From Candidatus Marsarchaeota archaeon (GTDB lineage: Archaea > Micrarchaeota > Micrarchaeia > Micrarchaeales > Micrarchaeaceae): a DNA stretch of 64,000 bases. The position numbers were made by a program, and so were the translations under genes. The notes beneath the pieces are model-generated. The model did not search any database, was not told where the DNA came from, and worked only from the letters and a program-made list of their open reading frames with translations. The stretch covers positions 1-64,000 of the forward strand of contig JAMCZQ010000004.1 in the NCBI GenBank assembly GCA_023485295.1, written 5' to 3'. Below, one piece after another: positions 1 through 64,000 of this stretch (within the stretch, counting starts at the first letter, position 1; the number at the start of each line of letters is the position of its first letter).

Positions 1-808
1 GAAGGTTTGTAGTCTTTGGCGCGAATCCCAGGTATATTGTTATTGCGGAATTTGCAGGTATGCCGTTTTGTAGCTTTAACCACGCAGTAATTGTGCCGGA
101 ATCATTGCTCTCTATCCATGCAGGTATTATTGCACCCCCATCATAGAAGAATTCGAAGTTCGCAGCATTTCCGTTATATGTCAAGTAACTGGAATAATCC
201 GATTCAGGTATCTGAACCTCTTGCTGGAATGGTGCAGGTGTTGCTGTGCCCTGCGAATTAGTTATCACCACATTTGCATAATTTGTTATTCCAGAAGGCA
301 GGGCGAATGATGTTGACGTAGTCGCAGTTGCGGAACTTGGAGTCAGCCCTGCTATTGTAACAGTTGCGATTTGCGACACCAGGTTAGAATAACTTGCCTC
401 GTCATACTGCGCCCATATATGCCCACCCGCTCTGCTGCTGGATGAATCTATCGTGAAAGAATACGTGCCTGACATGCCGCTTTTCATGTCACCTGCGTTT
501 ACCGATGGATATCCTGCGCAAGAAGAAGGCGCAGGAGCGCCGTTGGGCACGAAGCACAGGACTACGTTGCTCCATGCAGTGCCTGTTGCCTGGCCTATGG
601 TTGCAGTGAAAGTTGTTCCATGCGCAACAGGCCCGCTGCAAAGGAAGCCAGAATTCGGAAGGCATGTAGTGCCTACCAGAGAAGCAGAGCTGAAAACCCC
701 AAGAGAGAACAGCGCTGCAAGCACTATTGCAATAATCAGTATCGCCCATCCGTATGTCATCAGGTATTCCATGGCGCTTTGCGCTTTGCGCTCGGATTCT
801 AGCTGCAT
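1..808 (-). CDS. Surface protein with class III signal peptide and DUF2341-like domain (partial, C-terminus off the window)
   Basis: The gene reads from 808 leftward and leaves the window without a stop, so about 269 residues are seen. The start is the ATG at 808, giving MQLESERKAQSAMEYLMTYG followed by a long hydrophobic stretch. K-A-Q-S-A-M-E-Y is the class III (pilin-like) archaeal signal motif, cleaved before the hydrophobic core by a prepilin-peptidase-like enzyme. After a Ser/Thr/Gly-rich extracellular region, the stretch with FEFFYDGGAIIPAWIESN and TITAWLK resembles the DUF2341 domain of archaeal surface proteins. Two Cys near the mature N-terminus (TTCLPNSGFLCSG) could form a disulfide. 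The gene is probably a pilin-like or cell-surface structural protein. Overlapping open frames on either strand are shadows. The family call rests on motifs only. Confidence 0.75.
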   Translation of the reverse strand, partial: MQLESERKAQSAMEYLMTYGWAILIIAIVLAALFSLGVFSSASLVGTTCLPNSGFLCSGPVAHGTTFTATIGQATGTAWSNVVLCFVPNGAPAPSSCAGYPSVNAGDMKSGMSGTYSFTIDSSSSRAGGHIWAQYDEASYSNLVSQIATVTIAGLTPSSATATTSTSFALPSGITNYANVVITNSQGTATPAPFQQEVQIPESDYSSYLTYNGNAANFEFFYDGGAIIPAWIESNDSGTITAWLKLQNGIPANSAITIYLGFAPKTTNL

Positions 809-848
809 GATACCAAGTAAGATTAACAGGAAATAGATTTATACTTAA

Positions 849-934
849 TGCAGGGAGAGAGATTTGAACTCTCGAACCCGCTAAGGGAACGGGCCCTAAA
901 CCCGTCGCATTTGACCAGGCTTTGCTATCCCTGC
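849..934 (-). tRNA. tRNA-Leu (anticodon UAG)
   Basis: A class II cloverleaf reads on the minus strand: acceptor GCAGGGA/TCCCTGC with discriminator A, anticodon stem ACGGG/CCCGT around loop TTTAGGG (anticodon TAG), a long variable arm and a T arm with GTTCAAATC. No intron and no encoded CCA. Confidence 0.93.
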
Positions 935-1017
935 ACAAATCGCTATCTATCGCATATCTTTTTTATTAATCTATAAATAAATGAGCTTCGCAGCTTTATA
1001 AAAACAAGTGCCTTTGT

Positions 1018-2334
1018 ATGCCGAAAAAGATAAGCGTGCCTGTGGCAACCGCGGTTGCGCTCGGCGCCATAATAGGCGCAGGTATATTCGTGCTTAGCGG
1101 AACAGCGATAGCCCTTGCAGGCACCTACGCCCTGGTGGCGTTTATATTCGTAGGCATAGTCGCAATACTTATTGCATTTCAGCTGGGCGAGCTGGGCTCA
1201 ATAATGCCAAAGGCCAAAGGCGCAGCGTATTCGTTCGTTTATGAAGCTTTCGGGAGCCAGCTTGGCTTTATAACTGGCGTTCTGCTTTACTTCAGCTTTG
1301 CAACCGCAATATCAGCAGTTGCCCTGGGCTTCGGCTCGTACGCTTCAAGCTTCCTGGGCTTGGGCAGCGGCTATTCGATTTACCTTGCAATCGCGCTCAT
1401 ATTCGTGCTGTCCATTGTCAATATATACGGCATAAAGAAGGCAGCAAAGATGGATTTCGGCCTTGTTGTAGTGAAGATAGGCATACTCTCCATATTCGTT
1501 GCATTTGCAGTGATATTCGCGCTTTCTGGTGCAAGCCACTTCAGCCTTTCATATCTTGCAACACCTGCAAGCAAGGTGGGCCTTGCAGCCATTTTTGCGG
1601 CAAGCGTAGCCATATTCTTCGCATACTCAGGATTTCAGTCCATAAGCACATTTACGTTAGATGTGGACGGCGGCCCGAACATGGCAGCACGGGCAATACT
1701 GTATTCGGTAGTCATAAGCATGATAGTATACATATTGGTTGTGCTGGCGCTCATGCTGCTCGTGCCTGTAGCAAAGTTTACTGTTGCAGCAGACCCGCTG
1801 GCATTTGCGCTAAGCTATATACACGCGCCAGGCTACATATCGACAATAATAGACATAGGGGCAATGATAGCAACAACTTCCGCCACACTTGCAATGATAC
1901 TCACATCTTCAAGGATATTATACCAAATAGGCAAGGACAGGCTTTTGCCACATCCTGTAACTAGGTTTAACAGGAAAAGGGACGTTGCAGTCAACGGCGT
2001 TGTAATATCTGCAGTGATAGGCGTAATAATGCTTTTCTCCGGGAACATATACATAATAGCTGCAATAAGCAATTTCGGCCTTCTATTCTCGTATTTGCTG
2101 GCAAGCTTTGCAGTCATACATTTCAGGCGCATAAAAAGGCTCGGAAGCTTCAAAACACCCTTATACCCTTACGTGCCGATAGTCTCAATCGTTGCGGTCA
2201 TGGCATTCATGATAGGCATGCCAAAAGAGGCCCTTGTGCTTGGCGTAATGATTATAATATCGCTCATTGTTATCTACTACGCAATAATTGAGATAGACAA
2301 GAAAAGGCCGGTAAAGGAAAAGCTTTTCAGGTAG
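1018..2334 (+). CDS. APC-superfamily amino acid/polyamine permease
   Basis: This 438-residue protein is almost wholly hydrophobic with about 12 predicted membrane helices. The N-terminus carries the signature GAIIGAGIFVLSGTA in helix 1, the unwound substrate-binding segment of amino acid-polyamine-organocation transporters, and later segments such as FFAYSGFQSIST and SSRILYQIGKDRLLP fit the same fold. It should import an amino acid or related amine across the cytoplasmic membrane; the substrate cannot be read from sequence. The ATG at 1018 lies just before the first helix and needs no extension. It ends 7 bases before the downstream GTPase gene, so the two are probably co-transcribed although functionally unrelated. 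Confidence 0.87.
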   Translation: MPKKISVPVATAVALGAIIGAGIFVLSGTAIALAGTYALVAFIFVGIVAILIAFQLGELGSIMPKAKGAAYSFVYEAFGSQLGFITGVLLYFSFATAISAVALGFGSYASSFLGLGSGYSIYLAIALIFVLSIVNIYGIKKAAKMDFGLVVVKIGILSIFVAFAVIFALSGASHFSLSYLATPASKVGLAAIFAASVAIFFAYSGFQSISTFTLDVDGGPNMAARAILYSVVISMIVYILVVLALMLLVPVAKFTVAADPLAFALSYIHAPGYISTIIDIGAMIATTSATLAMILTSSRILYQIGKDRLLPHPVTRFNRKRDVAVNGVVISAVIGVIMLFSGNIYIIAAISNFGLLFSYLLASFAVIHFRRIKRLGSFKTPLYPYVPIVSIVAVMAFMIGMPKEALVLGVMIIISLIVIYYAIIEIDKKRPVKEKLFR

Positions 2335-2341
2335 GTAATGC

Positions 2342-3514
2342 ATGATAATCGGAATAATAGGCGCCCCTAACAAGGGCAAAAGCACGCTGTTCTCGGCAAT
2401 GACGATGGTCGACGCCAAGATTGCAAATTATCCATTCACCACAGTGGACCCAAATAAGGGCGTTTGCTATGCAAGTGCGGAGTGCGCTGAAGCCAAAATA
2501 GGGAAGAAGTGCAACCCAAGAAATTCGATATGCATGAACGGGCACAGGTTCATACCTATAAACGTGGTAGATGTCGCAGGCCTCGTTCCAGGGGCCCACG
2601 AAGGCAAGGGCATGGGCAACCAGTTTCTCAGCGACCTGTCAATGGCTGATGCATTCATAATAGTTGTTGACGCTACCGGCAAAACCGACCAGGAGGGCAA
2701 CAGCTGCGACTACTCCGACCCTGCCGAAGACGTCAAAATGGTGGTGGACGAGCTTGTTGAATGGATATCGGGAATCATAGAACGGCATATGCCTTCGCTC
2801 AGCAAAAGGGATGACGGCATAGCCGCGATGTGCGAACTGCTGACAGGGCTTAAGATAGGAAAGCGCGAAATAGAGGAAACCATCGACAAGCTGGCACTTA
2901 CATCATCAAGGATAAACTGGAACGATGTGGGAATTGAGCGCTTTTCAAGGTCCATACTGATGGCCTCAAAGCGTTTCATCGTTGCGGCAAACAAATCAGA
3001 TGCCAAATCAGAGAAGGCTATGGCATCGCTTAGGCAGTATTGCAGCAGCAATTCAATAGCAGTGGTAGAATGCTCTGCAGCAATAGAACTGGCCCTGCGC
3101 AAGGCTTCCTCTTCGGGGGCAATACGCTACGAGCCGGGATCAAGGAGCTTCGAGGTAACTGGCACCATCAACGAAGAGCAGGGCAAGGCGCTTGAAAGAA
3201 TGGCAGCCTTCCTTAAGAATCAAGGCACCAACGTGCAGGAGCTCATAAACACGCTGGTCTTCAGCACAATGCACTTCATAGTGGTGTATCCCGTAGAGGA
3301 CGAAAACAAATTCACAGACCATTACGGAAACGTGCTTCCTGACGCAGTGCTCCTTGCTGACGGCTCGACTGCGCAGGAGCTTGCTGCCGCCATACATTCG
3401 GAAATAGCGAAGAACATGCTCTACGCGATAAACGCAATCACGAAGATGAGAATAGGGAAGGACCACAAGCTTGCAGATGGGGACATAATAAAGATAGTAA
3501 GCGCTGCAAGATAG
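2342..3514 (+). CDS. YchF/OLA1-type Obg-family GTPase with TGS domain
   Basis: The 390-residue protein starts at once with the G1 loop GAPNKGKST, followed by YPFTT (G2), DVAGLVPGAHEGKGMG (G3, Obg-type) and AANKSDAK (G4, NKxD). A Cys-containing insert follows G2 (SAECAEAKIGKKC, NSIC), as in archaeal relatives of YchF. The C-terminal 80 residues with LPDAVLLADGSTAQEL and KLADGDIIKIV form a TGS domain. YchF/OLA1 proteins are ribosome- or translation-associated nucleotide hydrolases. It follows the permease gene closely. Its stop abuts tail-to-tail the stop of the minus-strand membrane gene at 3515. Confidence 0.88.
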   Translation: MIIGIIGAPNKGKSTLFSAMTMVDAKIANYPFTTVDPNKGVCYASAECAEAKIGKKCNPRNSICMNGHRFIPINVVDVAGLVPGAHEGKGMGNQFLSDLSMADAFIIVVDATGKTDQEGNSCDYSDPAEDVKMVVDELVEWISGIIERHMPSLSKRDDGIAAMCELLTGLKIGKREIEETIDKLALTSSRINWNDVGIERFSRSILMASKRFIVAANKSDAKSEKAMASLRQYCSSNSIAVVECSAAIELALRKASSSGAIRYEPGSRSFEVTGTINEEQGKALERMAAFLKNQGTNVQELINTLVFSTMHFIVVYPVEDENKFTDHYGNVLPDAVLLADGSTAQELAAAIHSEIAKNMLYAINAITKMRIGKDHKLADGDIIKIVSAAR

Positions 3515-4102
3515 CTATTTCCTGACCCTGTTGAGAACTGCAATGAGCGTGGAAAACACTATTACTATCACTACGGGTATGCCTATCATGTACTCCTCAA
3601 AGTCCTGCAGCGGTATGATCGTAGAAGGGCCTGCATAATAGAGTATTATATACGCTATTACTATGACTACTGCATAGACTATTGAAGAATAAACTCCGTT
3701 CAGCACTCCGAGCTTTGTCGCGGTCTTAGTGTCTTCCGATCCCTCTCCAACTCTGTGGCCTATCCAAACCGATATAATCAATGGAAGTATTATTGCGCCC
3801 GGAAGATAAAGTATGTATTTGCCCATGCTGGTATAGAAGGCAGTATTGATATGCAGAAGCCCCCCGCCGCTGAACAGGCTTGGCACGACAGTTTCAAAGG
3901 CTATGCCTATTACTATGATGAATACCCATAAAAACATAGGCCCGACAAGGCTTATGTCGCGTTTTCGCCTTGCAGCCTTTGCTTCAGGTATCTGGCTCAT
4001 CGGACTCTTTATCCAAGGGCTGCTGCTCTCTATATCTGTTCCGTCATCGTCGCTTTGCACCGCCACCTTATCACACCACTCATCTAATATATCTGTGAAC
4101 AA
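3515..4102 (-). CDS. Hypothetical four-helix membrane protein
   Basis: The 195-residue protein has a charged, cytoplasmic-looking N-terminal 45 residues rich in Asp/Ser and a basic KAARRKR patch, then about four hydrophobic segments (residues about 50-70, 90-112, 135-158 and 170-190). The start used is a TTG at 4102; an ATG further in (before SQIPEAKAA) is also possible. I do not recognise a family. It converges with the GTPase gene with no spacer between the two stop codons, so the two transcripts must overlap. Confidence 0.6.
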   Translation of the reverse strand: MFTDILDEWCDKVAVQSDDDGTDIESSSPWIKSPMSQIPEAKAARRKRDISLVGPMFLWVFIIVIGIAFETVVPSLFSGGGLLHINTAFYTSMGKYILYLPGAIILPLIISVWIGHRVGEGSEDTKTATKLGVLNGVYSSIVYAVVIVIAYIILYYAGPSTIIPLQDFEEYMIGIPVVIVIVFSTLIAVLNRVRK

Positions 4103-4199
4103 TTAAATATTAAAATAGTGGCATTATGACAGCAGCGCATGCAAATGCAGAAACCGCAACCTCTATTAATATTTTGCACCAAACTCCTAATGTGATTAA

Positions 4200-4355
4200 G
4201 TGGCTTCATTATTCTCACCTCAGTCGCAGGCAGGCGTACTGAGCTTTTACGATGCCCCGTCTAAAGGCCCAAAGATAAATCCAAAATTCGTGCTTGTGGC
4301 TGTGATAATCTTTGCCCTTGCAGTAATACTGATGGACCATTTCATATACGCATGA
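4200..4355 (+). CDS. Preprotein translocase subunit Sec61-beta (SecG-type)
   Basis: A 51-residue gene opening with GTG: a Ser/Gln-rich head, a GVLSFYDA patch, then KGPKINPKFVLVAVIIF and a single C-terminal hydrophobic helix ending ILMDHFIYA. The arrangement KGPKI-(D/N)-PK followed by one tail-anchored helix is typical of archaeal Sec61-beta, the small non-essential third subunit of the SecYEG translocon. The length matches the family (50-60 aa). The GTG at 4200 is the only in-frame start that gives the usual N-terminus. The gene is easily missed because of its size. Confidence 0.88.
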   Translation: MASLFSPQSQAGVLSFYDAPSKGPKINPKFVLVAVIIFALAVILMDHFIYA

Positions 4356-4364
4356 GCGCATTGC

Positions 4365-5228
4365 TCACGCAGCCCTGAATATATCCTTCCTGACTTCCGT
4401 GACTTCTCCGCTTTCAGCTATGACGTACAGGACCGACCTTACTGCCTCATCCTGCATCTTGCACTCTTTTGCTATGTCGCTTACCTGCATGCTCTTCTTG
4501 CTTATTATTGCCATAATCTGTGGTATCGTTGAGTTTATGAAAGAGCGCATGACTATGTAAAACTTCTTGTTGAAAGCCCTTGTGCCCACAACAACACCGC
4601 GCCTTATGCTGTCTTCAAGCGCTGCGGATATCGCCGAAGCTTCGGATTCTGTCGGAACCACTACAAAGCCGTTCTTCTGGAGCTTGCTTATGTAAAGCTC
4701 TATGGCATTCTGCTGCACTGGCCTGCCTTGGATTGCTGCAGGCTCGAGGCCCGCTGCGGCTTCGCTATACTGCGGCTTGCCCTTGCGCATCAGGTATAAG
4801 TCATACACCCTTTTCTGTATGCTGTAGTGCGTTTTCTGGTTTTCATCCTTGAAAGGCGTTATAACCTTTTTCTTTATAAGGTCCTTGAATACGCCCTTTT
4901 CCTTTTCATCGAGTATCTTTGCCACCTCAGGAGTAGTGCGCATGTTGTACCTAAGCGTGTCAAGCTTTTTCAGCACAGATATCTCTTGCTGGCTAAGCTC
5001 CGGGCTTGCAGGCTGGGCATTTGCGGCAGGAGCTTCCCTAGCCTTCTGCGCAGCGCCTTCGCTCCCTGTAATAAGCTTTGCTATGTCGCTCCTCTTCGCT
5101 ATTATGTAATAGCGGTCCTTGTAAGCTATAAAATCAAGGTCGTCCCCTGGCCCAATCTCAAGCGACTTGACTATGTCGCGCGGTATGCTTATCGCAAGGC
5201 CATCCTTCGTCTTATAAACTTTAGCTAT
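4365..5228 (-). CDS. AbrB/SpoVT-domain transcriptional regulator with C-terminal winged-helix region; apparent ATA start
   Basis: The reading frame extends far upstream of the first canonical start (GTG at 4976). In that extension KVYKTKDGLAISIPRDIVKS followed by LEIGPGDDLDFI is a clear SpoVT/AbrB swapped-hairpin DNA-binding domain. A linker rich in Ala/Pro follows, then helical segments including VSDIAKECKMQDEAVRSVL, a probable winged helix. Full length would be 287 residues. The frame is closed by TGA directly before an ATA codon at 5228, and no ATG, GTG or TTG lies between it and the domain, so initiation at ATA (preceded by a GGTG) is inferred. The gene is divergent from nnr with a 43-base spacer and may regulate it or itself. 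Confidence 0.75.
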   Translation of the reverse strand: MAKVYKTKDGLAISIPRDIVKSLEIGPGDDLDFIAYKDRYYIIAKRSDIAKLITGSEGAAQKAREAPAANAQPASPELSQQEISVLKKLDTLRYNMRTTPEVAKILDEKEKGVFKDLIKKKVITPFKDENQKTHYSIQKRVYDLYLMRKGKPQYSEAAAGLEPAAIQGRPVQQNAIELYISKLQKNGFVVVPTESEASAISAALEDSIRRGVVVGTRAFNKKFYIVMRSFINSTIPQIMAIISKKSMQVSDIAKECKMQDEAVRSVLYVIAESGEVTEVRKDIFRAA

Positions 5229-5271
5229 TCAAAACACCAGGTTTTTATTATTTTAATAATGAATTAATACG

Positions 5272-6819
5272 ATGCAAAGTCTAAAAGAGTTTACCATATA
5301 CACGAAAAAGTACTTCAGCATAGAGGATTCTTACGCCATACGGGCCAACGGCCAGGCAATGGGCATGGACGAAAAGATGATGGTTGAGAATGCTGGCTCA
5401 AAGATTGCTGACTACATAAGGCGCAGGCAAAAGGGAAAGCGCGTACTCTTTGCATGCGGCGTCGGCGGAAAGGGTGCCATAAGCATGTCCATAGCAAGGC
5501 ACCTTATGAATTTCGCTGAAGTAAGCGTTGCGCTAATAGGCGATGCCTCAAGCATGCACAATGAAAGCGCCAAGTTCAATTTCAAGACCCTTGATGGAAT
5601 ATTGGACATAAAGGAAATAAGCCAGGACAACATTTCCGATCTTAGGAAGATGCTTTCCAATTCGGATGCTGTTGTAGACGGCATCCTCGGCGTAGGGATG
5701 CGCGGAAGGCTTTCCGGCCTTGTATCACAGGCTATCAAAGCCATTAACGAGTCAGGCAAATACGTCATGTCCATAGACGTTCCATCCGGCATAAACGCCG
5801 ATACTGGCATGAAAAACATCCAGGCCGTAGAGCCAGATTTGCTCTTTGTGGTAAACAAGATGAAGGCTTACCTAAAAAGCGCGGGCCAGAGCTATGAGAT
5901 CAGCGTGGTTGACATAGGGCTTCCCATAACGGCTGAGCTTTTTACTGGCCCTGGCGACGTGATGATAGCCACCAAGCCACGCGAGCTTTTTGCAAGCAAA
6001 TACGACCACGGCAACGTCCTTGTCGTAGGGGGCAGCACGGATTACAAGGGCGCGCCGCTGCTGTCAGGCATGGCTTCCGAGCATGCGCTTGCCGCCCTTC
6101 GCACAGGCTCAGGATACGTGACCGTGTATGCGCCTGCAAATTCCTCAGAGCTTGTTCGAAGCATGAAGCCCGAGCTGATAGTGAAGCAGCTTTCGCCAAA
6201 GCAGCTTTCAGATGACGACGTAAAGGCAATCATTTCAACCAGGCATGAGGCAATGGTCCTGGGGCCAGGAATGCAAAATACCTACATGAGCGCAAAGCAG
6301 CTCAAATACATAATAAATGCAGAATACGACAAAGGCGTCCCGATGATAATAGATGCCGCAGGAATACGCATGCTCTCGCAGAACAAAAGCCTAATAAAAA
6401 AAGGTATGGTGATAACGCCGCATGACGGCGAGTTCAAGTACCTTTCAGGCATCGACACCTCAAAGAGGCCGCTGGAGATGCGCATACACGCAGCAATGGA
6501 TTTTGCAAGCAATTACAAGTGCGTGCTTGTGCTCAAGGGCCATGAAACCATAATAACCAACGGCTCGCTGCTTAAAATAAACAGGCCAGCCAGCCCCGCG
6601 CTCGCCACAATGGGCAGCGGCGACGTACTTGCTGGCATGATAGCCGCATATGCGGCGCAGTGCAAGGAAAACCTTATCGAAGCTGCGACAGCCGCAGTAT
6701 ATGTCCATTCGAAAATAGGCGATGAGCTTTTCGCCGAGAAGGGCCTGCACATAACGGCTTCCGACATAATCGAGTCCATACCCAAAGCACTTAAGGGTTT
6801 TGACAGAATAAGCTACTAG
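5272..6819 (+). CDS. nnr: Bifunctional NAD(P)H-hydrate epimerase / ADP-dependent NAD(P)H-hydrate dehydratase
   Basis: The 515-residue protein has the two fused domains of Nnr. The N-terminal YjeF_N domain (about residues 20-215) contains MVENAGSKIADYI, FACGVGGKGAISM and DGILGVGMRGRLSG, and epimerises hydrated NAD(P)H. The C-terminal ribokinase-like domain (about 240-510) has VVGGSTDYKGAP, TPHDGEFKYLSG, LKGHETII and the nucleotide/anion-hole motif MGSGDVLAGMIAA, and dehydrates the S-form using ADP in archaea. It repairs heat- or acid-damaged nicotinamide cofactors in the cytoplasm. The next gene, argS, starts 22 bases after the stop. Length is normal. Confidence 0.95.
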   Translation: MQSLKEFTIYTKKYFSIEDSYAIRANGQAMGMDEKMMVENAGSKIADYIRRRQKGKRVLFACGVGGKGAISMSIARHLMNFAEVSVALIGDASSMHNESAKFNFKTLDGILDIKEISQDNISDLRKMLSNSDAVVDGILGVGMRGRLSGLVSQAIKAINESGKYVMSIDVPSGINADTGMKNIQAVEPDLLFVVNKMKAYLKSAGQSYEISVVDIGLPITAELFTGPGDVMIATKPRELFASKYDHGNVLVVGGSTDYKGAPLLSGMASEHALAALRTGSGYVTVYAPANSSELVRSMKPELIVKQLSPKQLSDDDVKAIISTRHEAMVLGPGMQNTYMSAKQLKYIINAEYDKGVPMIIDAAGIRMLSQNKSLIKKGMVITPHDGEFKYLSGIDTSKRPLEMRIHAAMDFASNYKCVLVLKGHETIITNGSLLKINRPASPALATMGSGDVLAGMIAAYAAQCKENLIEAATAAVYVHSKIGDELFAEKGLHITASDIIESIPKALKGFDRISY

Positions 6820-6840
6820 CTTTTGCACAAGTGAAGCACA

Positions 6841-8736
6841 ATGGAAGAGCAACCATACAAAAAGCTGCACAAGTCGATATACGGTGCATTGCTGAATGCC
6901 ATTATGGCAAGCGGCTATGACGTGGATGAATCCACATTGCGCGATTCGATAGAACCCTCGAGGAACTTTGGGGACGTATCAACAAGCATAGCCCAGCGGA
7001 TCGCAAGCGCCAAGGGCGCAAGCGCCAAGGAAGTTGCGGAGCGCATAATTGCAGCCCTAAAGAAGCCTGATGCGGTAGAAAGTGCAGACGCGGCGAACGG
7101 CTTCATAAACTTCAGCCTTGACCGGAGCAAATACTGCTCCAGCTCAATAGCGCAGCTTCTCAGCTCAGGCAGCATCTTCGCTTCCGAAGCAGGTGCTTCG
7201 AAAAAGGCAATAATAGAATATCCTAGCATAAACCCGGCGCACCCGATGCACATGGGCCAGGTCAGGAACGTGCTTCTCGGCGAAGCCATTGCCAACCTGA
7301 TGGGCCGTGCAGGCTATGCCGTGGAGCGCGAGGATTACATAGACGACCTGGGTCTGCAGGTCGCACAAGTCGTATGGGGCCTTACGCACATGGAAAAGCT
7401 TGGCATGAAATTCGACCCTTCAAAGAAATTTGACCACATGATAGGGGAAATCTACGTCGCAGTAAACCGCATGCTCAAGGACGACGCAAGCATAAGCGAG
7501 GAAGTAAACAACCTGCTTCTTGCAATAGAGCAGCGCGGCACATACGAGTCCAAAATGGCCAGGGAAATGGCTGAGAATTTTGTGCTTGCAGAATACTCTA
7601 CAATAATATCAATGGGCATATACCACGACGTGCTTGTATGGGAGAGCGACATAGTCCACGAGAAGCTGCTGGAATCTGCACTGAAGATACTTGAGGAAAA
7701 AGGAATAACGAGCAAGCCTGCGGATGGCAAGTATGCAAACTGCATAGTAATAGACCATTCAAAGATAGCAGGCATCCCTGATGAGTTCAAGGGCATGAAG
7801 GAGGGCACAAAGGTGCTTGTCAGGAGCAATGGAGCGCCGAACTACCTGGCAAAGGACATCGCATTCCACATGTGGAAGCTGGGCTTGATACCCGATACAT
7901 TCAAGTACCACAAGTTCATGGACCAGGGCGCAATTAAGAAGCCGCTATATTCAACCGGCGAATCAGGAGTGCCAATGGAATTCGGCCGCGCTTCAAGGGC
8001 GGTCAATACCATCGACGCAAGGCAGAGCTACGAGCAGGCGATGGTAAAGCTCGCCATAAGGCTTGTCGGGGGCGCGTCGTACGAGGAAAGCATAAAGCAC
8101 GTGGCTTATGGCGTGGTGGAGCTTGAGGACGCAGCGCTGTCTGGAAGGAAGGGCACATGGGTTGGCTACACGTGCGACGACCTTCTCAGGGAGGCGAAGG
8201 AAAAGGCCATGAAGCTCATAACCGAGCGATTCAAGCTCGGCGATGAAGAAAAGGAGGGCATAGCCTCAGACATAGGGATGTCCGCGATAAAATACGAGTT
8301 CCTTAAGCTGTCAAACGACAAGACGCTCACTTTCTCGTGGCAGCGCGCACTCAACTTCGAGGGCAATTCCGGGCCGTACTGCGAATACATGTATGCAAGG
8401 TCTGCAAGGCTCCTGGAGGATGCAGCTGCAAAGGGCTTTTCAACAGGCGCCATGCCTGAAGGCTATTCCGTAAGCGATGCAGAATTCATGCTTGTAAAGC
8501 ACATCACGTACGCGCAGGAAATGCTCGAAAAGGCAGCAAGGGAATACAAGCCCAATATAATAGTGGAATATGTATCAAAGCTTGCGACCCTTTTCAGCAA
8601 GTTTTACGAGGAGGTGCCTGTGCTAAAGGCGCCTGATGAGGCAAGGGGCTTCAGGCTTTCCATAGTCAAGGCCTTCAACATGCTGATGAAGGAAGCGCTG
8701 CTCGCCCTTGGCATAAATCCCGTAGCAAGGATGTAA
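6841..8736 (+). CDS. argS: Arginyl-tRNA synthetase
   Basis: The 631-residue class I synthetase has an N-terminal tRNA D-loop-binding region (ArgRS Add1-type, about 1-110), the catalytic core with the HIGH-type motif HPMHMGQVRN (about 139-148), the ArgRS-typical EDYIDDLGLQ, and a C-terminal helical anticodon-binding (DALR) region with NSGPYCEYMYARSARLL. The HIGH motif reads HMGQ. No clear KMSKS is visible; SGRKGTWVG occupies that region, as in ArgRS where this loop is commonly degenerate. It charges tRNA-Arg in the cytoplasm; a tRNA-Arg gene lies directly downstream at 8775. The ATG at 6841 is preceded by GTGA. Confidence 0.95.
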   Translation: MEEQPYKKLHKSIYGALLNAIMASGYDVDESTLRDSIEPSRNFGDVSTSIAQRIASAKGASAKEVAERIIAALKKPDAVESADAANGFINFSLDRSKYCSSSIAQLLSSGSIFASEAGASKKAIIEYPSINPAHPMHMGQVRNVLLGEAIANLMGRAGYAVEREDYIDDLGLQVAQVVWGLTHMEKLGMKFDPSKKFDHMIGEIYVAVNRMLKDDASISEEVNNLLLAIEQRGTYESKMAREMAENFVLAEYSTIISMGIYHDVLVWESDIVHEKLLESALKILEEKGITSKPADGKYANCIVIDHSKIAGIPDEFKGMKEGTKVLVRSNGAPNYLAKDIAFHMWKLGLIPDTFKYHKFMDQGAIKKPLYSTGESGVPMEFGRASRAVNTIDARQSYEQAMVKLAIRLVGGASYEESIKHVAYGVVELEDAALSGRKGTWVGYTCDDLLREAKEKAMKLITERFKLGDEEKEGIASDIGMSAIKYEFLKLSNDKTLTFSWQRALNFEGNSGPYCEYMYARSARLLEDAAAKGFSTGAMPEGYSVSDAEFMLVKHITYAQEMLEKAAREYKPNIIVEYVSKLATLFSKFYEEVPVLKAPDEARGFRLSIVKAFNMLMKEALLALGINPVARM

Positions 8737-8774
8737 AACTATAAATTAATGCACTACACAAATCCATAAATATA

Positions 8775-8878
8775 GGGCCCGTAGCTCAGCTTGGATAGAG
8801 CGGCACCCTCCTAAGGTGAAGGTCGCGGGTTCAAAATGGTTTTGTTTAGGCAAAGCTGTGAAATTCCCGCCGGGCCCG
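8775..8878 (+). tRNA. tRNA-Arg (anticodon CCU) with an intron in the T-loop
   Basis: Acceptor GGGCCCG/CGGGCCC with discriminator G; anticodon stem CACC/GGTG around CTCCTAA (anticodon CCT). The T stem GCGGG (8825-8829)/CCCGC (8866-8870) encloses 36 bases instead of 7, which implies a 29-base intron inside the T-loop. Exact splice sites cannot be fixed by eye. Non-canonical intron positions are known in archaea with broad-specificity tRNA endonucleases. Confidence 0.88.
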
Positions 8879-8892
8879 AATAAGGTGATCTT

Positions 8893-9933
8893 ATGGCATA
8901 TGCAGAAGCAAAGGGACAAAAGAAAAAAGACGCAAAGGCAGTATTCCTTATCAAGCCCGCATCAAAGATGGGCGGTCTTGACTATCTGCACGTGGCGCTC
9001 ATAGCTTTGGTCATAGTATTGGCGGCACTGGCATTTTCGCTTGCGAATTTCAAGACTACCATAGTGTGCCAGTACGGAATGTCGTCAAGCGGCGCATGCA
9101 TAACTCCGAAATACAATGAATCGCAGGCGCTAGCCGCAGCATCAAAGGTCCTCGCAGGCTACCAGTATGTCAACACCTCGCTCTCAATCCTTGCGTATTA
9201 CTCGCTGGTAAACCAGTCAAAGGCTTCATACATGCCTGCGACCAATTCATGGCTTGTAGTAGTGCCTTATAAGGATCCATTTTCCAATTCCATACTCAAC
9301 GTGTCGCTGCAGTTCTACGGCTCAAACCTCACGCTTGAAACACCATACATACAGATGCTGCGCTCTCGAATAGTAACGAACAACAGCGTAGTCGCGCCTG
9401 GAGTGCTGCAGCTATCCGGAAAGACCTCCTGCGCCAGCACGCCGCCGATACCTGTTTACATGATAACCGACCCGTATGCGCCTGGCGCCATCGGCGCCAT
9501 AGAGGAAGGCATAAACATGAGCAAGGAGTATGCAGGCAAGCTTAACATGAGCTACAAGTTCGTATTCTCAAGCTATTCCATAAGCAAGTACAGGGCATAC
9601 GGAATACAGCAGACACAGCTTTTGGGCGCATATCTTGCATGCGCATCCGCACAGCCGAAGTTCGCGCAATTCGTAAGCACGCTTGGCAGCGTCTACGACG
9701 GGAACCCGCTGAGCAATGTCACTCTGTATTCCATGGCAAACGCCACAGGCTTCAACATGAGCGCATTCGGCCAGTGCATGGCAAGCGCGCCGACAACGCT
9801 TTCATACCAGGCCGAGCTGGCAAGCTTCTACAACGTAACATCAACCCCCATATTCATAGCAAACTGCAAATACGAAGCCATTCCAGAAACAGCACGCAAC
9901 GCGATAAACTATTCGCTGGCCAGACTGGGCTGA
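8893..9933 (+). CDS. Exported DsbA-fold (thioredoxin-like) protein lacking the CxxC active site
   Basis: The 346-residue protein has a basic cytoplasmic N-terminus, a membrane anchor (about residues 35-55, VALIALVIVLAALAFSLA) and an outside domain rich in N-x-S/T. Residues about 190-345 follow the DsbA layout: beta strand PVYMITDPYAPGAIGAIEEG where DsbA has DP[FY]CPxC, a helical insert, then TSTPIFIANCKYEAIPE, the cis-Pro strand. The CxxC is replaced by APGA, so normal dithiol oxidase activity is not expected. The start is well fixed: GGTGA, four bases, ATG, directly after tRNA-Arg. It may be a chaperone-like or structural relative. The fold call is moderate, the lack of CxxC is seen directly. 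Confidence 0.72.
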   Translation: MAYAEAKGQKKKDAKAVFLIKPASKMGGLDYLHVALIALVIVLAALAFSLANFKTTIVCQYGMSSSGACITPKYNESQALAAASKVLAGYQYVNTSLSILAYYSLVNQSKASYMPATNSWLVVVPYKDPFSNSILNVSLQFYGSNLTLETPYIQMLRSRIVTNNSVVAPGVLQLSGKTSCASTPPIPVYMITDPYAPGAIGAIEEGINMSKEYAGKLNMSYKFVFSSYSISKYRAYGIQQTQLLGAYLACASAQPKFAQFVSTLGSVYDGNPLSNVTLYSMANATGFNMSAFGQCMASAPTTLSYQAELASFYNVTSTPIFIANCKYEAIPETARNAINYSLARLG

Positions 9934-9942
9934 GGAAATTGC

Positions 9943-10440
9943 TTGGCGCACATAATAGTTGGTGTTGACACAGGAAAGACCGTTGCGATAGCATGCCTAA
10001 GCCTTGAGGGCAAGATGCTGCTAACAGCCCACATGAAGAACGGCGGCATACAATGGCTCATAAACGAGATAAGGGAGACAGGCACCCCAAGCGTCATAGC
10101 AAGCGACAAAAAGGACAGGGGCGACACTATAAGGAGGGTCAATTCCGCATTCAATGCGATACTGTTCATGCCAAAATCCGACATATCAATGGCTGAGAAA
10201 AAGAGCGCTGCGAGAACTGCAACAATAAAGGACCAGCACGAGCGCGACGCGTATGTGGCGGCAGTAAAGGCTTATAATTATTACGCTAATAAGCTTAAAC
10301 AGGCTGAGCGCATTGCTTCGAGCAAAAAAAGTGGCAACGTAGACGCGATACTTGACAAAGTAATAAAAAAGCACTCGATAAGCGAGGCGCTAAGCAACAA
10401 AAAGGCGAACAGGCAGGTCTCAAAAAGCGTATGGGGCTAA
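9943..10440 (+). CDS. RNase H-fold protein (DUF460-like)
   Basis: A 165-residue protein starting at TTG (9943), 9 bases after the preceding stop. The N-terminal strand IIVGVDTGKTVAIACLSLEG carries the first acidic residue of an RNase H-like fold; VIASDKKDRGD and the later KDQHERDAYVAAVKAYNYY supply further acidic positions as in DUF460 and RuvC-like nucleases. Archaeal DUF460 proteins are usually larger, so this looks like the catalytic domain alone. Possibly a nuclease acting in DNA or RNA processing. The following gene begins 18 bases downstream in the same frame. Confidence 0.6.
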   Translation: MAHIIVGVDTGKTVAIACLSLEGKMLLTAHMKNGGIQWLINEIRETGTPSVIASDKKDRGDTIRRVNSAFNAILFMPKSDISMAEKKSAARTATIKDQHERDAYVAAVKAYNYYANKLKQAERIASSKKSGNVDAILDKVIKKHSISEALSNKKANRQVSKSVWG

Positions 10441-10458
10441 AAAGAACTAGGTGATAGT

Positions 10459-11259
10459 CTGGCGATCCTAAAGCAGAGAAACGCGAATGTTTCAATACCA
10501 CGTGTTATACTCAACGAGTACAAGACCAGGCGCATACTCAACCTTTCCAACGCAGTGCCGATAAAGTCAATGCTCATGGCCATGCAGTACGCGACTAAAT
10601 ACGCCGGGCTGGTGTTCTCCAAAAATACAAGCAACCAGCGGCGCCTTTCGCGCATGCACACGTACAGCGCGCGGCTTTCAGCCCTTCTCGGAAAGCTGAA
10701 CGCCAACGAGCCGGTTGATCCTGATGACCTGCACAGGGAGTTGAAGCTTGCAACAATCGCTTACACTAACCTGTTCTACGGTGCAAGCAGCAGGGACATA
10801 AGCTACTTCCTGTCGAGCTGCCTTAGCGAGAGCGTTGTGATAAGGGTGCCGCCTGAGCGCAACATAATAACAATGCCTGCGATATTTGCCGCAAACGGGA
10901 TTAAGATAGGAAGGGCAACGCAGCTTCTACTAAAATCGCTGCACAGGAAATCGTTCATGGTGTTCAAGGATGCGTGCAAGGCTGCAACCATGGTTGAGCT
11001 TTTCCGTGCCTCATCCGCAATGGGCCCATCCAAGAGCGAGGCAGTCTCAAGGCTGGACTCCTATGCAAGCGAAATAGACGAAGTGCTTCGAAACATGGAC
11101 TACTGGTCCAAGGATGCCGCTGCAAACTACAGCAAGAAGGTGGACCTTATAACAAAGCTTGCAGCGATGGAGAGCCATACTGGCATAAGTGCGACTGACA
11201 TAATAGAAGGCAGCCTTGCGCCGTACAGCGATGCAAAGCATACAATTATAAGAAAATAG
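10459..11259 (+). CDS. Hypothetical helical protein, apparent CTG start
   Basis: No canonical start lies between the upstream stop (TAA at 10438-10440) and GTG at 10555, yet the intervening frame reads as protein-like sequence (LKQRNANVSIPRVILNEYKT). A perfect GGTGA sits four bases before a CTG at 10459, exactly the spacing seen before ATG at 8893, so CTG is taken as the start; this gives 266 residues. The protein is basic and mostly helical, with long Arg/Lys-rich segments and no recognisable motif. It is co-directional with the RNase H-like gene and ends just before tRNA-Glu, suggesting one operon from 8893 onward. Function unknown. Confidence 0.6.
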   Translation: MAILKQRNANVSIPRVILNEYKTRRILNLSNAVPIKSMLMAMQYATKYAGLVFSKNTSNQRRLSRMHTYSARLSALLGKLNANEPVDPDDLHRELKLATIAYTNLFYGASSRDISYFLSSCLSESVVIRVPPERNIITMPAIFAANGIKIGRATQLLLKSLHRKSFMVFKDACKAATMVELFRASSAMGPSKSEAVSRLDSYASEIDEVLRNMDYWSKDAAANYSKKVDLITKLAAMESHTGISATDIIEGSLAPYSDAKHTIIRK

Positions 11260-11277
11260 CGCGTAAATCTAAACTGT

Positions 11278-11352
11278 GCTCCCGTCGTCTAGTCCGGTCA
11301 AGGACGCAGGCCTCTCAAGTCTGAAACTCGGGTTCAAATCCCGGCGGGAGCA
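11278..11352 (+). tRNA. tRNA-Glu (anticodon CUC), casposon target
   Basis: Acceptor GCTCCCG/CGGGAGC with discriminator A; anticodon stem CAGGC/GTCTG around CTCTCAA (anticodon CTC); T arm with GGGTTCAAATCCC. The last four bases (AGCA, 11349-11352) form the start of the 14-bp duplicated casposon target. Confidence 0.94.
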
Positions 11353-11362
11353 TCTGAATATA
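11349..11362. repeat. Casposon target-site duplication, left copy
   Basis: AGCATCTGAATATA overlaps the last four bases of tRNA-Glu and is repeated perfectly at 21141-21154, just outside the other end of the element. Confidence 0.95.
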
Positions 11363-11393
11363 GGGGTTATATATAAATCAAAGATTTTGAACA
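11363..11393 (+). repeat. Casposon terminal inverted repeat, left
   Basis: A 31-bp repeat beginning GGGGTTATATATAAATCAAA and ending GATTTTGAACA; it is the exact reverse complement of 21110-21140. The match stops sharply at both inner ends. Confidence 0.96.
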
Positions 11394-11446
11394 TCTTTCG
11401 AACGTAAGATTTATGTATTTTACCTCCCTAACTTATTGGGGGTAAA

Positions 11447-11827
11447 ATGGTTCAGAAAAAAATAACCAGTGCAGAATTGCGTTCGCTTGGCATAGCAGGA
11501 GTAATAGTTGCTGTTGTTCTTATCGCTGGAGGGTCTGGCAGTGGAACTTTTCAAACACATATCATCATATACCTCCTTTCAGCAATATTTGGGATACTGG
11601 GAATTGGCAGTATAGTAAAACCGGATAGCTTTGGGCCAATATTGGCTGCGCTAGTTAACGGGCTTCAAGGCTCTGGAAGCACCTTCTCTTCAAAAAGCAG
11701 AGCTAGTAGTTCCAGTAGTACCAAGAGCACATACATTTATCAAGATAATCGGGGTGCTAAAGGGCCAATCATAACGAGAGTTGGATCAGAAGGCGATGAC
11801 AATATCAACACGGCAGACAACAAGTAA
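11447..11827 (+). CDS. Casposon small membrane protein (two helices, Ser-rich tail)
   Basis: The first gene inside the left terminal repeat encodes 126 residues: a basic N-terminus, hydrophobic helices at about 14-30 and 37-57, and a Ser/Gly-rich polar tail (SSKSRASSSSSTKS). The ATG at 11447 follows GGGGG/GGTAA. It is unlike any family I know. Small two-helix proteins of this kind are frequent cargo in archaeal mobile elements; holin-like, signalling and toxin roles are all open. Confidence 0.6.
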   Translation: MVQKKITSAELRSLGIAGVIVAVVLIAGGSGSGTFQTHIIIYLLSAIFGILGIGSIVKPDSFGPILAALVNGLQGSGSTFSSKSRASSSSSTKSTYIYQDNRGAKGPIITRVGSEGDDNINTADNK

Positions 11828-11865
11828 AAAGGATAATAAGGCAATCGGAGAAATGTAGATAGCCT

Positions 11866-12009
11866 TTGGGGGTTGCTTTAATTGCTGGGACGTTAGTTGG
11901 AGCTGCCACTACCGTAACACTAAATATTCTGCACATAGTTACTTTGGCCATATGCTTTGTAATAGGTGCTTTCTTCATCCACTCTAGTGTAAGAAAGAGG
12001 TATAGTTAA
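11866..12009 (+). CDS. Possible casposon micro-membrane protein (47 aa)
   Basis: A TTG-initiated frame, 38 bases after the previous stop, reads MGVALIAGTLVGAATTV, a second hydrophobic stretch (HIVTLAICFVIGAFFIH) and a basic end SSVRKRY. Two helices with positive-inside charge make it plausible, but the small size, the TTG and the lack of a clear ribosome-binding site keep this tentative. Confidence 0.4.
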   Translation: MGVALIAGTLVGAATTVTLNILHIVTLAICFVIGAFFIHSSVRKRYS

Positions 12010-12021
12010 ATGCATATAGGA

Positions 12022-13443
12022 TCAGGAACTCAGTTGTAGATAATCTTTAATCAACTTTCTAGATAACTTAATCACATCTATCGTTTTACTGCTAATGTCA
12101 GCAAATTTTTTGTGCTCCATAATTTCCATATTTTGTTCTGAGTCTATATCTACAGACCCATGTCCTATATAGTTACGGAGATTCTGATAGGTATCTAAAT
12201 CACTACCCTTGAAAGGTATATTTTTATTATTGAGAATTTTTTCTATGTATCTTCTTTTAAGACCAGATTCAGTGCGGCTACCACTGATATTTTTACCATA
12301 TATCCATAAGTTTTGTATGTCTGCATACGCAGTTCCTTTTGCTAATTCATCGTTCCTGAACTCTCGTTTTGCCATAGTCTCTATAGATCTCCAAGCAGAG
12401 AAGAAAGACAGTTCTGGTATAAACCATGCACGGATAGCTTCTCCAGAGAAGATTATTGCTTTATCTAATAGTATATCAATATTCCCAAGTGCAAGTGTTT
12501 TGTTGGCTATGTCAGGCGCATTATGAATATTGCTTATTATTTCATTAGGTAGTACATCATCAAAAACAGGCAAGTCTGAGGTAAAGAATGGATCTAATAT
12601 ATCTTTATGCATATATGAACTTCTATCAAACATAATCAGAGATATTGAAAATTCGGCGCCAGCTGCAAAAAGTAAATGCCCCTGAACACGCCGGCGCATA
12701 GGTACGAATCCCTTATACCATCTTTCTGTTGAATCCTGATACAAATCCGATTTTAATTTAATTACTTTTTGAGAATCTTGTGCTGTAATCTGCGGTAGTT
12801 GATTTGTGCTTTGGTTTGGAATAGCGATATGCACAAACTGATTCGGAGTTAAATGTGCGAGCATGAAGTACTCAGAATCTTGTAACGCATTTCTGTTGAC
12901 ATATTCAGTTTGATTATACAGATCTATGAAATTTGTTTCATCAGCATCGATGGGGTTATTGAAAGTCTGGGTTTTATCTGCCCTTTCGAATCTGAGTATA
13001 TATAGGAAAATTCCTAATGCCCATGCCCCTGTAATCCCTCCAAGAACTTCACGCAATGTTTCAATATTGACCTTAACTATAGAAAAATCGAAACTGATAA
13101 GTAATAAAATTAAGAGTATCGGTGCTGTTCGAATTAAGATGAGTATTGATCCAATTGCTATATATTTTATCCTATTCTTCCATCCAGAAGACCTCCTAAA
13201 ACTCTGAAGAGCCTGTATTTTTTTAAATGAAAACACATACGCTATAAACCATTCATAAACAAAGATCGTATATGCGACAATGACTCCTACGATTGTTTCT
13301 GAGACAGCTATGGCCGGTTCCACTTTGAAATAAGCTAATCCTAAAAGCAAAAAAATCAAGAATAGTACAATTCCAGAACATAAACCGAGATAAATTAGGT
13401 GTTTATTTTTTAATATGCTGAATAAAGCCAAGTAATCACTCAT
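12022..13443 (-). CDS. Casposon cargo: membrane protein with C-terminal HEPN-like domain
   Basis: The 473-residue protein has four hydrophobic segments in its first 170 residues (about 17-37, 45-70, 92-115 and 130-152) and a large soluble C-terminal part. Near the end, R423-N-Y-I-G-H428-G within LRNYIGHGSVDID matches the Rx4-6H motif of HEPN ribonucleases, in a helical context (residues about 330-470). Its ATG overlaps the TGA of the casposase gene (ATGA), so it is translationally coupled to cas1. A membrane-anchored HEPN protein could be an abortive-infection or toxin-like effector; that role is inferred from the motif only. It is not a known core casposon gene. Confidence 0.62.
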   Translation of the reverse strand: MSDYLALFSILKNKHLIYLGLCSGIVLFLIFLLLGLAYFKVEPAIAVSETIVGVIVAYTIFVYEWFIAYVFSFKKIQALQSFRRSSGWKNRIKYIAIGSILILIRTAPILLILLLISFDFSIVKVNIETLREVLGGITGAWALGIFLYILRFERADKTQTFNNPIDADETNFIDLYNQTEYVNRNALQDSEYFMLAHLTPNQFVHIAIPNQSTNQLPQITAQDSQKVIKLKSDLYQDSTERWYKGFVPMRRRVQGHLLFAAGAEFSISLIMFDRSSYMHKDILDPFFTSDLPVFDDVLPNEIISNIHNAPDIANKTLALGNIDILLDKAIIFSGEAIRAWFIPELSFFSAWRSIETMAKREFRNDELAKGTAYADIQNLWIYGKNISGSRTESGLKRRYIEKILNNKNIPFKGSDLDTYQNLRNYIGHGSVDIDSEQNMEIMEHKKFADISSKTIDVIKLSRKLIKDYLQLSS

Positions 13444-14639
13444 ATTTTTCTGAAAACTTTACCGTAGATTTTAATCTTCTTTCCCTCTTTTATGTGCTTC
13501 TTCATATACCACAGAGTTGACTTATTCACGCTTAACCTCTTGCGGTCTTGTGGAGTTAGGCTTAGCACCTTACTGCGGACACCTGTGCTGTCTTCACGCT
13601 TTATCTTGAACTCTGGTACTTTGAATTGTGGCTTGTCCGACTTGCCCATTATGTAGTTTGCAAGCAACCTGACGTTTTCGTACAGAATATTCTGGTAGCT
13701 GTAGTATTTACCATTGTATAACGCCCTTGCATTGAAGTTCAGCTTTATCTTCTCGATTAGTGCTTTAGCTGTGCTTTCCCTTAGCCTTATGTTGTAGTTC
13801 TCTGTTACGATAAAGTCCGCCTTCTTGAGCCTCTTTTCCTCTAGTAACTGTATTACAGATAGGTCTACCAGCCACCTATAAAGCTCTTGAACGTCGTAAA
13901 CAAGCGAGGCTCTGCTGTTCGATAGCTCGTGCAAGAAGCTAATCGATGAATCAAGCCCTATGGAATTGAGGTCTTTCCTAACCTCTGATTCCAGTACAGC
14001 ATAGCCATAGTTCAGCAAGGCGTTTATCTCATCTGAGGCGTTGCGGTTATGCGAGTTTAAGGTGTTGTTCCTGCTAACGAACTTGAACTCTGGGCACATT
14101 TTATTGAACACGTTTATGATCTGAGACCAGTAAATGTCTGCGATTCTACCCTCATACATCATAAGGTTGCGGTAATCGTAAGTTGTCTTCAACTTGAATA
14201 TGGATTCTTTATTTGATTCTGAACTTATCGTATTTGCATCAATCTCGCTGTAGTATTTTGATAGCTCGCTCAGCAGATTTATGGACTGCTTGACCTTCTC
14301 CTTGATTATTGGGTATGCAATCCCATACCGCCTCTTCTCATCTTTATATATCTCATACTGCCTTAGCCTCAGTTTGCTTGATACCGTTTCTTTAGGCAAC
14401 GTAACGCTTAGCAGATTGCCGTTCCAGTTGAGCATTGTGATAGAGATGTTGTGCTTTACCAGCCATCGCATAGCCTCGAAGCTTATACTGCCTGTATGCC
14501 CATCTACTATTACAGAGTCATGCTTTATCTGATGCGGATAGTATTCGTGCCTCTGGTTGTCCAGCTTGTTCTGAATGATTAGACGACGCTTATCTACGCT
14601 TATGTTAGTGCCGAATCCTGAGATTAGTAATGGGTTCAT
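13440..14639 (-). CDS. cas1: Casposase (Cas1-family integrase)
   Basis: The 399-residue protein is a full Cas1 fold. The N-terminal beta domain (about 1-85) has LLISGFGTNISVDKRRL; the helical catalytic domain has MMYEGRIADIYW (E163), NALLNYGYAVLESEV, SFLHELS (H237) and SLVYDVQELYRWLVD (D249, E252), so the E-H-D/E metal-binding site is intact. Residues about 355-399 (LTPQDRKRL, NKSTLWYMKKHIKEGKKIKI) form the extra C-terminal HTH typical of casposases and absent from most CRISPR Cas1 proteins. It should integrate the element by joining 3'-OH ends of the terminal repeats to the tRNA-Glu target. The gene is coupled by ATGA to the HEPN-like gene and follows the 319-residue HTH gene by 13 bases. 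Confidence 0.95.
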   Translation of the reverse strand: MNPLLISGFGTNISVDKRRLIIQNKLDNQRHEYYPHQIKHDSVIVDGHTGSISFEAMRWLVKHNISITMLNWNGNLLSVTLPKETVSSKLRLRQYEIYKDEKRRYGIAYPIIKEKVKQSINLLSELSKYYSEIDANTISSESNKESIFKLKTTYDYRNLMMYEGRIADIYWSQIINVFNKMCPEFKFVSRNNTLNSHNRNASDEINALLNYGYAVLESEVRKDLNSIGLDSSISFLHELSNSRASLVYDVQELYRWLVDLSVIQLLEEKRLKKADFIVTENYNIRLRESTAKALIEKIKLNFNARALYNGKYYSYQNILYENVRLLANYIMGKSDKPQFKVPEFKIKREDSTGVRSKVLSLTPQDRKRLSVNKSTLWYMKKHIKEGKKIKIYGKVFRKI

Positions 14640-14652
14640 TTTGCATCACCAT

Positions 14653-15612
14653 TTACCTAAGCGCACTAGGTTGCCATGAAGATTTTAGATAAGGTTTCTG
14701 TTTTGTATATTCTAACTGATCCAGATTTCTTATTGCTGAAGACCTAACCCAAGATATTAATCCAGCACTATGTTCTTTATTTTCATTCCTAAATCTTTTT
14801 TCCAGATTAAAAAGTTTTGTTCTATTCTCTTCTACTAATTTAGCTACAGACGGGTTGCAATACGTTTCCGTCAGGTAATTGAAAATGTCATTACTATAGT
14901 TTTCATTCAATGTGGTTGCGTCTTTAATTAGTTGGGTTACAACGATACTATCAGAATAATGCCCCAAAAGTTCTATCACCAATGATCGTATGCTATGTTG
15001 TTTATATGAGTCAAGGGAGTACACCTTTAAAAGCGAGTGCAAAATGCCCTTTGTCTGTATTATATCAGTAGGTTCAACACCTTTATTTATTTCGCCAAAA
15101 AGAAGCATGAAGATTGAATATCTTAGCTTGTCGTCTTTAATCTGTAACTTTTCTACAAATTTATCTAACTGAGTTCCATCTAAAATATATCTTTGTCTAT
15201 ACGCATCTAATTCGGTTAATACAAGCTGGATGTCTTCGCTTTTATCTGAATCAAGCAATTTTAGCACATTATTGATATGTTCTTTGATTTTAGTTGTTTC
15301 TTTGAAAAGTAAATATACTGCTTTTTTATCTGTTTCTTTTATTCCAAACTTCTGGATGTCGCCGTAGTAAATTCGGATGAGGATTTTGTCATCACATAAA
15401 TCATTAATCTTTCGTTCTAACGTAACTTTACTATAGCCAACGATGTTTTGGTGCGCCACACTAAGTTTGGCGATTAAATCCCTTTTACGTATATATGGCA
15501 TAGTTCCGAAGGCGTTCTTTATCTCTGCCAGAAGGTCTATATCGTTTTTTAATTTTTTCATATCAAAATACCTATTTTTCATATTCGTTCTATATATCAA
15601 ATTGTATATCAT
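14653..15612 (-). CDS. Casposon winged-helix/helical-repeat protein
   Basis: The 319-residue protein starts near an AT-rich promoter shared with the divergent gene at 15679. Residues about 25-85 (IRKRDLIAKLS, YSKVTLERKINDLCDDKILI) look like a winged helix; the rest is helical with HEAT-like periodicity (residues about 110-290). A start at the internal ATG before KNRYFDMKK is also possible. It is the first gene of the leftward trio that includes cas1. It may regulate the element or assist the integrase; I cannot name a family. Confidence 0.6.
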   Translation of the reverse strand: MIYNLIYRTNMKNRYFDMKKLKNDIDLLAEIKNAFGTMPYIRKRDLIAKLSVAHQNIVGYSKVTLERKINDLCDDKILIRIYYGDIQKFGIKETDKKAVYLLFKETTKIKEHINNVLKLLDSDKSEDIQLVLTELDAYRQRYILDGTQLDKFVEKLQIKDDKLRYSIFMLLFGEINKGVEPTDIIQTKGILHSLLKVYSLDSYKQHSIRSLVIELLGHYSDSIVVTQLIKDATTLNENYSNDIFNYLTETYCNPSVAKLVEENRTKLFNLEKRFRNENKEHSAGLISWVRSSAIRNLDQLEYTKQKPYLKSSWQPSALR

Positions 15613-15678
15613 TGTTAATATTAATCTATTTAAACCTTTCTATTAGACCATGCGCTGGAAAAAAGCGCAATATATGAA

Positions 15679-16350
15679 GTGGTTTCGATGAGATTCAGCA
15701 AAAGATACAGAAACTTTGAAGATTGGTTATTCACCCACGATAGGCATACTAGCTACATAAAACGTGTAGTCAGGTTACATTCGCTCTATCCTAAAGCGAC
15801 TTTGGATCAGCTAAGGGGGCATGTTAAAATAGCTACAAAGAAGCTCAGTAAAAGCAAGCCAAAGCTCATATCCACAAGACCCTGGAACACGCTCAGCCCT
15901 AAAGAACAATTAGCAAGGGAGCGAGCTTTAGAGGTTCTGAGTCAAGCCAGGAGATCTAGATTATCACTATCAAAACTCGGCAAAGAACACGGAATATCGG
16001 TTAAATCAGTCCTAAAGGCTACTCGTGGCTTCAAGAAGGTAAAGGGTCGCTGGAAAGCAAAGAAGATAGACCATATCTCACGCATAATGGCAATAAACGA
16101 GAACGGCAAGGAGCTGTTCATAGAGGTAACTGATTCTCGCTATGCAACACTTATCGGCAAGTACCATAGCTCAGTAAAGGAATACCTCAACACTGGCAAT
16201 ACTGATGTTCTAGTCGATTTTGAAGATAAGAGAGTAAAGGATAGTTCAGGCAAGTGGCATACCCTTGAAACAAATCCCTCAGTTATACGTGAAATCAACG
16301 CAAGGCGAGAAGAGCCAGAGTTTTACGATATTTACCAGGTGAACGTATGA
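15679..16350 (+). CDS. Casposon HTH DNA-binding protein
   Basis: A very basic 223-residue protein, GTG at 15679 or ATG at 15688. Residues about 85-125 (EVLSQARRSRLSLSKLGKEH then GISVKSVLKATRGF) form a helix-turn-helix, preceded by a Lys/Arg-rich region and followed by an acidic C-terminal part (about 135-220) with KVKGRWKAKKIDHISR. Similar basic HTH proteins accompany polB in described casposons. Its stop overlaps the start of the next gene (ATGA), making a rightward operon with the zinc-finger, HNH and polymerase genes. Confidence 0.62.
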   Translation: MVSMRFSKRYRNFEDWLFTHDRHTSYIKRVVRLHSLYPKATLDQLRGHVKIATKKLSKSKPKLISTRPWNTLSPKEQLARERALEVLSQARRSRLSLSKLGKEHGISVKSVLKATRGFKKVKGRWKAKKIDHISRIMAINENGKELFIEVTDSRYATLIGKYHSSVKEYLNTGNTDVLVDFEDKRVKDSSGKWHTLETNPSVIREINARREEPEFYDIYQVNV

Positions 16351-16739
16351 TACAATGTCCATATTGCAAGCGCAGTTTTGGTAGTGAAGGGTCGTACAGG
16401 GTGCATAAGCACCGATTCCATAAAGGTATGGAATATAAGCAACCAGTATTTACGCATGAAGTGGTTCAGCAACCAACACCAGAGCCAGTTGAAGCTGAAA
16501 AAGGCATTGAAGAGTCAGACGTTATAACTGAGGATATCTACACGCCACTAAAGATGCGGTATGATGGTGCAATACCAGAACCACAGCCAGAGCAACCTAA
16601 ACCACAAGAGCCAGAACACCATGATCATAGCATTGTAGAGCGAGGCAAAGATAGCGATGGTGACGGACTTGCCATTCTCGGTGGCATAGGGGCTATAGCA
16701 GTTGTTATCATTCTGGCATTACTGGGCAAGAAACAGTGA
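16347..16739 (+). CDS. Casposon C2H2 zinc-finger protein with C-terminal membrane anchor
   Basis: The 130-residue protein begins MIQCPYCKRSF and continues to VHKHRFHKG, a single C2H2 finger (C4, C7, then two His of the VHKHRFH segment). The middle is Glu/Pro-rich and acidic. Residues about 104-126 (LAILGGIGAIAVVIILALLG) form a single membrane helix followed by KKQ. A nucleic-acid-binding finger tethered to the membrane is an odd pairing. The gene overlaps its upstream neighbour by ATGA. Confidence 0.66.
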   Translation: MIQCPYCKRSFGSEGSYRVHKHRFHKGMEYKQPVFTHEVVQQPTPEPVEAEKGIEESDVITEDIYTPLKMRYDGAIPEPQPEQPKPQEPEHHDHSIVERGKDSDGDGLAILGGIGAIAVVIILALLGKKQ

Positions 16740-16743
16740 TAAC

Positions 16744-17294
16744 ATGCATAAAAACGATAGAGATAGTGTTAAAATGACTGTAAAAATGGATGTAAAGATA
16801 AATGATAAAATAACGGATAATAATGATAAAAGGAGCATAAAAGAAGGTAAAAATACGGATAAAAAGCAGAAATTGTTATCAGATATTATCAGCTATTTCT
16901 TTGATTCAGCAGAAAAGAACAATCTGGATAACAAAAAGGTCAATAAGGTTGTAAAAGATGTTCAATACCTAGTCAAAAAAGACCCTAAACAGAGGGATAC
17001 CAAGTGTTTTATATGCGAGAAAGATTAGAACTGCACCATATAGCAGGCAGAAACAACTCTGAGATGACTGTTTCTCTATGCGTACCATGCCACAATGAGA
17101 TAACAAAGCATCAGAATACGTGGGATGTACGCTGGACTAATCAAAACAACACAGAAACACTACAAAACGGATTCATAATGCAAGGTATTAGGGAATTGCT
17201 TTTGCTGAAATACGTCAAAACAGGGGATTACACTTACTATTGCTTAGCAGATTCCCTATGTTATGGCGTAGGCAAAGCACTGGCGAGCAGATGA
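16744..17294 (+). CDS. Casposon HNH endonuclease, split by a -1 frameshift
   Basis: Two frames make one protein. Frame one starts at ATG 16744 (GTGA four bases upstream) and gives a Lys/Asp-rich helical N-terminus ending in KCFICEKD, stop at 17026-17028. Frame two carries LELHHIAGRNNSEMTVSLCV and CHNEITKHQ to the stop at 17292-17294. Joined by a -1 slip on AAA (17020-17022) the product of about 182 residues has CFIC, HH (HNH catalytic) and CVPC, the zinc-binding HNH layout, with nothing missing. Neither half alone holds both Cys pairs. The cause may be a real mutation, programmed slippage or a sequencing error. Its stop overlaps the polymerase start (ATGA), so it was part of the operon. Confidence 0.75.
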
Positions 17295-19948
17295 ACGAAG
17301 GAATTAGCATAGCATTGCGATGTTATATAGACAACGAACTCAATCCACAGAACGATAACTTTACCTATTATAACGATAATTTAGTGTTTGTTTTTGACAC
17401 AGAAACAACGATAGACCAGTATCAGAACCTAAAATTTGGGTCTTACAGCATATGGCAGAACGATAAACTGGATGAGTTTGGGCTGTTTTATGATAACAGT
17501 TTGGATAACAATGAAGTAAAAACGTTATCGGACTATTCCAATAAAAAGCACATAAAACTGATGACGAAAAGCCAATTTCTTGATTTGTTTATAAACATAG
17601 TCTATAAAAGAAGGGCAATTTGTGTTGGTTTTAATTTACCTTTTGACATATCGCGAATAGCGATAGATTATAGCGTATCCAGGAAAGATAGCAACGCCTT
17701 CTCTTTCAAGCTATTCGATAACGTCTATATACCTAGAATCATCATAAAGCACATCGATTCTAAACGTTCATTGATAAACTTCTCTACGCCTTACTCTAAA
17801 AACTATAAAAAAGTTAACAGATACAGAGGCATATTCGTTGATCTGAGAACGTTATCTTTTGCGTTAACCAACAATAATCACTCTCTTGAAAGTGCATGTA
17901 AACTGTTTAACGTTGAGCATAAAAAACTGAAGACTGAAGATCATGGCAAGATAACGCCAGAGTACATACAATACAACATAAACGATGTTTTTGCGTCTTA
18001 TGACCTGTTTCTTGCATTGAAAAGCGAGTTTTCAAAGTATAAACTGTCAACACCACTGAGCAAACTGTTATCGCCAGCGTCTATAGGCAAGGAATACTTC
18101 AAGGAGATGGGCATCAAGCCGTTCCTAGAACTGAACCCCATGTTCCCTAAGCACTTGCTCGGATGGATAATGACCACCTATTACGGTGGTAGAACAGAAG
18201 TGCATATACGCAAGTCACCTGTAAAGGTATCATATATCGACTTTACATCCATGTATCCGTCGCAATTCGTATTACTCGGATTATGGGATTACGTTATCGC
18301 AGATAACATCGAAGTCATAGAAGATAACAAATTCGATAACTTGCTGGATAGCATACAGCTAAACGACCTTACAAACAAGGATTTATGGAAAACGCTCAAT
18401 GGTATCGCTCTCGTGGACGTGGATAACGACATCTTGCCACTCAGAGCTAAATACAAAGGCAATGCGGCATACAATATAGGACTGAACTTTGCAAAAGGCA
18501 AGGCACTTTGGTACACTTATCCTGACATCATAGCGTCAAAACTGCTTACTGGCAAAGTACCTAAGATAATCAAGGCGTTTCGATTTGTTGCCAAAGGCAA
18601 ACAGGGCAACCTACATTCAATAAACCTGTTTGGGAAGACAATAGATCCGTATAAAGACGATTTTATTCGCTATCTAATCGAGCATAGACTAGAGGTAAAG
18701 CAAAAATTGAAGCAAGACTCTGATAACAAAGATCTCAAGAAAGAGGACTTTATCGCCAAAATAATCGCAAATGCCACCTCTTATGGCATTTTCGTTGAAG
18801 TAAACACGCAAAACGAGAGGGTAAATGCAGAAATCTATGGAATAAATAAGTTTACGTGCGAGATAGACAAGAAAGAGCAGTTTGGCAGAGCGTTCAACCC
18901 TATTATTGCAACTATGTTAACATCAGGATCAAGGTTAATACTTGCCATGGTGGAAACAGTTGCACGTGAAAACCAAGGCTACTTTGCATATTGCGATACC
19001 GATTCACTCTTTGTTAACCCAGAATTAGTGGATAAGATTCAAGCATTCTTCAGGTCTCTGAATCCTTACACTACACCAGTTGAGATGTTCAAGGTAGAAA
19101 ACGATGAGAATGGCAAGCCTCTAGACGATGTTTGGTTTTATGGCATTTCTGCAAAGCGGTATTGTATGTACAGCATGGAGAGCGGTAAAATCAACATCTT
19201 AAAGCATTCATCCCATGGCCTGGGTGGTTTGATAGGTATAAATGAAGATGGGGTAAAAGCTATTTGGAAAGATATACTAGGTCATCATTATAATACACTA
19301 TCGAAAGCGGAGACAGAGAGCAAATATTCAAACAAATATGTGATTGGTAAACTTGCTTTGACTTCGCCGTTTGTCTTACGGCGTTTTAGACGCACAAACA
19401 AGAATAAAAAACTAAAGCCATTCAATTTTGTTATAGTTGGCATTGGGCATAGGTTGGATCCTTCAACCAGGGAACCAATAATACCCATGTTGGCTTACAC
19501 CAAAAACACAGATATCGTGCCGTTTAGCTCATTTACTGATTACAAAACTGGCAAAGCGTATGTTGACAATACACAGTTTTATTGGAAACCGTTTTCAGAA
19601 TTCCTCTTAGACTACATGAATCATAACGATGGCAAGTATGATGGGAATATAGGAGAGTTGAAAAGGAAACAAATTGATATCGGAGAGATAGAACACATCG
19701 GCAAAGAGTCAAACAACCTTGAAGAAAGCGAAGTTCTCGGCGTTTCTGACGATAATTATACCATATATGGTGCTAGAATTGATGAGAAACTGTGTAAGAT
19801 AATCCCTAACCTAACTAATATAGATGCAAAACAAATTGGAATATCCAGAACAGAACTGTATTATCTTAATAAGATGGTTAAAGAAGGAAAGAAGATAAGA
19901 ATGAAAAGGAAGACGTTGAGAAAACTATTAAATAACCTCTACTATTAG
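17291..19948 (+). CDS. polB: Casposon family B DNA polymerase
   Basis: The ATG at 17291 overlaps the HNH stop (ATGA) and is preferred to an upstream in-frame start, giving 885 residues. Exonuclease motifs are intact: FDTET (D36, E38), FNLPFD (N115-D119) and YNIND (Y228-D232). Polymerase motifs are DFTSMYPS (D317, motif A), K..ANATSYG (about 490-499, motif B) and YCDTDS (about 568, motif C). It should replicate or repair the element, with proofreading. The C-terminal 45 residues (ISRTELYYLNKMVKEGKKIR and on) match the HTH tail of the casposase next door, which is unusual. Codon use is AT-rich like the rest of the element. Confidence 0.93.
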   Translation: MNEGISIALRCYIDNELNPQNDNFTYYNDNLVFVFDTETTIDQYQNLKFGSYSIWQNDKLDEFGLFYDNSLDNNEVKTLSDYSNKKHIKLMTKSQFLDLFINIVYKRRAICVGFNLPFDISRIAIDYSVSRKDSNAFSFKLFDNVYIPRIIIKHIDSKRSLINFSTPYSKNYKKVNRYRGIFVDLRTLSFALTNNNHSLESACKLFNVEHKKLKTEDHGKITPEYIQYNINDVFASYDLFLALKSEFSKYKLSTPLSKLLSPASIGKEYFKEMGIKPFLELNPMFPKHLLGWIMTTYYGGRTEVHIRKSPVKVSYIDFTSMYPSQFVLLGLWDYVIADNIEVIEDNKFDNLLDSIQLNDLTNKDLWKTLNGIALVDVDNDILPLRAKYKGNAAYNIGLNFAKGKALWYTYPDIIASKLLTGKVPKIIKAFRFVAKGKQGNLHSINLFGKTIDPYKDDFIRYLIEHRLEVKQKLKQDSDNKDLKKEDFIAKIIANATSYGIFVEVNTQNERVNAEIYGINKFTCEIDKKEQFGRAFNPIIATMLTSGSRLILAMVETVARENQGYFAYCDTDSLFVNPELVDKIQAFFRSLNPYTTPVEMFKVENDENGKPLDDVWFYGISAKRYCMYSMESGKINILKHSSHGLGGLIGINEDGVKAIWKDILGHHYNTLSKAETESKYSNKYVIGKLALTSPFVLRRFRRTNKNKKLKPFNFVIVGIGHRLDPSTREPIIPMLAYTKNTDIVPFSSFTDYKTGKAYVDNTQFYWKPFSEFLLDYMNHNDGKYDGNIGELKRKQIDIGEIEHIGKESNNLEESEVLGVSDDNYTIYGARIDEKLCKIIPNLTNIDAKQIGISRTELYYLNKMVKEGKKIRMKRKTLRKLLNNLYY

Positions 19949-19955
19949 TTTAACT

Positions 19956-20519
19956 ATGCCGGCTCGAAAACTAAAATCCTGGAGCTTAAAGGAGATAGCC
20001 CAGATAATAGTGATTCCGATCGTAATTGGAATAATCTCAAGCGCTATATATGCATACGTAGTAACTTCTACTGCTCCAGAGCCACTGATTTATATAAGAA
20101 TCATACAGACCTCTTTTAACTTTCCAATTAATCAACCACATTATATAGCTATTCAATTTAGTAATTATGGCAAAGCTAATTGTGCATATATACACTTTAA
20201 GATAAACACGAGAGATGGTATCTTTATACTAACGCCGTCATCAAATATTACTATATATCCGCAGTCAATAATTAAAAGCGGAATTACATATGATAACAAA
20301 ACAAATTCCGAATGGTTTACAGCTACTATGTCCAATATAGAACCATACGAGTATGGATATATCTCCTTCATAGTAAGTAATACAATCAAATATCCTGACA
20401 ATCTCTATGTAAACATATCGGATCTTGAAGGATGCGCTTCTCAATACAGGATATTTACTTATGCTCAACTAGAAAATAACTCATCTCTTGTGAATGCGAA
20501 GAATTTAACTATAACTTGA
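19956..20519 (+). CDS. Casposon signal-anchored extracellular protein
   Basis: A 187-residue protein starting 8 bases after polB. A basic head (PARKLKSW) precedes one membrane helix (about 15-38, AQIIVIPIVIGIISSAIYAY), then an outside domain rich in Asn, Tyr and Ile with many N-x-S/T sites and beta-strand character. No family recognised. It is the last gene of the rightward operon. Confidence 0.55.
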   Translation: MPARKLKSWSLKEIAQIIVIPIVIGIISSAIYAYVVTSTAPEPLIYIRIIQTSFNFPINQPHYIAIQFSNYGKANCAYIHFKINTRDGIFILTPSSNITIYPQSIIKSGITYDNKTNSEWFTATMSNIEPYEYGYISFIVSNTIKYPDNLYVNISDLEGCASQYRIFTYAQLENNSSLVNAKNLTIT

Positions 20520-20626
20520 TAGAAAGATGTAGATTCCGTACATATAGATATAATGAAATTGGTATGTACTAAACTATAGATAAATATTATATTATAAAAC
20601 AGTCATTTAGGGTGGCCCTCAAAGTT

Positions 20627-21058
20627 CTATCTTTTTTCTAAGAAGATGGCTAAACCCATCCCTGCAAAAACGACAACTATAGAAATGATTGAAGATAGGA
20701 TTACATCAAAACTTACTACAGCAGGGGTTAAACTGGAAAGATCAGGCCAGAAAAGATAAAGGCCCACTAATGCTCCCATTCCAAATATTAATGTTTTATA
20801 TTTCATTTTTAGACCGTTTTCGAAATCCTGAATAATCCAAATAATAGCTAATGCTCCAATGATTATTGCCATTGTGGATCCAAAATAAGCCATTGTGTTT
20901 GCAAAAGTAGGGGCCATAGATATGGCGGTGCCTATTATAATTTTGTGTGCCTGAGACAGAGCATAAATTAATTCAGAGTCTATTACTTGTATTACAGGCA
21001 TGAAAAACCCGGAAATGAATATGCTTGCATAAATCTCCTTTTCTATTAGTTTTGGCAT
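20627..21058 (-). CDS. Casposon four-helix membrane protein
   Basis: The 143-residue protein has hydrophobic segments at about 9-27, 38-60, 62-78, 90-104 and 115-138, with a charged stretch QDFENGLKMKYK in the middle. It lies just inside the right terminal repeat and reads inward. No family recognised; cargo of unknown role. Confidence 0.55.
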   Translation of the reverse strand: MPKLIEKEIYASIFISGFFMPVIQVIDSELIYALSQAHKIIIGTAISMAPTFANTMAYFGSTMAIIIGALAIIWIIQDFENGLKMKYKTLIFGMGALVGLYLFWPDLSSLTPAVVSFDVILSSIISIVVVFAGMGLAIFLEKR

Positions 21059-21109
21059 AATTTTTTTTAGTCTGAACTGATATTTATAACTTTCATAAAT
21101 CTGAAAATG

Positions 21110-21140
21110 TGTTCAAAATCTTTGATTTATATATAACCCC
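21110..21140 (-). repeat. Casposon terminal inverted repeat, right
   Basis: Exact 31-bp reverse complement of the left repeat, ending in ATATATAACCCC immediately before the duplicated target. Confidence 0.96.
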
Positions 21141-21154
21141 AGCATCTGAATATA
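21141..21154. repeat. Casposon target-site duplication, right copy
   Basis: AGCATCTGAATATA, identical to 11349-11362; the original downstream flank of tRNA-Glu resumes with AAGCACAGAG at 21155. Confidence 0.95.
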
Positions 21155-21286
21155 AAGCACAGAGTAACTTTTTGCTAGATAAATTGCTGCCGGGCTGTTA
21201 ATAGCATGCTCATTCCTAGTTCACTCATGCAGCACTTCATTGTACGAAAGCAATAATAACATGCACAAAGATATCCGAACGATGCA

Positions 21287-22330
21287 ATGCAGATAATAAA
21301 ACCTAAAAGACTTAGCGAAGGCGATACGGTAGCTATAGTTTCGCCTTCGGCCGGGGTTCCGGCACGGTTTCCGCATATATATGGGCACGGGCTGGATATG
21401 ATAAAAAAGCACCTCAGGCTTGAAGTTAAGGAGTATAATACAGCTAGGAAAAGCAATGATTACCTTTACACGCATCCGCGTGAAAGGGCGGAAGACATAA
21501 ACAACGCCTTTGCAGACAAAGAGGTAAAAGCAATAGTCGCAAGCATAGGAGGTGACGATTCGGTAAGGATATTGGATTACCTTGACATGAAAGCCATAAA
21601 GAATAACCCGAAGATCATAATGGGATTTTCGGATTCTACTACGTTTTTAGATTATATACACCTAAAAACAGGACTCATTACATACAATGGGCCTACCATA
21701 ATGGCTGGGTTTGCGCAAACAGAAAGATTTCCAAAATTGTTTTTGGACATGATTAGGAGTTTGCTTTTCGAGCCAACGGAAAAATACGAGTATCACAGCT
21801 TCCCTTTCTGGTCAGACGGCTATCCGGATTGGGCTGAAAAGAGCAACGTAGGAAAAATAAATGAAAGGCACAAGAACGATGGATGGCACTGGCTTCAGGG
21901 CAATGGCGTAGTGAAAGGCAGGCTTTTCGGTGGATGCGCAGATGCACTTGAATTCATGAAAGGAACGCGCTTTTGGCCTGGAAAAGATTTTTGGGATGGA
22001 AAGATATTATTTCTAGAAACTTCCGAAGACAAGCCCATGCCAGATACGGTAAAGTACTGGGTGAGGAATTACGGCAGCCAGGGGATACTAGAACGGATAG
22101 CTGCGCTGCTGATCGCCATGCCTTCTGGGTATTCAATGGAAGAAAAAGAGAAAATGGAGAACAAAGTACGCTCAGTCCTCAGCCTGGAATTTGGAGCAGG
22201 TAAGATTCCCCTTGTTACCAATATGGATTTTGGACACACAGATCCAAAATTCATCTTGCCAATAGGAGCAATGGCAGAAGTGGATGCATCAAAGAAAAGG
22301 TTTAGGCTCTTGGAAAATTCGGTTTCATGA
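21287..22330 (+). CDS. S66-family serine peptidase (LD-carboxypeptidase/MccF-like)
   Basis: The 347-residue protein has the S66 layout: N-terminal GDTVAIVSPSAG, a mid-region GGDDSVRILDYLD, the nucleophile elbow IIMGFSDSTTFL (Ser), then LFLETSED (Glu) and MDFGHTDPKFILPIG (His) of the Ser-Glu-His triad. Family members cleave peptidoglycan LD bonds or, as in MccF, detach acyl-nucleotide antibiotics such as microcin C7. Archaea of this type lack peptidoglycan, so detoxification or peptide turnover is more likely. No signal peptide, so cytoplasmic. It is the first gene to the right of the casposon scar. Confidence 0.88.
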   Translation: MQIIKPKRLSEGDTVAIVSPSAGVPARFPHIYGHGLDMIKKHLRLEVKEYNTARKSNDYLYTHPRERAEDINNAFADKEVKAIVASIGGDDSVRILDYLDMKAIKNNPKIIMGFSDSTTFLDYIHLKTGLITYNGPTIMAGFAQTERFPKLFLDMIRSLLFEPTEKYEYHSFPFWSDGYPDWAEKSNVGKINERHKNDGWHWLQGNGVVKGRLFGGCADALEFMKGTRFWPGKDFWDGKILFLETSEDKPMPDTVKYWVRNYGSQGILERIAALLIAMPSGYSMEEKEKMENKVRSVLSLEFGAGKIPLVTNMDFGHTDPKFILPIGAMAEVDASKKRFRLLENSVS

Positions 22331-22360
22331 GTTGAAGCCATGGCTCACTCAGGATGAATA

Positions 22361-23581
22361 TCAATCATACGCTTCATATCCTTGTCCGAGAATATCCGAA
22401 GCGATCTTCAGGTCCTGTATCTCGTCAGTGCCCTCGTATATGCGCGCAACCCTGCTGTCGAGGAACAGCTGCCCCACTGGCGACATCAGCGAATACCCGA
22501 AGCCGCCGTGCACCTGCACTGCTTTGTCCGCAGACTCGAACGCAAGCCTTGACGCAATGCGCTTTGCCAAGGCGGAATGCAGATCAGCATAATTTAGCAG
22601 CTGCTTGTCATCAGGGTTTTTATCCGACGCCTCTTTTGCCATTATTGCTTTCAGAAGCGGCCACCTCGCCATCTCAAGGTTATGCCGCATTGCTGCAATG
22701 TGCTGCTGTATCAGCTGGTGCTTGCCTATCTCCTTGCCGTGCTGCACCCTCTCTTTAGCCCTCTTCAAAGACGAAGACAAAGATGCTTCTATTACGCCTA
22801 TGCACGCAGAACCTATGCCTATCCTGCCGTTAACAAGGGCTGAATATGCAACATGGAGCCCCTTGCCCTCTGTTCCAAGTATGTCCTCTTTCTGCACCCT
22901 TACATTTTCGAAGCTCAGCATCGCGGTATCTGATGTGAACAGGCCTACCTTTTCCTTAAGCACCGCATCCACGCCAAAGCCTTCAGCCTTCGAATCTATT
23001 ATGAAGGCTGTTATATTGCCGCCAGCTTTCGACTTAGCAAAGAGTATCATATAGTTGCATATCGATCCGTTGGTGATAAGGTATTTTGTGCCATTTATTA
23101 TAAAGTCTTGGCCGTCCTTCTCATATGTTGTGCTCATAATGCTCGGGTCGCTTCCTGCCTCCGGCTCTGTAAGCGCAAAAGAAAATATCGAGTCGCCATT
23201 TGCCATGGGCTTAAGATACATGCCCTTTTGCTGCTCAGTGCCCCATCTTGAAATCGCATTTGCAGCTATGAATGTCTGTACGTCGTAAAGAGTGGCAAAC
23301 CCTAAGCCGAGCTGCCCAAGCCTCATTTGCACAAGCGAGTGCGTTATCTGCCTTAAGCCCATGCCCCCCTGCTCCTTGCTTATCGGAATGCCGAAAAGCC
23401 CGTGCTTCCTTGCTATGCCTATCGCTTCAGTGTCAAATTCGTGGTTCATGTAGTGCTCGTATTCCGGCATTGCGAGCTCCTCTGCAGCAGCGTCTGCCTC
23501 TTCAAACGCATTGGCATCCTCTTTTGAGAAGTTGGTAAAACTCGATGCATATTTTATGTCTTCGGCGAATTCCTGGTCCAT
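22361..23581 (-). CDS. Acyl-CoA dehydrogenase (copy 1)
   Basis: This FAD enzyme has the signatures LTEPEAGSD (about residue 125), RIASRLAFESADKAVQVHGG and RVARIYEGTDEIQDLKIA, with the catalytic Glu in YEGT. It oxidises the alpha-beta bond of an acyl-CoA or a related substrate, passing electrons to an ETF-like carrier; none is encoded in the window. The ATG at 23581 is chosen because GGTAA lies four bases upstream and directly overlaps the stop of the carbonic-anhydrase-like gene; an in-frame TTG at 23602 would add seven residues. It is the last gene of the leftward operon from 25792. Long stretches are nearly identical at DNA level to copy 2 at 24109-25341. Confidence 0.93.
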   Translation of the reverse strand: MDQEFAEDIKYASSFTNFSKEDANAFEEADAAAEELAMPEYEHYMNHEFDTEAIGIARKHGLFGIPISKEQGGMGLRQITHSLVQMRLGQLGLGFATLYDVQTFIAANAISRWGTEQQKGMYLKPMANGDSIFSFALTEPEAGSDPSIMSTTYEKDGQDFIINGTKYLITNGSICNYMILFAKSKAGGNITAFIIDSKAEGFGVDAVLKEKVGLFTSDTAMLSFENVRVQKEDILGTEGKGLHVAYSALVNGRIGIGSACIGVIEASLSSSLKRAKERVQHGKEIGKHQLIQQHIAAMRHNLEMARWPLLKAIMAKEASDKNPDDKQLLNYADLHSALAKRIASRLAFESADKAVQVHGGFGYSLMSPVGQLFLDSRVARIYEGTDEIQDLKIASDILGQGYEAYD

Positions 23582-23585
23582 CCTA

Positions 23586-24104
23586 TTACCTGCGTTTTTC
23601 AAGGTACTGCTTGGCGAGCTCCGCGTAGGCCTTCCAGTTTCTTGTTATCCTTGCCCTGTGCGCCTTACTCACCTTTGCCTTTATCGTTCCTGGAACGCCC
23701 ATCACTATGCTTCCGTCAGGTATTGCTGTGCCCTCGGTCACAACAGACCCTGCAGCCACAATGCACCAGTCGCCTATTTTTGCTCCCTCCAGCACCATGC
23801 TGCCCATGCCTATGAGGCAGTTGTTGCCTATGGTGCAGCCATGCACTATGGCCCCGTGGCCTATTGTTACATTATCGCCGACTATCGTCGGGAACTTATC
23901 CGCGGTCCCGTGCATGACGGCATTGTCCTGCACGCTTACGTTCTTGCCTATCATTATGTAGTGCATGTCTCCGCGAAGCACTGCTCCATACCATATGCTG
24001 GAATGCTTTCCTATCCTGACATCGCCTATAAGCATTGCGGTTTCAGCTATAAAAGCTTCTTTATCAACTTTCGGAGCCTTTCCCTTGAACTGCATCATTG
24101 CCAT
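23586..24104 (-). CDS. Gamma-carbonic-anhydrase-like hexapeptide-repeat protein
   Basis: The 172-residue protein is a left-handed beta helix of hexapeptide repeats (ETAMLIGDVRIGKHSSIWYG, VLRGDMHYIMIG, NVTIGHGAIVHGCTIGNNCLIG), with the three metal-ligand His positions of gamma-class proteins (VMHG, IGHGAIVHGC). YrdA/PaaY-like proteins share this fold, so hydration of CO2 or thioesterase-related roles both remain possible. GGTGA lies four bases before the ATG. Being sandwiched between two acyl-CoA dehydrogenase genes, it recalls PaaY in phenylacetyl-CoA-type pathways. Confidence 0.88.
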   Translation of the reverse strand: MAMMQFKGKAPKVDKEAFIAETAMLIGDVRIGKHSSIWYGAVLRGDMHYIMIGKNVSVQDNAVMHGTADKFPTIVGDNVTIGHGAIVHGCTIGNNCLIGMGSMVLEGAKIGDWCIVAAGSVVTEGTAIPDGSIVMGVPGTIKAKVSKAHRARITRNWKAYAELAKQYLEKRR

Positions 24105-24108
24105 TTAG

Positions 24109-25341
24109 TCACCTATACGCCTCATAGCCCTTGCCCAATAGCTCCGAAGCGATCTTTAGGTCCTGTATCTCGTCAGTGCCTTCGTATATGCGCGCAACCC
24201 TGCTGTCCAGGAACAGCTGCCCCACTGGCGACATCAGCGAATACCCGAAGCCGCCGTGCACCTGCACTGCCCTGTCCGCAGACTCGAACGCAAGCCTTGA
24301 CGCAATGCGCTTTGCAAGCGACACGCGCAATTCTACTTCTTCCATGAGCTCCTTATTTTCCGGATTGGCCTCGTAATCCGCTTTCCTTAGCGCCGCGAAG
24401 TACGCGGGCCACCTCGCCATCTCAAGGTTCTGCCGCATTGCTGCAATGTGCTGCTGTATCAGCTGGTGCTTGCCTATCTCCTTGCCGTGCTGCACCCTCT
24501 CTTTAGCCCTCTTCAAAGATGCGTTAAGCGAGCCTTCAATGACACCCACGCAGCCGGCTGCGACACCGAGCCTTGCATTTAGCAACGCGGAATACGCCAC
24601 GTTCATGCCCTTGCCCTTCGGCCCGAGCATTGAATCTTCCGGAACTTCCACTTCAGAAAGGTCTATCATGCCTGTATCTGATGTGAACAGGCCTATCTTT
24701 TCCTTAAGCTGCGTGCGCGAAACGCCATCGGAATGCGCATCCACTATGAATGCGCTTATCTCGTTCGCAGCATCTGCTGATCTTGCGAATACGATTATGT
24801 AGTCAGCTATGGTGCCGTTTGATATCAGGTATTTGGTGCCGTTTATGACATAGCCGGAGCCGGATTTTTTGTATTCGCTTTTGAGCGATGCCGGATCGCT
24901 TCCTGCCTCCGGCTCTGTAAGGCCAAAAGCGTATACCTTCTCGCCCTTTACGTTTTTTGGAAGATGTTCGGCTTTTTGCTGCTCAGTGCCCCATCTCTGG
25001 ATAGTCTGTGCGCACAGGAACACCTGCACGTTGATGAAGCTTGACAGGCCCATGCCGAGCTGCCCAAGCCTCTCCTTTGCCAAAGTGGAAATTATCGGCT
25101 GCATGCCAAGGCCGCCATACTCAGTGCTTACAGGTATGCCTATGAGATTGTGCTTTGCAAGAACCTTCGGGCCTTCAGTGTCAAACTCGTGGTTCATGTA
25201 GTGCTCGTATTCCGGCATTGCGAGCTCCTCTGCAGCAGCGTCTGCCTCTTCAAACACGTGCAGCTCTTCATCGCTGAACCTGCGCATCATTCCTACATCT
25301 TTTACCGATCTGCCAAATAGCTCCTCCATATCACGCACCAT
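24109..25341 (-). CDS. Acyl-CoA dehydrogenase (copy 2)
   Basis: The 410-residue paralogue of the enzyme at 22361 shares LTEPEAGSD, the FAD-binding GTKYLISNG, RIASRLAFESADRAVQVHGG and RIYEGTDEIQDLKIA with its catalytic Glu. The two copies differ mainly in the middle (residues about 190-270), which shapes the acyl pocket, so they may act on different substrates. The start overlaps the end of the CoxG-like gene by 11 bases (ATG 25341); a later in-frame ATG at 25329 is possible. Operon member. Confidence 0.93.
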   Translation of the reverse strand: MVRDMEELFGRSVKDVGMMRRFSDEELHVFEEADAAAEELAMPEYEHYMNHEFDTEGPKVLAKHNLIGIPVSTEYGGLGMQPIISTLAKERLGQLGMGLSSFINVQVFLCAQTIQRWGTEQQKAEHLPKNVKGEKVYAFGLTEPEAGSDPASLKSEYKKSGSGYVINGTKYLISNGTIADYIIVFARSADAANEISAFIVDAHSDGVSRTQLKEKIGLFTSDTGMIDLSEVEVPEDSMLGPKGKGMNVAYSALLNARLGVAAGCVGVIEGSLNASLKRAKERVQHGKEIGKHQLIQQHIAAMRQNLEMARWPAYFAALRKADYEANPENKELMEEVELRVSLAKRIASRLAFESADRAVQVHGGFGYSLMSPVGQLFLDSRVARIYEGTDEIQDLKIASELLGKGYEAYR

Positions 25342-25792
25342 GCTGCCCAGTAGATTCCAGCTTCGCTTTTAGGTTTGCGGCTATCTCCTCAACCTTCTCA
25401 TCGGTGATCTTCCTTATTATCGGCTCGCTGACGCCGCTTATTATGCCTGAAAACTCCGCTACTGCATCCCACGAAACCTTCGATGAAGATGCGCCTGAGC
25501 CTGCAACGCTAAGCGTTATGCTTATGCTCACCTCGCTGCCAAGCCCCTTGCCTGAAAGGGAATACCTTGCGGCGCCCTCTTCAGTAGTTCCTACAGTGCC
25601 CGAAAGCTTGAACGGGCCCCTGACCATGCCTATGCCCAAATTGATCGTTATTGAAAAATGCGTGCTGTCAAGCTTCTTGAAATCCTTGGAATCCGGAATG
25701 CACGAAGCTACAAGCTCAACATTAGAAATCAGATTTTTGACCTCTTCTGGCCCGGCATCCAAGTCTATCGTGCCGCTGAACTTTGTCTGCAT
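25331..25792 (-). CDS. CoxG-like SRPBCC-fold protein
   Basis: The 153-residue protein begins MQTKFSGTIDLDAGPEEVKN, then VASCIPDSKDFKKLDSTHFS and later FKLSGTVGTTEEGAARYSLS, the pattern of the CO dehydrogenase subunit G (CoxG) branch of the SRPBCC/START lipid-binding fold. True CoxG recruits CO dehydrogenase to membranes; no CO dehydrogenase genes are nearby, so here it may bind an acyl group or help the dehydrogenases. It opens the four-gene leftward operon. Confidence 0.8.
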   Translation of the reverse strand: MQTKFSGTIDLDAGPEEVKNLISNVELVASCIPDSKDFKKLDSTHFSITINLGIGMVRGPFKLSGTVGTTEEGAARYSLSGKGLGSEVSISITLSVAGSGASSSKVSWDAVAEFSGIISGVSEPIIRKITDEKVEEIAANLKAKLESTGQHGA

Positions 25793-25879
25793 GATTATTC
25801 TTGCCTAAAAAACTTAATAGCCTTTCCGCATTCCTAAGCCAGGTTTTATTGAGAATGCAGATGCGTGCGCAATGCGGCT

Positions 25880-26557
25880 TCAGCACTCTAGCATTGCCCT
25901 GAACTCCCTTGCGTTCTGCAGCATGTCATGGTCGTTGTTGAAGAATGCGAATATCCTTGAAGGCCTATGCTCCATCGCCATGCTGGCCATAGTGCCAAGC
26001 TCTTTTTTGCTGTACATGTATGAATACCAGGAGCGCCTGCCATGGAAGCGCATATATACGACATTATTCTTGTCCCATATTCTGCCATGCACCTCTGGCG
26101 AATCTGGCGAAACAACCACGCCCTTAAAGTCCAGCCTTGAAAAATCAAAGGAATACCAGCTGCTGTGCCTGAATTCTACTGCAAGCCTCTTTTCATCGAA
26201 GCTCTTCACGAAATCAAGGAGCCTTCCCTGCATGTTTGCAGTAAATTTCGGAGGCATCTGTAGCAGGTAGAGCGATATGCTTTTGTCAAGGGGCCTGAAC
26301 AGCTCAAGGAACCTGCCAAACAGATCGACAGCCTTGTCGTTAAGCATGTGCATATGCGTAACGTACCTGTTCACCTTTACAACCCAGTCAAGGCTTCTCT
26401 TTGCGCTCCATGCACTTACCTGGCTGCTTGACGGGAACCTGTAGAAGCTGGCGTTGAGCTCGATTGCGTTCAGGCCGCTGTTCCTTATGTACCAGTCAAG
26501 CGTATGGCCCTCGTTCCATGTATACATCCATCCGGATGTCCCAACACTGCAGCGCAT
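25880..26557 (-). CDS. DUF72 (YecE-like) protein
   Basis: The 225-residue protein shows the DUF72 TIM-barrel-like pattern: VGTSGWMYTWNEG at the N-terminus, NAIELNASFYRFP, VVKVNRYVTHM, LYLLQMPPKF, LAVEFRHSSWY, and a C-terminal FFNNDHDMLQNA. The family is widespread in archaea and bacteria and has no firmly established activity. GGTGA lies four bases before the ATG at 26557. Slightly short for the family (usually 240-280). Confidence 0.88.
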   Translation of the reverse strand: MRCSVGTSGWMYTWNEGHTLDWYIRNSGLNAIELNASFYRFPSSSQVSAWSAKRSLDWVVKVNRYVTHMHMLNDKAVDLFGRFLELFRPLDKSISLYLLQMPPKFTANMQGRLLDFVKSFDEKRLAVEFRHSSWYSFDFSRLDFKGVVVSPDSPEVHGRIWDKNNVVYMRFHGRRSWYSYMYSKKELGTMASMAMEHRPSRIFAFFNNDHDMLQNAREFRAMLEC

Positions 26558-26591
26558 AATATCACCTCTATTGCACAGGCGTGCCTTATGC

Positions 26592-27908
26592 CTAATGCGG
26601 AATTATGCCGTTTGCCGGAATGCTTTTTATAACGCCGTTTATGCCGAACAGCACAATGTGGCTGCCTATAACCACCGGGTTTCCGGGCCCCATATACACT
26701 CCTGTTTCAGATTTGCGCGCTACACTGCCGTTCGCAGTTATGGCGAAAGCGGTCCCATTGTAGTTGACATATATGAGATAGCCGTCCAGCACGTTAACGT
26801 TTGATGACCCTATGCCTGTGTAAACATCCCATAGCATGTTCCCGTCGGACGCGTTCAGGGCATACAGCGTATTAGACGATGTAGGTTCGACAAGGACCAT
26901 GCCGTTATAGATGGAAAGCGGTGGCATTTCTATTGGAGGCGCAATCTGCGGCGGCTCCTGCACGCCGTAACCGACCATCCTGTCCCACACTATCTTCCCA
27001 TTAGACGCGTTCATCGCCACTATGTATAGCCTATAGCCGTTGTCGGCTATTGCTTGCGTATAGCTTGTTATTACATCTCCCATGTATATTACTGGCGAGC
27101 AGTCGTCAAGCCCGCCATACGCGTTGATGCCGTCGCTCCATAAGACCTTGCCGTTTGAAGCGTTTATGGCGTAAAACCGGTAAGGCCTCGCGCCTCCGAA
27201 ATAGACTATGCCGTCAAGCAGCGCAGGCGATGACATGCTGTCGAAAGAAGGTATGCTTGTGTTCCACACTTGGGATCCGGCAATGGCGTTAATTCCGTAA
27301 ACAGCGCCTGCGCCAGTGGGCTCCACTATTATTCCATTGTAATAAGCTGGCGTTGGCATGTCTTCTCCAAAGGTATTGAATTCCCACATGAGGCTGCCGT
27401 TGCGTATGCTTATTGCTGCAATGTAGTTCGTGCCGTTTCCCCTTATTGAAATGCCTTTGAAGTTGTTGTTGCCAAGCCCTATTATCGCCTCGTTGCCTAT
27501 AGTTATCGGCTGCGTCATAGCCTCATTTGGCAGCGCATCGTACCATATGGTATTGCCTGTTGTTGAGTTTATCGCTATCATGCCGCCAAGGTAAGTGCTC
27601 ATATAGGTCAACCCGGCCAGTATCTCGCCATCGTAATAGGACGGATTCACTATTATTGAGCCGTTGATGCTGATGTTGAAAGTTCCTGCGCTTCCGTTTA
27701 TCGCATAGGCATGGTAGTTATTCTGCTCGTATTGGTAGTTGTAGCCTGAATAAAACTGCGGCACGTAAGGCTTCAGGTCAGGTGCTGCTGAGCGCTGCGA
27801 GCCAAGCGCGTATGCAGACAGCAGCGCAGCTGCTATGGCAATTGCAATCACTGCAGCCAGTGCCTGTGCACTAGACCTTTTACCTGCTGCTTTCCTAGAA
27901 GCTGCCAT
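26592..27908 (-). CDS. Secreted PQQ-type beta-propeller protein
   Basis: The 438-residue protein has a basic head and a membrane anchor/signal (about residues 15-36) followed by repeated blades of the type A-I-N-A-S-N-G-K-x-x-W (TTGNTIWYD, RNGSLMWEF, ASNGKVLWSD, ASNGKIVWDR, ASDGNMLWDV), about seven or eight in all: a PQQ/quinoprotein-like beta propeller. Many N-x-S/T sequons fit an exported glycoprotein. Catalytic PQQ ligands cannot be confirmed, so enzymatic activity is uncertain; a structural or binding role on the cell surface is equally likely. Confidence 0.82.
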   Translation of the reverse strand: MAASRKAAGKRSSAQALAAVIAIAIAAALLSAYALGSQRSAAPDLKPYVPQFYSGYNYQYEQNNYHAYAINGSAGTFNISINGSIIVNPSYYDGEILAGLTYMSTYLGGMIAINSTTGNTIWYDALPNEAMTQPITIGNEAIIGLGNNNFKGISIRGNGTNYIAAISIRNGSLMWEFNTFGEDMPTPAYYNGIIVEPTGAGAVYGINAIAGSQVWNTSIPSFDSMSSPALLDGIVYFGGARPYRFYAINASNGKVLWSDGINAYGGLDDCSPVIYMGDVITSYTQAIADNGYRLYIVAMNASNGKIVWDRMVGYGVQEPPQIAPPIEMPPLSIYNGMVLVEPTSSNTLYALNASDGNMLWDVYTGIGSSNVNVLDGYLIYVNYNGTAFAITANGSVARKSETGVYMGPGNPVVIGSHIVLFGINGVIKSIPANGIIPH

Positions 27909-28003
27909 AGTCTAATAAGGCTAAACCAATATTTAATAATCTGAAGCATTTGCAGCCTCCAGGCATAGAATATTAATTTTTTGTTGGAAAATACTCACTG
28001 CAT

Positions 28004-28075
28004 GGGCTCGTAGTCGAGTGGTAAGACGTCCGCTTCACACGCGGGAGATCCGGAGTCCGATTCTCCGCGGGCCCA
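28004..28075 (+). tRNA. tRNA-Val (anticodon CAC)
   Basis: Acceptor GGGCTCG/CGGGCCC with discriminator A; anticodon stem closing loop TTCACAC (anticodon CAC); T arm GAGTCCGATTCTC. No intron, no CCA. Confidence 0.92.
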
Positions 28076-28196
28076 CTAAAATTTTCCTCCATGCCATTGC
28101 AGCTTCTCCTGCGATGCAAACTCTATATATTAGGAATTGCAATAATTATTCGGAATTGCGCGTTTAGCCTTTTAAAGTTAATTATAGCATAAATAA

Positions 28197-28880
28197 ATGA
28201 TCAGGATGAAGCTCTTCAGGCCGGTTCTTGCAGCGCTGCTGTTCATAGTGTTCACTCTTTATTTCACTTACTACTTCGGGCCAACGCTTGTAATGCTTCA
28301 CATGAACCCTTCATCAAGGCTTTCGTTCTTCATCTCTTCGCCGTTCAACGTTTCTACTGACGGAAGCCTGCTCCTAAATCTTTACATTCCTGCGGTTGTG
28401 ATCTTCGCGCTGGGGTTCTACCTAAAGAATTTTAACACCGCTTTCCAAAAGAAGTGCAACCTCAGGTCCATATTCCTCATGAGCATTGTGGCGAGCTATG
28501 CGAAATCTGTTTTTTCAATGGTGCACTACAACGGCTATGCGGATTTTGGCATCTCCCTTGGGACTTCAGTGATAACGCTGTCGTTCATGGTCGCCTTCAT
28601 GATTTCACTTGAAGTGTATATAGATGACAAGGAAAAGTACGAGCATCTTTACAGCAGGTTCATGTTTGCAATTATTGCATCGCTACTTGCAATTTTCGCC
28701 TTTCTAATAACAATGAGCTTCTTCTTCAATACCACCAGCACGCTGGTCCATGCGGTTGGCCTTACCGCATTCCTCATAATGTTCATTCCTTTCTATGAGC
28801 GAGCCAACATAGCTAAGTTTGCAAAGAGGGAAGAGCACGAAATTGAGCGGGCCCTGCACGCGGCAGGCCAGCCTGAATGA
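28197..28880 (+). CDS. Hypothetical polytopic membrane protein
   Basis: The 227-residue protein has about six membrane helices (residues about 8-28, 60-80, 97-112, 120-140, 158-180, 185-202) and ends in an acidic/basic cytoplasmic tail with KREEHEIERALH. Start ATG at 28197 with no ribosome-binding site, so probably leaderless; AATTATTCGG and TTAATTATAGC upstream are AT-rich. No family recognised. It lies 135 bases before the giant surface-protein gene in the same direction. Confidence 0.65.
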   Translation: MIRMKLFRPVLAALLFIVFTLYFTYYFGPTLVMLHMNPSSRLSFFISSPFNVSTDGSLLLNLYIPAVVIFALGFYLKNFNTAFQKKCNLRSIFLMSIVASYAKSVFSMVHYNGYADFGISLGTSVITLSFMVAFMISLEVYIDDKEKYEHLYSRFMFAIIASLLAIFAFLITMSFFFNTTSTLVHAVGLTAFLIMFIPFYERANIAKFAKREEHEIERALHAAGQPE

Positions 28881-29015
28881 GCCCTTAATGCTAAGAAAGC
28901 TTTTTATTTGTTTCGCGGACCGCTTTTATGGAAAGATATATATATTTGCTTTGAGATGGCTTCGTGCGCTTTTGTAGGAAAAAGCTTTGTATTTTATGCT
29001 GTAGGGGTAGTCTTA

Positions 29016-32000
29016 ATGTCTATTGGCAAATTCAAACCGGTTTTCGCAGCCATGTTGATGGCTGTATTCCTTATCGGAATCGTTCACGCAGCACCTGTTT
29101 TGACATCGCTGTCAGCGAGCAACAGTACGATAGATTTAGGCCAGTACGTCACATATAATGTAATAGCCAGCAATGTGATATCTCCTTTTACTGTAAATTT
29201 GATATATACTGGTGGTCCAGGGACTGTTGATGAAGAATCTGCAGTAAACGTCATAGAAACTAATTCGATAACATCAAACGGTGTGGTTACATTTACAAGC
29301 TTCAACGGCTTTTCTACAACAGGTTCTTATTCATTCAATGCAATAGGAACTTCAAACGGCATATCAGTATCAAGCAACGAAAATACAATAACCGTGAATT
29401 CTGCGCTTGGAACGCCAACCATATCATCAGCATCATCCTCTTATGATTCAGGTCAGACAGTCATCCTTACTGCTTCAGCTTCAGGCGGCACGACTCCTTA
29501 TTCATATCAGTGGTATAATGATACATCAGGAACAGCAATAAGCGGTGCAACATCAAATGTGCTTAGCCTCACTGCAAACTCCCCTTCAACTAAAATATTC
29601 AGCTACTTCGTATCAGTCAAAGACAGCGCCACAACCCCAGAAACTGAAAACAGTGTAGCAGCAAGCGTGAAAGTGTATCCTCCACTTAGCGTTACAGTCA
29701 CCAATTCTACGGTATATCTGGATGCAGGCCAGGAAATAGACTTTACGGCATCAGCTTCAGGCGGCACAGGAGCTGCAGATTATACTTATGAATGGACTTA
29801 TGGATCTCTGACACCAGTAAGCGGCTGCACTTCAGGGAACACCGCAACAACATGCAAGGTTGAAGCTACTACTGCAGGTACATATACAATAAATGTTGCA
29901 GTGACAGACAATGGCATTCCAACCCCAGAGACTGCAAATGCAGAAGCATCTTTGACTGTAAACACCGATCCTGTAATAACCTTAACACCAACACCAGTTG
30001 CTGCTGATGGTGGACAGGCAGTAGTATACACTGCTTCAATCACAGGCGGCACCGGTCCCTTCAATGTAGAGCTTTACAATATAACAAAAGTAACCTCTTT
30101 TATACCAAATATAATCATTGATGAAGACTCCAGCGGTAATTTCGTATTTACTTCACCTGCATCAGGCGCAGTTGTGAATTTTAATGCCATTGCAACAGAT
30201 ACAGGCACCAATGTGCCATACTTATTTACGTCCGGCAATGTTGAGCTCACTGGCTCGCCATCACCTTATATAACAATAAGCCCGTACAGCGGCTCTAATG
30301 CTGGCAACCTGTTTGATGCAGGCCAGCCAATAACATACAAGTTTCAGATTACAGGCGGCACCGGCCCGTTCGAAGTCCTATTGCATAATGTAACTGGTTC
30401 AAGTACGCAAATCTCAAATATAAGCGTTCCAAGAAGTAGTACCCGCGTAGAAACTGGCAACTTCATGTTCGATTCAGGTACGGAAGCAGGGACATTTGAA
30501 TACAATGCTATAGCTACAGATACTGGATTAACGCCTTCATACTATGTTTTCAATTCCATAACAAACACAATAGTGGTGCACGGCGCACCTTCTGTAAGCC
30601 TTGCCCCGAGCAATGCCATAGCCGATGCAGGCCAGTCCGAAACGCTTTTGGCATCAGTCACTGGCGGCACACCCCCATATACATACACATTCTACAATCT
30701 ATCAGGCTCTACTCCAAAACCAATAAGCGGCTGCACTTCAATACCTTCAAGCACATGCACATTCACAACTTCTGCAACAGGCAGCTTTACGTATAATGTA
30801 GTGGTGACAGACAGCGCCACTACACCGGAAACCTTCAACTCGATACCGATATCAATAACGGTAAACACTGCACTGGTGGCAAACGCGCCGCTTGTAACTA
30901 ATTCAATACTTGACCAAGGTCAGAGCTCTACATTAATATCTCAGGCTTCTGGCGGAACGCCACCATACACCTATGAATGGTTTGAAAATTCCGATGATGA
31001 AGGCACAGGGCCAGAATACCAGTTCATAACAAGTTCAAGCACACCTAAAGGAACGTATACCTTTGATTATAAAGTAACAGATTCCGCCTCTACGAATTCA
31101 GTAGTCACATCAGGTACAAACACGGTAACCGTTAACACAGCTCCTTCAATAACCCTTACGCCAAGCAATTCTGTCTTAGACGCCGGCCAGTACGAGACAT
31201 TTACAATGCACGTAACCGGCGGCACCGGCCCGTTCGACGTAGAGCTCTACAATATTTCCGGTTCTAAAGCTGTCGGGAACGTGATAATATCCTCACCCGG
31301 TGGCAGCAACACAATAACTTTCAAGACATCAAAAACAGGCTCATTCGAATACAACGCCATCGCAACAGACGAAGGCACAACAGAGCATTATACATTCTCT
31401 TCTGTAACCAATACCATAACGGTAGACTCTGCCCTTTCCGCAAACCCGATATCGATAAACGGCACAAAGTTTGACATAGGGCAAAGCATCGCGCTTTCAA
31501 CAACCCCACCAACAACAGGAACGCCACCATACACCTATGACTTCATAATAGAGAGTTCCACAGGAGCAACACTGTTCTCTTCAGGCTACACATCATCAAA
31601 CACATACATGTACACTGCGAACACTCTTGGCACAGATATTGCCAACGTAATAGTAAAAGACAGCGCATCAACACCATCATTCTCAACATCAAACACTGTA
31701 ACATTCACAACAGTATCAACTCCTTCAATAACACTAACGCCAAGCAATTCCGTCTTAGACGCCGGTCAGTACGAGACATTCACAATGTCTGTAACAGGCG
31801 GCACCGGTCCCTTCAATGTAGAGCTTTACAATATCACTGGCAATACTATAGTCGGCAGTGTCATAGTACCATACGATGGCAGCAACACAATAACTTTCAA
31901 GACATCAAAAACAGGCTCATTCGAATACAACGCCATCGCAACAGACGAAGGCACAACAGATCCATACACAGTCACCTCTTCAGTCAATACCATAACGGTA

Positions 32001-35000
32001 GACTCTGCCCTTTCCGCAAACCCGATATCGATAAACGGCACAAAGTTTGACATAGGGCAAAGCATCGCGCTTTCAACAACCCCACCAACAACAGGAACGC
32101 CACCATACACCTATGACTTCATAATAGAGAGTTCCACAGGAGCAACACTGTTCTCTTCAGGCTACACATCATCAAACACATACATGTACACTGCGAACAC
32201 TCTTGGCACAGATATTGCCAACGTAATAGTACAAGACAGCGCATCAACACCATCATTCTCAACATCAAACACTGTAACATTCACAACAGTATCAACTCCT
32301 TCCGTAACCCTTACGCCAAGCAATTCAACGCTTGATGCAGGCCAGTACGAGACATTTACAATGTCTGTAACAGGCGGCACCGGTCCCTTCGATGTTGAGC
32401 TTTACAATATTTCAGGCGGAAAGCCAGTTGGCAACGTCATAGTACCATACGATGGCAGCAACACAATAAGCTTCAATGCCTTAAATTCAGGCTCAAGCCC
32501 GCTTACACTGAGTTACAACGCCATCGCAACAGACGAAGGCACATCAGATCCATACACAGTCACCTCTTCAGTCAATACCATAACAGTCAATACTAAACCT
32601 GTGCTCACAATAAGCCCAAGCAATCCAACAATAGACTCTGGCACCGAAGAAACATATACTATGCACGTAACAGGCGGCACCGGCCCGTTCGACGTTGAGC
32701 TCTACAACATTACCGGCGAAAAGCCTCAGGGAAGCAATGTAATAATATCGCTTCCAGGCGGCAGCAACACCATAAGCTTTACAATAAATTCACCAACAGC
32801 AATCACCTATTCATTCAACGGAATCGCAACAGACGAAGGCACCACAACACCTTACGTATTCAACTCAACAAAGAGCAGCATAGAAGTGGCCGCAAGCGTC
32901 GGAATAACCCTTACGCCCAGCAACATAACGCTTGACGCCGGCCAGTACGAGACATACAATGCCGGAATAACAGGTGGAGTCGGTCCGTTTAATACAGAAC
33001 TATATAATATAACTGGCTCAAAGCAGCAGGGTGGCACCCACAATGATTCTATAATAAGCGGAGATTACGGCACGTTTACCTTCCAAACCGGAGTGCCAGG
33101 AACCTATGAATACAACGCCATCGCAACAGATACTGGCACAACACCACCAGAAAAGTTCAGCTCAAGCCCTCCAAATACCATAGTGGTATATAGTACACCA
33201 ACAGTAAGTTTAAGCCCAAGCTCACTATATATAGATTATCCACAGCCCGAAACGCTATCTGCAACAGTGACTGGAGGAAGCGGAGACTTCCTTTACACAT
33301 TCTATGAGCCTTCTAGCGGCACTGCGCCTATATGCTCCCAATCTACAAGCAGTACATGCACGGCTGTCGATGATTACAACGGTATCGGTACTGACACGTT
33401 TAATGTAATAGTGACCGATATCGGAGTAACAACGCCTTACACATTCAATTCGCCGCTTCTTAGCGTTTATCTGCATCCTGAGCTCGAGCCTGCTGTAGTG
33501 AGCCAACCTACCTCAACCTACACGCTTGACGTAGGTCAGACAATGACCATAAGCGCATCTTCAGCTAGCGGAGGAACCCCGCCATACACATATACATGGT
33601 CGATAGCTAGCGGCACATCATGCCCTAGATTTGTGGTACCTGGAAATGTGCATGAATTTAGCTATACCCCAACAGGTCCATCGAGCAATTGTGAATTTAC
33701 CATAGCCACAGAAGATAGTGCATCTACACCAGAGACAGGTACAAGCACAACATCAAATATAATTATTGATTCTAAGCCTGTAGTTTCATTGTCACCAACA
33801 AATCCAGTAATAGATGCAGGCCAAAGCATAGCTCTACATGCATCAGTCACTGGCGGCACCGGTCAGTTCTCATACCAGTGGTATACAGGAATCCCAGGCG
33901 GCAGCAACACACTAATAAGTGGAGCCACTGGCACTTCGTATGACGCAAATACACCATCTACAACCTCATACTTTGTAGTGGTCACAGACACAGGCACAAA
34001 TACGCCATATACATTCAATTCCATAAAAGACACAGTCACAGTAGATGCAGATCCATCAGTAACAGTATTGCCCCCAACTTCAACACTTGATGTAGGTCAG
34101 TCAGAAACGCTTTCTGCATCAGTCACTGATGGTACAGGCTCGTTCTCATACCAGTGGTACAACGACACAAAAGGAACAGGCGCAGCAATACCAGACGCAA
34201 CATCATCCTCGTACACATTCAACGCAAACAACGCAAACACGTTCGAATATTACGTGGTGGTCACAGACACAGGCACAACAACAGGTGCAACGCCTACTAT
34301 TACTGCTACGTCAAACAATGCAGTAATAACTGTTAACAAGGATCCGTCTATTGCAATATTCCCATCATCTGCCACAATTGACGCAGGCCAGACAATAAAG
34401 TTCACAAACAAAACGTCGGATGGAACAGGTCCGTTTACCTACTCGTATTCCGTATCTCCAAACAACGGATTCACTAAAAACGACAACAGCTTCACATTCA
34501 CAACACCAAACACTTACACCGTGAAAGAAACCGTAACTGACGCAAACGGAGAAACTGCCAATGCAGTTTCAACAGTCACAGTTGATGCAGATCCATCAGT
34601 AACAGTATCGCCCCCAACTTCAACACTTGATGCAGGCCAGTCCGAAACGCTTTCGGCATCAGTCACCGGCGGCACCGGCACATATAGCTACCAGTGGTAC
34701 AACGACACAACAGGCAAAGGCACAACAATATCCGGCGCAACATCATCCTCGTACGCATTCACCGCAAACAACGCAAACACGTTCAAATATTACGTGGTGG
34801 TCACAGACACAGGCACAACAACAGGTGCAACGCCTACGATTACCGCTACGTCAAACAATGCAATAGTAAATGTATATAACGACATTACTCCATCTGATAT
34901 AATCATATCTCCAAGCCCATTCACCGTAGACGTGGGCCAAAGCATAGCCCTGCACGCATCAGTCACCGGCGGCACAGGCACATATAGCTACCAGTGGTAC

Positions 35001-38000
35001 CTCAACGGCAATACATTCGGCACGGATTCAGACACTCTTACCTTTAACGGAAACAGCTCTACTCTATCAACTTCGGTAAATAGAATAGAATTAAAAGTAA
35101 CAGATACAGGAACGTCTGTAACTCCATACCTAAGTGCAAACTCGCCAATAGATTATGGCACTGTTAACACAGCTCCTTCCGTAACCCTTACGCCAAGCAA
35201 TTCCGTCTTAGACGCCGGTCAGTACGAGACATTCACAATGTCTGTAACAGGCGGCACCGGTCCCTTCAATGTAGAGCTTTACAACATAACAGGCAATACT
35301 ATAGTCGGCAGTGTCATAGTACCATACGATGGTAGCAACACAATAACTTTCAAGACATCAAAAATAGGCTCATTCAATTATAACGCCATCGCAACAGACG
35401 AAGGCACATCAGGGCATTATACATTCTCTTCTGTAACTAATACAATAACTGTAGACTCTGCCCTTTCCGCAAATCCGATATCGATAAACGGCACAAAGTT
35501 TGACATAGGGCAAAGCATTGCGCTTTCAACAACCCCTCCAACAACAGGAACGCCTCCATACACCTATGACTTCATAATAGAGAGTTCCACAGGAACAACA
35601 CTGTTCTCTTCAGGCTACACATCATCAAACACATACATGTACCCTGCGAACACTCTTGACACAGATATTGCCAACGTAATAGTAAAAGACAGCGCATCAA
35701 CACCTTCATTCTCAACATCAAATACTGTAACATTCACAACAGTATCAACTCCGTCCGTAACCCTAACGCCAAGCAACACGACTCTTGATGCTGGTCAGTA
35801 CGAGACATTCACAATGTCAGTCACCGGCGGCACCGGTCCATTCAACGTAGAGCTCTACAACGTTTCAGGCGGAAAGCCTGTCGGCAACGTCATAGTGCTA
35901 TACGATGGTAGCAACACAATAACTTTCAAGACATCAAACACAGGTCCGTTCGAATACAACGCCATCGCAACAGACGAAGGCACCACGGATCCATACACAT
36001 TCAGCTCGAACACTGAACTTATTGGAGTAAACAGCAAGCCATCCATAACCCTAACGCCAAGCAACACGACTCTTGATGCTGGTCAGTACGAGACATTCAC
36101 AATGTCAGTCACCGGCGGCACCGGCCCGTTCGACGTAGAGCTCTATAACATCACTGGTGGAAAGTCTGCCGGAAATGTCATAATACCATATGGCGGCAGC
36201 AACACCATAAGCTTCCAGGCAGGCTCCAACACACTATCAAACGCATTCGAATACAACGCCATCGCAACAGACGAAGGCACCACAACACCTTACACATTCA
36301 ACTCTGCAAGCAATACAATAACAGTATCTCCAGCGCCTACATTAACTCTAACTCCTTCATCGTACTCTGCTGACGCCGGCCAGTACATAATTTATACGGC
36401 CAAAGTGTCGGACGCAGGCTTCGGACCATTCAGAGTGCATCTTATGCTAGATAATGTGATTGTGGCAACGGATACGATAACATCTCGTGGAGGCACGGCA
36501 ACATTATCATATCTTACAAGCAACGCAAATATAGGCGTGCTTTCATTCAATGCCGTAGGAACAGACGAAGGCACCACAACGCCTTACGTGTTCAACTCTC
36601 TTCCGGTAACCGCTAACGTATATGCAACTCCAACAACAACGCTTGAACCTAGCAACTCAACGCTTGATGCCGGCCAGTACGAATCGATAAAAGCTCCAAT
36701 AAGCGGAGGCTCTGGCTACTTTACTGTAGATTTCGTTAGCAAAAATGGAAACATACTGCATACAGACACGCTTACTCCAGGAAACAGCATTGCCTATTAC
36801 AACTATTCCACAACGGATACTGGCACGTTTGTTGACCACATATCCGCTAAAGACACCGGCGTTACAATACCATACAGCTTCAATTCGCCTACAAACACGA
36901 TCTATGTATATCAGGCCCCGACAGTGACATCGTTCAGCGTGAGCAACCCAACAATAAGCAATAGCCAGACAGAATATTTCACTGTAAGCGAGGAATACGG
37001 CAAAGGCCCGTTCGAAGTAGAGCTCTTCAACGTAAGCAGCAACAGCAGTGTACCAATAACCCCTGGCAATATAGTGACGCCTGGCGGCAGCAACACCATA
37101 GGCCTTCCAATGGGCAAGACAGGAAGCTTCACATACAAGATGCTGCTGACTGACTTGGGCACCACAACGCCATACAAGTTCAATTCGTCAACCGAAACCA
37201 TAAACGTGTACGAGGCCTCTGGTGCAACCCTTAGCGGCAATACGCCACTAGATTCCGGAGAAACAGAAACCCTTACTGTGGACATCTCCAACGGCATAGG
37301 GCCATTCGAAGTGGAGCTGTACAATATGACAGGAAGCAAGGAGCTCACAAGCTTCAGCGTGTCAAATTCGGTAAGGTCTGGAAGCTATTCATTCACTGTC
37401 GGATCGTTGTCCAACGGTGCAGCGTTTGAGTACAATGCAATAGTTACAGATGAAGCAACAAAGCAGGTAGTATCATCCAATCCTTTCACCGTGACTGTAA
37501 ACACGGCTCTTGGTGCGCCTCACGCCCCGAGCATTTCAGCCCAGAAAATAGACCAGGGCCAGACAGAAACAGTTACTGATACTATTCCAAGCACAGGCAC
37601 AAAGCAATACACCTATGAATGGCTAGTAAGCCATAATGGCGGCAGCTATAGCGAGGCTTTAAGCAGCGAGTGCGCAGTGCCAAGCGGCACTGCCTCTGCA
37701 GGACAGCTTGTAACATGCAGCTTCGATACAAATCAAACAACTCTTACCGGAAACTATATATACAAATTGCAGGTGACAGATTCTGCAGAGCAGCCAAGCA
37801 CCGTAACATCAGCACCATCAAATGCAGTAACACTTGCTGCTATACTTATTTCCACCATAAGCTCAGCTCCATCTACGATAGACGCCGGCCAGTCAATCTT
37901 AATGTCAGGCAGTGCATCCGGAGGGTTTACGCCTTATTCGTACCAGTGGCTTGCAAAAGCTCCAGGCCAGAGCGCGTACACGGCAAGTGAAGCCAATACT

Positions 38001-40274
38001 CTCTGCGGAAGCTCTGCACAGTCAAGCTCTTGCGACTTTACAACTGCATCAACAGCCAATCCTGGATTATATGGACTGGAGCTCGTAGCCACAGACAGCG
38101 CCACAACTCCAGAAACTGTTACCTCTGCTCCAGTAGCAGTCACAGTAGATGCAGATCCATCAGTAACAGTATCGCCCCCAACTTCAACGCTTGACGTCGG
38201 CCAGTCCGAAACGCTTTCGGCATCAGTCACCGGCGGCACCGGCACATATAGCTACCAGTGGTATAACGACACAACAGGAACAGGCGCAACAATACTAGGC
38301 GCAATATCATCCTCGTACGCATTCACCGCAAACAACGCAAACACGTTCAAATATTACGTGGTGGTCACAGACACAGGCACAACAACAGGTGCAACGCCTA
38401 CGATTACTGCTACGTCAAACAACGCAATAATCACTGTGAGCAATAACCCTTCACTTACAATATCTCCGTCATCTGCCACAATTGACGCTGGCCAAACAAT
38501 AAAGTTCACAAACCATACGTCATACGGAACATCTCCATATACCTACTCGTATTCCGTATCGCCAAGCACCGGATTCACTGAAAACGACAACAGTTTCACA
38601 TTCGCAACAGCAGGCACTTACACCGTGAAAGAAACCGTAACTGACGCAAACGGAGAAACTGCCAATGCAGTTTCAACAGTCACGGTTAATACAAAACCAA
38701 CGGTTACGCTGACGCCTTATAGCGGCAACACGATAGGCAATGAGTTCGATAGCAACCAAGTAATAACATACAACGTAATGGTCACCGGTGGAGTCGGTCC
38801 GTTCGACGTAGAGCTTTACAACATAACAGGCAATACCATAGTCGGCAACTTAATAACCTCACCAGGCGGCAGCAACACAATAAGCTTCAATGCATTGGAT
38901 ACAGGATCAAATACGCTCATACTGACTTACAACGCCATCGCAACAGACACAGGCACCACGATACCATACACATTCAGCTCTGCAAGCAATACAATATACG
39001 TACATCCTGCTCTCGGCTCTGGGCTTATGCTCAGCAACGCCACTTTGGATGTAGGGCAGTCAACACTAATAACGGCAGAGATACATGGAGGCACCCCGCC
39101 ATATACGTATGAATTCGAGCTAGGCAACACTATAATTAATACAAACAATACTGCAAATACTATAGCATCGTATTTCTTCACGCCAAACAGCATGGAAACT
39201 GGCAACAGCGTGACTGTCAACGTACTTGTCACGGATAGCGCAACAACTCCAGCGCACGAAACACTTAGCAACACAATAACAATAATGCCACAGCCAACAG
39301 TCACAATAACGCCTAACGCAACAGCTTTCTATCCAGGAAACGTGATAACATACAAAGTAATGGTAACCAACGGCATAGGCCCATTCAATGTAGAGCTTTA
39401 CAACATCACCGGTGGAAAGCCAGTTGGCAACGTCATAGTGCCATACGATGGCAGCAACACCATAAGCTTCAATGCCTTAAATTCAGGTACAAGCCCGCTT
39501 ACACTGAGTTACAACGCCATCGCAACAGATACTGGTACAAAAACCCCATACACATTCAGCTCTGCAAGCAATACGATAACGGTTTATAACAAGAGCGTTA
39601 CTACAACTACTACGACAACCACAACAACCACTACTACAACGACCACAACCATAGCTCCATCTAATGGCGGCGGCACCGGCGGCGGCGCAGGAGCCCCACC
39701 ATCCTCTGGAGGTGCAGGCGCTTTTGTACCTACTGTGACAAGCTTCAACACAACGAATTCCACATGCTACCAGATAGTTAACTTCACGCAGCACAACTTC
39801 GAAATATTGAACTTCAGCAGCATAAGGCTTAAGATAACCGAGAACTACATAAGCCCGAACGACTCAGGCGTAAGCGTGAACAGCACGGCATACGAGCTTT
39901 TCGTCGGCAAGCAGGTCAATTTCACATTAGGCGGCAGCAAGTTCTACCTGCTCATGACAAACCTGTCTTACATACCAAAGATAGACACTATAAAGCTTGA
40001 TGTCTGTGAATACAAGCCAACACCTGCAAAGACGACAACCGTGCCAACAACAAGCACCACCACTGTACCAACAACTATAGCAACAACCACCATAGCGCCA
40101 ACAACAAGCGCGACTACGACAGTGCCTCCTCCACCACCTGCAAAGGCAGGTCCATACCTAATTGCAGCCGTAATAGCGCTTGCACTGCTGCTGATACTGC
40201 TTGGATACTTCCGCAGGACAAGGCGCAATACATCATCCACTGCACAGCACTCTGGAAGCAAGAAGAACAGGTGA
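29016..40274 (+). CDS. Giant repeat-built cell-surface protein
   Basis: The ATG at 29016 gives a clean signal peptide (SIGKFKPVFAAMLMAVFLIG then IVHAAP); the frame extends 36 codons further upstream to 28908, but that sequence lacks signal character. The product is about 3,752 residues. Most is a chain of roughly three dozen Ig-like beta-sandwich repeats of about 95-100 residues marked by LDAGQ, VTGGTGPF-(D/N)-VELYNITG and FEYNAIATDEGTT. Near the C-terminus come a poly-Thr stretch, a Gly-rich linker, a small Cys-containing globular domain (TNSTCYQI ... LDVCEYK), a second Thr/Pro-rich stalk, one membrane helix (YLIAAVIALALLLILLGYF) and a basic tail. It is a wall-spanning or adhesin-like surface protein, probably heavily O-glycosylated at the Thr runs. 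Confidence 0.88.
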   Translation: MSIGKFKPVFAAMLMAVFLIGIVHAAPVLTSLSASNSTIDLGQYVTYNVIASNVISPFTVNLIYTGGPGTVDEESAVNVIETNSITSNGVVTFTSFNGFSTTGSYSFNAIGTSNGISVSSNENTITVNSALGTPTISSASSSYDSGQTVILTASASGGTTPYSYQWYNDTSGTAISGATSNVLSLTANSPSTKIFSYFVSVKDSATTPETENSVAASVKVYPPLSVTVTNSTVYLDAGQEIDFTASASGGTGAADYTYEWTYGSLTPVSGCTSGNTATTCKVEATTAGTYTINVAVTDNGIPTPETANAEASLTVNTDPVITLTPTPVAADGGQAVVYTASITGGTGPFNVELYNITKVTSFIPNIIIDEDSSGNFVFTSPASGAVVNFNAIATDTGTNVPYLFTSGNVELTGSPSPYITISPYSGSNAGNLFDAGQPITYKFQITGGTGPFEVLLHNVTGSSTQISNISVPRSSTRVETGNFMFDSGTEAGTFEYNAIATDTGLTPSYYVFNSITNTIVVHGAPSVSLAPSNAIADAGQSETLLASVTGGTPPYTYTFYNLSGSTPKPISGCTSIPSSTCTFTTSATGSFTYNVVVTDSATTPETFNSIPISITVNTALVANAPLVTNSILDQGQSSTLISQASGGTPPYTYEWFENSDDEGTGPEYQFITSSSTPKGTYTFDYKVTDSASTNSVVTSGTNTVTVNTAPSITLTPSNSVLDAGQYETFTMHVTGGTGPFDVELYNISGSKAVGNVIISSPGGSNTITFKTSKTGSFEYNAIATDEGTTEHYTFSSVTNTITVDSALSANPISINGTKFDIGQSIALSTTPPTTGTPPYTYDFIIESSTGATLFSSGYTSSNTYMYTANTLGTDIANVIVKDSASTPSFSTSNTVTFTTVSTPSITLTPSNSVLDAGQYETFTMSVTGGTGPFNVELYNITGNTIVGSVIVPYDGSNTITFKTSKTGSFEYNAIATDEGTTDPYTVTSSVNTITVDSALSANPISINGTKFDIGQSIALSTTPPTTGTPPYTYDFIIESSTGATLFSSGYTSSNTYMYTANTLGTDIANVIVQDSASTPSFSTSNTVTFTTVSTPSVTLTPSNSTLDAGQYETFTMSVTGGTGPFDVELYNISGGKPVGNVIVPYDGSNTISFNALNSGSSPLTLSYNAIATDEGTSDPYTVTSSVNTITVNTKPVLTISPSNPTIDSGTEETYTMHVTGGTGPFDVELYNITGEKPQGSNVIISLPGGSNTISFTINSPTAITYSFNGIATDEGTTTPYVFNSTKSSIEVAASVGITLTPSNITLDAGQYETYNAGITGGVGPFNTELYNITGSKQQGGTHNDSIISGDYGTFTFQTGVPGTYEYNAIATDTGTTPPEKFSSSPPNTIVVYSTPTVSLSPSSLYIDYPQPETLSATVTGGSGDFLYTFYEPSSGTAPICSQSTSSTCTAVDDYNGIGTDTFNVIVTDIGVTTPYTFNSPLLSVYLHPELEPAVVSQPTSTYTLDVGQTMTISASSASGGTPPYTYTWSIASGTSCPRFVVPGNVHEFSYTPTGPSSNCEFTIATEDSASTPETGTSTTSNIIIDSKPVVSLSPTNPVIDAGQSIALHASVTGGTGQFSYQWYTGIPGGSNTLISGATGTSYDANTPSTTSYFVVVTDTGTNTPYTFNSIKDTVTVDADPSVTVLPPTSTLDVGQSETLSASVTDGTGSFSYQWYNDTKGTGAAIPDATSSSYTFNANNANTFEYYVVVTDTGTTTGATPTITATSNNAVITVNKDPSIAIFPSSATIDAGQTIKFTNKTSDGTGPFTYSYSVSPNNGFTKNDNSFTFTTPNTYTVKETVTDANGETANAVSTVTVDADPSVTVSPPTSTLDAGQSETLSASVTGGTGTYSYQWYNDTTGKGTTISGATSSSYAFTANNANTFKYYVVVTDTGTTTGATPTITATSNNAIVNVYNDITPSDIIISPSPFTVDVGQSIALHASVTGGTGTYSYQWYLNGNTFGTDSDTLTFNGNSSTLSTSVNRIELKVTDTGTSVTPYLSANSPIDYGTVNTAPSVTLTPSNSVLDAGQYETFTMSVTGGTGPFNVELYNITGNTIVGSVIVPYDGSNTITFKTSKIGSFNYNAIATDEGTSGHYTFSSVTNTITVDSALSANPISINGTKFDIGQSIALSTTPPTTGTPPYTYDFIIESSTGTTLFSSGYTSSNTYMYPANTLDTDIANVIVKDSASTPSFSTSNTVTFTTVSTPSVTLTPSNTTLDAGQYETFTMSVTGGTGPFNVELYNVSGGKPVGNVIVLYDGSNTITFKTSNTGPFEYNAIATDEGTTDPYTFSSNTELIGVNSKPSITLTPSNTTLDAGQYETFTMSVTGGTGPFDVELYNITGGKSAGNVIIPYGGSNTISFQAGSNTLSNAFEYNAIATDEGTTTPYTFNSASNTITVSPAPTLTLTPSSYSADAGQYIIYTAKVSDAGFGPFRVHLMLDNVIVATDTITSRGGTATLSYLTSNANIGVLSFNAVGTDEGTTTPYVFNSLPVTANVYATPTTTLEPSNSTLDAGQYESIKAPISGGSGYFTVDFVSKNGNILHTDTLTPGNSIAYYNYSTTDTGTFVDHISAKDTGVTIPYSFNSPTNTIYVYQAPTVTSFSVSNPTISNSQTEYFTVSEEYGKGPFEVELFNVSSNSSVPITPGNIVTPGGSNTIGLPMGKTGSFTYKMLLTDLGTTTPYKFNSSTETINVYEASGATLSGNTPLDSGETETLTVDISNGIGPFEVELYNMTGSKELTSFSVSNSVRSGSYSFTVGSLSNGAAFEYNAIVTDEATKQVVSSNPFTVTVNTALGAPHAPSISAQKIDQGQTETVTDTIPSTGTKQYTYEWLVSHNGGSYSEALSSECAVPSGTASAGQLVTCSFDTNQTTLTGNYIYKLQVTDSAEQPSTVTSAPSNAVTLAAILISTISSAPSTIDAGQSILMSGSASGGFTPYSYQWLAKAPGQSAYTASEANTLCGSSAQSSSCDFTTASTANPGLYGLELVATDSATTPETVTSAPVAVTVDADPSVTVSPPTSTLDVGQSETLSASVTGGTGTYSYQWYNDTTGTGATILGAISSSYAFTANNANTFKYYVVVTDTGTTTGATPTITATSNNAIITVSNNPSLTISPSSATIDAGQTIKFTNHTSYGTSPYTYSYSVSPSTGFTENDNSFTFATAGTYTVKETVTDANGETANAVSTVTVNTKPTVTLTPYSGNTIGNEFDSNQVITYNVMVTGGVGPFDVELYNITGNTIVGNLITSPGGSNTISFNALDTGSNTLILTYNAIATDTGTTIPYTFSSASNTIYVHPALGSGLMLSNATLDVGQSTLITAEIHGGTPPYTYEFELGNTIINTNNTANTIASYFFTPNSMETGNSVTVNVLVTDSATTPAHETLSNTITIMPQPTVTITPNATAFYPGNVITYKVMVTNGIGPFNVELYNITGGKPVGNVIVPYDGSNTISFNALNSGTSPLTLSYNAIATDTGTKTPYTFSSASNTITVYNKSVTTTTTTTTTTTTTTTTTIAPSNGGGTGGGAGAPPSSGGAGAFVPTVTSFNTTNSTCYQIVNFTQHNFEILNFSSIRLKITENYISPNDSGVSVNSTAYELFVGKQVNFTLGGSKFYLLMTNLSYIPKIDTIKLDVCEYKPTPAKTTTVPTTSTTTVPTTIATTTIAPTTSATTTVPPPPPAKAGPYLIAAVIALALLLILLGYFRRTRRNTSSTAQHSGSKKNR
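31140..32297 (+). repeat. Tandem pair of about 577-bp near-identical repeat units in the giant gene
   Basis: Two adjacent copies (about 31140-31716 and 31717-32297) share long identical runs, for example the block starting GACTCTGCCCTTTCCGCAAA at about 31425 and 32003. A third copy is at 35171-35751. Confidence 0.85.
34042..34330 (+). repeat. About 289-bp repeat family, copy 1 (others at 34577-34865 and 38142-38433)
   Basis: A single Ig-like unit starting GATGCAGATCCATCAGTAAC and containing TTACGTGGTGGTCACAGACA occurs three times with little divergence, the third about 3.5 kb away. Confidence 0.82.
35171..35751 (+). repeat. Third, dispersed copy of the 577-bp unit
   Basis: Same two-domain unit as at 31140-32297, with a few substitutions, separated by about 2.9 kb of other repeats. 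Confidence 0.83.
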
Positions 40275-40284
40275 TTTAACACTA

Positions 40285-40315
40285 GCGCATGCATTTTTGC
40301 ATGCGCCTATTTTTT
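40285..40315 (+). terminator. Hairpin plus T-run after the giant gene
   Basis: GCGCATGCA and TGCATGCGC form a perfect 9-bp stem with a T-rich loop, followed by CTATTTTTTATC. It lies 11 bases after the stop at 40274 and could serve both convergent genes. Confidence 0.6.
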
Positions 40316-40358
40316 ATCTTAAGCCTATAGCGGCCAAATCACTGCTTGCTTGCGGTAT

Positions 40359-40877
40359 TCACGGGCTTTCCTGGCCGTAATACCTGCCTTTGTATGCGCC
40401 TCCGCCCCTTGCTTCTTCGAGTATTATCTGGCATATCCTGACGCCAGGCTTGAGCTTAAGGCTTACTGGGGACAGATTCGCTATTTCAAGCACGACCCTG
40501 CCGTCGCTGCCAGGCTGCACGAAGCCGCTGCTTACGTGCACGAGCAGCCCAATCCTTGCAAACCTCGACCTGCCCTCTATCCTGCCTGAAATCGCCCGCG
40601 GCAGGCTTATCCGCTCCATTGTTATGCCGTTTATGAACTGGCCTGGCTTTATCGTTATCGAGCCTTTCTCTGATATCCTGACCAGCCTGCTAACTACCTT
40701 GTGGTCCAGGTTGTCATCCACTTCAAGGGCCTTCGCGCTGCTGCTGAAAACCCTGAATTCATCGCCAAGCCTCAGGTCTATGGACCCTGGGCCTATCTGC
40801 GAGTAGTCAAACGGCTCTATCCTGAGCTTGCCGCTTGCAAGCAGCTTCCTTATGCCATTATGCGTTATTACTGACAT
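40359..40877 (-). CDS. dcd: dCTP deaminase
   Basis: The 172-residue protein has the trimeric dUTPase/Dcd fold: PGSIDLRLGDEFRVF near the start, SGRIEGRSRFARIGL, and FVQPGSDGRVVLEIANLS with the catalytic Glu of VLEIANL. It deaminates dCTP to dUTP for thymidylate supply; archaeal members may also cleave dUTP to dUMP, which cannot be decided by eye. Start ATG at 40877. It is convergent with the giant gene and divergent from the radical SAM gene. Confidence 0.92.
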   Translation of the reverse strand: MSVITHNGIRKLLASGKLRIEPFDYSQIGPGSIDLRLGDEFRVFSSSAKALEVDDNLDHKVVSRLVRISEKGSITIKPGQFINGITMERISLPRAISGRIEGRSRFARIGLLVHVSSGFVQPGSDGRVVLEIANLSPVSLKLKPGVRICQIILEEARGGGAYKGRYYGQESP

Positions 40878-41130
40878 CCGCTATGGAATTGAAAGGATAA
40901 AGCTTAATTACAATAGCACGCAAGGCATGCCAGGCTGCAGCGAAAATGCCTTTAAGATTTTTGCTAAAAATCCATTGCATTTTTGCCTTTTGCAGGTCGT
41001 AGAATTGCGAAATTTCCCTCTTTAAATTTTTTACTATATTCTAAACGAAAAACCGCAAACCTTAAATACAAATGCTTAAAAAATAAGTTTAAAGCTGATT
41101 ATAAATTAAATTTTATTTGAAGGTAATGCG
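40878..41130 (+). promoter_or_regulatory. Divergent intergenic region with probable promoter of the radical SAM gene
   Basis: This 253-base gap holds no gene. CTTAAATA (41061-41068) after a purine-rich CCGCAAAC resembles a BRE/TATA pair, about 60 bases before the start codon; a second AT-rich box lies at about 41080-41110. A T-rich stretch with TTTTTGC repeats near 40965-40995 is seen, without a clear function. Confidence 0.35.
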
Positions 41131-42819
41131 ATGGCAAAGTACGTATTGGTTTCAGATTCAAGCCTCTCAGCAAGCTACCGGGACTTTCCGCTCCTGGAAT
41201 TCCTGCCAAGCGCCCCTGCGCACGCAGTTCCTAATTCGATATACTACTTCCTGAAAGGCCCGCTCTACGATGCAGACTCGGAAGGCAGGTCGAAGATAAC
41301 CACCTATGCGCTTAGGAAGCTTGAAGCCGCGCTGCTCCAGAGGAACAGCAGGAGCGACGTTGTGGTGGCTCACGAGGACCACCTCGGCCAGCTCATAACT
41401 GACGATACTGAAATCATAGCGGTCAACACCATGGACCCGCTCGGCATAGGCCCGCTTACAATGTCATATTTTGTGCTTATGGGCGCCGAGAAAGGCGCAT
41501 GGGTCGCCAAGGAATGGCGCGCCCTGATGGCCAAGATAAACGCCGCAAGAAAGGGCAAAAAGGCCAAGCTCGTGGTCGGCGGCCCAGGCGTATGGGAATT
41601 TACCATACACCCGGAAGAGCTTGACGCGATGAACATAGACTATGCGTTCCAGGGCGAGTCCGAGGACGTCATATGCGACCTGTTCGAGCAGCTTTCCGCA
41701 GGCTCGCTGGACAAGAACGAATTCTTCGAAGGCTATATGACAATAGACGATGATTTCCACAGGAGCTATGTCAGCAATCCCAAATTCATATCAAGGAACA
41801 AAAGCATAGGCACTTCTGTGCCGTTGGAAAAGATCCCGCTGATACAGGGCCCTGTGCACTCAGGCATGGTCGAGATAATGCGCGGCTGCGGAATAGGTTG
41901 CGATTTCTGCGAGGTCACGCTAAGGCCGCTGAGATACTATACCAATGAAATGATAAGGAAGGAAATAGAGGTGAACGTCAAGCTTGGCGGATTCGACAAC
42001 GCCTGGCTCCATACTGACGAGTTCTTCGGCTTCAGGCACACAAAGCCGACATTCGAGCCCAACGAGGAAGCCCTGATAGACCTTGTAACGAACGTCATGT
42101 CAATAAAAGGCGTGAGGCGCACCAACCCCACGCATGCAAGAATATCTCCGGCAGCAGCCTATCCAGAGCTTATAGAGAAGCTTTCTAGGATAATGAAGGC
42201 AGGCCTGTCCAACTGGATAGGCGTGCAGGTGGGCGTCGAGACAGGCAGCGACATACTTGCAAAGAAGCACATGCCAAACAAGACCCTGCCGCTGAAGATA
42301 GGCGCGGACGGCAGCTGGAGCGAGATCGTATGGCGCGGCACAAGGAACATGAACAAGTACTACTGGAGGCCGGCGTTTACAATACAGTCTGGCCAAAGGG
42401 ACGAGACGCCTGAAGACAACTGGGACACTGTAGCGCTTATAAACAAGATGAGCAATTCCTACGTCGACAGAAGGCCTTTGGAGTTCACAATAACGCCGAT
42501 GCAGAATGTGCCTCTCGGCCTTATAAAAAGCAAGGGCTTCAGCGTAGGCATGCTCACGGAATCGCAGTTCGCAATGTACTACGCAAGCTACAGGCACCTT
42601 TACAAGATGGCGCTTAGGAACGCAAGGCGCGAAAGCAAGGGCAATCCTGTTGTCAAGATGGGCACTGCATCAGTAATATCGCTTGGCGGCTGGGTCATGA
42701 TGAAGTTCGTGGAGAAGCTTGCAAGGAAGGCTGGAGTAGACATAGAGAAGGTGAAGCGCTACGGCCTTACAAGCGAGTCGGAAAAGATCGAAACCCTGGT
42801 GGAATTCAACAAGACGTGA
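41131..42819 (+). CDS. Radical SAM protein with N-terminal B12-binding-like domain
   Basis: The 562-residue protein has an N-terminal Rossmann-like part (about 60-190) with IIAVNTMDPLGIGP and KLVVGGPGVWEF that resembles the cobalamin-binding domain of B12-radical SAM enzymes, although the typical DxHxxG is not evident. The radical SAM domain begins with MRGCGIGCDFCEVTLRPLRY: the 4Fe-4S motif is CxxxCxxC. VGVETGSD follows as the SAM-binding strand. A Micrarchaeota-type relative of ThiH/YgiQ-like proteins is possible, but the substrate is unknown. GGTAA lies four bases before the ATG. Six bases separate it from apt, so they form an operon. Confidence 0.85.
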   Translation: MAKYVLVSDSSLSASYRDFPLLEFLPSAPAHAVPNSIYYFLKGPLYDADSEGRSKITTYALRKLEAALLQRNSRSDVVVAHEDHLGQLITDDTEIIAVNTMDPLGIGPLTMSYFVLMGAEKGAWVAKEWRALMAKINAARKGKKAKLVVGGPGVWEFTIHPEELDAMNIDYAFQGESEDVICDLFEQLSAGSLDKNEFFEGYMTIDDDFHRSYVSNPKFISRNKSIGTSVPLEKIPLIQGPVHSGMVEIMRGCGIGCDFCEVTLRPLRYYTNEMIRKEIEVNVKLGGFDNAWLHTDEFFGFRHTKPTFEPNEEALIDLVTNVMSIKGVRRTNPTHARISPAAAYPELIEKLSRIMKAGLSNWIGVQVGVETGSDILAKKHMPNKTLPLKIGADGSWSEIVWRGTRNMNKYYWRPAFTIQSGQRDETPEDNWDTVALINKMSNSYVDRRPLEFTITPMQNVPLGLIKSKGFSVGMLTESQFAMYYASYRHLYKMALRNARRESKGNPVVKMGTASVISLGGWVMMKFVEKLARKAGVDIEKVKRYGLTSESEKIETLVEFNKT

Positions 42820-42825
42820 CCCCTG

Positions 42826-43359
42826 ATGCTTCTTAATGAAGAGCTGCGCAATGCGATCATAGACATACCCGATTATCCAAAAAAGGGAGTTGCATTCAAG
42901 GACGTCACGCCAGTATTCCAGGACGGCGGCTTATTCTCAAAAACTGTTGAAGCGCTAGCTGCAGAGCTTGCTGGCATTGGCATTGGCAAGGGCTGCTTCA
43001 TAGCAGGCGTCGAGGCAAGGGGCTTCATAATAGGCGCTGCCCTGGCGCTTAAGCTGAACACCGGGTTCGTGCCGATAAGGAAGGCAGGCAAGCTGCCGAG
43101 GGCTGCGATAAAGGAGAGCTATGAGCTTGAGTACGGGACCGCTTCAATAGAGATGGAAAGCGATGCAATGCCGAAAGGCTCGCGCGTTGTAATAGCCGAC
43201 GACCTGCTTGCTACAGGCGGCACTTCAATAGCCGCCTACAATCTTGTAAGAAGGCAAGGCTCAAACCCCGTGGCGTTCGCCTTTATCGTAGAGCTCTCAT
43301 ACCTGAACGGCAGGCGCAGGCTTCCGTGCAAAGCGGTGTCGCTGCTTTCCTACGCATGA
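42826..43359 (+). CDS. apt: Adenine phosphoribosyltransferase
   Basis: The 177-residue protein has the APRT fold: FKDVTPVFQDGG near the N-terminus, AGVEARGFIIGAALA, FVPIRKAGKLPR, and the PRPP-binding loop RVVIADDLLATGGTS. It converts adenine and PRPP to AMP in purine salvage. Length is standard. It follows the radical SAM gene directly. Confidence 0.95.
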   Translation: MLLNEELRNAIIDIPDYPKKGVAFKDVTPVFQDGGLFSKTVEALAAELAGIGIGKGCFIAGVEARGFIIGAALALKLNTGFVPIRKAGKLPRAAIKESYELEYGTASIEMESDAMPKGSRVVIADDLLATGGTSIAAYNLVRRQGSNPVAFAFIVELSYLNGRRRLPCKAVSLLSYA

Positions 43360-43397
43360 TGCAAAGTTTTAAAAAATGCCTGCAAAAAAGGTAGATT

Positions 43398-44015
43398 ATG
43401 GAAGATTATGAAATAATAGAGCATGCAAAATCCCCTGAAAAGGACATTGCGTACATAATAAAGGCGATAAATTACGCAATCCCTACATATATACGCATAG
43501 AATCTGGCAAGGAGATAAATGTCGGCAGCATCGTGCAGGTCGAAGGCAAGCAGGTGTTTTTCAGCAAGGAGGCCATAGGCTCAGTAAGCGAGCTTAAAAG
43601 CGGCGCTGGCATTCCTATAAACACTGACTATGACATAAAATACACTGGTGGCTATTCCAAGGACGGCAAGACCATATACCTCGCTCGCACATTTCCAAAG
43701 ACCCTGCAAATAGACGGGAAGGAGGTAAGCATGCTCGAATCCATAGGCAGGCACCACGAGCTGGTGGAGAAATGGCTCGTTGACGACATGTACGAATATG
43801 CTTACGCCCACGAGATAGCTACGAAGATAGAGAGGCAGTACGTGGAGTCTCTTGGCGTAAGCTGGGAATCCTACAATGCTGCGGTCGGAAAATATCTTCA
43901 TGATAATTACGAGAAGAAGCTGGAGCGCAGCCCTGCCGACCTTGACGTATCCCCATACGTCTATTCAAACGACACGGAAGCCATGAAGGAAATACGCGAG
44001 AGCGTAGCTCCCTGA
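43398..44015 (+). CDS. Hypothetical cytoplasmic protein with His/Glu-rich motif
   Basis: The 205-residue protein has no membrane segment. Its middle carries SIGRHHELVEKWLVDDMYEY and AYAHEIATKIERQYVESLG; the spaced HHE and HE pairs could bind metal and recall peptidase- or hydrolase-like helices, but no family is recognised. A beta-rich N-terminal half (VGSIVQVEGKQVFFSKEAIG) looks like a separate domain. GGTAG precedes the ATG. It probably belongs to the same operon as apt (38-base gap). Confidence 0.6.
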   Translation: MEDYEIIEHAKSPEKDIAYIIKAINYAIPTYIRIESGKEINVGSIVQVEGKQVFFSKEAIGSVSELKSGAGIPINTDYDIKYTGGYSKDGKTIYLARTFPKTLQIDGKEVSMLESIGRHHELVEKWLVDDMYEYAYAHEIATKIERQYVESLGVSWESYNAAVGKYLHDNYEKKLERSPADLDVSPYVYSNDTEAMKEIRESVAP

Positions 44016-44031
44016 ACCAAATGCCCAAAGC

Positions 44032-44199
44032 ATAGGTTTAATAATTATATTCAACAAAAGTAATATATGGAACCGTAAGAACGGTGCCAAAAGAACATAA
44101 GTGTCTTGTTTTGATGCACGCTACACTGCAAAGAGTATGCGCATTCGGCAAGGTGCTTGTTTTGCATACTGCATAACAGTATGGACCATACGTGATTGA
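44032..44199 (+). promoter_or_regulatory. Promoter and structured leader of the DEAD-box helicase gene
   Basis: A TATA-like GTTTAATAATTAT (44036-44048) predicts transcription from about 44070. A hairpin starts there (44069-44076 with 44081-44088, ACCGT/ACGGT core), and AGTATGC (44134-44140) pairs with GCATACT (44164-44170). CTTGTTTTG occurs twice, at about 44105 and 44156. The leader of about 130 bases is unusually long for an archaeal mRNA. Confidence 0.45.
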
Positions 44200-45474
44200 T
44201 TGGAAACATTTGAAAAATTCGGCATTAAGGAAAGCATACTGAGAGCGCTAAGCGAAATAGGGTTTGAAAGCCCGACAGAAGTTCAGGCAGAGACAATACC
44301 TGAAGCGCTTGCGAACAAGGACCTGATAGTCAGGTCAAAGACTGGAAGCGGCAAGACCGCGGCATTTGCCATACCTATACTGCAAAGGCTGTCCGGCAGC
44401 GGCGTCCAGGCGCTGGTTATAGCGCCGACAAGGGAGCTTGCGCTGCAGATAGAGGGCGTATTCCGCAGCATAGGCAAATATGCTGGTGCCAGGACCGCCA
44501 TAGTATACGGCGGCGTTTCAATAAACCCGCAGATAGAAAGGATAGAGCGCGGCGCAAACATAGTCGTTGGGACGCCAGGCAGGATAATAGACCTGATGGA
44601 GCGGGGCGCCCTTGACCTGTCTTCCATAAAAACGCTTGTGCTTGACGAAGCGGACATAATGCTGGAGATGGGATTCATCGAAGACATACAATATATAATA
44701 GAAAAGCTCCCTCCAACCAGGCAGATGATGCTTTTTTCAGCAACGATGCCAAAGAAGATAAAGGAAGTTGCATACGAATACATGCGCTCCATAAAGAGCA
44801 TAGAAGTCGGCGGCGAAGAGGAGCTCGCAGTGAAGCACATAGAGAACACCTACGCATTGGTGAGCCGCACATCAAAATTTTCAACGCTTCTTGCATACAT
44901 AGAGCAATACAAGCCCAGAAAGGCGATTATATTCTCGAAGATGCAGCGCAGCACTGAAGTAATTTACAGGATACTGCGCGACCAGGGCTATAGCCCAATA
45001 ATGCTGCACGGCGGCATGACCCAGGCGAAGCGCGAATACGCAATGCAGAATTTCAGGCATGCCAAAGAGGGCATACTCATAGCGACAAACGTTGCTGCCA
45101 GGGGCATAGACATAGTAGACGTATCAGATGTCATAAACTTCGATGCACCCGAAGAGCCTGCAGTTTACCTGCACCGCGTCGGCCGTTCAGCGAGAATGGG
45201 CAGGAACGGCAGGGCATTTACGATAATAGAAAGGGAAGATTACGGTCTGGTGGGAAGCATAGAAGCCTTTGCCGGAATAAAGCTTAACAGGATAGACGTA
45301 AACGCCAGCAAATTCGAGCACATAAACTTCGGCAAGTATTTCAGCAGGGATAGCGCCAACAGGGGCCATGGATTCCAGAGGCAGCATTCGCAATATCCGC
45401 AGCGATCCCAGCATTCCGGCAGCGGCATGAACCGCAGGCGCGAAAGCAAAAGCAGGTTCTACAATAAAAGATAA
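44200..45474 (+). CDS. DEAD-box RNA helicase
   Basis: The 424-residue protein has all superfamily 2 DEAD motifs: FESPTEVQAETIP (Q motif), RSKTGSGKTAA (I), PTRELALQ (Ia), TPGRIIDL (Ib), VLDEADIM (II), LFSATMP (III), ATNVAARGIDI (V) and HRVGRSARMGRNG (VI). A basic Gln/His/Arg-rich tail of about 55 residues replaces the domains found in bacterial DeaD. It unwinds RNA, probably in ribosome assembly or RNA decay. The start is TTG at 44200 with GTGA four bases upstream. See the long structured leader before it. Confidence 0.95.
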   Translation: METFEKFGIKESILRALSEIGFESPTEVQAETIPEALANKDLIVRSKTGSGKTAAFAIPILQRLSGSGVQALVIAPTRELALQIEGVFRSIGKYAGARTAIVYGGVSINPQIERIERGANIVVGTPGRIIDLMERGALDLSSIKTLVLDEADIMLEMGFIEDIQYIIEKLPPTRQMMLFSATMPKKIKEVAYEYMRSIKSIEVGGEEELAVKHIENTYALVSRTSKFSTLLAYIEQYKPRKAIIFSKMQRSTEVIYRILRDQGYSPIMLHGGMTQAKREYAMQNFRHAKEGILIATNVAARGIDIVDVSDVINFDAPEEPAVYLHRVGRSARMGRNGRAFTIIEREDYGLVGSIEAFAGIKLNRIDVNASKFEHINFGKYFSRDSANRGHGFQRQHSQYPQRSQHSGSGMNRRRESKSRFYNKR

Positions 45475-45484
45475 AGCAATACCT

Positions 45485-45802
45485 CTACGCCTTTTCAAAC
45501 ATTTTTATGACAGGCGTCTCGCGTGTTGCTTTGAATCCGCCCAAAAGGCTTTCCACATCGGCATCTGCAATTTTCAGGCGTGCCAGTACGAACGCGCCGC
45601 TAAAAAGCCTGAGCTCTTTTTCATTCTTGTATACTATTGCTGAATTTGCCTGTGCTATATACTCCTTTGCCTCTTGCGCGCTTACTTCCTTAAGATCAAC
45701 ATTGACAAGGTTGGGCCGCTTTGCGCTATCCTGGCTTTTTGTTTCAGTGCCATTTTCAGGTTCGCGCTGAGCAGCAGGCTCCTTCTTTTTGAATAATGTC
45801 AT
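45485..45802 (-). CDS. Hypothetical small acidic/basic protein
   Basis: A 105-residue soluble protein: a low-complexity charged N-terminus (TLFKKKEPAAQREPENGTET) and a compact C-terminal part of about 65 residues with VDLKEVSAQEAKEYIAQANS and ELRLFSGAFVLARLK. No motif or family is recognised. Convergent with the helicase gene. Confidence 0.5.
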   Translation of the reverse strand: MTLFKKKEPAAQREPENGTETKSQDSAKRPNLVNVDLKEVSAQEAKEYIAQANSAIVYKNEKELRLFSGAFVLARLKIADADVESLLGGFKATRETPVIKMFEKA

Positions 45803-46009
45803 AAAATCACTAAAAACCCATCACATCCCCATATATTTATATGTTGCCATGTGATATTCTTTGCATCGTATGAAGTATTGCCTTTTTGGGCAAGGCCATG
45901 CGGCCCGCACATTGCACAATCCAGTGCGCCTCATTTATAAATCTGCACGTCAAATGATATAGGGCAAAGTAAGCCTCATTCCTAATCCGCTTTCCAAGCA
46001 GATGATCAG

Positions 46010-46939
46010 ATGTTTGACTATGAATATTGGGGCACGAACACGCTGCCAATAAGCCAGAATATGGCCATGGAAGAATACCTGTTAAGCAGAAGCGCTGCCA
46101 GCAAGGTAGCCACTGTGCGCTTTTGGAACGTGCCAAAGGACTCGGTCGTCATAGGATATGGCGAATCAAAAGCCAACATCAAGCATATTGACCAGAGCTT
46201 TGACCTTGCGCGGCGAATTACTGGAGGCTCGCACGTGGAATTCGATAAGGCGTGCATTGCGTATTCTTTTACCGTTCCAAGGGACGGCAGCTTCAAGTAT
46301 TTCAATGACATGCGCAAATATTTTGCCGACATACTGGTAAATTCGCTGGAAAAGCTTGGGGTAGAAGATGTTTATGCAGACAACAGGGCTTCAACAGTAA
46401 ACGTAGACCAGAAAGTAATTGCGAGCCACGCCATATTCTGGGGCGTTGACAGCGCATTGCTGCATGGGCTGCTTCTGGTAGACCACTACGAAGTGGACAA
46501 GATATTCGAGCGCATGCTGCTATCAGAGCGCAGGATCGGCAGGCATACCTATTCCGAATATGATGCCCTGAAATCCGCGCCTGCCGCTTCAGAGATAATA
46601 AAAAAGGCACAGGGCCTTTCCGGAGCGGAAAGGACAGACGCTGTAAAGCGCATGATTGCGGATGTCGTATTGCTGGAGGCGACTTCAGGAGCGCATAAAA
46701 ACATTGGTGTTACCGAAGACGTGCTGAAGAAGGCATCAAGGCTCGTTTCAAGCACGCATTCGGATTCGAGGTGGCTCGATATGCGTACGCCGCAGTATAA
46801 AAAGGAGGAAGTAGACGCGATACCTGGCGAAAGCCTTGACGGCAAGCTTAAGGAGAACTTGGGCTACTGCATGTATATAGAAGTGGATGACAGGTCTTTC
46901 TCAAGGATGACGCTCCCAAAGGAAGAGCTGCATGATTAG
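46010..46939 (+). CDS. Lipoate-protein ligase A-like (biotin/lipoate ligase fold)
   Basis: The 309-residue protein has the LplA pattern: NMAMEEYLL, VRFWNVPKDSVVIGYGE, RRITGGSHVEFDKACIAYSF (the RRxTGG ligand-binding loop) and a later VNVDQKVIASHAIFW in place of the usual KI.G.A. A C-terminal region of about 90 residues follows. LplA-family enzymes activate or transfer lipoate, octanoate or biotin to a lysine. No lipoyl-domain or glycine-cleavage gene is in the window, so the target is open. ATG at 46010; ATGATCAG just before it. Confidence 0.78.
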   Translation: MFDYEYWGTNTLPISQNMAMEEYLLSRSAASKVATVRFWNVPKDSVVIGYGESKANIKHIDQSFDLARRITGGSHVEFDKACIAYSFTVPRDGSFKYFNDMRKYFADILVNSLEKLGVEDVYADNRASTVNVDQKVIASHAIFWGVDSALLHGLLLVDHYEVDKIFERMLLSERRIGRHTYSEYDALKSAPAASEIIKKAQGLSGAERTDAVKRMIADVVLLEATSGAHKNIGVTEDVLKKASRLVSSTHSDSRWLDMRTPQYKKEEVDAIPGESLDGKLKENLGYCMYIEVDDRSFSRMTLPKEELHD

Positions 46940-46981
46940 TAAAATATAATAAGTGCCCCTTTGTAAGGGAAAGAATGGTTT

Positions 46982-47101
46982 TCAGCCATCCCGTCTCAGG
47001 TATTTTTCCAATACCCTCATGTCATAACTTCGCCGTTCGTAATGCATTGCCTCAACAATGCTCACTGGCGGACGCGCCTCGGACTTTGATTTCATTTCCA
47101 T
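46982..47101 (-). CDS. Possible 39-residue small protein
   Basis: In a 274-base gap, a minus-strand frame opens with ATG at 47101 after GGTGA (47109-47113), and reads MEMKSKSEARPPVSIVEAMH then a basic tail ending KYLRRDG. An AGAATATATATC promoter-like box lies about 50 bases upstream. The matching ribosome-binding site makes it believable. No family is recognised; the short frame overlapping it on the other strand looks like a shadow. Confidence 0.5.
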   Translation of the reverse strand: MEMKSKSEARPPVSIVEAMHYERRSYDMRVLEKYLRRDG

Positions 47102-47213
47102 TTTATTCACCTCTTAAGCATGATGCCGATGGCGCTCCAAAGGTGACAAGATATATATTCTGCAGGATATATTTAAATCTTCCTTTTAAGAATACCTCTA
47201 GTGTGTTTGAACA

Positions 47214-48962
47214 ATGGCCATCAAAAAGCGTTTACATGATGCAAAGCGCGCCTATGGGGATAAACGTGCTGCTGGCAATTTGCCAGCCAAAAGCAACAAC
47301 GAAAACCGCAAACGCAACGGCAAGGAGCTCAGAAGGGACATAATAACCATAGCCCTGCTTGCTCTGCTGCTCGTTTCGGCACGTCTATATTTCTATACCG
47401 GCCCTGTGTTCAGCAACACCCAGGACGAGGGCATCTATCTAAACATGTTTTCAAGCGCAGTATCATCCCACAATGCAATAAGCTTTGCAGCTTACAGAAA
47501 TGCAAACTTTTCAGACGTCACAAATGCGCTGTTCAATCCGGTGCAGATGTTTGAATTTTATGACGGGTTCGTCATGCCTGAAATAGCGCTCCAAAAGCTT
47601 GTCGGCTTTTCCGCGGCTGCAAGCATTGCATACGTGATGCTCTTTTCCGTAATTGAATTGGTATTCATATTCCTAATATTGAGGAAGATCTCTGGGTATC
47701 GTGCAGCTGTCATCGGAGGCCTGCTTCTGGCCTTCCTGCCCATAGACGTACTGTTTTCCACACAGGTACAGCCCCTAATCCCCGCAGTCGCGATGATGGC
47801 TGCAGCTACATACTTTCTTGTGCTGTCAATTGAAGAAAAGCGCTCAATGCAAAGGCGCAAATACCTGTTCGTATTGCTAAGCGCAATATTCATAGGCCTG
47901 GGCTACCTGATAAATCCTGTCAGCCTGTTTCTGCTGTTTTTCGAGGCCATATACTTCTTGGCCGAAGCACTGCACAAATCAAGGCAGGCAGCCATAAGCA
48001 TTGCGCTGTTGCTCACAGGATTCGTATTGGCATATTCGATAATGGGCTTTGTATATCTTGCGCAGTCCGGAAATTTCCTGCTCTACCCTGCGGTAGAATC
48101 CCACATATACGAATACCAGCTTTACACCCAAAGCATAGTAAGATACAATGCCGGCCCTGTAAGCTTTTCCTACGTCACAGGCAGCCCGCTTTTTTACATA
48201 CCTATAATATTCAATTTTCTCGATGTAGGCATAACCGGCAAGGTTTACCCGCTGTATTATTTTTCCCTGATGGCGTACGCCTTTGTTGCCTTTATACCAA
48301 TAGGCATCAAATACAGGATAAGATACACGTCGTTTTTCGGGGCAATGGCGCTCCTTTATTACATATTCATGAACATGCCTACAAAATTCCTATACGCAAA
48401 CGGCCACCTGTCATTTCTAATGATAAGCATGCAGCCCTACATAAGCACTGTGCTGGAGCTGCCAATCATAATAGTGGTTAGCCTTGGCATAAGCAAATTC
48501 CTTGGAACAAAGAGATCCAGGATCGGAGCATACGCCCTTTTGGCGCTGATGATAGCGGCAAACGTGCTATTCTTAGCGCATGACACTAGCTTTTATTCGG
48601 CTTCGGTATCCACATTGCATTCTTTTATAGCATTCGTAAAGCAGAACCCTAATGCAGAGTTTTATGCCAACCCTATTTTTGCGGGTGAGGTGAACATCAT
48701 GACAGGGTCTAAATATTCATTGGTCATGCTGCCATCAAACTGCACAAGCGCATTTCTAAGCAATGTGGCAGCCAATGCGACTACCAAAGAGTATTTCGTA
48801 GGAGGCGGAACAATAGCCTTCGCGCTAAGCCCGCAGATAGAAAACGCCACTACCTCATGCCTTGCATCATATAGCGGCATAGCGCTCGTGAAAGAATACA
48901 AAAACCCTTTCTCTGCATACAGCAATGAAGCCCCGCCGCTTATGATATACGAAGCTAAATAG
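47214..48962 (+). CDS. GT-C fold glycosyltransferase (GT39/ArnT/PMT-like), membrane
   Basis: The 582-residue protein has a long basic cytoplasmic N-terminus (1-40) and about 10-12 membrane helices. The first outside loop, YFYTGPVFSNTQDEGIYLNM, carries the acidic DE pair of GT-C enzymes that use a lipid-phosphate sugar donor. A C-terminal extracytosolic region (about 450-580) contains N-x-S/T sites. It is probably a glycosyl- or aminoarabinosyl-type transferase decorating surface proteins or lipids. The 10-base gap to the GT2 gene suggests the two work together, one making the dolichyl-phosphate sugar, the other using it. Confidence 0.8.
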   Translation: MAIKKRLHDAKRAYGDKRAAGNLPAKSNNENRKRNGKELRRDIITIALLALLLVSARLYFYTGPVFSNTQDEGIYLNMFSSAVSSHNAISFAAYRNANFSDVTNALFNPVQMFEFYDGFVMPEIALQKLVGFSAAASIAYVMLFSVIELVFIFLILRKISGYRAAVIGGLLLAFLPIDVLFSTQVQPLIPAVAMMAAATYFLVLSIEEKRSMQRRKYLFVLLSAIFIGLGYLINPVSLFLLFFEAIYFLAEALHKSRQAAISIALLLTGFVLAYSIMGFVYLAQSGNFLLYPAVESHIYEYQLYTQSIVRYNAGPVSFSYVTGSPLFYIPIIFNFLDVGITGKVYPLYYFSLMAYAFVAFIPIGIKYRIRYTSFFGAMALLYYIFMNMPTKFLYANGHLSFLMISMQPYISTVLELPIIIVVSLGISKFLGTKRSRIGAYALLALMIAANVLFLAHDTSFYSASVSTLHSFIAFVKQNPNAEFYANPIFAGEVNIMTGSKYSLVMLPSNCTSAFLSNVAANATTKEYFVGGGTIAFALSPQIENATTSCLASYSGIALVKEYKNPFSAYSNEAPPLMIYEAK

Positions 48963-48971
48963 CGTGATGCC

Positions 48972-49697
48972 TTGCATGTTTTTATAATAATGCCAGCAAA
49001 AAACGAGCAGAACAGAATAGGCAATGCCTTAGAGGACTACAAAAGCCTGCAGCATGCGTATGGCAGCCTTACCTTGGTGGTGGTAACCGATTCGGAGCAA
49101 GATCCTACTAATAATACTGTAGCAAAGTTCAATGAAAATTACGCCGACTTGCGGCTTTTGGCAGGCAGGAGCCATGGCAAGGGCGGAGCCATAATCCAAG
49201 GATTCAAGTCCGTAATTAACGAAGCCAGCGATGGGGATATAATCGGCTTTGTGGATGCCGACGATGCAGTGCGCGCCGGCCAGATAATCAAGGTGATAAA
49301 CGAAATAGCAAGCGGCAATGCAGCCTGTGCAGTGGGCTCGCGCAAATGCAAAGGCGTTAATGCTGCTGGCATACCTTTCTCGCGCAGGGCAATGAGCACA
49401 CTGTATGCAACCCTTGTGCGCTACATGTTTGGCATCAAGATAAAAGACATGCAATGCGGCTGCAAATTTGTAACGGCCAACGCCCTCAGGGCTGTGATTG
49501 AAAGGCTTGCCATAGAGGATGTGGTGTTCGACCTCAATATGCTTTACGAACTCAGCAAGGCCGGAAAACCAATAAGGGAGGTGTGCATAGATTACGTCAA
49601 CGTAAAAGGAGGCATAAGCCCGAGGGTTTTTCTGATGCTGAAGACGACCATAGAATACAGGATATTCGGCTACGCACATTTTGCTAAGCGCACATAA
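48972..49697 (+). CDS. Family 2 glycosyltransferase (dolichyl-phosphate sugar synthase-like)
   Basis: The 241-residue protein is a GT-A fold enzyme: VFIIMPAKNEQNRIGNALED (nucleotide-sugar site), VVTDSEQDPTNNT, GKGGAIIQGFK, and IIGFVDADDAVRAGQ with the metal-binding DAD. CGCKFVTANALRAV and the lack of a C-terminal membrane helix suggest the dolichyl-phosphate glucose/mannose synthase branch. Start TTG at 48972 with GTGA four bases before. It probably supplies lipid-linked sugar to the upstream GT-C enzyme. Confidence 0.88.
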   Translation: MHVFIIMPAKNEQNRIGNALEDYKSLQHAYGSLTLVVVTDSEQDPTNNTVAKFNENYADLRLLAGRSHGKGGAIIQGFKSVINEASDGDIIGFVDADDAVRAGQIIKVINEIASGNAACAVGSRKCKGVNAAGIPFSRRAMSTLYATLVRYMFGIKIKDMQCGCKFVTANALRAVIERLAIEDVVFDLNMLYELSKAGKPIREVCIDYVNVKGGISPRVFLMLKTTIEYRIFGYAHFAKRT

Positions 49698-49717
49698 GCG
49701 AAATGCCATGGGATAGC

Positions 49718-50332
49718 TTATACCGCATAAGACGGCACTAGGTAAACCTTTCCTCCGTATTCAAAGCCTATAGTATAGAATGCATCTTCCTTTGGAAACG
49801 GCTGCCTTATCAGCGCACTTGAATTGACGCCTGCAGGTGCGATTGTAAAATTGTAAAATACACCTCCAGGCGTTTGGCTTACACTGCTGACATAATAAGT
49901 AAATATTACTGGTATGCCGCTTGCAGGGTTCTGCGTAAAAGTCCTTATATCAGTGCCGTTCATAAAGAACGCAAACTTCACGCTGCTGCCCTGCATGCCC
50001 GACAGGTAAGCCGAGCCATTCGGAAATGTAAAAGAAAACCATCTAGGAAGGTAATAGCTTTTCCCGTTTTCAGTATAGTTTACCAAATATCTTGAGATCC
50101 TGCTGAAGTTGCCCCTATCGGCAGGCTTATTAAGCGGCGTTATTGTAAGTATGCTGGCGTTGGAAACGTTGAAGAGCGACGCGGCGGCATAGGTGTATGA
50201 GGAATAGACGCTTTTGAGCGTAGGCGCAGGGGGCGCCGGAGGCCTGCTAGCAATCCCTATGTACGCTACTGCCACTACTATGATAATCACTATTATGGCT
50301 AATATGGCAATCCAAGCCTTTTTCTGCATCAT
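49718..50332 (-). CDS. Membrane-anchored extracytosolic protein
   Basis: The 204-residue protein has one N-terminal helix (about 7-28, AILAIIVIIIVVAVAYIGIA), a Pro-rich stalk and a beta-rich outside domain with several N-x-S/T sequons and Tyr/Phe-rich strands. No cysteine motif or family recognised. Convergent with the GT2 gene. Confidence 0.6.
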   Translation of the reverse strand: MMQKKAWIAILAIIVIIIVVAVAYIGIASRPPAPPAPTLKSVYSSYTYAAASLFNVSNASILTITPLNKPADRGNFSRISRYLVNYTENGKSYYLPRWFSFTFPNGSAYLSGMQGSSVKFAFFMNGTDIRTFTQNPASGIPVIFTYYVSSVSQTPGGVFYNFTIAPAGVNSSALIRQPFPKEDAFYTIGFEYGGKVYLVPSYAV

Positions 50333-50433
50333 TTAACCGAATTTTTATGCCCTGTTAGCATATTTAATTCTTACTAATCAAAGCATAGCAGGCTCAGCGT
50401 TAAACGCCTGTGCGAAAATTGGTGCGCGATACC

Positions 50434-50964
50434 ATGAAACTAGTGCTGCTTTACGGTCCTCCTGGCGTGGGCAAGCTGACAGTAGCAAAGGCGCTGTCCG
50501 CGATTACAGGCTACAGAATATACCACAACCATATTGCAGTGGAGGCGATCCTGCCGGTGTTTGATTATGGCACAAAGGAATACAACGAGCTTGTAGCCAT
50601 ATACAGGATGGAATTGCTGAAGAGGGCAATAAACTCAAGCATGAAAGGCCTCATTGCGACTTTTGTCTACGCACCAGGCATTGATGACAGGTACATAAAG
50701 CGCCTGATAAGGCATGCGGCATCGCACTCCAGCAAAATCTGCTTTGTCAAGCTGACATGCGACAAGAAAGAGCTGTACAGAAGGGTCAGTGACCAGTCAA
50801 GGCGCGAATTCAGCAAGATAAAGTCCAAGAAAGCGTTAAAGCGAATGCTTGAAAAGTATGACATAGACGCAGCAATAAGCTATGTGGACAACATGATAAT
50901 AGACAATACGCGCATAGGCCCGAAGAAGGTTGCAGCCTTAATAAAGGAGCATTACAAGCTCTGA
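50434..50964 (+). CDS. Small P-loop nucleotide/shikimate-type kinase
   Basis: The protein of about 176 residues starts with LVLLYGPPGVGKLTVAKALS, a Walker A loop GPPGVGKLT, and then YHNHIAVEAILPVFDYG and a LTCDKKELYRRVSDQSRREF lid region, as in AAA_18/AAA_33-type small-molecule kinases. The phosphate acceptor is unknown. ATG 50434 is preferred because it puts the P-loop near the N-terminus; an in-frame GTG at 50410 would add eight residues. Confidence 0.72.
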   Translation: MKLVLLYGPPGVGKLTVAKALSAITGYRIYHNHIAVEAILPVFDYGTKEYNELVAIYRMELLKRAINSSMKGLIATFVYAPGIDDRYIKRLIRHAASHSSKICFVKLTCDKKELYRRVSDQSRREFSKIKSKKALKRMLEKYDIDAAISYVDNMIIDNTRIGPKKVAALIKEHYKL

Positions 50965-50990
50965 GCGCGCATATGGCTTGTACCAAAGCC

Positions 50991-51242
50991 TCATGCGACT
51001 GATTTGTGCACTGTTATTACCTTTATCTTGTAATGCTTGTTGTCGTCTCTAACCTGCTTGCATATAACCTCTAGGTTTATTCTTCCGGAAGCGTGTTTTC
51101 TCACTTCAACGCCTTCCTCACCTGTGGCGCTTATTTCTTCAGAGTCGTATATTGCGTCTATTAGGTCTGCCGAATTTATTTTGCGCCTGAGCATCATTTC
51201 GACTCCATGTTTTGTGATGAGGACATCAGAATTAGAGACCAT
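50991..51242 (-). CDS. DUF4258-like small protein
   Basis: The conserved part begins VLITKHGVEMMLRRKINSAD and runs to LEVICKQVRDDNKHYKIKVI, the pattern of DUF4258/BrnT-like small RNase-fold proteins (H near the N-terminus, RINLEVI strand). The ATG at 51242 gives 83 residues; the frame extends to 51320 with a Cys-rich sequence that does not look conserved. No partner antitoxin is obvious, so the toxin reading is tentative. Confidence 0.5.
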   Translation of the reverse strand: MVSNSDVLITKHGVEMMLRRKINSADLIDAIYDSEEISATGEEGVEVRKHASGRINLEVICKQVRDDNKHYKIKVITVHKSVA

Positions 51243-51529
51243 CGCTTCTTCCCTGCCATGCATGCAAGATGCAGAGCCATTACAATTTTCAGTTTCAGAT
51301 TTGCGTAAGCGAACCATCAACTCATTTTAATATGCAGCTCAAGTTATAAATACCTTCCCGGATGCCGCAGCTGGCTGTACATTTTATTCAAGGCTTTGCT
51401 CCTTTAGCCTATCTCGCTCCTAAAGCGTTAAATCTGCTCATAAAGTAGGGTTAGGAGCACACTTTTAGAGCCAAGCCTGCCATAAGATAGATATAAATAT
51501 TTGGATTAATAGAGTGACTTTGTGGTATT

Positions 51530-51991
51530 ATGACAACATCGTCAACAACGACGGCAAGCCCGTCAAGCGAAACTTCTAAACAAAAAACAACTAAAGCAAA
51601 CGATCCTGTTTTTGTTTCTATATTGGCACGATCCTTTAGCCTGGGCCCAAGTTCTTTGGATGACACGGTTGGCAAGTCCCTTGCATATTCCTTCATAAAT
51701 ATGAACGATGAAGATCGTGCCCAAACGATTAATTTTCTAAAAGATGTACCAAATATTGCTAAAATATTTGGCTATTATTTGCAAATAAAGATTGTTGATA
51801 TTGATGATTCGAGAGAGAACACAATACGCATGTTAAGGGATTCCCGTTACCATGAGCTGTCAAAGAAAGTACCACAAGAAATTTCTGATGATGTGCGCAA
51901 GGAAATAGAAAATCTTGAAAAAGAAAATGAAAATGTAAAGCGTGGAATGGCAGAAGGCAAACGTTATATGTACAAAGATTCTTTTAAATAG
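51530..51991 (+). CDS. Hypothetical protein with Thr/Ser-rich head and coiled-coil tail
   Basis: A 153-residue protein: low-complexity TTSSTTTASPSSETSKQKTT head, a globular middle (VFVSILARSFSLGPSSLDDT) and a charged helical tail rich in Glu and Lys. A TATA-like GATATAAATATTT lies at about 51489-51501. No family recognised. Confidence 0.55.
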   Translation: MTTSSTTTASPSSETSKQKTTKANDPVFVSILARSFSLGPSSLDDTVGKSLAYSFINMNDEDRAQTINFLKDVPNIAKIFGYYLQIKIVDIDDSRENTIRMLRDSRYHELSKKVPQEISDDVRKEIENLEKENENVKRGMAEGKRYMYKDSFK

Positions 51992-52168
51992 TAGCAGGCT
52001 CTGAAAAGGGCTTAATCACGCCTTTTTCCGTTGTCTATAAGGAATATTAATTTTATGATATCAGGCGTATAGCCCCGAGAGGCGCATTGTAGTAAAAACA
52101 CTGTCCCAGAAGTCTTTATCCATCTGCAAATGCCAACAATTAAATAAAAATATTTATGTTTGACAACT

Positions 52169-52291
52169 TCAAGGCAGAACCATTCTGCCCGCCTCTGTTA
52201 TGTTGAATTTTTCATCAATGTATCCAGTGTCCTTTAACTCGCATAGGTGCTGATATATCATGCTCCTAGCCTTCTTCAGCTCCTTTGCCAT
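52169..52291 (-). pseudogene. Fragment of a winged-helix regulator
   Basis: A 40-residue frame reads MAKELKKARSMIYQHLCELK, then DTGYID and FNITEAGRMVLP: the recognition helix and wing of an ArsR/TrmB-like winged helix. The first half of the domain is missing, since an in-frame TAG lies two codons before the ATG. It is therefore probably a truncated gene rather than a working regulator. Confidence 0.5.
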
Positions 52292-52372
52292 GCGCTAAAT
52301 AACCAAGGCAGGAATGCAGGTATTGCGCAAGTCGTATAAGCTTTGATTGCATAATCTGGCTATGGTGAGCAA

Positions 52373-52657
52373 ATGCCTAGGTACGAAATAGCTGAGGATT
52401 TGAGTGAAGGAGTAAAAGATTTGAGCAGGGCAAGGCAATCCTTAATAGAAGAAGTCGAAGCGATGATGTTTTATGATGAGAGGGCCGATGCAACCAAGGA
52501 CAAAGATCTCAAATTGGTTATGGAGCACAATCGCGATGACGAGAAGGAGCATGCAGCGCTGCTGCTAGAGTGGATAAGAAGGCATGACAAGGCAATGGAC
52601 AAAGAGCTAAAGGAAATACTCTTTTCAAAGAAAGAGCTCAAGGGATTGGGCGATTGA
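52373..52657 (+). CDS. Encapsulated-ferritin-like (EncFtn-type) protein
   Basis: The 94-residue protein is almost wholly two helices: SLIEEVEAMMFYDERADATK then MEHNRDDEKEHAALLLEWIR and RHDKAMDKEL. The E...E..FYDER and EHNRDDEKEHAALLLEW patterns match EncFtn ferroxidases, which assemble as rings and put iron into encapsulin shells. The glutamates and the EKEH metal ligands are all present. The tail KKELKGLGD is short; a clear encapsulin-targeting peptide is not evident. No encapsulin gene is in the window. Confidence 0.8.
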   Translation: MPRYEIAEDLSEGVKDLSRARQSLIEEVEAMMFYDERADATKDKDLKLVMEHNRDDEKEHAALLLEWIRRHDKAMDKELKEILFSKKELKGLGD

Positions 52658-52852
52658 AGGGAATTTGGCACCATTTTTGCAGTAGTGTACGTATTGTCTT
52701 CAATTTAAAATTTGCCAAGCCCTGATAATCGCATATCAGAAAAAGCTGTCCCAGAGGCCGGTTTTAGCGGGCAGACACTCTTGGCGACGTTTAAATAATG
52801 GCTTTACGTATCCCAAAGCTAACGCTATATCCGGAAATGCGAAGCTCTAAGG

Positions 52853-53254
52853 TCAAACCCTATCTATAAGCAAGCCTGTCTCCTCGCCAAGAATTTCAAA
52901 ATGCCTGAAATCCTTTGTAAGTACTGTCGCACCTATCTTTAGCGCTTGCGCAGATATAAGTATGTCAATATCATCTACTTTCTTGCCCTTGCTGATGAGC
53001 TTTGCGGCTATTTCAGACGCTTTGATTACATCATCATAAGAGAGAGCCATTGTTTCAATTTGCGTGAAGAAAAGCGAAACCTGTATGTAAGAAGACTTTA
53101 AGCCTTTGGCTTCGTTATATTTTTCGCCAAGCAAAACCTCGTATGCGCATAAGGTGCTTGTGTATAACGATTCTGCTTCGCTCATCTTTTCCCTTGCCTG
53201 CTTGTTGCCTTTAAGGAACTCTATCACTGCTGAAGAGTCGAGAAAAAGTTTCAG
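52853..53254 (-). CDS. vapC: VapC-type PIN-domain toxin, apparent CTG start
   Basis: From the first canonical start (GTG at 53227) the protein would lack its first catalytic Asp. Reading back to a CTG at 53254 restores KLFLDSSAVIEFLKGN, the PIN N-terminal strand with its Asp. GGTGA lies four bases before this CTG, which overlaps the TGA of vapB (CTGA). Product 133 residues. Further acidic residues are CAYEVLLGE, VDDIDILISAQAL and VLTKDFRHF. VapC toxins are Mg-dependent RNases, often cutting tRNA or rRNA. Coupled to the antitoxin upstream. Confidence 0.85.
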   Translation of the reverse strand: MKLFLDSSAVIEFLKGNKQAREKMSEAESLYTSTLCAYEVLLGEKYNEAKGLKSSYIQVSLFFTQIETMALSYDDVIKASEIAAKLISKGKKVDDIDILISAQALKIGATVLTKDFRHFEILGEETGLLIDRV

Positions 53255-53469
53255 ACCCTCACCTTGAAGCGCCTCCTGATCTTAGCTGCATGCATCTGAA
53301 GCGATCTAGCCTCATCGCTACGGATTATTCCAAAAAATTTATCCAGGTCCGCAAGCTTTACGCCTTTGACTTTATCAACAAGCTCTAAAACGAGCTTGGT
53401 GAAACTTTTGGAACCTTTTATCGAAGCAAGCTTCTTGTACGCCTCGTCGCTTAGCATGATTGTCTTCAT
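53251..53469 (-). CDS. vapB: VapB-type antitoxin
   Basis: The 72-residue protein begins KTIMLSDEAYKKLASIKGSK followed by SFTKLVLELVDK, the ribbon-helix-helix layout of the VapB family common in archaea (DUF217-like). The C-terminal KFFGIIRSDEARSL and basic end would wrap the toxin. Start ATG at 53469; the operator lies just upstream. Confidence 0.85.
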   Translation of the reverse strand: MKTIMLSDEAYKKLASIKGSKSFTKLVLELVDKVKGVKLADLDKFFGIIRSDEARSLQMHAAKIRRRFKVRV

Positions 53470-53481
53470 AGCATCAATCTA

Positions 53482-53496
53482 TATATAGTCTATATA
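53482..53496. promoter_or_regulatory. Palindromic operator/promoter of vapBC
   Basis: TATATAGTCTATATA is a perfect 15-base palindrome with one central base, 13 bases upstream of the vapB start and overlapping its TATA region; suited to self-repression by VapB. Confidence 0.55.
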
Positions 53497-53909
53497 CATA
53501 TTTATTTCTTTCTACGGTGTGTTTAATTATTTTGTTTTCACGCATATGGAGAAAAGAGCTGCTTATTAATAAGCTCCGAAAGTGGACGCCTATAAAATAA
53601 CCGCCCCACCGATGATATACAATAATATACATCCCGTTTGATGATACTATCTCTTCTTTGAAAATTTTTTAAACCTGCCCAAGACACCTTCTGGCTTTTC
53701 TATTAGCTTATCTGAAGGCTGTTTATCTGATATCACTTTTGCTTCTGCAAAATAAAATCTTTATTTGGTCTTTTTAGGTTTTTGACAATTTTTACTGGAA
53801 ACTCTTTGCAATAAGATAAGCCACTAATAAGTAGATAAATTGAGCTAGATAATATTAAATAACTATGTTTACTTAAATATACATATATTTACTTTAATAC
53901 AACGATAAA
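53497..53909. other. AT-rich intergenic stretch with a possible gene remnant
   Basis: No gene is visible in these 413 bases. On the minus strand at about 53648-53758 a frame without a start reads VISDKQPSDKLIEKPEG and VLGRFKKFSKKR before a stop, and may be the tail of a lost gene. TACTTAAATATACATATATT (about 53870-53890) is a likely promoter of the next gene. Confidence 0.3.
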
Positions 53910-54128
53910 ATGAATACGATTGAATACTTAATACTTAAAATTGCAAAAGAGAAAGGCAAATTCAGCATTGACAACGGGGATAGGGGCGAATTGCGCGATA
54001 CTGTGCTCCTATTAGCGAAAAAAGGTTATCTTAAAAACCTTGGACATTCGAATTGTAAAGGTATATGGGGATATGAGATTACTAATGAAGGCTGTCAAGC
54101 GTTAGCTGATAACAGATCAGACATTTAA
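53910..54128 (+). CDS. Small winged-helix protein
   Basis: A 72-residue protein: NTIEYLILKIAKEKGKFSID, GELRDTVLLLAKKGYLKNLG and a wing GIWGYEITNEGCQAL. This fits a single winged-helix domain of a DNA-binding regulator. It converges with the nuclease-helicase gene and may regulate neighbouring genes. Confidence 0.58.
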   Translation: MNTIEYLILKIAKEKGKFSIDNGDRGELRDTVLLLAKKGYLKNLGHSNCKGIWGYEITNEGCQALADNRSDI

Positions 54129-54145
54129 AGTATCTAAGGGCTCTG

Positions 54146-56041
54146 CTATAACTGTATTCTAGATTTAAAAAAGTCTTCAGTGTTTTTATCCATGAAATAA
54201 ACATAGCAGCCCAGCATTCCACGCGTTAAAAGAACCCTATAAATATTTTTAACATATTTGGTGAAGTCTATGCCCTTCTTCTTCAATTGAGGATCTGCAG
54301 AGGCTTTTGGGTTACCTATCCATCTCTTTTCAACTGGATCATAAACTAGATCAGGACCAAATATAACTCCAACATATTCAAACTCAAATCCTTGAATAGT
54401 ATAAATACTACCAATCTGATTTATGCCATTAGGATCATAAGCCCAGAGCGATGCTTTTGGTATTCCCGGAGCTAATTTTGCCGCATTGTTCTTTGCTTCC
54501 CAAGTCATCTTAAAATCTTTTCCTATTACAACGTCTTTTTTGAGTGTTCCGTCAGGATTTGGATCGCTCCAGGGCCAGCAAAATCCTGCGACTAATCTAG
54601 CAGAGTTTTGCTTTTCTGCGTTTTTAGCTTTTATTGCCTCGTATAGTTCAACAGGGCTGTCAAATATTCTAAAGTCCATTTTTTCATTCTTTGTAAGATA
54701 GGTATGATCCGTTTCGCGTATGTCTAATGTGTTATCAATCCAGTTCATATATCCATCAGAACCATTACACCTGAATTGTGTTTTTAGCTCGAAATCAAAG
54801 GTTTCTGCGCCAAATTTATCAGCAGTTTCCTTTATCAATTTGGTACTGCCTATCTCGTCTGGCCTAACTACCTGAAGGTCGTCTATGAAGAAGATGGTCA
54901 ATTTTGCAGCCCTTATGAGTTCATCTATTTGTGGCATATCAGATCTATAAATGGATTTTGTATACCTAGAATTGCTTGTTTTTCGTATGCGGTGCGCTTC
55001 GTCACAGACTAGCACGTCTATCTCATTTTCTTTTACCATCTTAGAAGAGAAACTATTAAAGTATTTGAATAACTTTGCTGCTCTTATGCCAACTATTTTT
55101 CTAAGTGTTGTTGTGAATGCAGCGGATCCAGTAGCATGAAATATTGATAAATCCTTATTTTTAGATAGAAGTTCAGCAATTACATTCAATGCAATAACTG
55201 ATTTGCCAGTACCTGGACCCCCTTTAACTATTATTACAGATTTCTTACTTGATTTTGTAAGCTTTTTCGCCCTATCCAAAATCGTGTTATAAGCCACCAG
55301 CTGCTCATCTATTAGATGAAATATTTTTTCCCCCTTTATTGTTTTACTTGTGTGCTCTAGTAACTTCTTACTGGGCCTTATATCGCTATTTGAAAATCGG
55401 TTAAGAAGTTCCAACCCATTTCCAGCAGACAATTTTTCTTTTAAGTACTCGCCTAGCTTATCAAAATCTTCTTTTGTAAATAAAGGAAATTCTTTTAATA
55501 CCGTATCGAACTTCGGAGATAGTAGAACTGGGTTTGTCTGAAATTTTGAGTAATTATGACAATAGCTACAAGATTCTAATCTAATACTTTCATCACGATT
55601 GAATACTGATACAAAGTCTTTTACATATAGATGATATTCTCTAACTTGCACAGACGGATGTGCTTCAAGTCGTTCTCTCCCTCCGACAAATGTAATTATA
55701 TTATCTTGTATATCACTGTCCTTAACGGTTTCCCATTGTTTAAGTTCTATTATGATTGCATTGCTTGTACCATCTCTAGAATTTCCGAATAACATACAAT
55801 CTAAGCGCTTAGTACTATATGGCAGTTCATACTCTATTACAATTCCGTTATCTCTGAGCGAATAATGTTCCAACACATCCTTAAGCACTCTGAGAGAATT
55901 CCTCCAAGAGTTTACTTCTCCTGGGCTCGGACTTCGTAAATAATAATTTTCGTAAGAAAGTTTTAACTTGTCGGCAATTGTGCCATGTAATGCTTCATCT
56001 ATAAAGTCGTTAGTCAATCCCTCGTATAATTTCATGTTCAC
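54146..56041 (-). CDS. PD-(D/E)xK nuclease fused to DUF2075-type (Schlafen-like) helicase
   Basis: The 631-residue protein has two parts. The N-terminal region (about 50-180) has TKRLDCMLFG and AIIIELKQWE, the D and ExK of a PD-(D/E)xK nuclease. The helicase part has IVKGGPGTGKSVIALN (Walker A, about 270), DVLVCDEAHRIRKT (Walker B), IFFIDDLQVVRPDE, FELKTQFRCNGSD, YTIQGFEFEYVGVIFG and RVLLTRGMLGCYVYF (SF1 motifs V-VI). Proteins of this composition are found in defence islands. The ATG overlaps the stop of the nucleotide pyrophosphohydrolase gene (ATGA), so the two are co-translated. Confidence 0.85.
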   Translation of the reverse strand: MNMKLYEGLTNDFIDEALHGTIADKLKLSYENYYLRSPSPGEVNSWRNSLRVLKDVLEHYSLRDNGIVIEYELPYSTKRLDCMLFGNSRDGTSNAIIIELKQWETVKDSDIQDNIITFVGGRERLEAHPSVQVREYHLYVKDFVSVFNRDESIRLESCSYCHNYSKFQTNPVLLSPKFDTVLKEFPLFTKEDFDKLGEYLKEKLSAGNGLELLNRFSNSDIRPSKKLLEHTSKTIKGEKIFHLIDEQLVAYNTILDRAKKLTKSSKKSVIIVKGGPGTGKSVIALNVIAELLSKNKDLSIFHATGSAAFTTTLRKIVGIRAAKLFKYFNSFSSKMVKENEIDVLVCDEAHRIRKTSNSRYTKSIYRSDMPQIDELIRAAKLTIFFIDDLQVVRPDEIGSTKLIKETADKFGAETFDFELKTQFRCNGSDGYMNWIDNTLDIRETDHTYLTKNEKMDFRIFDSPVELYEAIKAKNAEKQNSARLVAGFCWPWSDPNPDGTLKKDVVIGKDFKMTWEAKNNAAKLAPGIPKASLWAYDPNGINQIGSIYTIQGFEFEYVGVIFGPDLVYDPVEKRWIGNPKASADPQLKKKGIDFTKYVKNIYRVLLTRGMLGCYVYFMDKNTEDFFKSRIQL

Positions 56042-56421
56042 AACTCATTATATTTCTTATTTGAACCTTTAGCTTTCTTTATAGGATACTTTACCGCGTT
56101 TTTCTTTATTTTCTTTTCGAGTTCGCTAGATAAATCGAACTTGTTCATTTGGGCAAATCTTAATAGAAAATACAAGACGTCCGCAAGTTCTTCGCCTATC
56201 ATCTGGCGCTTACTGGAATTTGACATTATCTCTTTAATATCGCCTTCTCTTTTAAATCTGAAGATATCTAAAAGTTCACTAGCCTCCGTTGATACACCTA
56301 TCGCAAGGTCTTTGGGATTATGAAACTGGTCCCAATCGCGCTCTTCGCAAAACTTTTGCACTTTGCCCTTCAGCTCCTTTATAGTCGTTGAATCATCTCT
56401 CATTCTCTCATCTAAGCCCAT
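56038..56421 (-). CDS. MazG-superfamily nucleotide pyrophosphohydrolase (DCTPP1/RS21-C6-like)
   Basis: The 127-residue protein has FCEERDWDQFHNPKDLAIGV, the family start of DCTPP1-like enzymes, the metal motifs STEASELLDIF (ExxE) and IGEELADVLYFLL (ExxD), and a basic tail. It hydrolyses (d)NTPs to monophosphates, preferring dCTP or modified nucleotides in characterised relatives. Coupled by ATGA overlap to the nuclease-helicase gene, which suggests a shared function, possibly nucleotide depletion or damaged-nucleotide removal. Confidence 0.88.
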   Translation of the reverse strand: MGLDERMRDDSTTIKELKGKVQKFCEERDWDQFHNPKDLAIGVSTEASELLDIFRFKREGDIKEIMSNSSKRQMIGEELADVLYFLLRFAQMNKFDLSSELEKKIKKNAVKYPIKKAKGSNKKYNEL

Positions 56422-56429
56422 TCATTATT

Positions 56430-56489
56430 TTAACCACAGATTTTAACTTTCTTTCCTTCTTTTATGTGTTTAGCCTGTTGAATTCTCTT
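56430..56489 (-). pseudogene. Orphan casposase-type HTH tail
   Basis: A 19-codon stretch bounded by stops reads AKHIKEGKKVKICG at its end, nearly the same as KKHIKEGKKIKIYG of the casposase at 13440-14639 and close to the polymerase tail at 19900. It has no start and overlaps the beginning of the 108-base repeat at 56473, so it is a remnant. Confidence 0.55.
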
Positions 56490-56580
56490 CTATAACATGT
56501 CCTTTACCTTATGGGGGTATAGGGGGATATAGATAATTATACTATAGAGAAACAATTCACTTATAGACAAGCCCTGAGAG
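56473..56580. repeat. Direct repeat ending in a tRNA-Thr 3'-end fragment, copy A
   Basis: About 108 bases sharing GATATAGATAATTATACTAT and flanks with copy B at 57643-57742, ending AAGCCCTGAGAG, which is the 3' end of the tRNA-Thr gene plus one base. Confidence 0.75.
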
Positions 56581-56719
56581 AATGCTCTCTTCTCGATAAG
56601 GAACCCGCCGTTATTTTGCTGTCCGCTGCGATAAATTTGCTATTAAACCGCATTATCTATATATAAAATAAGAATCACTAATAGTGTACAGTATATCCTA
56701 TTGCCTTTACATATTGGTT

Positions 56720-56974
56720 CTAATTTTTGATATAATACTTATAACTAATAAAGAGTAATATGACAAGGATAAAAACTATGATGTACCAAGCAATAAAAGC
56801 TAATACCATCAATATTATTAGAAGTATTATTACAGCTAAAATTAGTCTTATATAATCTACAGAGTCAAATTTGGTTAAAGGCTTTGCTTCTCCTACAGAT
56901 AATTTAAGGAATAGTGTAGGCAAAAACTTTAGGATAGTAAATGAGAGATAATTCTCTTTCTTATTTTTTGCCAA
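56720..56974 (-). CDS. Small two-helix membrane protein
   Basis: The 84-residue protein starts at TTG (56974) with GTGA four bases upstream. A basic head, an amphipathic segment and a long hydrophobic stretch (about 43-80) that can span twice. It follows the next gene on the strand by eight bases, forming a pair. No family recognised. Confidence 0.5.
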   Translation of the reverse strand: MAKNKKENYLSFTILKFLPTLFLKLSVGEAKPLTKFDSVDYIRLILAVIILLIILMVLAFIAWYIIVFILVILLFISYKYYIKN

Positions 56975-56982
56975 AACATCAC

Positions 56983-57579
56983 TTATTTTAATTGTCTCTT
57001 TAATGAAGGAATAATAGGTGTTGCCTCCTTTCCTATAATAAAGAGTTTATCTGAAACTTTTTCAACTTTATTAAATATTCTCCCCATGAAATTATTTACG
57101 CCTAAATTAGCCTCCATATAATCCTTGGCTCTTCCTGTCGCATCTTCTTCGTCATAGACGATTTCGACACAAGAAGCCTTCTTTAATTCTTCTTCCTTTA
57201 ATAGACCCCAGGCCACAAGTGTTTTCATATCTGTTTCCGTATTCAAATTATTTAATTCTATCATTCTATCGTCTACAGAACTAATTGCAGTTATAGGTAT
57301 ATCAAACCATGTTCCAGCAATGCCACTTAATGCACTCTTCTTTTCTTCACTTGTTAACTCTTTTGCTCCAATTTGATATAAAATCAGGAAATAAAGCTTT
57401 TTATTAGTCACATATACATTAGTTGCAGTAAAAGATATCGGGAATTCCTTTCTCTCTTTCCCTAACACTTTTTTTATCTCCGCTTCCTTCATAAATACTG
57501 TTGGCATTATTGTTCTACTTTCAAATTCTATTCTTTCATTTTTATCTAGCTCTCTAAAAATACCTATATGATTCCCCAT
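56983..57579 (-). CDS. Hypothetical protein with PH/GRAM-like strands
   Basis: The frame runs to 57717 inside repeat B, but GGGAT three bases before ATG 57579 marks the likelier start: MGNHIGIFRELDKNERIEFE, 198 residues. The middle (TNVYVTNKKLYFLILYQIG then WFDIPITAISSVDD) resembles the strands of PH/GRAM-like membrane- or lipid-binding domains. If a start at 57627 is used, an N-terminal helix (MTIFLLVFIDIIARDI) is added. It sits between the two tRNA-Thr-derived repeats. Confidence 0.5.
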   Translation of the reverse strand: MGNHIGIFRELDKNERIEFESRTIMPTVFMKEAEIKKVLGKERKEFPISFTATNVYVTNKKLYFLILYQIGAKELTSEEKKSALSGIAGTWFDIPITAISSVDDRMIELNNLNTETDMKTLVAWGLLKEEELKKASCVEIVYDEEDATGRAKDYMEANLGVNNFMGRIFNKVEKVSDKLFIIGKEATPIIPSLKRQLK

Positions 57580-57642
57580 AATATCCCTAGCTATAATATC
57601 AATAAAAACTAATAAAAATATTGTCATTTGCGTTACTTTATA

Positions 57643-57742
57643 GGCCGTTGAATTTTCCCCTATAACATGTATTTCATCTTTGGAGAAGATATAGATAATT
57701 ATACTATAGGGGAACAATCCATTTACAAGTAAGCCCTGAGAG
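57643..57742. repeat. Direct repeat running into the tRNA-Thr 3' end, copy B
   Basis: About 100 bases homologous to copy A. Inside it TTCCCCTATA (57655-57664) and TATAGGGGAA (57705-57714) are perfect inverted repeats 40 bases apart, degenerate in copy A. Confidence 0.75.
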
Positions 57743-57844
57743 GGAATTGAACCCTCAACCTCCTGTTTTCCTGATTTAATTCTTGATTAAACTTCTTTTC
57801 AAGAAGTTTACAAGACAGGCGCTCTGCCATTGAGCTACCAGGGC
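57732..57844 (-). tRNA. tRNA-Thr (anticodon UGU) with canonical intron
   Basis: Acceptor GCCCTGG/TCAGGGC; anticodon stem CCTGT/ACAGG around CTTGTAA (anticodon TGT). A 41-base intron follows position 37 (57808-57768). The intron contains the hairpin AACTTCTT-GAA-AAGAAGTT. No CCA. Confidence 0.92.
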
Positions 57845-57892
57845 ACCTTTCGCTCTTTTATTTACCTGTTAAACCTATAAATTATTTCCTTT

Positions 57893-58249
57893 TTAGTCAA
57901 TGAGTTTGATATGTATGCCTATTACTCCATACTGCCGTTCTTCCTCCTCAGTATAGTATTCCCTCTGCCGATTGATCTGCTCTTCAATGCTTAAATCCTG
58001 TTCATGCCCGAACTTTGACTTTTCGAAGTTTGAGAAAAGGTCACGGAAAGACCTGAAAATAGACAGCCCTATAACCTCGACTTTGATTTTTTCTGTTTTT
58101 TCCGGCAATTTGCTGAAAATTATAATGTCTCCAATCTTTACGCCTCTTCTTTTTTCATCGTATAAGCGAATTTCTATTGATTTTTTCCCATTCTTTATCT
58201 TTTCAAACGGTGCAGGATTTAGGGACATTTCATGCATCATATAATTCAC
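57893..58249 (-). CDS. ASCH-domain protein
   Basis: A 118-residue PUA-like ASCH domain: MHEMSLNPAPFEKIKNGKKS followed by IEIRLYDEKRRGVKIGDIII, ending YGVIGIHIKLI. ASCH proteins bind RNA and some cleave or act on modified nucleosides such as N4-acetylcytidine. Start GTG at 58249, or the internal ATGs. It follows the flippase gene by seven bases. Confidence 0.85.
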   Translation of the reverse strand: MNYMMHEMSLNPAPFEKIKNGKKSIEIRLYDEKRRGVKIGDIIIFSKLPEKTEKIKVEVIGLSIFRSFRDLFSNFEKSKFGHEQDLSIEEQINRQREYYTEEEERQYGVIGIHIKLID

Positions 58250-58256
58250 GTTTATT

Positions 58257-59819
58257 TTAGCCTATGAAAAAGCCAATGTACCTTATGGCTATCGAAGCCG
58301 GCTTCTTCAGCTGCCTTATCTTGGACAGTGACTCTACTATGAAATCCAGGTTCCTCTTTTCTATCGCCTTTGTAGCTGCAAGCATCGGCGGATATAGAAG
58401 CAATGCAACTATTATGTTTACAAGCACAGCTGCCCTGCTGTAATGCATTGCAATGGTCAACGCGAAAAGCACTATGAAAAGCATAATTGCAGATAGTGTC
58501 AGCCTTCCAAGCCTTTTCCACTCCATTCTTATGGAAAACTGGCTGTGCAGGGCCTTTATGTAGAGCAGGTCCATCAATATCGGGCCGACGGCGAATACTG
58601 CAATAAGCGCTCCTGCAACCTTTTCATATGGCACAAGTATTGCCAGAAGGGCTACCTCTGCAACCACTACTACTAGCTGGTATTTCATGAACCTCTTTGT
58701 ATCGCCGTTGCCTATTATGAGCTGGCCCGCAAAGCTGCCTATCAGCCCTATTACTGTGCCTACCGATATGAAGGCGAAGTACAAAGGCGCTCCAACGTAT
58801 GCGCTTCCGAAAAGAAGCCTTGTCAAGGGCTTTGTTGTCGCTACAGCGTAAGCGAGTATCGGCAGGAGGAAGATGAAAGCGTAGAACACGCTGTTGTTGT
58901 AGATTCCTGCAATCCTCTTGCTTATGGATTCGTTGGTTAGCGTATAGGAGAATGCGGGAAGTATCACGAATGTCATGGAAGTCATTATGAGCTCAAAGAA
59001 CCTTCCAAGCTTGTATGCTGCCCCATAGCTTCCAACCACTGCAGTAGTGGCGAACACTCCAAGCAGCAATATCGCAAGGCTTGTTGTTCCGGATATGGCT
59101 ATGTTGGAAGTAACTACAGGTATTGAAAACGAAGCCAATTCCTTGGATATTGCCTTTTTGAATCTAGGCACGAAAGTGCCTATATTTCCATAAATGTTAA
59201 GGATTGCATAAACAAAGCCTATCAAAAGGCTTATTGCTAGGCCCGCGACAGCTCCAAGCACTCCGTAGCCAAGAAGTACCAGTGCAACAACGAATATTGC
59301 CTGCGATATTGCATAGACTATGTTTGCAATTGAAGAGTGCCTTGTTGAGCCCAAGCCTACAAGCACAGCTACTGAAAGGTTGAAAAGAACCGAAAGCAGC
59401 ACGCACACAGCAGCTATTATTATTGGGTAATACATGCTCGTATTGTGGTATACTGTGCTGGCAAGCACTCCGCTTATTGCTATTCCTATCAGCATTATGA
59501 TTAATGATATTATTCCTGCGATTGCGAACCCGTTAGACACGAGCTCCTTCTTTCTTTCCCTGCCTACCTCCTTTTCTGACAGCTTTTTCCTGAGCGCAGT
59601 GCCCATGCCGAAGTTGCCGCCCATGCCAAGGAGCGTGTAAAGCGCTATTACTATGGTGTATATTCCGTAATCAACTGGCTTCAGGTATCTGGCCAGGAAA
59701 ATCAGCAATAGCAGGGTGACCACTGCGCTGATTATCTTGCTTGAAATGAAAAAGCTGCCGCTCCTCAAGGCCTTAGAGCCGAGCTCTCTCACTTCAGCAG
59801 TCCCTTCCTGATACTCCAT
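58257..59819 (-). CDS. Polysaccharide/oligosaccharide flippase (Wzx/MOP superfamily)
   Basis: The 520-residue protein has 12-14 membrane helices and an N-terminal GSKALRSGSFFISSKIISAV typical of polysaccharide export flippases, with the usual charged loop KKLSEKEVGRERKKE between the second and third helices. It should flip a lipid-linked oligosaccharide outward for surface glycosylation. The glycosyltransferases near 47-50 kb would be functional partners although not adjacent. Confidence 0.87.
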   Translation of the reverse strand: MEYQEGTAEVRELGSKALRSGSFFISSKIISAVVTLLLLIFLARYLKPVDYGIYTIVIALYTLLGMGGNFGMGTALRKKLSEKEVGRERKKELVSNGFAIAGIISLIIMLIGIAISGVLASTVYHNTSMYYPIIIAAVCVLLSVLFNLSVAVLVGLGSTRHSSIANIVYAISQAIFVVALVLLGYGVLGAVAGLAISLLIGFVYAILNIYGNIGTFVPRFKKAISKELASFSIPVVTSNIAISGTTSLAILLLGVFATTAVVGSYGAAYKLGRFFELIMTSMTFVILPAFSYTLTNESISKRIAGIYNNSVFYAFIFLLPILAYAVATTKPLTRLLFGSAYVGAPLYFAFISVGTVIGLIGSFAGQLIIGNGDTKRFMKYQLVVVVAEVALLAILVPYEKVAGALIAVFAVGPILMDLLYIKALHSQFSIRMEWKRLGRLTLSAIMLFIVLFALTIAMHYSRAAVLVNIIVALLLYPPMLAATKAIEKRNLDFIVESLSKIRQLKKPASIAIRYIGFFIG

Positions 59820-60110
59820 TCCAATCTATGTTTAGGATTTCAAAAACTAAAGCTAAATAACAGATGGAAAACGATAAATAAAGTTTTGACATCTTCAAAA
59901 CTGCAAAATTTAAAATCTAATCTTATCGCTTTTAATAAGGCAACTTTAATTCATTGCTTGCAGCATGGTTGAACCATTTTGGCATAACCCCTAATAAAAA
60001 GATAATGCTTTATATTTTATGCTCTGTATCTAAATATGATGTGTGATGCAGTTCAATGCTTTTAGAAAGATAAAAATAATCTATTCGCGGTGGTATTGCC
60101 ATAAACAGGC
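59820..60110. other. AT-rich divergent intergenic region
   Basis: No gene is seen in 291 bases. It separates the flippase from the rightward cluster and marks the onset of clearly AT-rich coding DNA. TTATATTTTATGC (about 60010-60022) could be a promoter for the cluster. Confidence 0.3.
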
Positions 60111-61286
60111 ATGTATTTGATTAAAACTGGAGCCGTATTATCAATTGATTTTATGAGAGAATTATATATACCAAACAAAAACCACACTATAGGGTATTCA
60201 GGCAACAAAATATACAAACCCATGAAACAAATTTCTAATGCTATCGAAAAAGCAGAATTATACAAAAGAATCGAAGAATTTAGGACAACTAAAAAATGGG
60301 AGCATATAGCAAGAATAAATCAAACTATCGCACTTTCAGTAAATGAATATTTCAATAAGCTCGGTTCCGCATTTACTCTCTTGCCTTTGACTACTAGGAT
60401 GATATCTTCTCCAGCCGCATTATACGGCAAAGGGCACATAGACTATACTAGCGACACTGTCCCGGTAAAGTTAAAATGGTTTAATTTAAAAAAAGACATA
60501 TTTTTATCTGAATCTTCTCAAATCTATCTAGAACTACACCTAATAAATGAAAATTTAAATTCTGTCTACTCAATATACAATTCTTTCAGAAAAGAGAAAT
60601 CAGATGCTACACACTTAAGCGAATTCCACCACATCGAATTTGAAGGTAAAATTTCGCAAAAGGAAAACATAAGGGTAATGACCAAACTTATCTTTAATAC
60701 TATAAAGAAATTATTGAATAATAATATTGAAGATTTATCCTACTTTTTATATGATGAGGATATAGAAGATTTAAAAAAATTGTCAAATTCAACAAAAATA
60801 AAAGAAATAACTTTTGATCAAGCTTTAGATGTGCTTTACACGTCTACCAAAAACCCAAAATATAAAAAATTCACTACAAAATATTTTGGCTCATGGGAAG
60901 AAGTAAAACTTACTAAAGAACTGGATAATATGGTAATAATTTCAGAGTTCCCATTGTATGAAGTGGCATTTTACCATGCCCCAATAATAGACAATAAAAA
61001 TCGCGAGGTCGCAGACAACTCAGATTTCATCTGGCCATATTATCGTGAATTTGCAGGAAGCGGGCATAGGGTTAGAAATATGTCAGAACTGCTAATCAAA
61101 GCTAAAAAATTCAATCTTCCAAGAGAAGATTATAAATATTATATACAGTCTAGAAGTTCACTAACATATAAAGAAACATCTGGATTCGGTATCGGATGGG
61201 AGCGCATGCTGCAAGGATTGCTTAAGATGCCTTATATACATTCTGTGGCTACATTCCCTAGGGTACATAATACACTTTATCCTTGA
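60111..61286 (+). CDS. AsnRS/AspRS-like class II synthetase paralogue without anticodon-binding domain
   Basis: The 391-residue protein has the class IIb catalytic core: LPLTTRMISSPAALYGKGHI, SESSQIYLELHLI (QSSQ-type ligand strand), motif 2 HLSEFHHIEFEGK and motif 3 TSGFGIGWERMLQGLLKMP followed by VATFPRVHNTLYP. There is no OB-fold anticodon-binding domain, and an insert of about 70 residues is present. Archaeal relatives of this kind include asparagine synthetase-related AspRS paralogues, so it probably forms an aminoacyl- or acyl-adenylate in a small-molecule or modification pathway. The ATG at 60153 is an alternative start. AT-rich composition. It overlaps the next gene by four bases. Confidence 0.8.
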   Translation: MYLIKTGAVLSIDFMRELYIPNKNHTIGYSGNKIYKPMKQISNAIEKAELYKRIEEFRTTKKWEHIARINQTIALSVNEYFNKLGSAFTLLPLTTRMISSPAALYGKGHIDYTSDTVPVKLKWFNLKKDIFLSESSQIYLELHLINENLNSVYSIYNSFRKEKSDATHLSEFHHIEFEGKISQKENIRVMTKLIFNTIKKLLNNNIEDLSYFLYDEDIEDLKKLSNSTKIKEITFDQALDVLYTSTKNPKYKKFTTKYFGSWEEVKLTKELDNMVIISEFPLYEVAFYHAPIIDNKNREVADNSDFIWPYYREFAGSGHRVRNMSELLIKAKKFNLPREDYKYYIQSRSSLTYKETSGFGIGWERMLQGLLKMPYIHSVATFPRVHNTLYP

Positions 61287-62218
61287 TGTCAGGATTGGTG
61301 TTATGTTTGGCCAACGAAATAGAAAATTTATATCAAATATACCCATGGCTTAAAATTAATCATAGCGTTGAGGAGTACATAGAACCTCGCTATTATAACA
61401 GGTTACTTAAGGATTATATATTCGAAGGCAAAAGCGACATAAATATTTTCAAAAATTTTCTGAATGGTATTGATAAAAATAAACCTATCAAGGCTTTGGA
61501 ACTCGGATGCGGTTCCGGGAGAGCCACAGAAGTATTCATAAACTATTCAAAAAATAAAAATTTTGATTTGAAATTAGTTGATTTAAGTAAAAATATGCTG
61601 GATTTTTCCAAGCGGAGATTTCAAGATTCCGGAAATATACAGTTCATAAAATCTGATTCTATAGATTTCATAAAAAGAACTACGCAGGTATACGACTTAA
61701 TATTCAGTCTATGGAGCTTTTCGCATTCTGTGCACCAGAACCTTATAAAAAAAGGCATGCCAGAAGGAAAAGTTTATGTCAAAAACGTTCTTAAAAAAAT
61801 GGTAAAAACTAATATGGCTGATAATTCCAAATTTTTTCTTATACATTTCGATTCGCTTTCCGAAGAGCAGAAAATATTAATGAGGCAATGGAGAAAAGCA
61901 TTTCCGATATATAAAGAAATCAGGTTTCAAAGCCCGTCAAAACGCCTAATAGATGAGGCATTCAAAGAACTAAAAAATGAAGGCATTATAAAACTTAAAA
62001 CAAAGCACATTGTAGGAAAAGCCATACACTATACGTCATTCGGCGAAGCTTTGGAAATATTTTTTAATTTCCACATGGAGTCTTATTTTAACAAAAGCCC
62101 ATTGCTTCCTGAAATGATCAACGAGCTAAAGGAGTATTTTACAAAATTTGCTAATAGTAAAAACGAAATCAAAATCAAGCCAGGCTGTTTCGTATATGAG
62201 GTTGAAAAATATGGCTGA
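61283..62218 (+). CDS. SAM-dependent methyltransferase (class I)
   Basis: The 311-residue protein has motif I ALELGCGSGRATEVF (about 73-87), then LKLVDLSKNMLDFS and YDLIFSLWSFSH for motifs II-IV. A helical C-terminal extension of about 120 residues probably forms the substrate pocket. Substrate unknown. Start overlaps the synthetase-like gene (ATGA); its stop overlaps the next gene by ten bases, so expression of all is linked. Confidence 0.85.
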   Translation: MMSGLVLCLANEIENLYQIYPWLKINHSVEEYIEPRYYNRLLKDYIFEGKSDINIFKNFLNGIDKNKPIKALELGCGSGRATEVFINYSKNKNFDLKLVDLSKNMLDFSKRRFQDSGNIQFIKSDSIDFIKRTTQVYDLIFSLWSFSHSVHQNLIKKGMPEGKVYVKNVLKKMVKTNMADNSKFFLIHFDSLSEEQKILMRQWRKAFPIYKEIRFQSPSKRLIDEAFKELKNEGIIKLKTKHIVGKAIHYTSFGEALEIFFNFHMESYFNKSPLLPEMINELKEYFTKFANSKNEIKIKPGCFVYEVEKYG

Positions 62219-63380
62219 CCAAAAATTCAATAAAAAGGAACTATACAAAAAAATGGAAAAAGAATTAAATTTGGACGGGACATCAGATAAGCTTGCCAAA
62301 GCACCATTCGAAAAGGTAAAACCGATACTTATCCAGATGGCCAGAATCCGTTCGGCAAATACAAAACCTGCAGAAATTCTTAAAGACTACGAATCAAAAG
62401 GTGATTTTTACGGAGTAAGCAGCATAAACCCTAAAAAAATTCTTGAATTTGGAATGCTATTTTATTCTGTCCTGCCTTCAAACATTGTCCCTGTCGAAGT
62501 GTCGCCAATAATGCCAATTGGGCTCAATTCCGTCTTGACAAAATTAAGCCAAGACATATCATTGGCAACAATAAACAATTCAGAAGTAGTGAGCGACCCT
62601 ACAACTCCATTAGTTCTCGAATGTGCAAGGATTAAAAAATACAGGGCCATGTCTAGAGGTGAAGTAGCCGAAGACGCACCCATAGAGCTTGCAACTATGA
62701 AAAGGGTTTTAAGGCTACAGCCTTTCGATAAAAGCAAAGGCTATATGCAGCATTTTAATTTGCTGGGCATATGCTCTGCTGGTCGCCACAAGGATTCTAC
62801 ACCAATCATAATAAAATTTATGGAAGAGCACGTTAGCGTATGGCTAGACTTTATAGAAAAGTTAAGGGCCAATGGCTACACATTCAATAATGTCAGTTTA
62901 AAATTTTCCGATGCGGGATTTTTGGATTACATAATTAAAAAATTCAATCTGCCTAGGGAAACAATAGGCAGAAATGCTTTCAATGAAGATTTTGATTTTA
63001 TAAAAGAATACTCTATACCTTTGCCTAAAGAGGTTGACTCAATAGGTGATATGATAAAAGCAAACCCCGATAATTTATACTCCTCTTATGGGAAATCATA
63101 CCTATTTGCTATAGAAAAATTATTGTTGGAAAAATTAAAAAACAAATATAAAAACGTAAAGTTTAGTTTCGATTTTGCAAGAAAAGCTGGCCTTGGCTAT
63201 TACAATAACGCTTGTTTTCATATATTCGGTTCCAATGGCGAAGGCGAAACTATACAAATTGCAGATGGTGGCACAGTTGATTGGTTGGCAAAGCTTACAA
63301 ATAACAATAAAGAGCAATGTGTCACTTCAGGGTTCGGTGCAGAACTAATACAAAAACTTTTCTATGACAATATAAAATAA
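62209..63380 (+). CDS. HisRS-like class II synthetase paralogue
   Basis: Starting at ATG 62209 (inside the end of the methyltransferase gene) the protein has 390 residues. It follows the HisRS/HisZ catalytic core: VSPIMPIGLNSV and SDPTTPLVLECARI for motif 1/2 entry, RLQPFDKSKGYMQHFNLLGI for the motif 2 loop, and GLGYYNNACFHIFGSN then IQIADGGTVDWLAKL and CVTSGFGAELIQKLF for the HisA and motif 3 region. The tRNA-binding C-terminal domain of HisRS is not seen. It may activate histidine or a similar acid as an adenylate. Its place between two methyltransferase genes and downstream of another synthetase paralogue suggests one pathway. Confidence 0.72.
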
Positions 63381-63402
63381 AAAATGCCAAAACGATGATT
63401 AT

Positions 63403-64000
63403 ATGCAAGCTAAAATTGGAGACCTGGACAAGTTGGACTACAATGAGTTAATATCTATCGTAAAAGAAACCAACAGGCCTCCAGGCGGCAAAAATACTGT
63501 TTTTGAAATTATAAACAGGCTGATGGTATCCCAAAATACATCAATATTAGAAATTGGCACCAGTACTGGATTTACTGCTATAGAAATTAGCAGGTTCGTG
63601 AAAAGCAAAATAACCTCTGTAGACATAAATGAACTTAGCCTAAAAGAAGCTGGCAGAAGAGCCAAAGGCGAAGGGTACACTAATATACAATTTGTAAAAG
63701 CCGATGTTACAAAGCTCCCTTTCAAAAACGAGTCATTTGACGTTGTCATAGTGGGGAATGTGCTCTCCTTACTGCAAAATAGAGAAAAGGCAATAAAAGA
63801 ATGCATGCGTGTTTGTAAAAAGGATGGGTTTATAGTTGCGATACCTATGTATTATTTAAAAAGGCCAACAAAAAAACTTGTAAACGATGTTTCAAACGCT
63901 TTAAAAGTTAAAATAACTCCTTTATACAAAAAAGACTGGGTTGACTTTTTCTCCATAAATGGCCTGGAAATCTACTGGTCCAAAAATTTCAAATTCGATT
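63403..64000 (+). CDS. SAM-dependent methyltransferase (partial at right edge)
   Basis: The frame from ATG 63403 is open to the window end, 199 codons. It has ILEIGTSTGFTAIEISRFV (motif I, about 45-65), ITSVDINELS, FVKADVTKLPFKNESFDVVI and AIKECMRVCKKDGFIVAIP, the Methyltransf_11 pattern. Fourth gene of the rightward cluster, 22 bases after the HisRS-like gene. Confidence 0.85.
   Translation, partial: MQAKIGDLDKLDYNELISIVKETNRPPGGKNTVFEIINRLMVSQNTSILEIGTSTGFTAIEISRFVKSKITSVDINELSLKEAGRRAKGEGYTNIQFVKADVTKLPFKNESFDVVIVGNVLSLLQNREKAIKECMRVCKKDGFIVAIPMYYLKRPTKKLVNDVSNALKVKITPLYKKDWVDFFSINGLEIYWSKNFKFD

Follow-up and report, generated by a model that had tools for sequence, protein, structure and literature searches.

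The window, the whole 64,000-nucleotide stretch of DNA analysed here, very probably carries a complete family 2 casposon, which measures 9,778 bp between its target duplications, resides in a host of the genus Ca. Micrarchaeum and would have integrated by the mechanism proposed below. The element belongs to a known family, and this family is widespread and has been recently exchanged in the Micrarchaeota. For the origin of spacer integration in CRISPR systems, casposases provide the best model, but they have been studied in only a handful of euryarchaeal and thaumarchaeal elements. Phylum-wide, recently moving casposons in small symbionts amount to a large set of natural integration events, which can reveal both the rules of target choice and transfer from host to host. 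One Micrarchaeota lineage, Ca. M. harzensis, is kept in stable co-culture.

The element and its insertion site

The original prediction placed a casposon at the 3' end of tRNA-Glu, with perfect terminal repeats and a perfect target duplication, and all of this was confirmed. The target gene is a tRNA-Glu(CTC) gene called by ARAGORN (11277..11354, plus strand), and its 3' end, AGCA, forms the first part of the duplicated target. Sequence comparison showed two identical copies of the 14-bp target-site duplication (TSD), AGCATCTGAATATA, at 11349..11362, where it overlaps the end of the tRNA gene, and at 21141..21154 (both plus strand). Inverted-repeat comparison placed the terminal inverted repeats (TIRs) at 11363..11393 (plus strand, GGGGTTATATATAAATCAAAGATTTTGAACA) and 21110..21140 (minus strand); they match perfectly over 31 bp and are by a wide margin the longest inverted repeat of the region. 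TIRs together with a TSD are what is expected of the casposon superfamily. The start of the TIR, GGGGTTATATATA, is present at the two element ends only and nowhere else in the 885-kb genome, and there is one casposon copy in this genome. The copy had been described as apparently fresh, and the data support this in the sense of an apparently recent arrival.

An assembly chimera is unlikely, as gene order is kept in genomes of the same genus: the upstream gene and tRNA-Glu stay adjacent, and in the closed genome G263 the upstream gene, the tRNA gene and an S66 peptidase gene have the identical order. The proposed search for an empty site was successful in part. The orthologous tRNA-Glu site is free of a casposon in G263, where about 1.4 kb of other sequence is present at the locus, and also in G264 and G265 as far as their contigs reach, but a joined-flank search for the exact same-strain empty site returned none. 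In two further genomes of the genus (G267 and G269), the tRNA-Glu site holds casposon ends with other TSDs, indicating that it is a recurrent casposon target.

Target rule and proposed mechanism

The casposase of Aciduliprofundum boonei depends on a TCAAATC motif located 8 bp upstream of the TSD, and its active sites measure the 14 bp (PMC6614799). In Methanosarcina mazei, the TIR is 31 bp long and the 14-bp TSD starts within the final 4 bp of a tRNA gene; the casposase is not active if its helix-turn-helix (HTH) domain is missing (PMC6977970). In the window, the TCAAATC leader motif is located in the T-loop (11334..11340, plus strand), exactly 8 bp upstream of the TSD. The same distance was found for 22 of the 25 tRNA-linked Micrarchaeota ends, with 7 or 9 bp for the other 3, and 11 further elements have 14-bp TSDs. 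TTCAAATC is present in all 21 casposon-bearing tRNAs versus 14 of 22 others (P = 0.004, for related sequences that are not fully independent). The regularity of the target geometry stems partly from the fixed shape of tRNA genes.

By analogy with these two systems, integration by the A. boonei/M. mazei rule is well supported. The casposase would bind the element ends, which start with GGGG, and recognise a two-part target: the TCAAATC motif of the T-loop and the four bases that close the tRNA gene. It would join both ends to this target 14 bp apart. Gap repair would then generate the 14-bp duplication and leave the tRNA intact. At least part of the copying of the element may be done by the polymerase it encodes, possibly with help from the HTH, HEAT-like and HNH proteins. 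We infer this replication step, these helper functions and a role for the cargo, as well as the current activity of the window casposon.

The casposase and its phylogenetic position

The casposase (Cas1) is a protein of 399 aa with a C-terminal HTH (13440..14639, minus strand), assigned from its Pfam Cas_Cas1 match (E = 4.6e-59), PDB entry 6opm, an alignment and a tree. As predicted, the open reading frame (ORF) is intact and carries E163, H237 and D249, none of which varies when the protein is aligned with the M. mazei casposase and five relatives from Micrarchaeota. Casposons are recognised by a Cas1 with four catalytic residues that is encoded outside a CRISPR locus, and the protein agrees with this for the residues checked, namely, these three. 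Among solved structures, the M. mazei casposase 6opm is the closest (residues 2-396, E = 6.7e-78), and the extension of this match to residue 396 shows the C-terminal HTH that is typical of Cas1 in family 2 and absent from CRISPR Cas1.

A tree of 74 Cas1 sequences, with SH-aLRT support from a quick search and without A. boonei and family 4 sequences, places the window casposase in a Micrarchaeota clade (support, 90) that is nested in the family 2 clade with M. mazei (SH-aLRT, 98). This Micrarchaeota clade is shallow and lies beside Nitrosopumilaceae and Thermoplasmatota elements. The window casposase stands apart from families 1 and 3 and from CRISPR Cas1: it is separated from thaumarchaeal family 1 (assigned from the presence of DNA_pol_B_2 in four thaumarchaeal loci of the tree), from bacterial PolB-associated proteins and from the CRISPR-reference group, which is defined by the CRISPR references it contains and not by row-by-row locus context. 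The tree that had been suggested as a check thus puts the protein within family 2 and not in CRISPR Cas1 clades. The idea that the element ties the ancestor of CRISPR adaptation to a symbiotic lineage is unsupported: the casposases of Micrarchaeota branch within family 2, and the genome contains no other Cas1.

PolB and the other core genes

The family B DNA polymerase is full length, as had been claimed: the protein of 885 aa (17291..19948, plus strand), identified by alignment and with profiles of solved PolBs, has exonuclease and polymerase motifs. The proofreading motifs VFDTET, FNLPFD and YNINDV and the polymerase motifs A/B/C (DFTSMYPS, KIIANATSYG and YCDTDS) are conserved over 12 homologues. 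Taken by itself, the protein matches no Pfam polymerase family at E<1, and its profile matches to solved PolBs are weak but consistent; its identity comes from the motifs and the profile. A family B polymerase in the same element is a hallmark of casposons, and the C-terminal HTH of this one resembles the casposase HTH, as in family 2. The family 1 controls match DNA_pol_B_2, whereas the window PolB does not, which points to a non-protein-primed type and not to the protein-primed PolB of family 1.

The gene set corresponds to the published family 2 core (Cas1-HTH, PolB-HTH, HNH, an HTH-HEAT protein and a second HTH protein), with a weak HEAT assignment and a split HNH gene. The winged-HTH protein with HEAT-like helical repeats (14653..15612, minus strand) shows 27-35% identity to Methanosarcina proteins and, judged from sequence, is orthologous to the cas1 neighbour in Methanosarcina casposons; its structure model has a pLDDT of 82 and gives weak Foldseek matches to HEAT/ARM folds. 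The second conserved protein, which is HTH-like and about 220 aa long (15679..16350, plus strand), has family 2 orthologues with 31-82% identity and no Pfam match. It is followed by a C2H2-type zinc-finger protein with a C-terminal transmembrane (TM) helix (16347..16739, plus strand), assigned from sub-threshold Pfam zinc-finger matches and conserved in relatives.

Frame comparison showed that the HNH gene consists of an N-terminal half with the CxxC knuckle (16744..17028, plus strand) and, in the -1 frame, a catalytic half (LELHHIAGRNN...CVPCH; 17004..17294, plus strand), which is 85-92% identical in close relatives. Throughout the six Micrarchaeota elements (that of the window and L032-L036), the CxxC half and the HH/N/CxxCH half are in different frames that overlap at a TAG, whereas in 14 homologues read from other lineages one ORF covers the whole gene. 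An ATG within the overlap, at 17013 in the window, is kept in all six. We also considered a programmed -1 frameshift and found, by eye, no slippery heptamer common to the six elements. Coupled re-initiation at the overlap ATG is favoured over a frameshift, as this ATG is common to all of them and a slippery heptamer is not. With an HNH gene divided between two frames, it is uncertain whether every gene of the window casposon can be called intact. The split is ancestral and is common to Micrarchaeota elements that spread.

Four cargo ORFs complete the element. Three come from ORF calls: a membrane-protein-like ORF of 126 aa without a family match (11447..11827, plus strand), a membrane-anchored protein of 187 aa (19956..20519, plus strand) and a membrane protein of 143 aa (20627..21058, minus strand). 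The fourth, a protein of 473 aa (12022..13443, minus strand), was characterised by Pfam and motif and has N-terminal TM helices and a C-terminal RNxIGH domain. Its match to Pfam HEPN_MAE_28990 is weak and below the cut-off (E = 0.008), and the RNxIGH (Rx4H) motif is kept in a 55% identical relative; a relative is located in the G203 casposon, on the opposite side of the element. This protein is possibly a HEPN ribonuclease, a label that stays at the motif level because its single-sequence structure model reached a pLDDT of only 39.

Host, spread and lateral movement

The host belongs to the Micrarchaeota and shares its genus with Ca. Micrarchaeum harzensis and with the closed genome G263, so the predicted Micrarchaeota-type (DPANN) host was borne out. 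The literature searched, with most subscription papers outside its scope, contains no report of casposons in Micrarchaeota or other DPANN archaea, and relative to this literature the host range is widened as anticipated. Casposase sequence at ≥45% identity was found in 37 of 301 Micrarchaeota genomes, the window genome included, and is full length in six. Most casposon copies across the phylum are decayed, and both insertion orientations and tandem ends occur.

The casposases of G157, G118 and G203 are 90%, 87% and 82% identical to that of the window, whereas identity to the window genome is 38%, 43% and 45%, respectively, for ArgRS and 52%, 59% and 53% for a GTPase. The difference between casposase (82-90%) and ArgRS (38-45%) indicates recent lateral movement between genera and families; casposons have spread between lineages whose own genes diverged widely. 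Complete elements with 14-bp TSDs are also present in one metagenome-assembled genome (MAG) each of Thaumarchaeota, Thermoplasmata and Nanoarchaeota and in Methanosarcina, and two Aenigmatarchaeota MAGs encode a casposase together with PolB (MAG labels as deposited). A family 2 casposon in Thaumarchaeota has already been published (PMC6563490). Family-2-type casposases with an HTH tail were seen here in many Nitrosopumilaceae MAGs (L056-L066 and L071), which is more than the single published case found.

Comparison with known casposons

The window element resembles the family 2 casposon MetMaz-C1 of M. mazei (source of 6opm) in its 31-bp TIR and in a 14-bp TSD that begins within the final 4 bp of a tRNA gene. 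Both elements have PolB, HNH and a casposase that ends in an HTH; the likeness of the HTH-HEAT protein was seen here in Methanosarcina relatives. MetMaz-C1 differs in host phylum, in cargo, in casposase sequence (37% identity) and in its target, which is tRNA-Leu instead of tRNA-Glu, and the HNH gene, split in the window, is undivided in those Methanosarcina elements that were read. AciBoo-C1 of A. boonei, another family 2 element, shares a location at a tRNA 3' end, a 14- to 15-bp TSD and, 8 bp upstream of it, the TCAAATC motif, but its target is tRNA-Pro and its host is different; its relatedness was judged from published features. Among the closest casposases outside Micrarchaeota are those of the Nitrosopumilaceae elements L056-L066, with about 52-56% identity and the same core genes as the window. 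Their hosts, however, are Nitrososphaerota, the elements read have an unsplit HNH gene, and L056 is not at a tRNA gene, unlike the window casposon. NitNCS1-C1 of Ca. Nitrosotalea okcheonensis is a Nitrososphaerota casposon known here from its paper alone.

Alternative explanations

As the window protein matches Cas1 families, it could in principle belong to a CRISPR adaptation module or to a CRISPR remnant instead of a transposon. We consider this extremely improbable: its closest solved protein is a casposase (E = 7e-78 versus the far weaker 7e-26 for CRISPR Cas1 structures), the casposase match alone covers the HTH, the protein falls in a separate tree clade, and this sole Cas1 of the genome is surrounded by TIRs, a TSD and PolB. 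There is next to no chance, either, that the element is a provirus or integrative plasmid that used a tyrosine recombinase and carries Cas1 as a passenger. The 3' ends of tRNA genes are classic attachment sites for such elements, but the ends here are inverted repeats with a 14-bp duplication and not a repeat of half a tRNA, and no integrase or capsid gene was recognised among the ORFs. Viral contigs scanned with the casposase alignment encoded no relative, which also counts against a provirus.

A more serious alternative, although still an unlikely one, is that the casposon arrived recently but is immobile, an inactive copy retained by chance or for its cargo. This would fit with the predominance of decayed copies in the phylum, the split HNH gene and the single copy in the host genome. 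Against it, the casposase, PolB and both HTH proteins are open, the TIRs and the TSD are perfect, and the HNH split is ancestral and shared by elements that spread. We prefer the reading as a complete family 2 casposon.

Remnants and rearranged copies

In at least 13 genomes, an uninterrupted casposase HTH is preceded by unrelated upstream sequence, and two of these are joined to PolB sequence. The HTH-only remnants (L012, L015, L017-L022, L024, L025, L027, L028, L030 and L169) have differing upstream junctions; for several of them, a tRNA gene with a casposon end is 1-2 kb away. No stop occurs within the HTH in 15 of the 17 copies examined, and dN/dS is about 0.24 overall for these fragments versus 0.20 for full genes, with few private changes. 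Truncated transposases hold P elements in check. It is doubtful, with only a slim chance in our view, that the HTH-only ORFs are working repressors that check full casposons by competing for the target or the ends.

Two copies (L037, 5756-13103; L039, 6680-11985) are internally deleted casposons in which a cas1 fragment abuts a polB fragment; both copies retain TIRs at their ends and, outside these, perfect 14-bp TSDs. TIR-TSD-TIR tandem arrangements are present in L034 (1363-1378), L032 (5938-5995) and L040 (3345-3372), and in L032 two target copies enclose an 18-bp TIR-TIR palindrome, which resembles a casposon that is almost empty.

Elsewhere in the window, positions 28908-40274 encode a repetitive, secreted-looking protein of 3,788 aa with a Thr-rich stretch and a C-terminal TM helix, and positions 54146-56041 a protein of 631 aa with a Walker A motif (GGPGTGKS) that by eye resembles DUF2075-type helicases.

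What the first reader, a model, noticed from the sequence alone, without database searches (positions are those of the whole stretch)
60111..64000. Cluster of two aminoacyl-tRNA synthetase paralogues and two methyltransferases
An AsnRS/AspRS-like protein without anticodon domain and a HisRS-like protein are interleaved with two SAM methyltransferases; the first three genes overlap. Free-standing class II synthetase paralogues often activate amino or other acids for amide synthesis or protein modification. Two different ones with methyltransferases in a strongly AT-rich, probably transferred segment suggests an undescribed pathway making a modified small molecule or modifying a protein or tRNA.
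Basis: inference. Interest (0 to 1): 0.78.

Follow-up and report, generated by a model that had tools for sequence, protein, structure and literature searches.

The report
Archaeal agrocin-like antibiotic gene cluster
A tiny-genome archaeon and scattered relatives carry a compact gene set, related to the one that makes the bacterial antibiotic agrocin 84, that probably builds a decoy of an activated amino acid to jam a competitor's protein synthesis, with a matching antidote enzyme next door.

Summary
In detail: four overlapping or adjacent genes (AsnRS-like, methyltransferase MT1, HisRS-like, methyltransferase MT2), 34% GC in a 45% GC contig. MT2 ends 221 bases past the window, and a convergent MccF-type S66 peptidase follows.

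The AsnRS-like protein is not a tRNA synthetase. It belongs to the family of AgnA, "agrocin 84 synthetase" (clade support 98/93; grouping with AsnRS rejected, p 0.0005). MT2 is the homologue of the methyltransferase beside agnA (E 1.5e-63), and pAgK84 also encodes an MccF-like protein. The same set recurs in 5 of 301 genomes of the window's phylum and 11 of 371 of a second archaeal phylum, and on bacterial plasmids.

The second synthetase paralogue changes from locus to locus (His-, Ala-, Pro-, Lys-, Asp-like) and is often accompanied by an intact synthetase for the same amino acid. Immunity-type hydrolases (MccF, MccH-motif HIT) recur.

Best reading: a pathway for a stable aminoacyl-nucleotide (N-acyl phosphoramidate) inhibitor of a tRNA synthetase, here probably histidyl. 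Homology and context are shown; the product, its amino acid and its target are inferred. I found no published account in archaea, but only open-access papers were searchable. Verdict: a new archaeal variant of a known kind.

The parts
60111..61286 (+). AgnA-family protein: AsnRS-derived catalytic domain without anticodon-binding domain; likely start at 60153. Proposed to form the nucleotide P-N (phosphoramidate) linkage
   Evidence: Pfam/NCBIfam; tree with AgnA and bacterial homologues; in 14 archaeal loci with usable neighbourhoods
61286..62218 (+). MT1, class I SAM-dependent methyltransferase; found only in the two loci that have the HisRS-like gene; role unknown, perhaps tailoring of the histidyl part
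   Evidence: Pfam Methyltransf_25 3.4e-10; matches only its L007 homologue among the cluster methyltransferases
62211..63380 (+). HisRS-like paralogue (HisX), heavily diverged; proposed aminoacyl transferase that loads the amino-acid part
   Evidence: profile comparison specific to HisRS, E 1.8e-7; homologue in L007 at 63%; relative on a Chroococcidiopsis plasmid
63403..64000 (+). MT2, agn-type SAM methyltransferase (continues to contig position 64221); proposed methylation of the nucleotide, perhaps of the phosphate
   Evidence: phmmer E 1.5e-63 to the methyltransferase next to agnA on pAgK84; in its phylum only 4 of 301 genomes have it at E < 1e-70, all with the AgnA-like gene. The convergent MccF-type S66 peptidase lies just outside the window at contig 64225-65289 (L005:6225-7289, - strand)

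Best explanation
The cluster is an archaeal member of the agrocin 84 / phosmidosine kind of pathway. It most likely makes a stable mimic of an aminoacyl-adenylate: an amino acid joined through an N-acyl phosphoramidate to a methylated adenine nucleotide, which blocks one aminoacyl-tRNA synthetase of a competitor or host. Proposed steps: (1) the AgnA-like enzyme uses ATP to make the nucleotide P-N bond; (2) the HisRS-like paralogue puts a histidyl (or related) group on that nitrogen, probably taking it from charged tRNA as the AlaRS-like AcmF does in ascamycin synthesis; (3) MT2 methylates the nucleotide, perhaps the phosphate oxygen as in phosmidosine, and MT1 adds a second methyl; (4) the MccF-type S66 peptidase cuts the acyl-N bond inside the producer as self-immunity. 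Shown: homology, conserved linkage, extra synthetase copies in related loci, immunity-type hydrolases. Inferred: every chemical step, the amino acid (His), the target (HisRS), and use against other cells.
For: AgnA, annotated Agrocin84-synthetase, is the characterised relative: a bacterial member hits it at 38.5% identity. The 14 archaeal and 9 bacterial proteins form one clade at 98/93, and forcing the archaeal ones with AsnRS is rejected, p-AU 0.0005. The archaeal proteins and 5 of the 9 bacterial ones share a TTxxxSSP segment absent from the AsnRS/AspRS/LysRS rows. pAgK84 carries agnA, then a methyltransferase, then the resistant LeuRS agnB2, and further on MccF-like agnC5; window MT2 matches that methyltransferase at 1.5e-63. 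The S66 protein matches microcin-immunity MccF at about 1e-66 against 1e-24 for murein carboxypeptidase; in 9 of the cluster genomes it is the only S66 gene. Four cluster HIT proteins carry ExxxxxHxHxK, the MccH-clade motif for phosphoramide hydrolysis (PMC7157772). A diverged synthetase stands beside an intact one for the same amino acid: Pro in L050, Lys in L016 and L046, Asp in L049, Ala on bacterial plasmids L114 and L119. In G353 and G303 the intact one is an extra copy. Ascamycin's AcmD/AcmF pair works this way (PMC12945691). Streptomyces L116 joins AgnA-like, MT2, ProRS-like, S66 and molybdopterin-hydroxylase genes, as expected for phosmidosine.
Against: No product, expression or enzyme data. 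Archaeal AgnA-like proteins sit on a long stem branch (1.45), so their exact place near AgnA could be pulled. Agrocin 84 itself has no HisRS-like class II partner. No transporter is conserved in the archaeal loci; the flippase next to this cluster is not conserved. No extra HisRS lies in the window's cluster. In G114, G331 and G448 the linked LysRS or ThrRS may be the cell's only one. Two variant loci (L018, L048) lack MT2 and S66. S66 genes also occur elsewhere in this genome (four in all). Xenorhabdus pairs a ProRS-like paralogue with a plasmid-borne LeuRS, so the paralogue's ancestry need not name the amino acid loaded.
Confidence: 0.72

Rival explanations
1. The cluster makes a nucleotide- or amino-acid-based small molecule by the same enzymology, but for a purpose other than killing, such as a signal, a metallophore or a cofactor; the S66 protein is a catabolic or maturation enzyme.
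For: Products and targets are unknown; the archaeal loci lack a conserved exporter; S66 enzymes have several substrates and the genome holds three other copies.
Against: Extra synthetase copies for the matching amino acid, MccH-type HIT proteins and MccF-type S66 recur together, which is the pattern of self-resistance.
Confidence: 0.15
2. Defence by self-poisoning: the cell makes the aminoacyl-nucleotide on infection to halt its own translation, and the hydrolases keep it off otherwise.
For: Small genomes with few exporters; patchy distribution and low GC as in defence islands; a Schlafen-type helicase, MazG-like and ASCH genes lie just upstream.
Against: Intact extra synthetases would defeat self-poisoning; the bacterial relatives include an antibiotic producer and loci with MFS genes; the upstream genes are not conserved next to the cluster in L007.
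Confidence: 0.07
3. The AsnRS-like protein is an archaeal asparagine synthetase or AsnRS and HisX is a HisZ-like regulator; the linkage is housekeeping.
For: NCBIfam gives sub-threshold hits to AsnRS and asparagine synthetase A; bacterial homologues are annotated asparagine synthetase A.
Against: Tree and AU test; present in only 5 of 301 genomes; ordinary AsnRS and HisRS elsewhere; linked to agn-type MT2 and S66.
Confidence: 0.04

Closest known systems
Agrocin 84 (agn) cluster of plasmid pAgK84
   Same: AgnA-family AsnRS-derived enzyme, neighbouring SAM methyltransferase homologous to MT2, MccF-like protein; the product TM84 has a stable N-acyl phosphoramidate in place of the anhydride of Leu-AMP (PMC5059758)
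   Different: The window has no resistant synthetase copy, has a HisRS-like paralogue and a second methyltransferase, lacks the other agnC, agnD and agnE genes, and is archaeal
Phosmidosine-type pathway (Streptomyces NBC_01707 plasmid as candidate locus)
   Same: AgnA-like, MT2, class II synthetase-like paralogue and S66 in one cluster; phosmidosine is a phosphoramidate nucleotide (PMC6429109) listed as a possible ProRS inhibitor (PMC7689648)
   Different: ProRS-like instead of HisRS-like; molybdopterin hydroxylase, P450 and condensation-domain genes absent here; assignment of that locus to phosmidosine is my inference
Ascamycin (acm) cluster
   Same: Truncated synthetase-like transferase acylates a nucleotide analogue; an extra resistant synthetase copy is encoded (PMC12945691)
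   Different: Sulfamate instead of phosphoramidate; AlaRS family; I saw no report of an AgnA homologue there and did not test for one
Microcin C (mcc) clusters
   Same: Aminoacyl-phosphoramide nucleotide warhead; MccF and MccH immunity enzymes
   Different: MccB is ThiF-like and works on a ribosomal peptide; I searched for neither a precursor peptide nor a ThiF gene systematically, but none of the genes identified in the cluster is of that kind

Membership tests
Agrocin 84-type (AgnA) cluster | AsnRS-derived AgnA-family enzyme without anticodon domain, distinct from AsnRS | tested here: met
   Clade 98/93 with AgnA; AU test against AsnRS grouping p 0.0005
Agrocin 84-type (AgnA) cluster | Adjacent agn-type SAM methyltransferase | tested here: met
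   MT2 against Arad_15003 E 1.5e-63; in the window it is in the same gene set but not directly adjacent (MT1 and HisX lie between)
Agrocin 84-type (AgnA) cluster | MccF-like S66 protein in the locus | tested here: met
   Contig 64225-65289; MccF structures at about 1e-66
Agrocin 84-type (AgnA) cluster | Resistant copy of the target synthetase in the locus | tested here: not met
   No intact synthetase in the window's cluster; HisRS only at C6. Present in several related loci
Agrocin 84-type (AgnA) cluster | N-acyl phosphoramidate nucleotide product that inhibits a synthetase | not testable with these tools
   Needs biochemistry
Asparaginyl-tRNA synthetase | Anticodon-binding domain and phylogenetic place among AsnRS | tested here: not met
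   No OB domain hit; outside the AsnRS clade
Histidyl-tRNA synthetase | Full-length HisRS profile match with anticodon domain | tested here: not met
   Only the C-terminal catalytic part matches, 19 bits against a cut-off of 287; HisRS ancestry supported
MccH phosphoramidase (HIT proteins of related loci) | ExxxxxHxHxKxx motif | tested here: met
   All four cluster HIT proteins, in L016, L018, L048 and L050; none in the window's cluster
Microcin C cluster | MccB ThiF-like adenylyltransferase and MccA peptide | not tested
   No gene identified in the cluster is ThiF-like; no dedicated search for a precursor peptide

The most novel reading that the evidence does not exclude
Small-genome symbiotic archaea carry a modular arsenal of synthetase inhibitors: one constant AgnA/methyltransferase/immunity core, with a swappable synthetase-derived transferase that sets which amino acid is mimicked and hence which synthetase is hit (His, Ala, Pro, Lys, Asp, possibly Asn and Thr), several with their own resistance copy, used on hosts or rivals.
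Probability: 0.4. Interest if true: 0.92.

Novelty: new variant of a known kind. Interest (0 to 1): 0.77.

Why it matters
Small-molecule antibiotics from archaea are hardly known, least of all from organisms with genomes of about 0.9 Mb that are thought to live on other cells. A compact cluster of five genes that can be expressed whole, with a predicted product class, target and antidote, makes this testable. The locus-to-locus swap of the synthetase-like enzyme, together with matching intact copies, also offers a way to read an inhibitor's target from sequence and could yield inhibitors of several different synthetases.

Tried and rejected
AlphaFold models of the AsnRS-like and HisRS-like proteins had mean pLDDT 35 because only three and two sequences could be supplied; they were not used and no fold search was run. 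Viral contigs hold no relatives. Phage hits were ordinary AsnRS-like sequences at 24-30% identity. Housekeeping AsnRS/HisRS, asparagine synthetase and HisZ readings were rejected on phylogeny and on the presence of ordinary copies. Protein or tRNA modification (EpmA-like) was considered and dropped: the second synthetase changes identity between loci and immunity-type hydrolases recur. Class I LysRS as the hidden housekeeping enzyme in G114 and G331 was tested and not found over cut-off, so their linked LysRS may be the only one. The flippase at 58257-59819 was considered as exporter, but L007 has no such gene there. Two more distant bacterial homologues (L134, L135) lack the methyltransferase and S66 and were left outside the family.
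Full report
WHAT IS THERE. The AsnRS-like gene (60111-61286), MT1 (61286-62218) and the HisRS-like gene (62211-63380) overlap. MT2 starts at 63403 and, read on the same contig, ends at 64221; a convergent S66 peptidase follows at 64225-65289. The genome has 885 kb in 8 contigs, and the window is the start of a 97-kb contig. The four genes have 33.7% GC against 44.8% for the rest of the window. The nearest named relative is a Micrarchaeota genome (L007).

THE LINKAGE IS REAL. L007 has the same five genes in the same order, the synthetase-like proteins at 63% identity, in unrelated surroundings. A profile of the AsnRS-like protein found it in 5 of 301 genomes of the window's phylum and, with a wider profile, in 11 of 371 genomes of the phylum of L008, a Nanoarchaeota record. 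Gene maps show the AsnRS-like gene beside a methyltransferase and an S66 gene in most loci. MT2 itself is just as rare: at E below 1e-70 it occurs in four of the 301 genomes, all carrying the AsnRS-like gene. In nine of the cluster genomes the S66 gene of the cluster is the only one (G064, G221, G301, G562, G421, G519, G366, G353, G611); the window's own genome has four.

WHAT THE CORE GENE IS. Searching plasmid records with a bacterial homologue found on a Peribacillus plasmid reached agnA of pAgK84, annotated Agrocin84-synthetase, at 38.5% identity. A maximum-likelihood tree of the catalytic domain puts the 14 archaeal proteins and 9 bacterial ones including AgnA in one clade (98/93), apart from AsnRS, AspRS and LysRS (96/94). 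Holding the archaeal proteins with AsnRS is rejected, p-AU 0.0005. All 14 archaeal and 5 of the 9 bacterial proteins share a TTxxxSSP segment, which the ordinary synthetases lack; motif 2 Arg and motif 3 GxGxER are kept in the group consensus. The literature describes AgnA as a truncated AsnRS homologue without anticodon domain that is a biosynthetic enzyme of agrocin 84 (PMC4392301). Agrocin's active part TM84 carries a stable N-acyl phosphoramidate in place of the anhydride of Leu-AMP and inhibits LeuRS; the extra LeuRS AgnB2 gives immunity (PMC5059758).

THE REST OF THE TRIO. The gene after agnA on pAgK84 is a SAM methyltransferase, and agnC5 is annotated MccF-like. Window MT2 matches that methyltransferase at 1.5e-63, and the matching ones of Xenorhabdus and Streptomyces at about 1e-69. 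The S66 proteins match MccF structures at about 1e-66 to 1e-74, against 1e-24 for murein tetrapeptide carboxypeptidase. MccF cuts the acyl-nucleotide amide of microcin C (PMC9239234).

THE SECOND SYNTHETASE VARIES. It is HisRS-like in the window and L007, AlaRS-like in L008, diverged ProRS-like in L017, L043, L044, L045, L047 and L050, LysRS-like in L046 and, cut off by a contig end, in L016, and diverged AspRS-like in L049. Beside it there is often an intact synthetase for the same amino acid: a ProRS of 408 aa in L050 (557.5 bits), a LysRS in L016 and L046, an AspRS in L049. G353 and G303 have another ProRS or AspRS elsewhere, so those are extra copies; in G057 the cluster carries a second AsnRS. 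In G114 and G331 no other LysRS was found, and in G448 the linked ThrRS may be the only one. Bacterial plasmids repeat the pattern: Peribacillus and Exiguobacterium have AgnA-like, methyltransferase, AlaRS-related and intact AlaRS genes, both with an MFS gene, and the first with S66. Xenorhabdus has AgnA-like, methyltransferase, S66, a plasmid-borne leuS, a ProRS-like paralogue and an MFS gene. A Streptomyces plasmid has AgnA-like, MT2, molybdopterin-hydroxylase genes, a ProRS-like paralogue and S66; from my own knowledge phosmidosine is an 8-oxoadenosine prolyl phosphoramidate methyl ester, which this gene set would explain.

IMMUNITY-TYPE HYDROLASES. Four related loci have a HIT protein, all with ExxxxxHxHxK, the motif reported for the MccH clade, whose lysine is needed for phosphoramide hydrolysis (PMC7157772). 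MccF, MccH and an extra synthetase copy are three known ways to survive one's own aminoacyl-nucleotide.

HOW IT PROBABLY WORKS. In ascamycin synthesis a truncated AlaRS-like protein, AcmF, acylates a nucleoside sulfamate with alanine from Ala-tRNA, and the intact extra AlaRS, AcmD, both supplies Ala-tRNA and is more resistant (PMC12945691). By analogy HisX would place histidine on the nitrogen of a nucleotide phosphoramidate built by the AgnA-like enzyme, MT2 and MT1 would methylate, and the S66 protein would protect the producer. None of these steps is shown here. The amino acid is the least certain: HisX has lost much of HisRS, and in Xenorhabdus the paralogue's ancestry (Pro) and the linked synthetase (Leu) differ.

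NOVELTY. Searches of the open-access library for agrocin, AgnA, phosmidosine, MccF and DPANN combinations found no account of such clusters in archaea. Subscription papers and preprints are not held, so this is not proof. I rate it a new variant of a known kind: the enzymology is that of agrocin-type pathways, while the domain of life, the compact form and the range of synthetase-like partners are new to me.

LIMITS. All is sequence evidence. Most related loci come from unnamed draft genomes. Structure prediction failed for lack of depth. The archaeal branch is long.

Noticed in passing
window 54146-58249, - strand: Low-GC block with a Schlafen group 3 helicase protein (54146-56041), a MazG-like protein (56038-56421) and an ASCH protein (57893-58249); looks like a defence-type island.
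   Followed up: no
window 58257-59819, - strand: Polysaccharide-flippase-type membrane protein divergent from the cluster; no counterpart beside the cluster in L007.
   Followed up: partly
window about 21329-21691 (+), and G000 C1:75190, C6:97059: Three further S66 peptidase genes in the same genome, less like the window's cluster S66 protein than most of the other archaeal cluster S66 proteins are.
   Followed up: partly
window 12001-22000: A 10-kb stretch of about 37% GC in a 48% GC neighbourhood, a possible transferred segment.
   Followed up: no
L005:13010-17299 (contig 71010-75299): 1429-aa surface protein with two nearly identical YVTN-type propeller repeats and a threonine-rich stalk.
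   Followed up: no
L110:11908-12867: A Chroococcidiopsis plasmid encodes a 319-aa HisX relative annotated hypothetical protein, without AgnA-like, methyltransferase or S66 neighbours.
   Followed up: partly
L018 and L048: Variant loci where the AgnA-like gene stands with an amidohydrolase and an MccH-motif HIT protein instead of MT2 and S66, next to an intact AsnRS or ThrRS.
   Followed up: partly
L016:5356-6540 and L046:2096-2989: Radical SAM genes beside the two Lys-type clusters; agnC7 of pAgK84 is annotated heme d1 biosynthesis-like and might be of the same superfamily.
   Followed up: no
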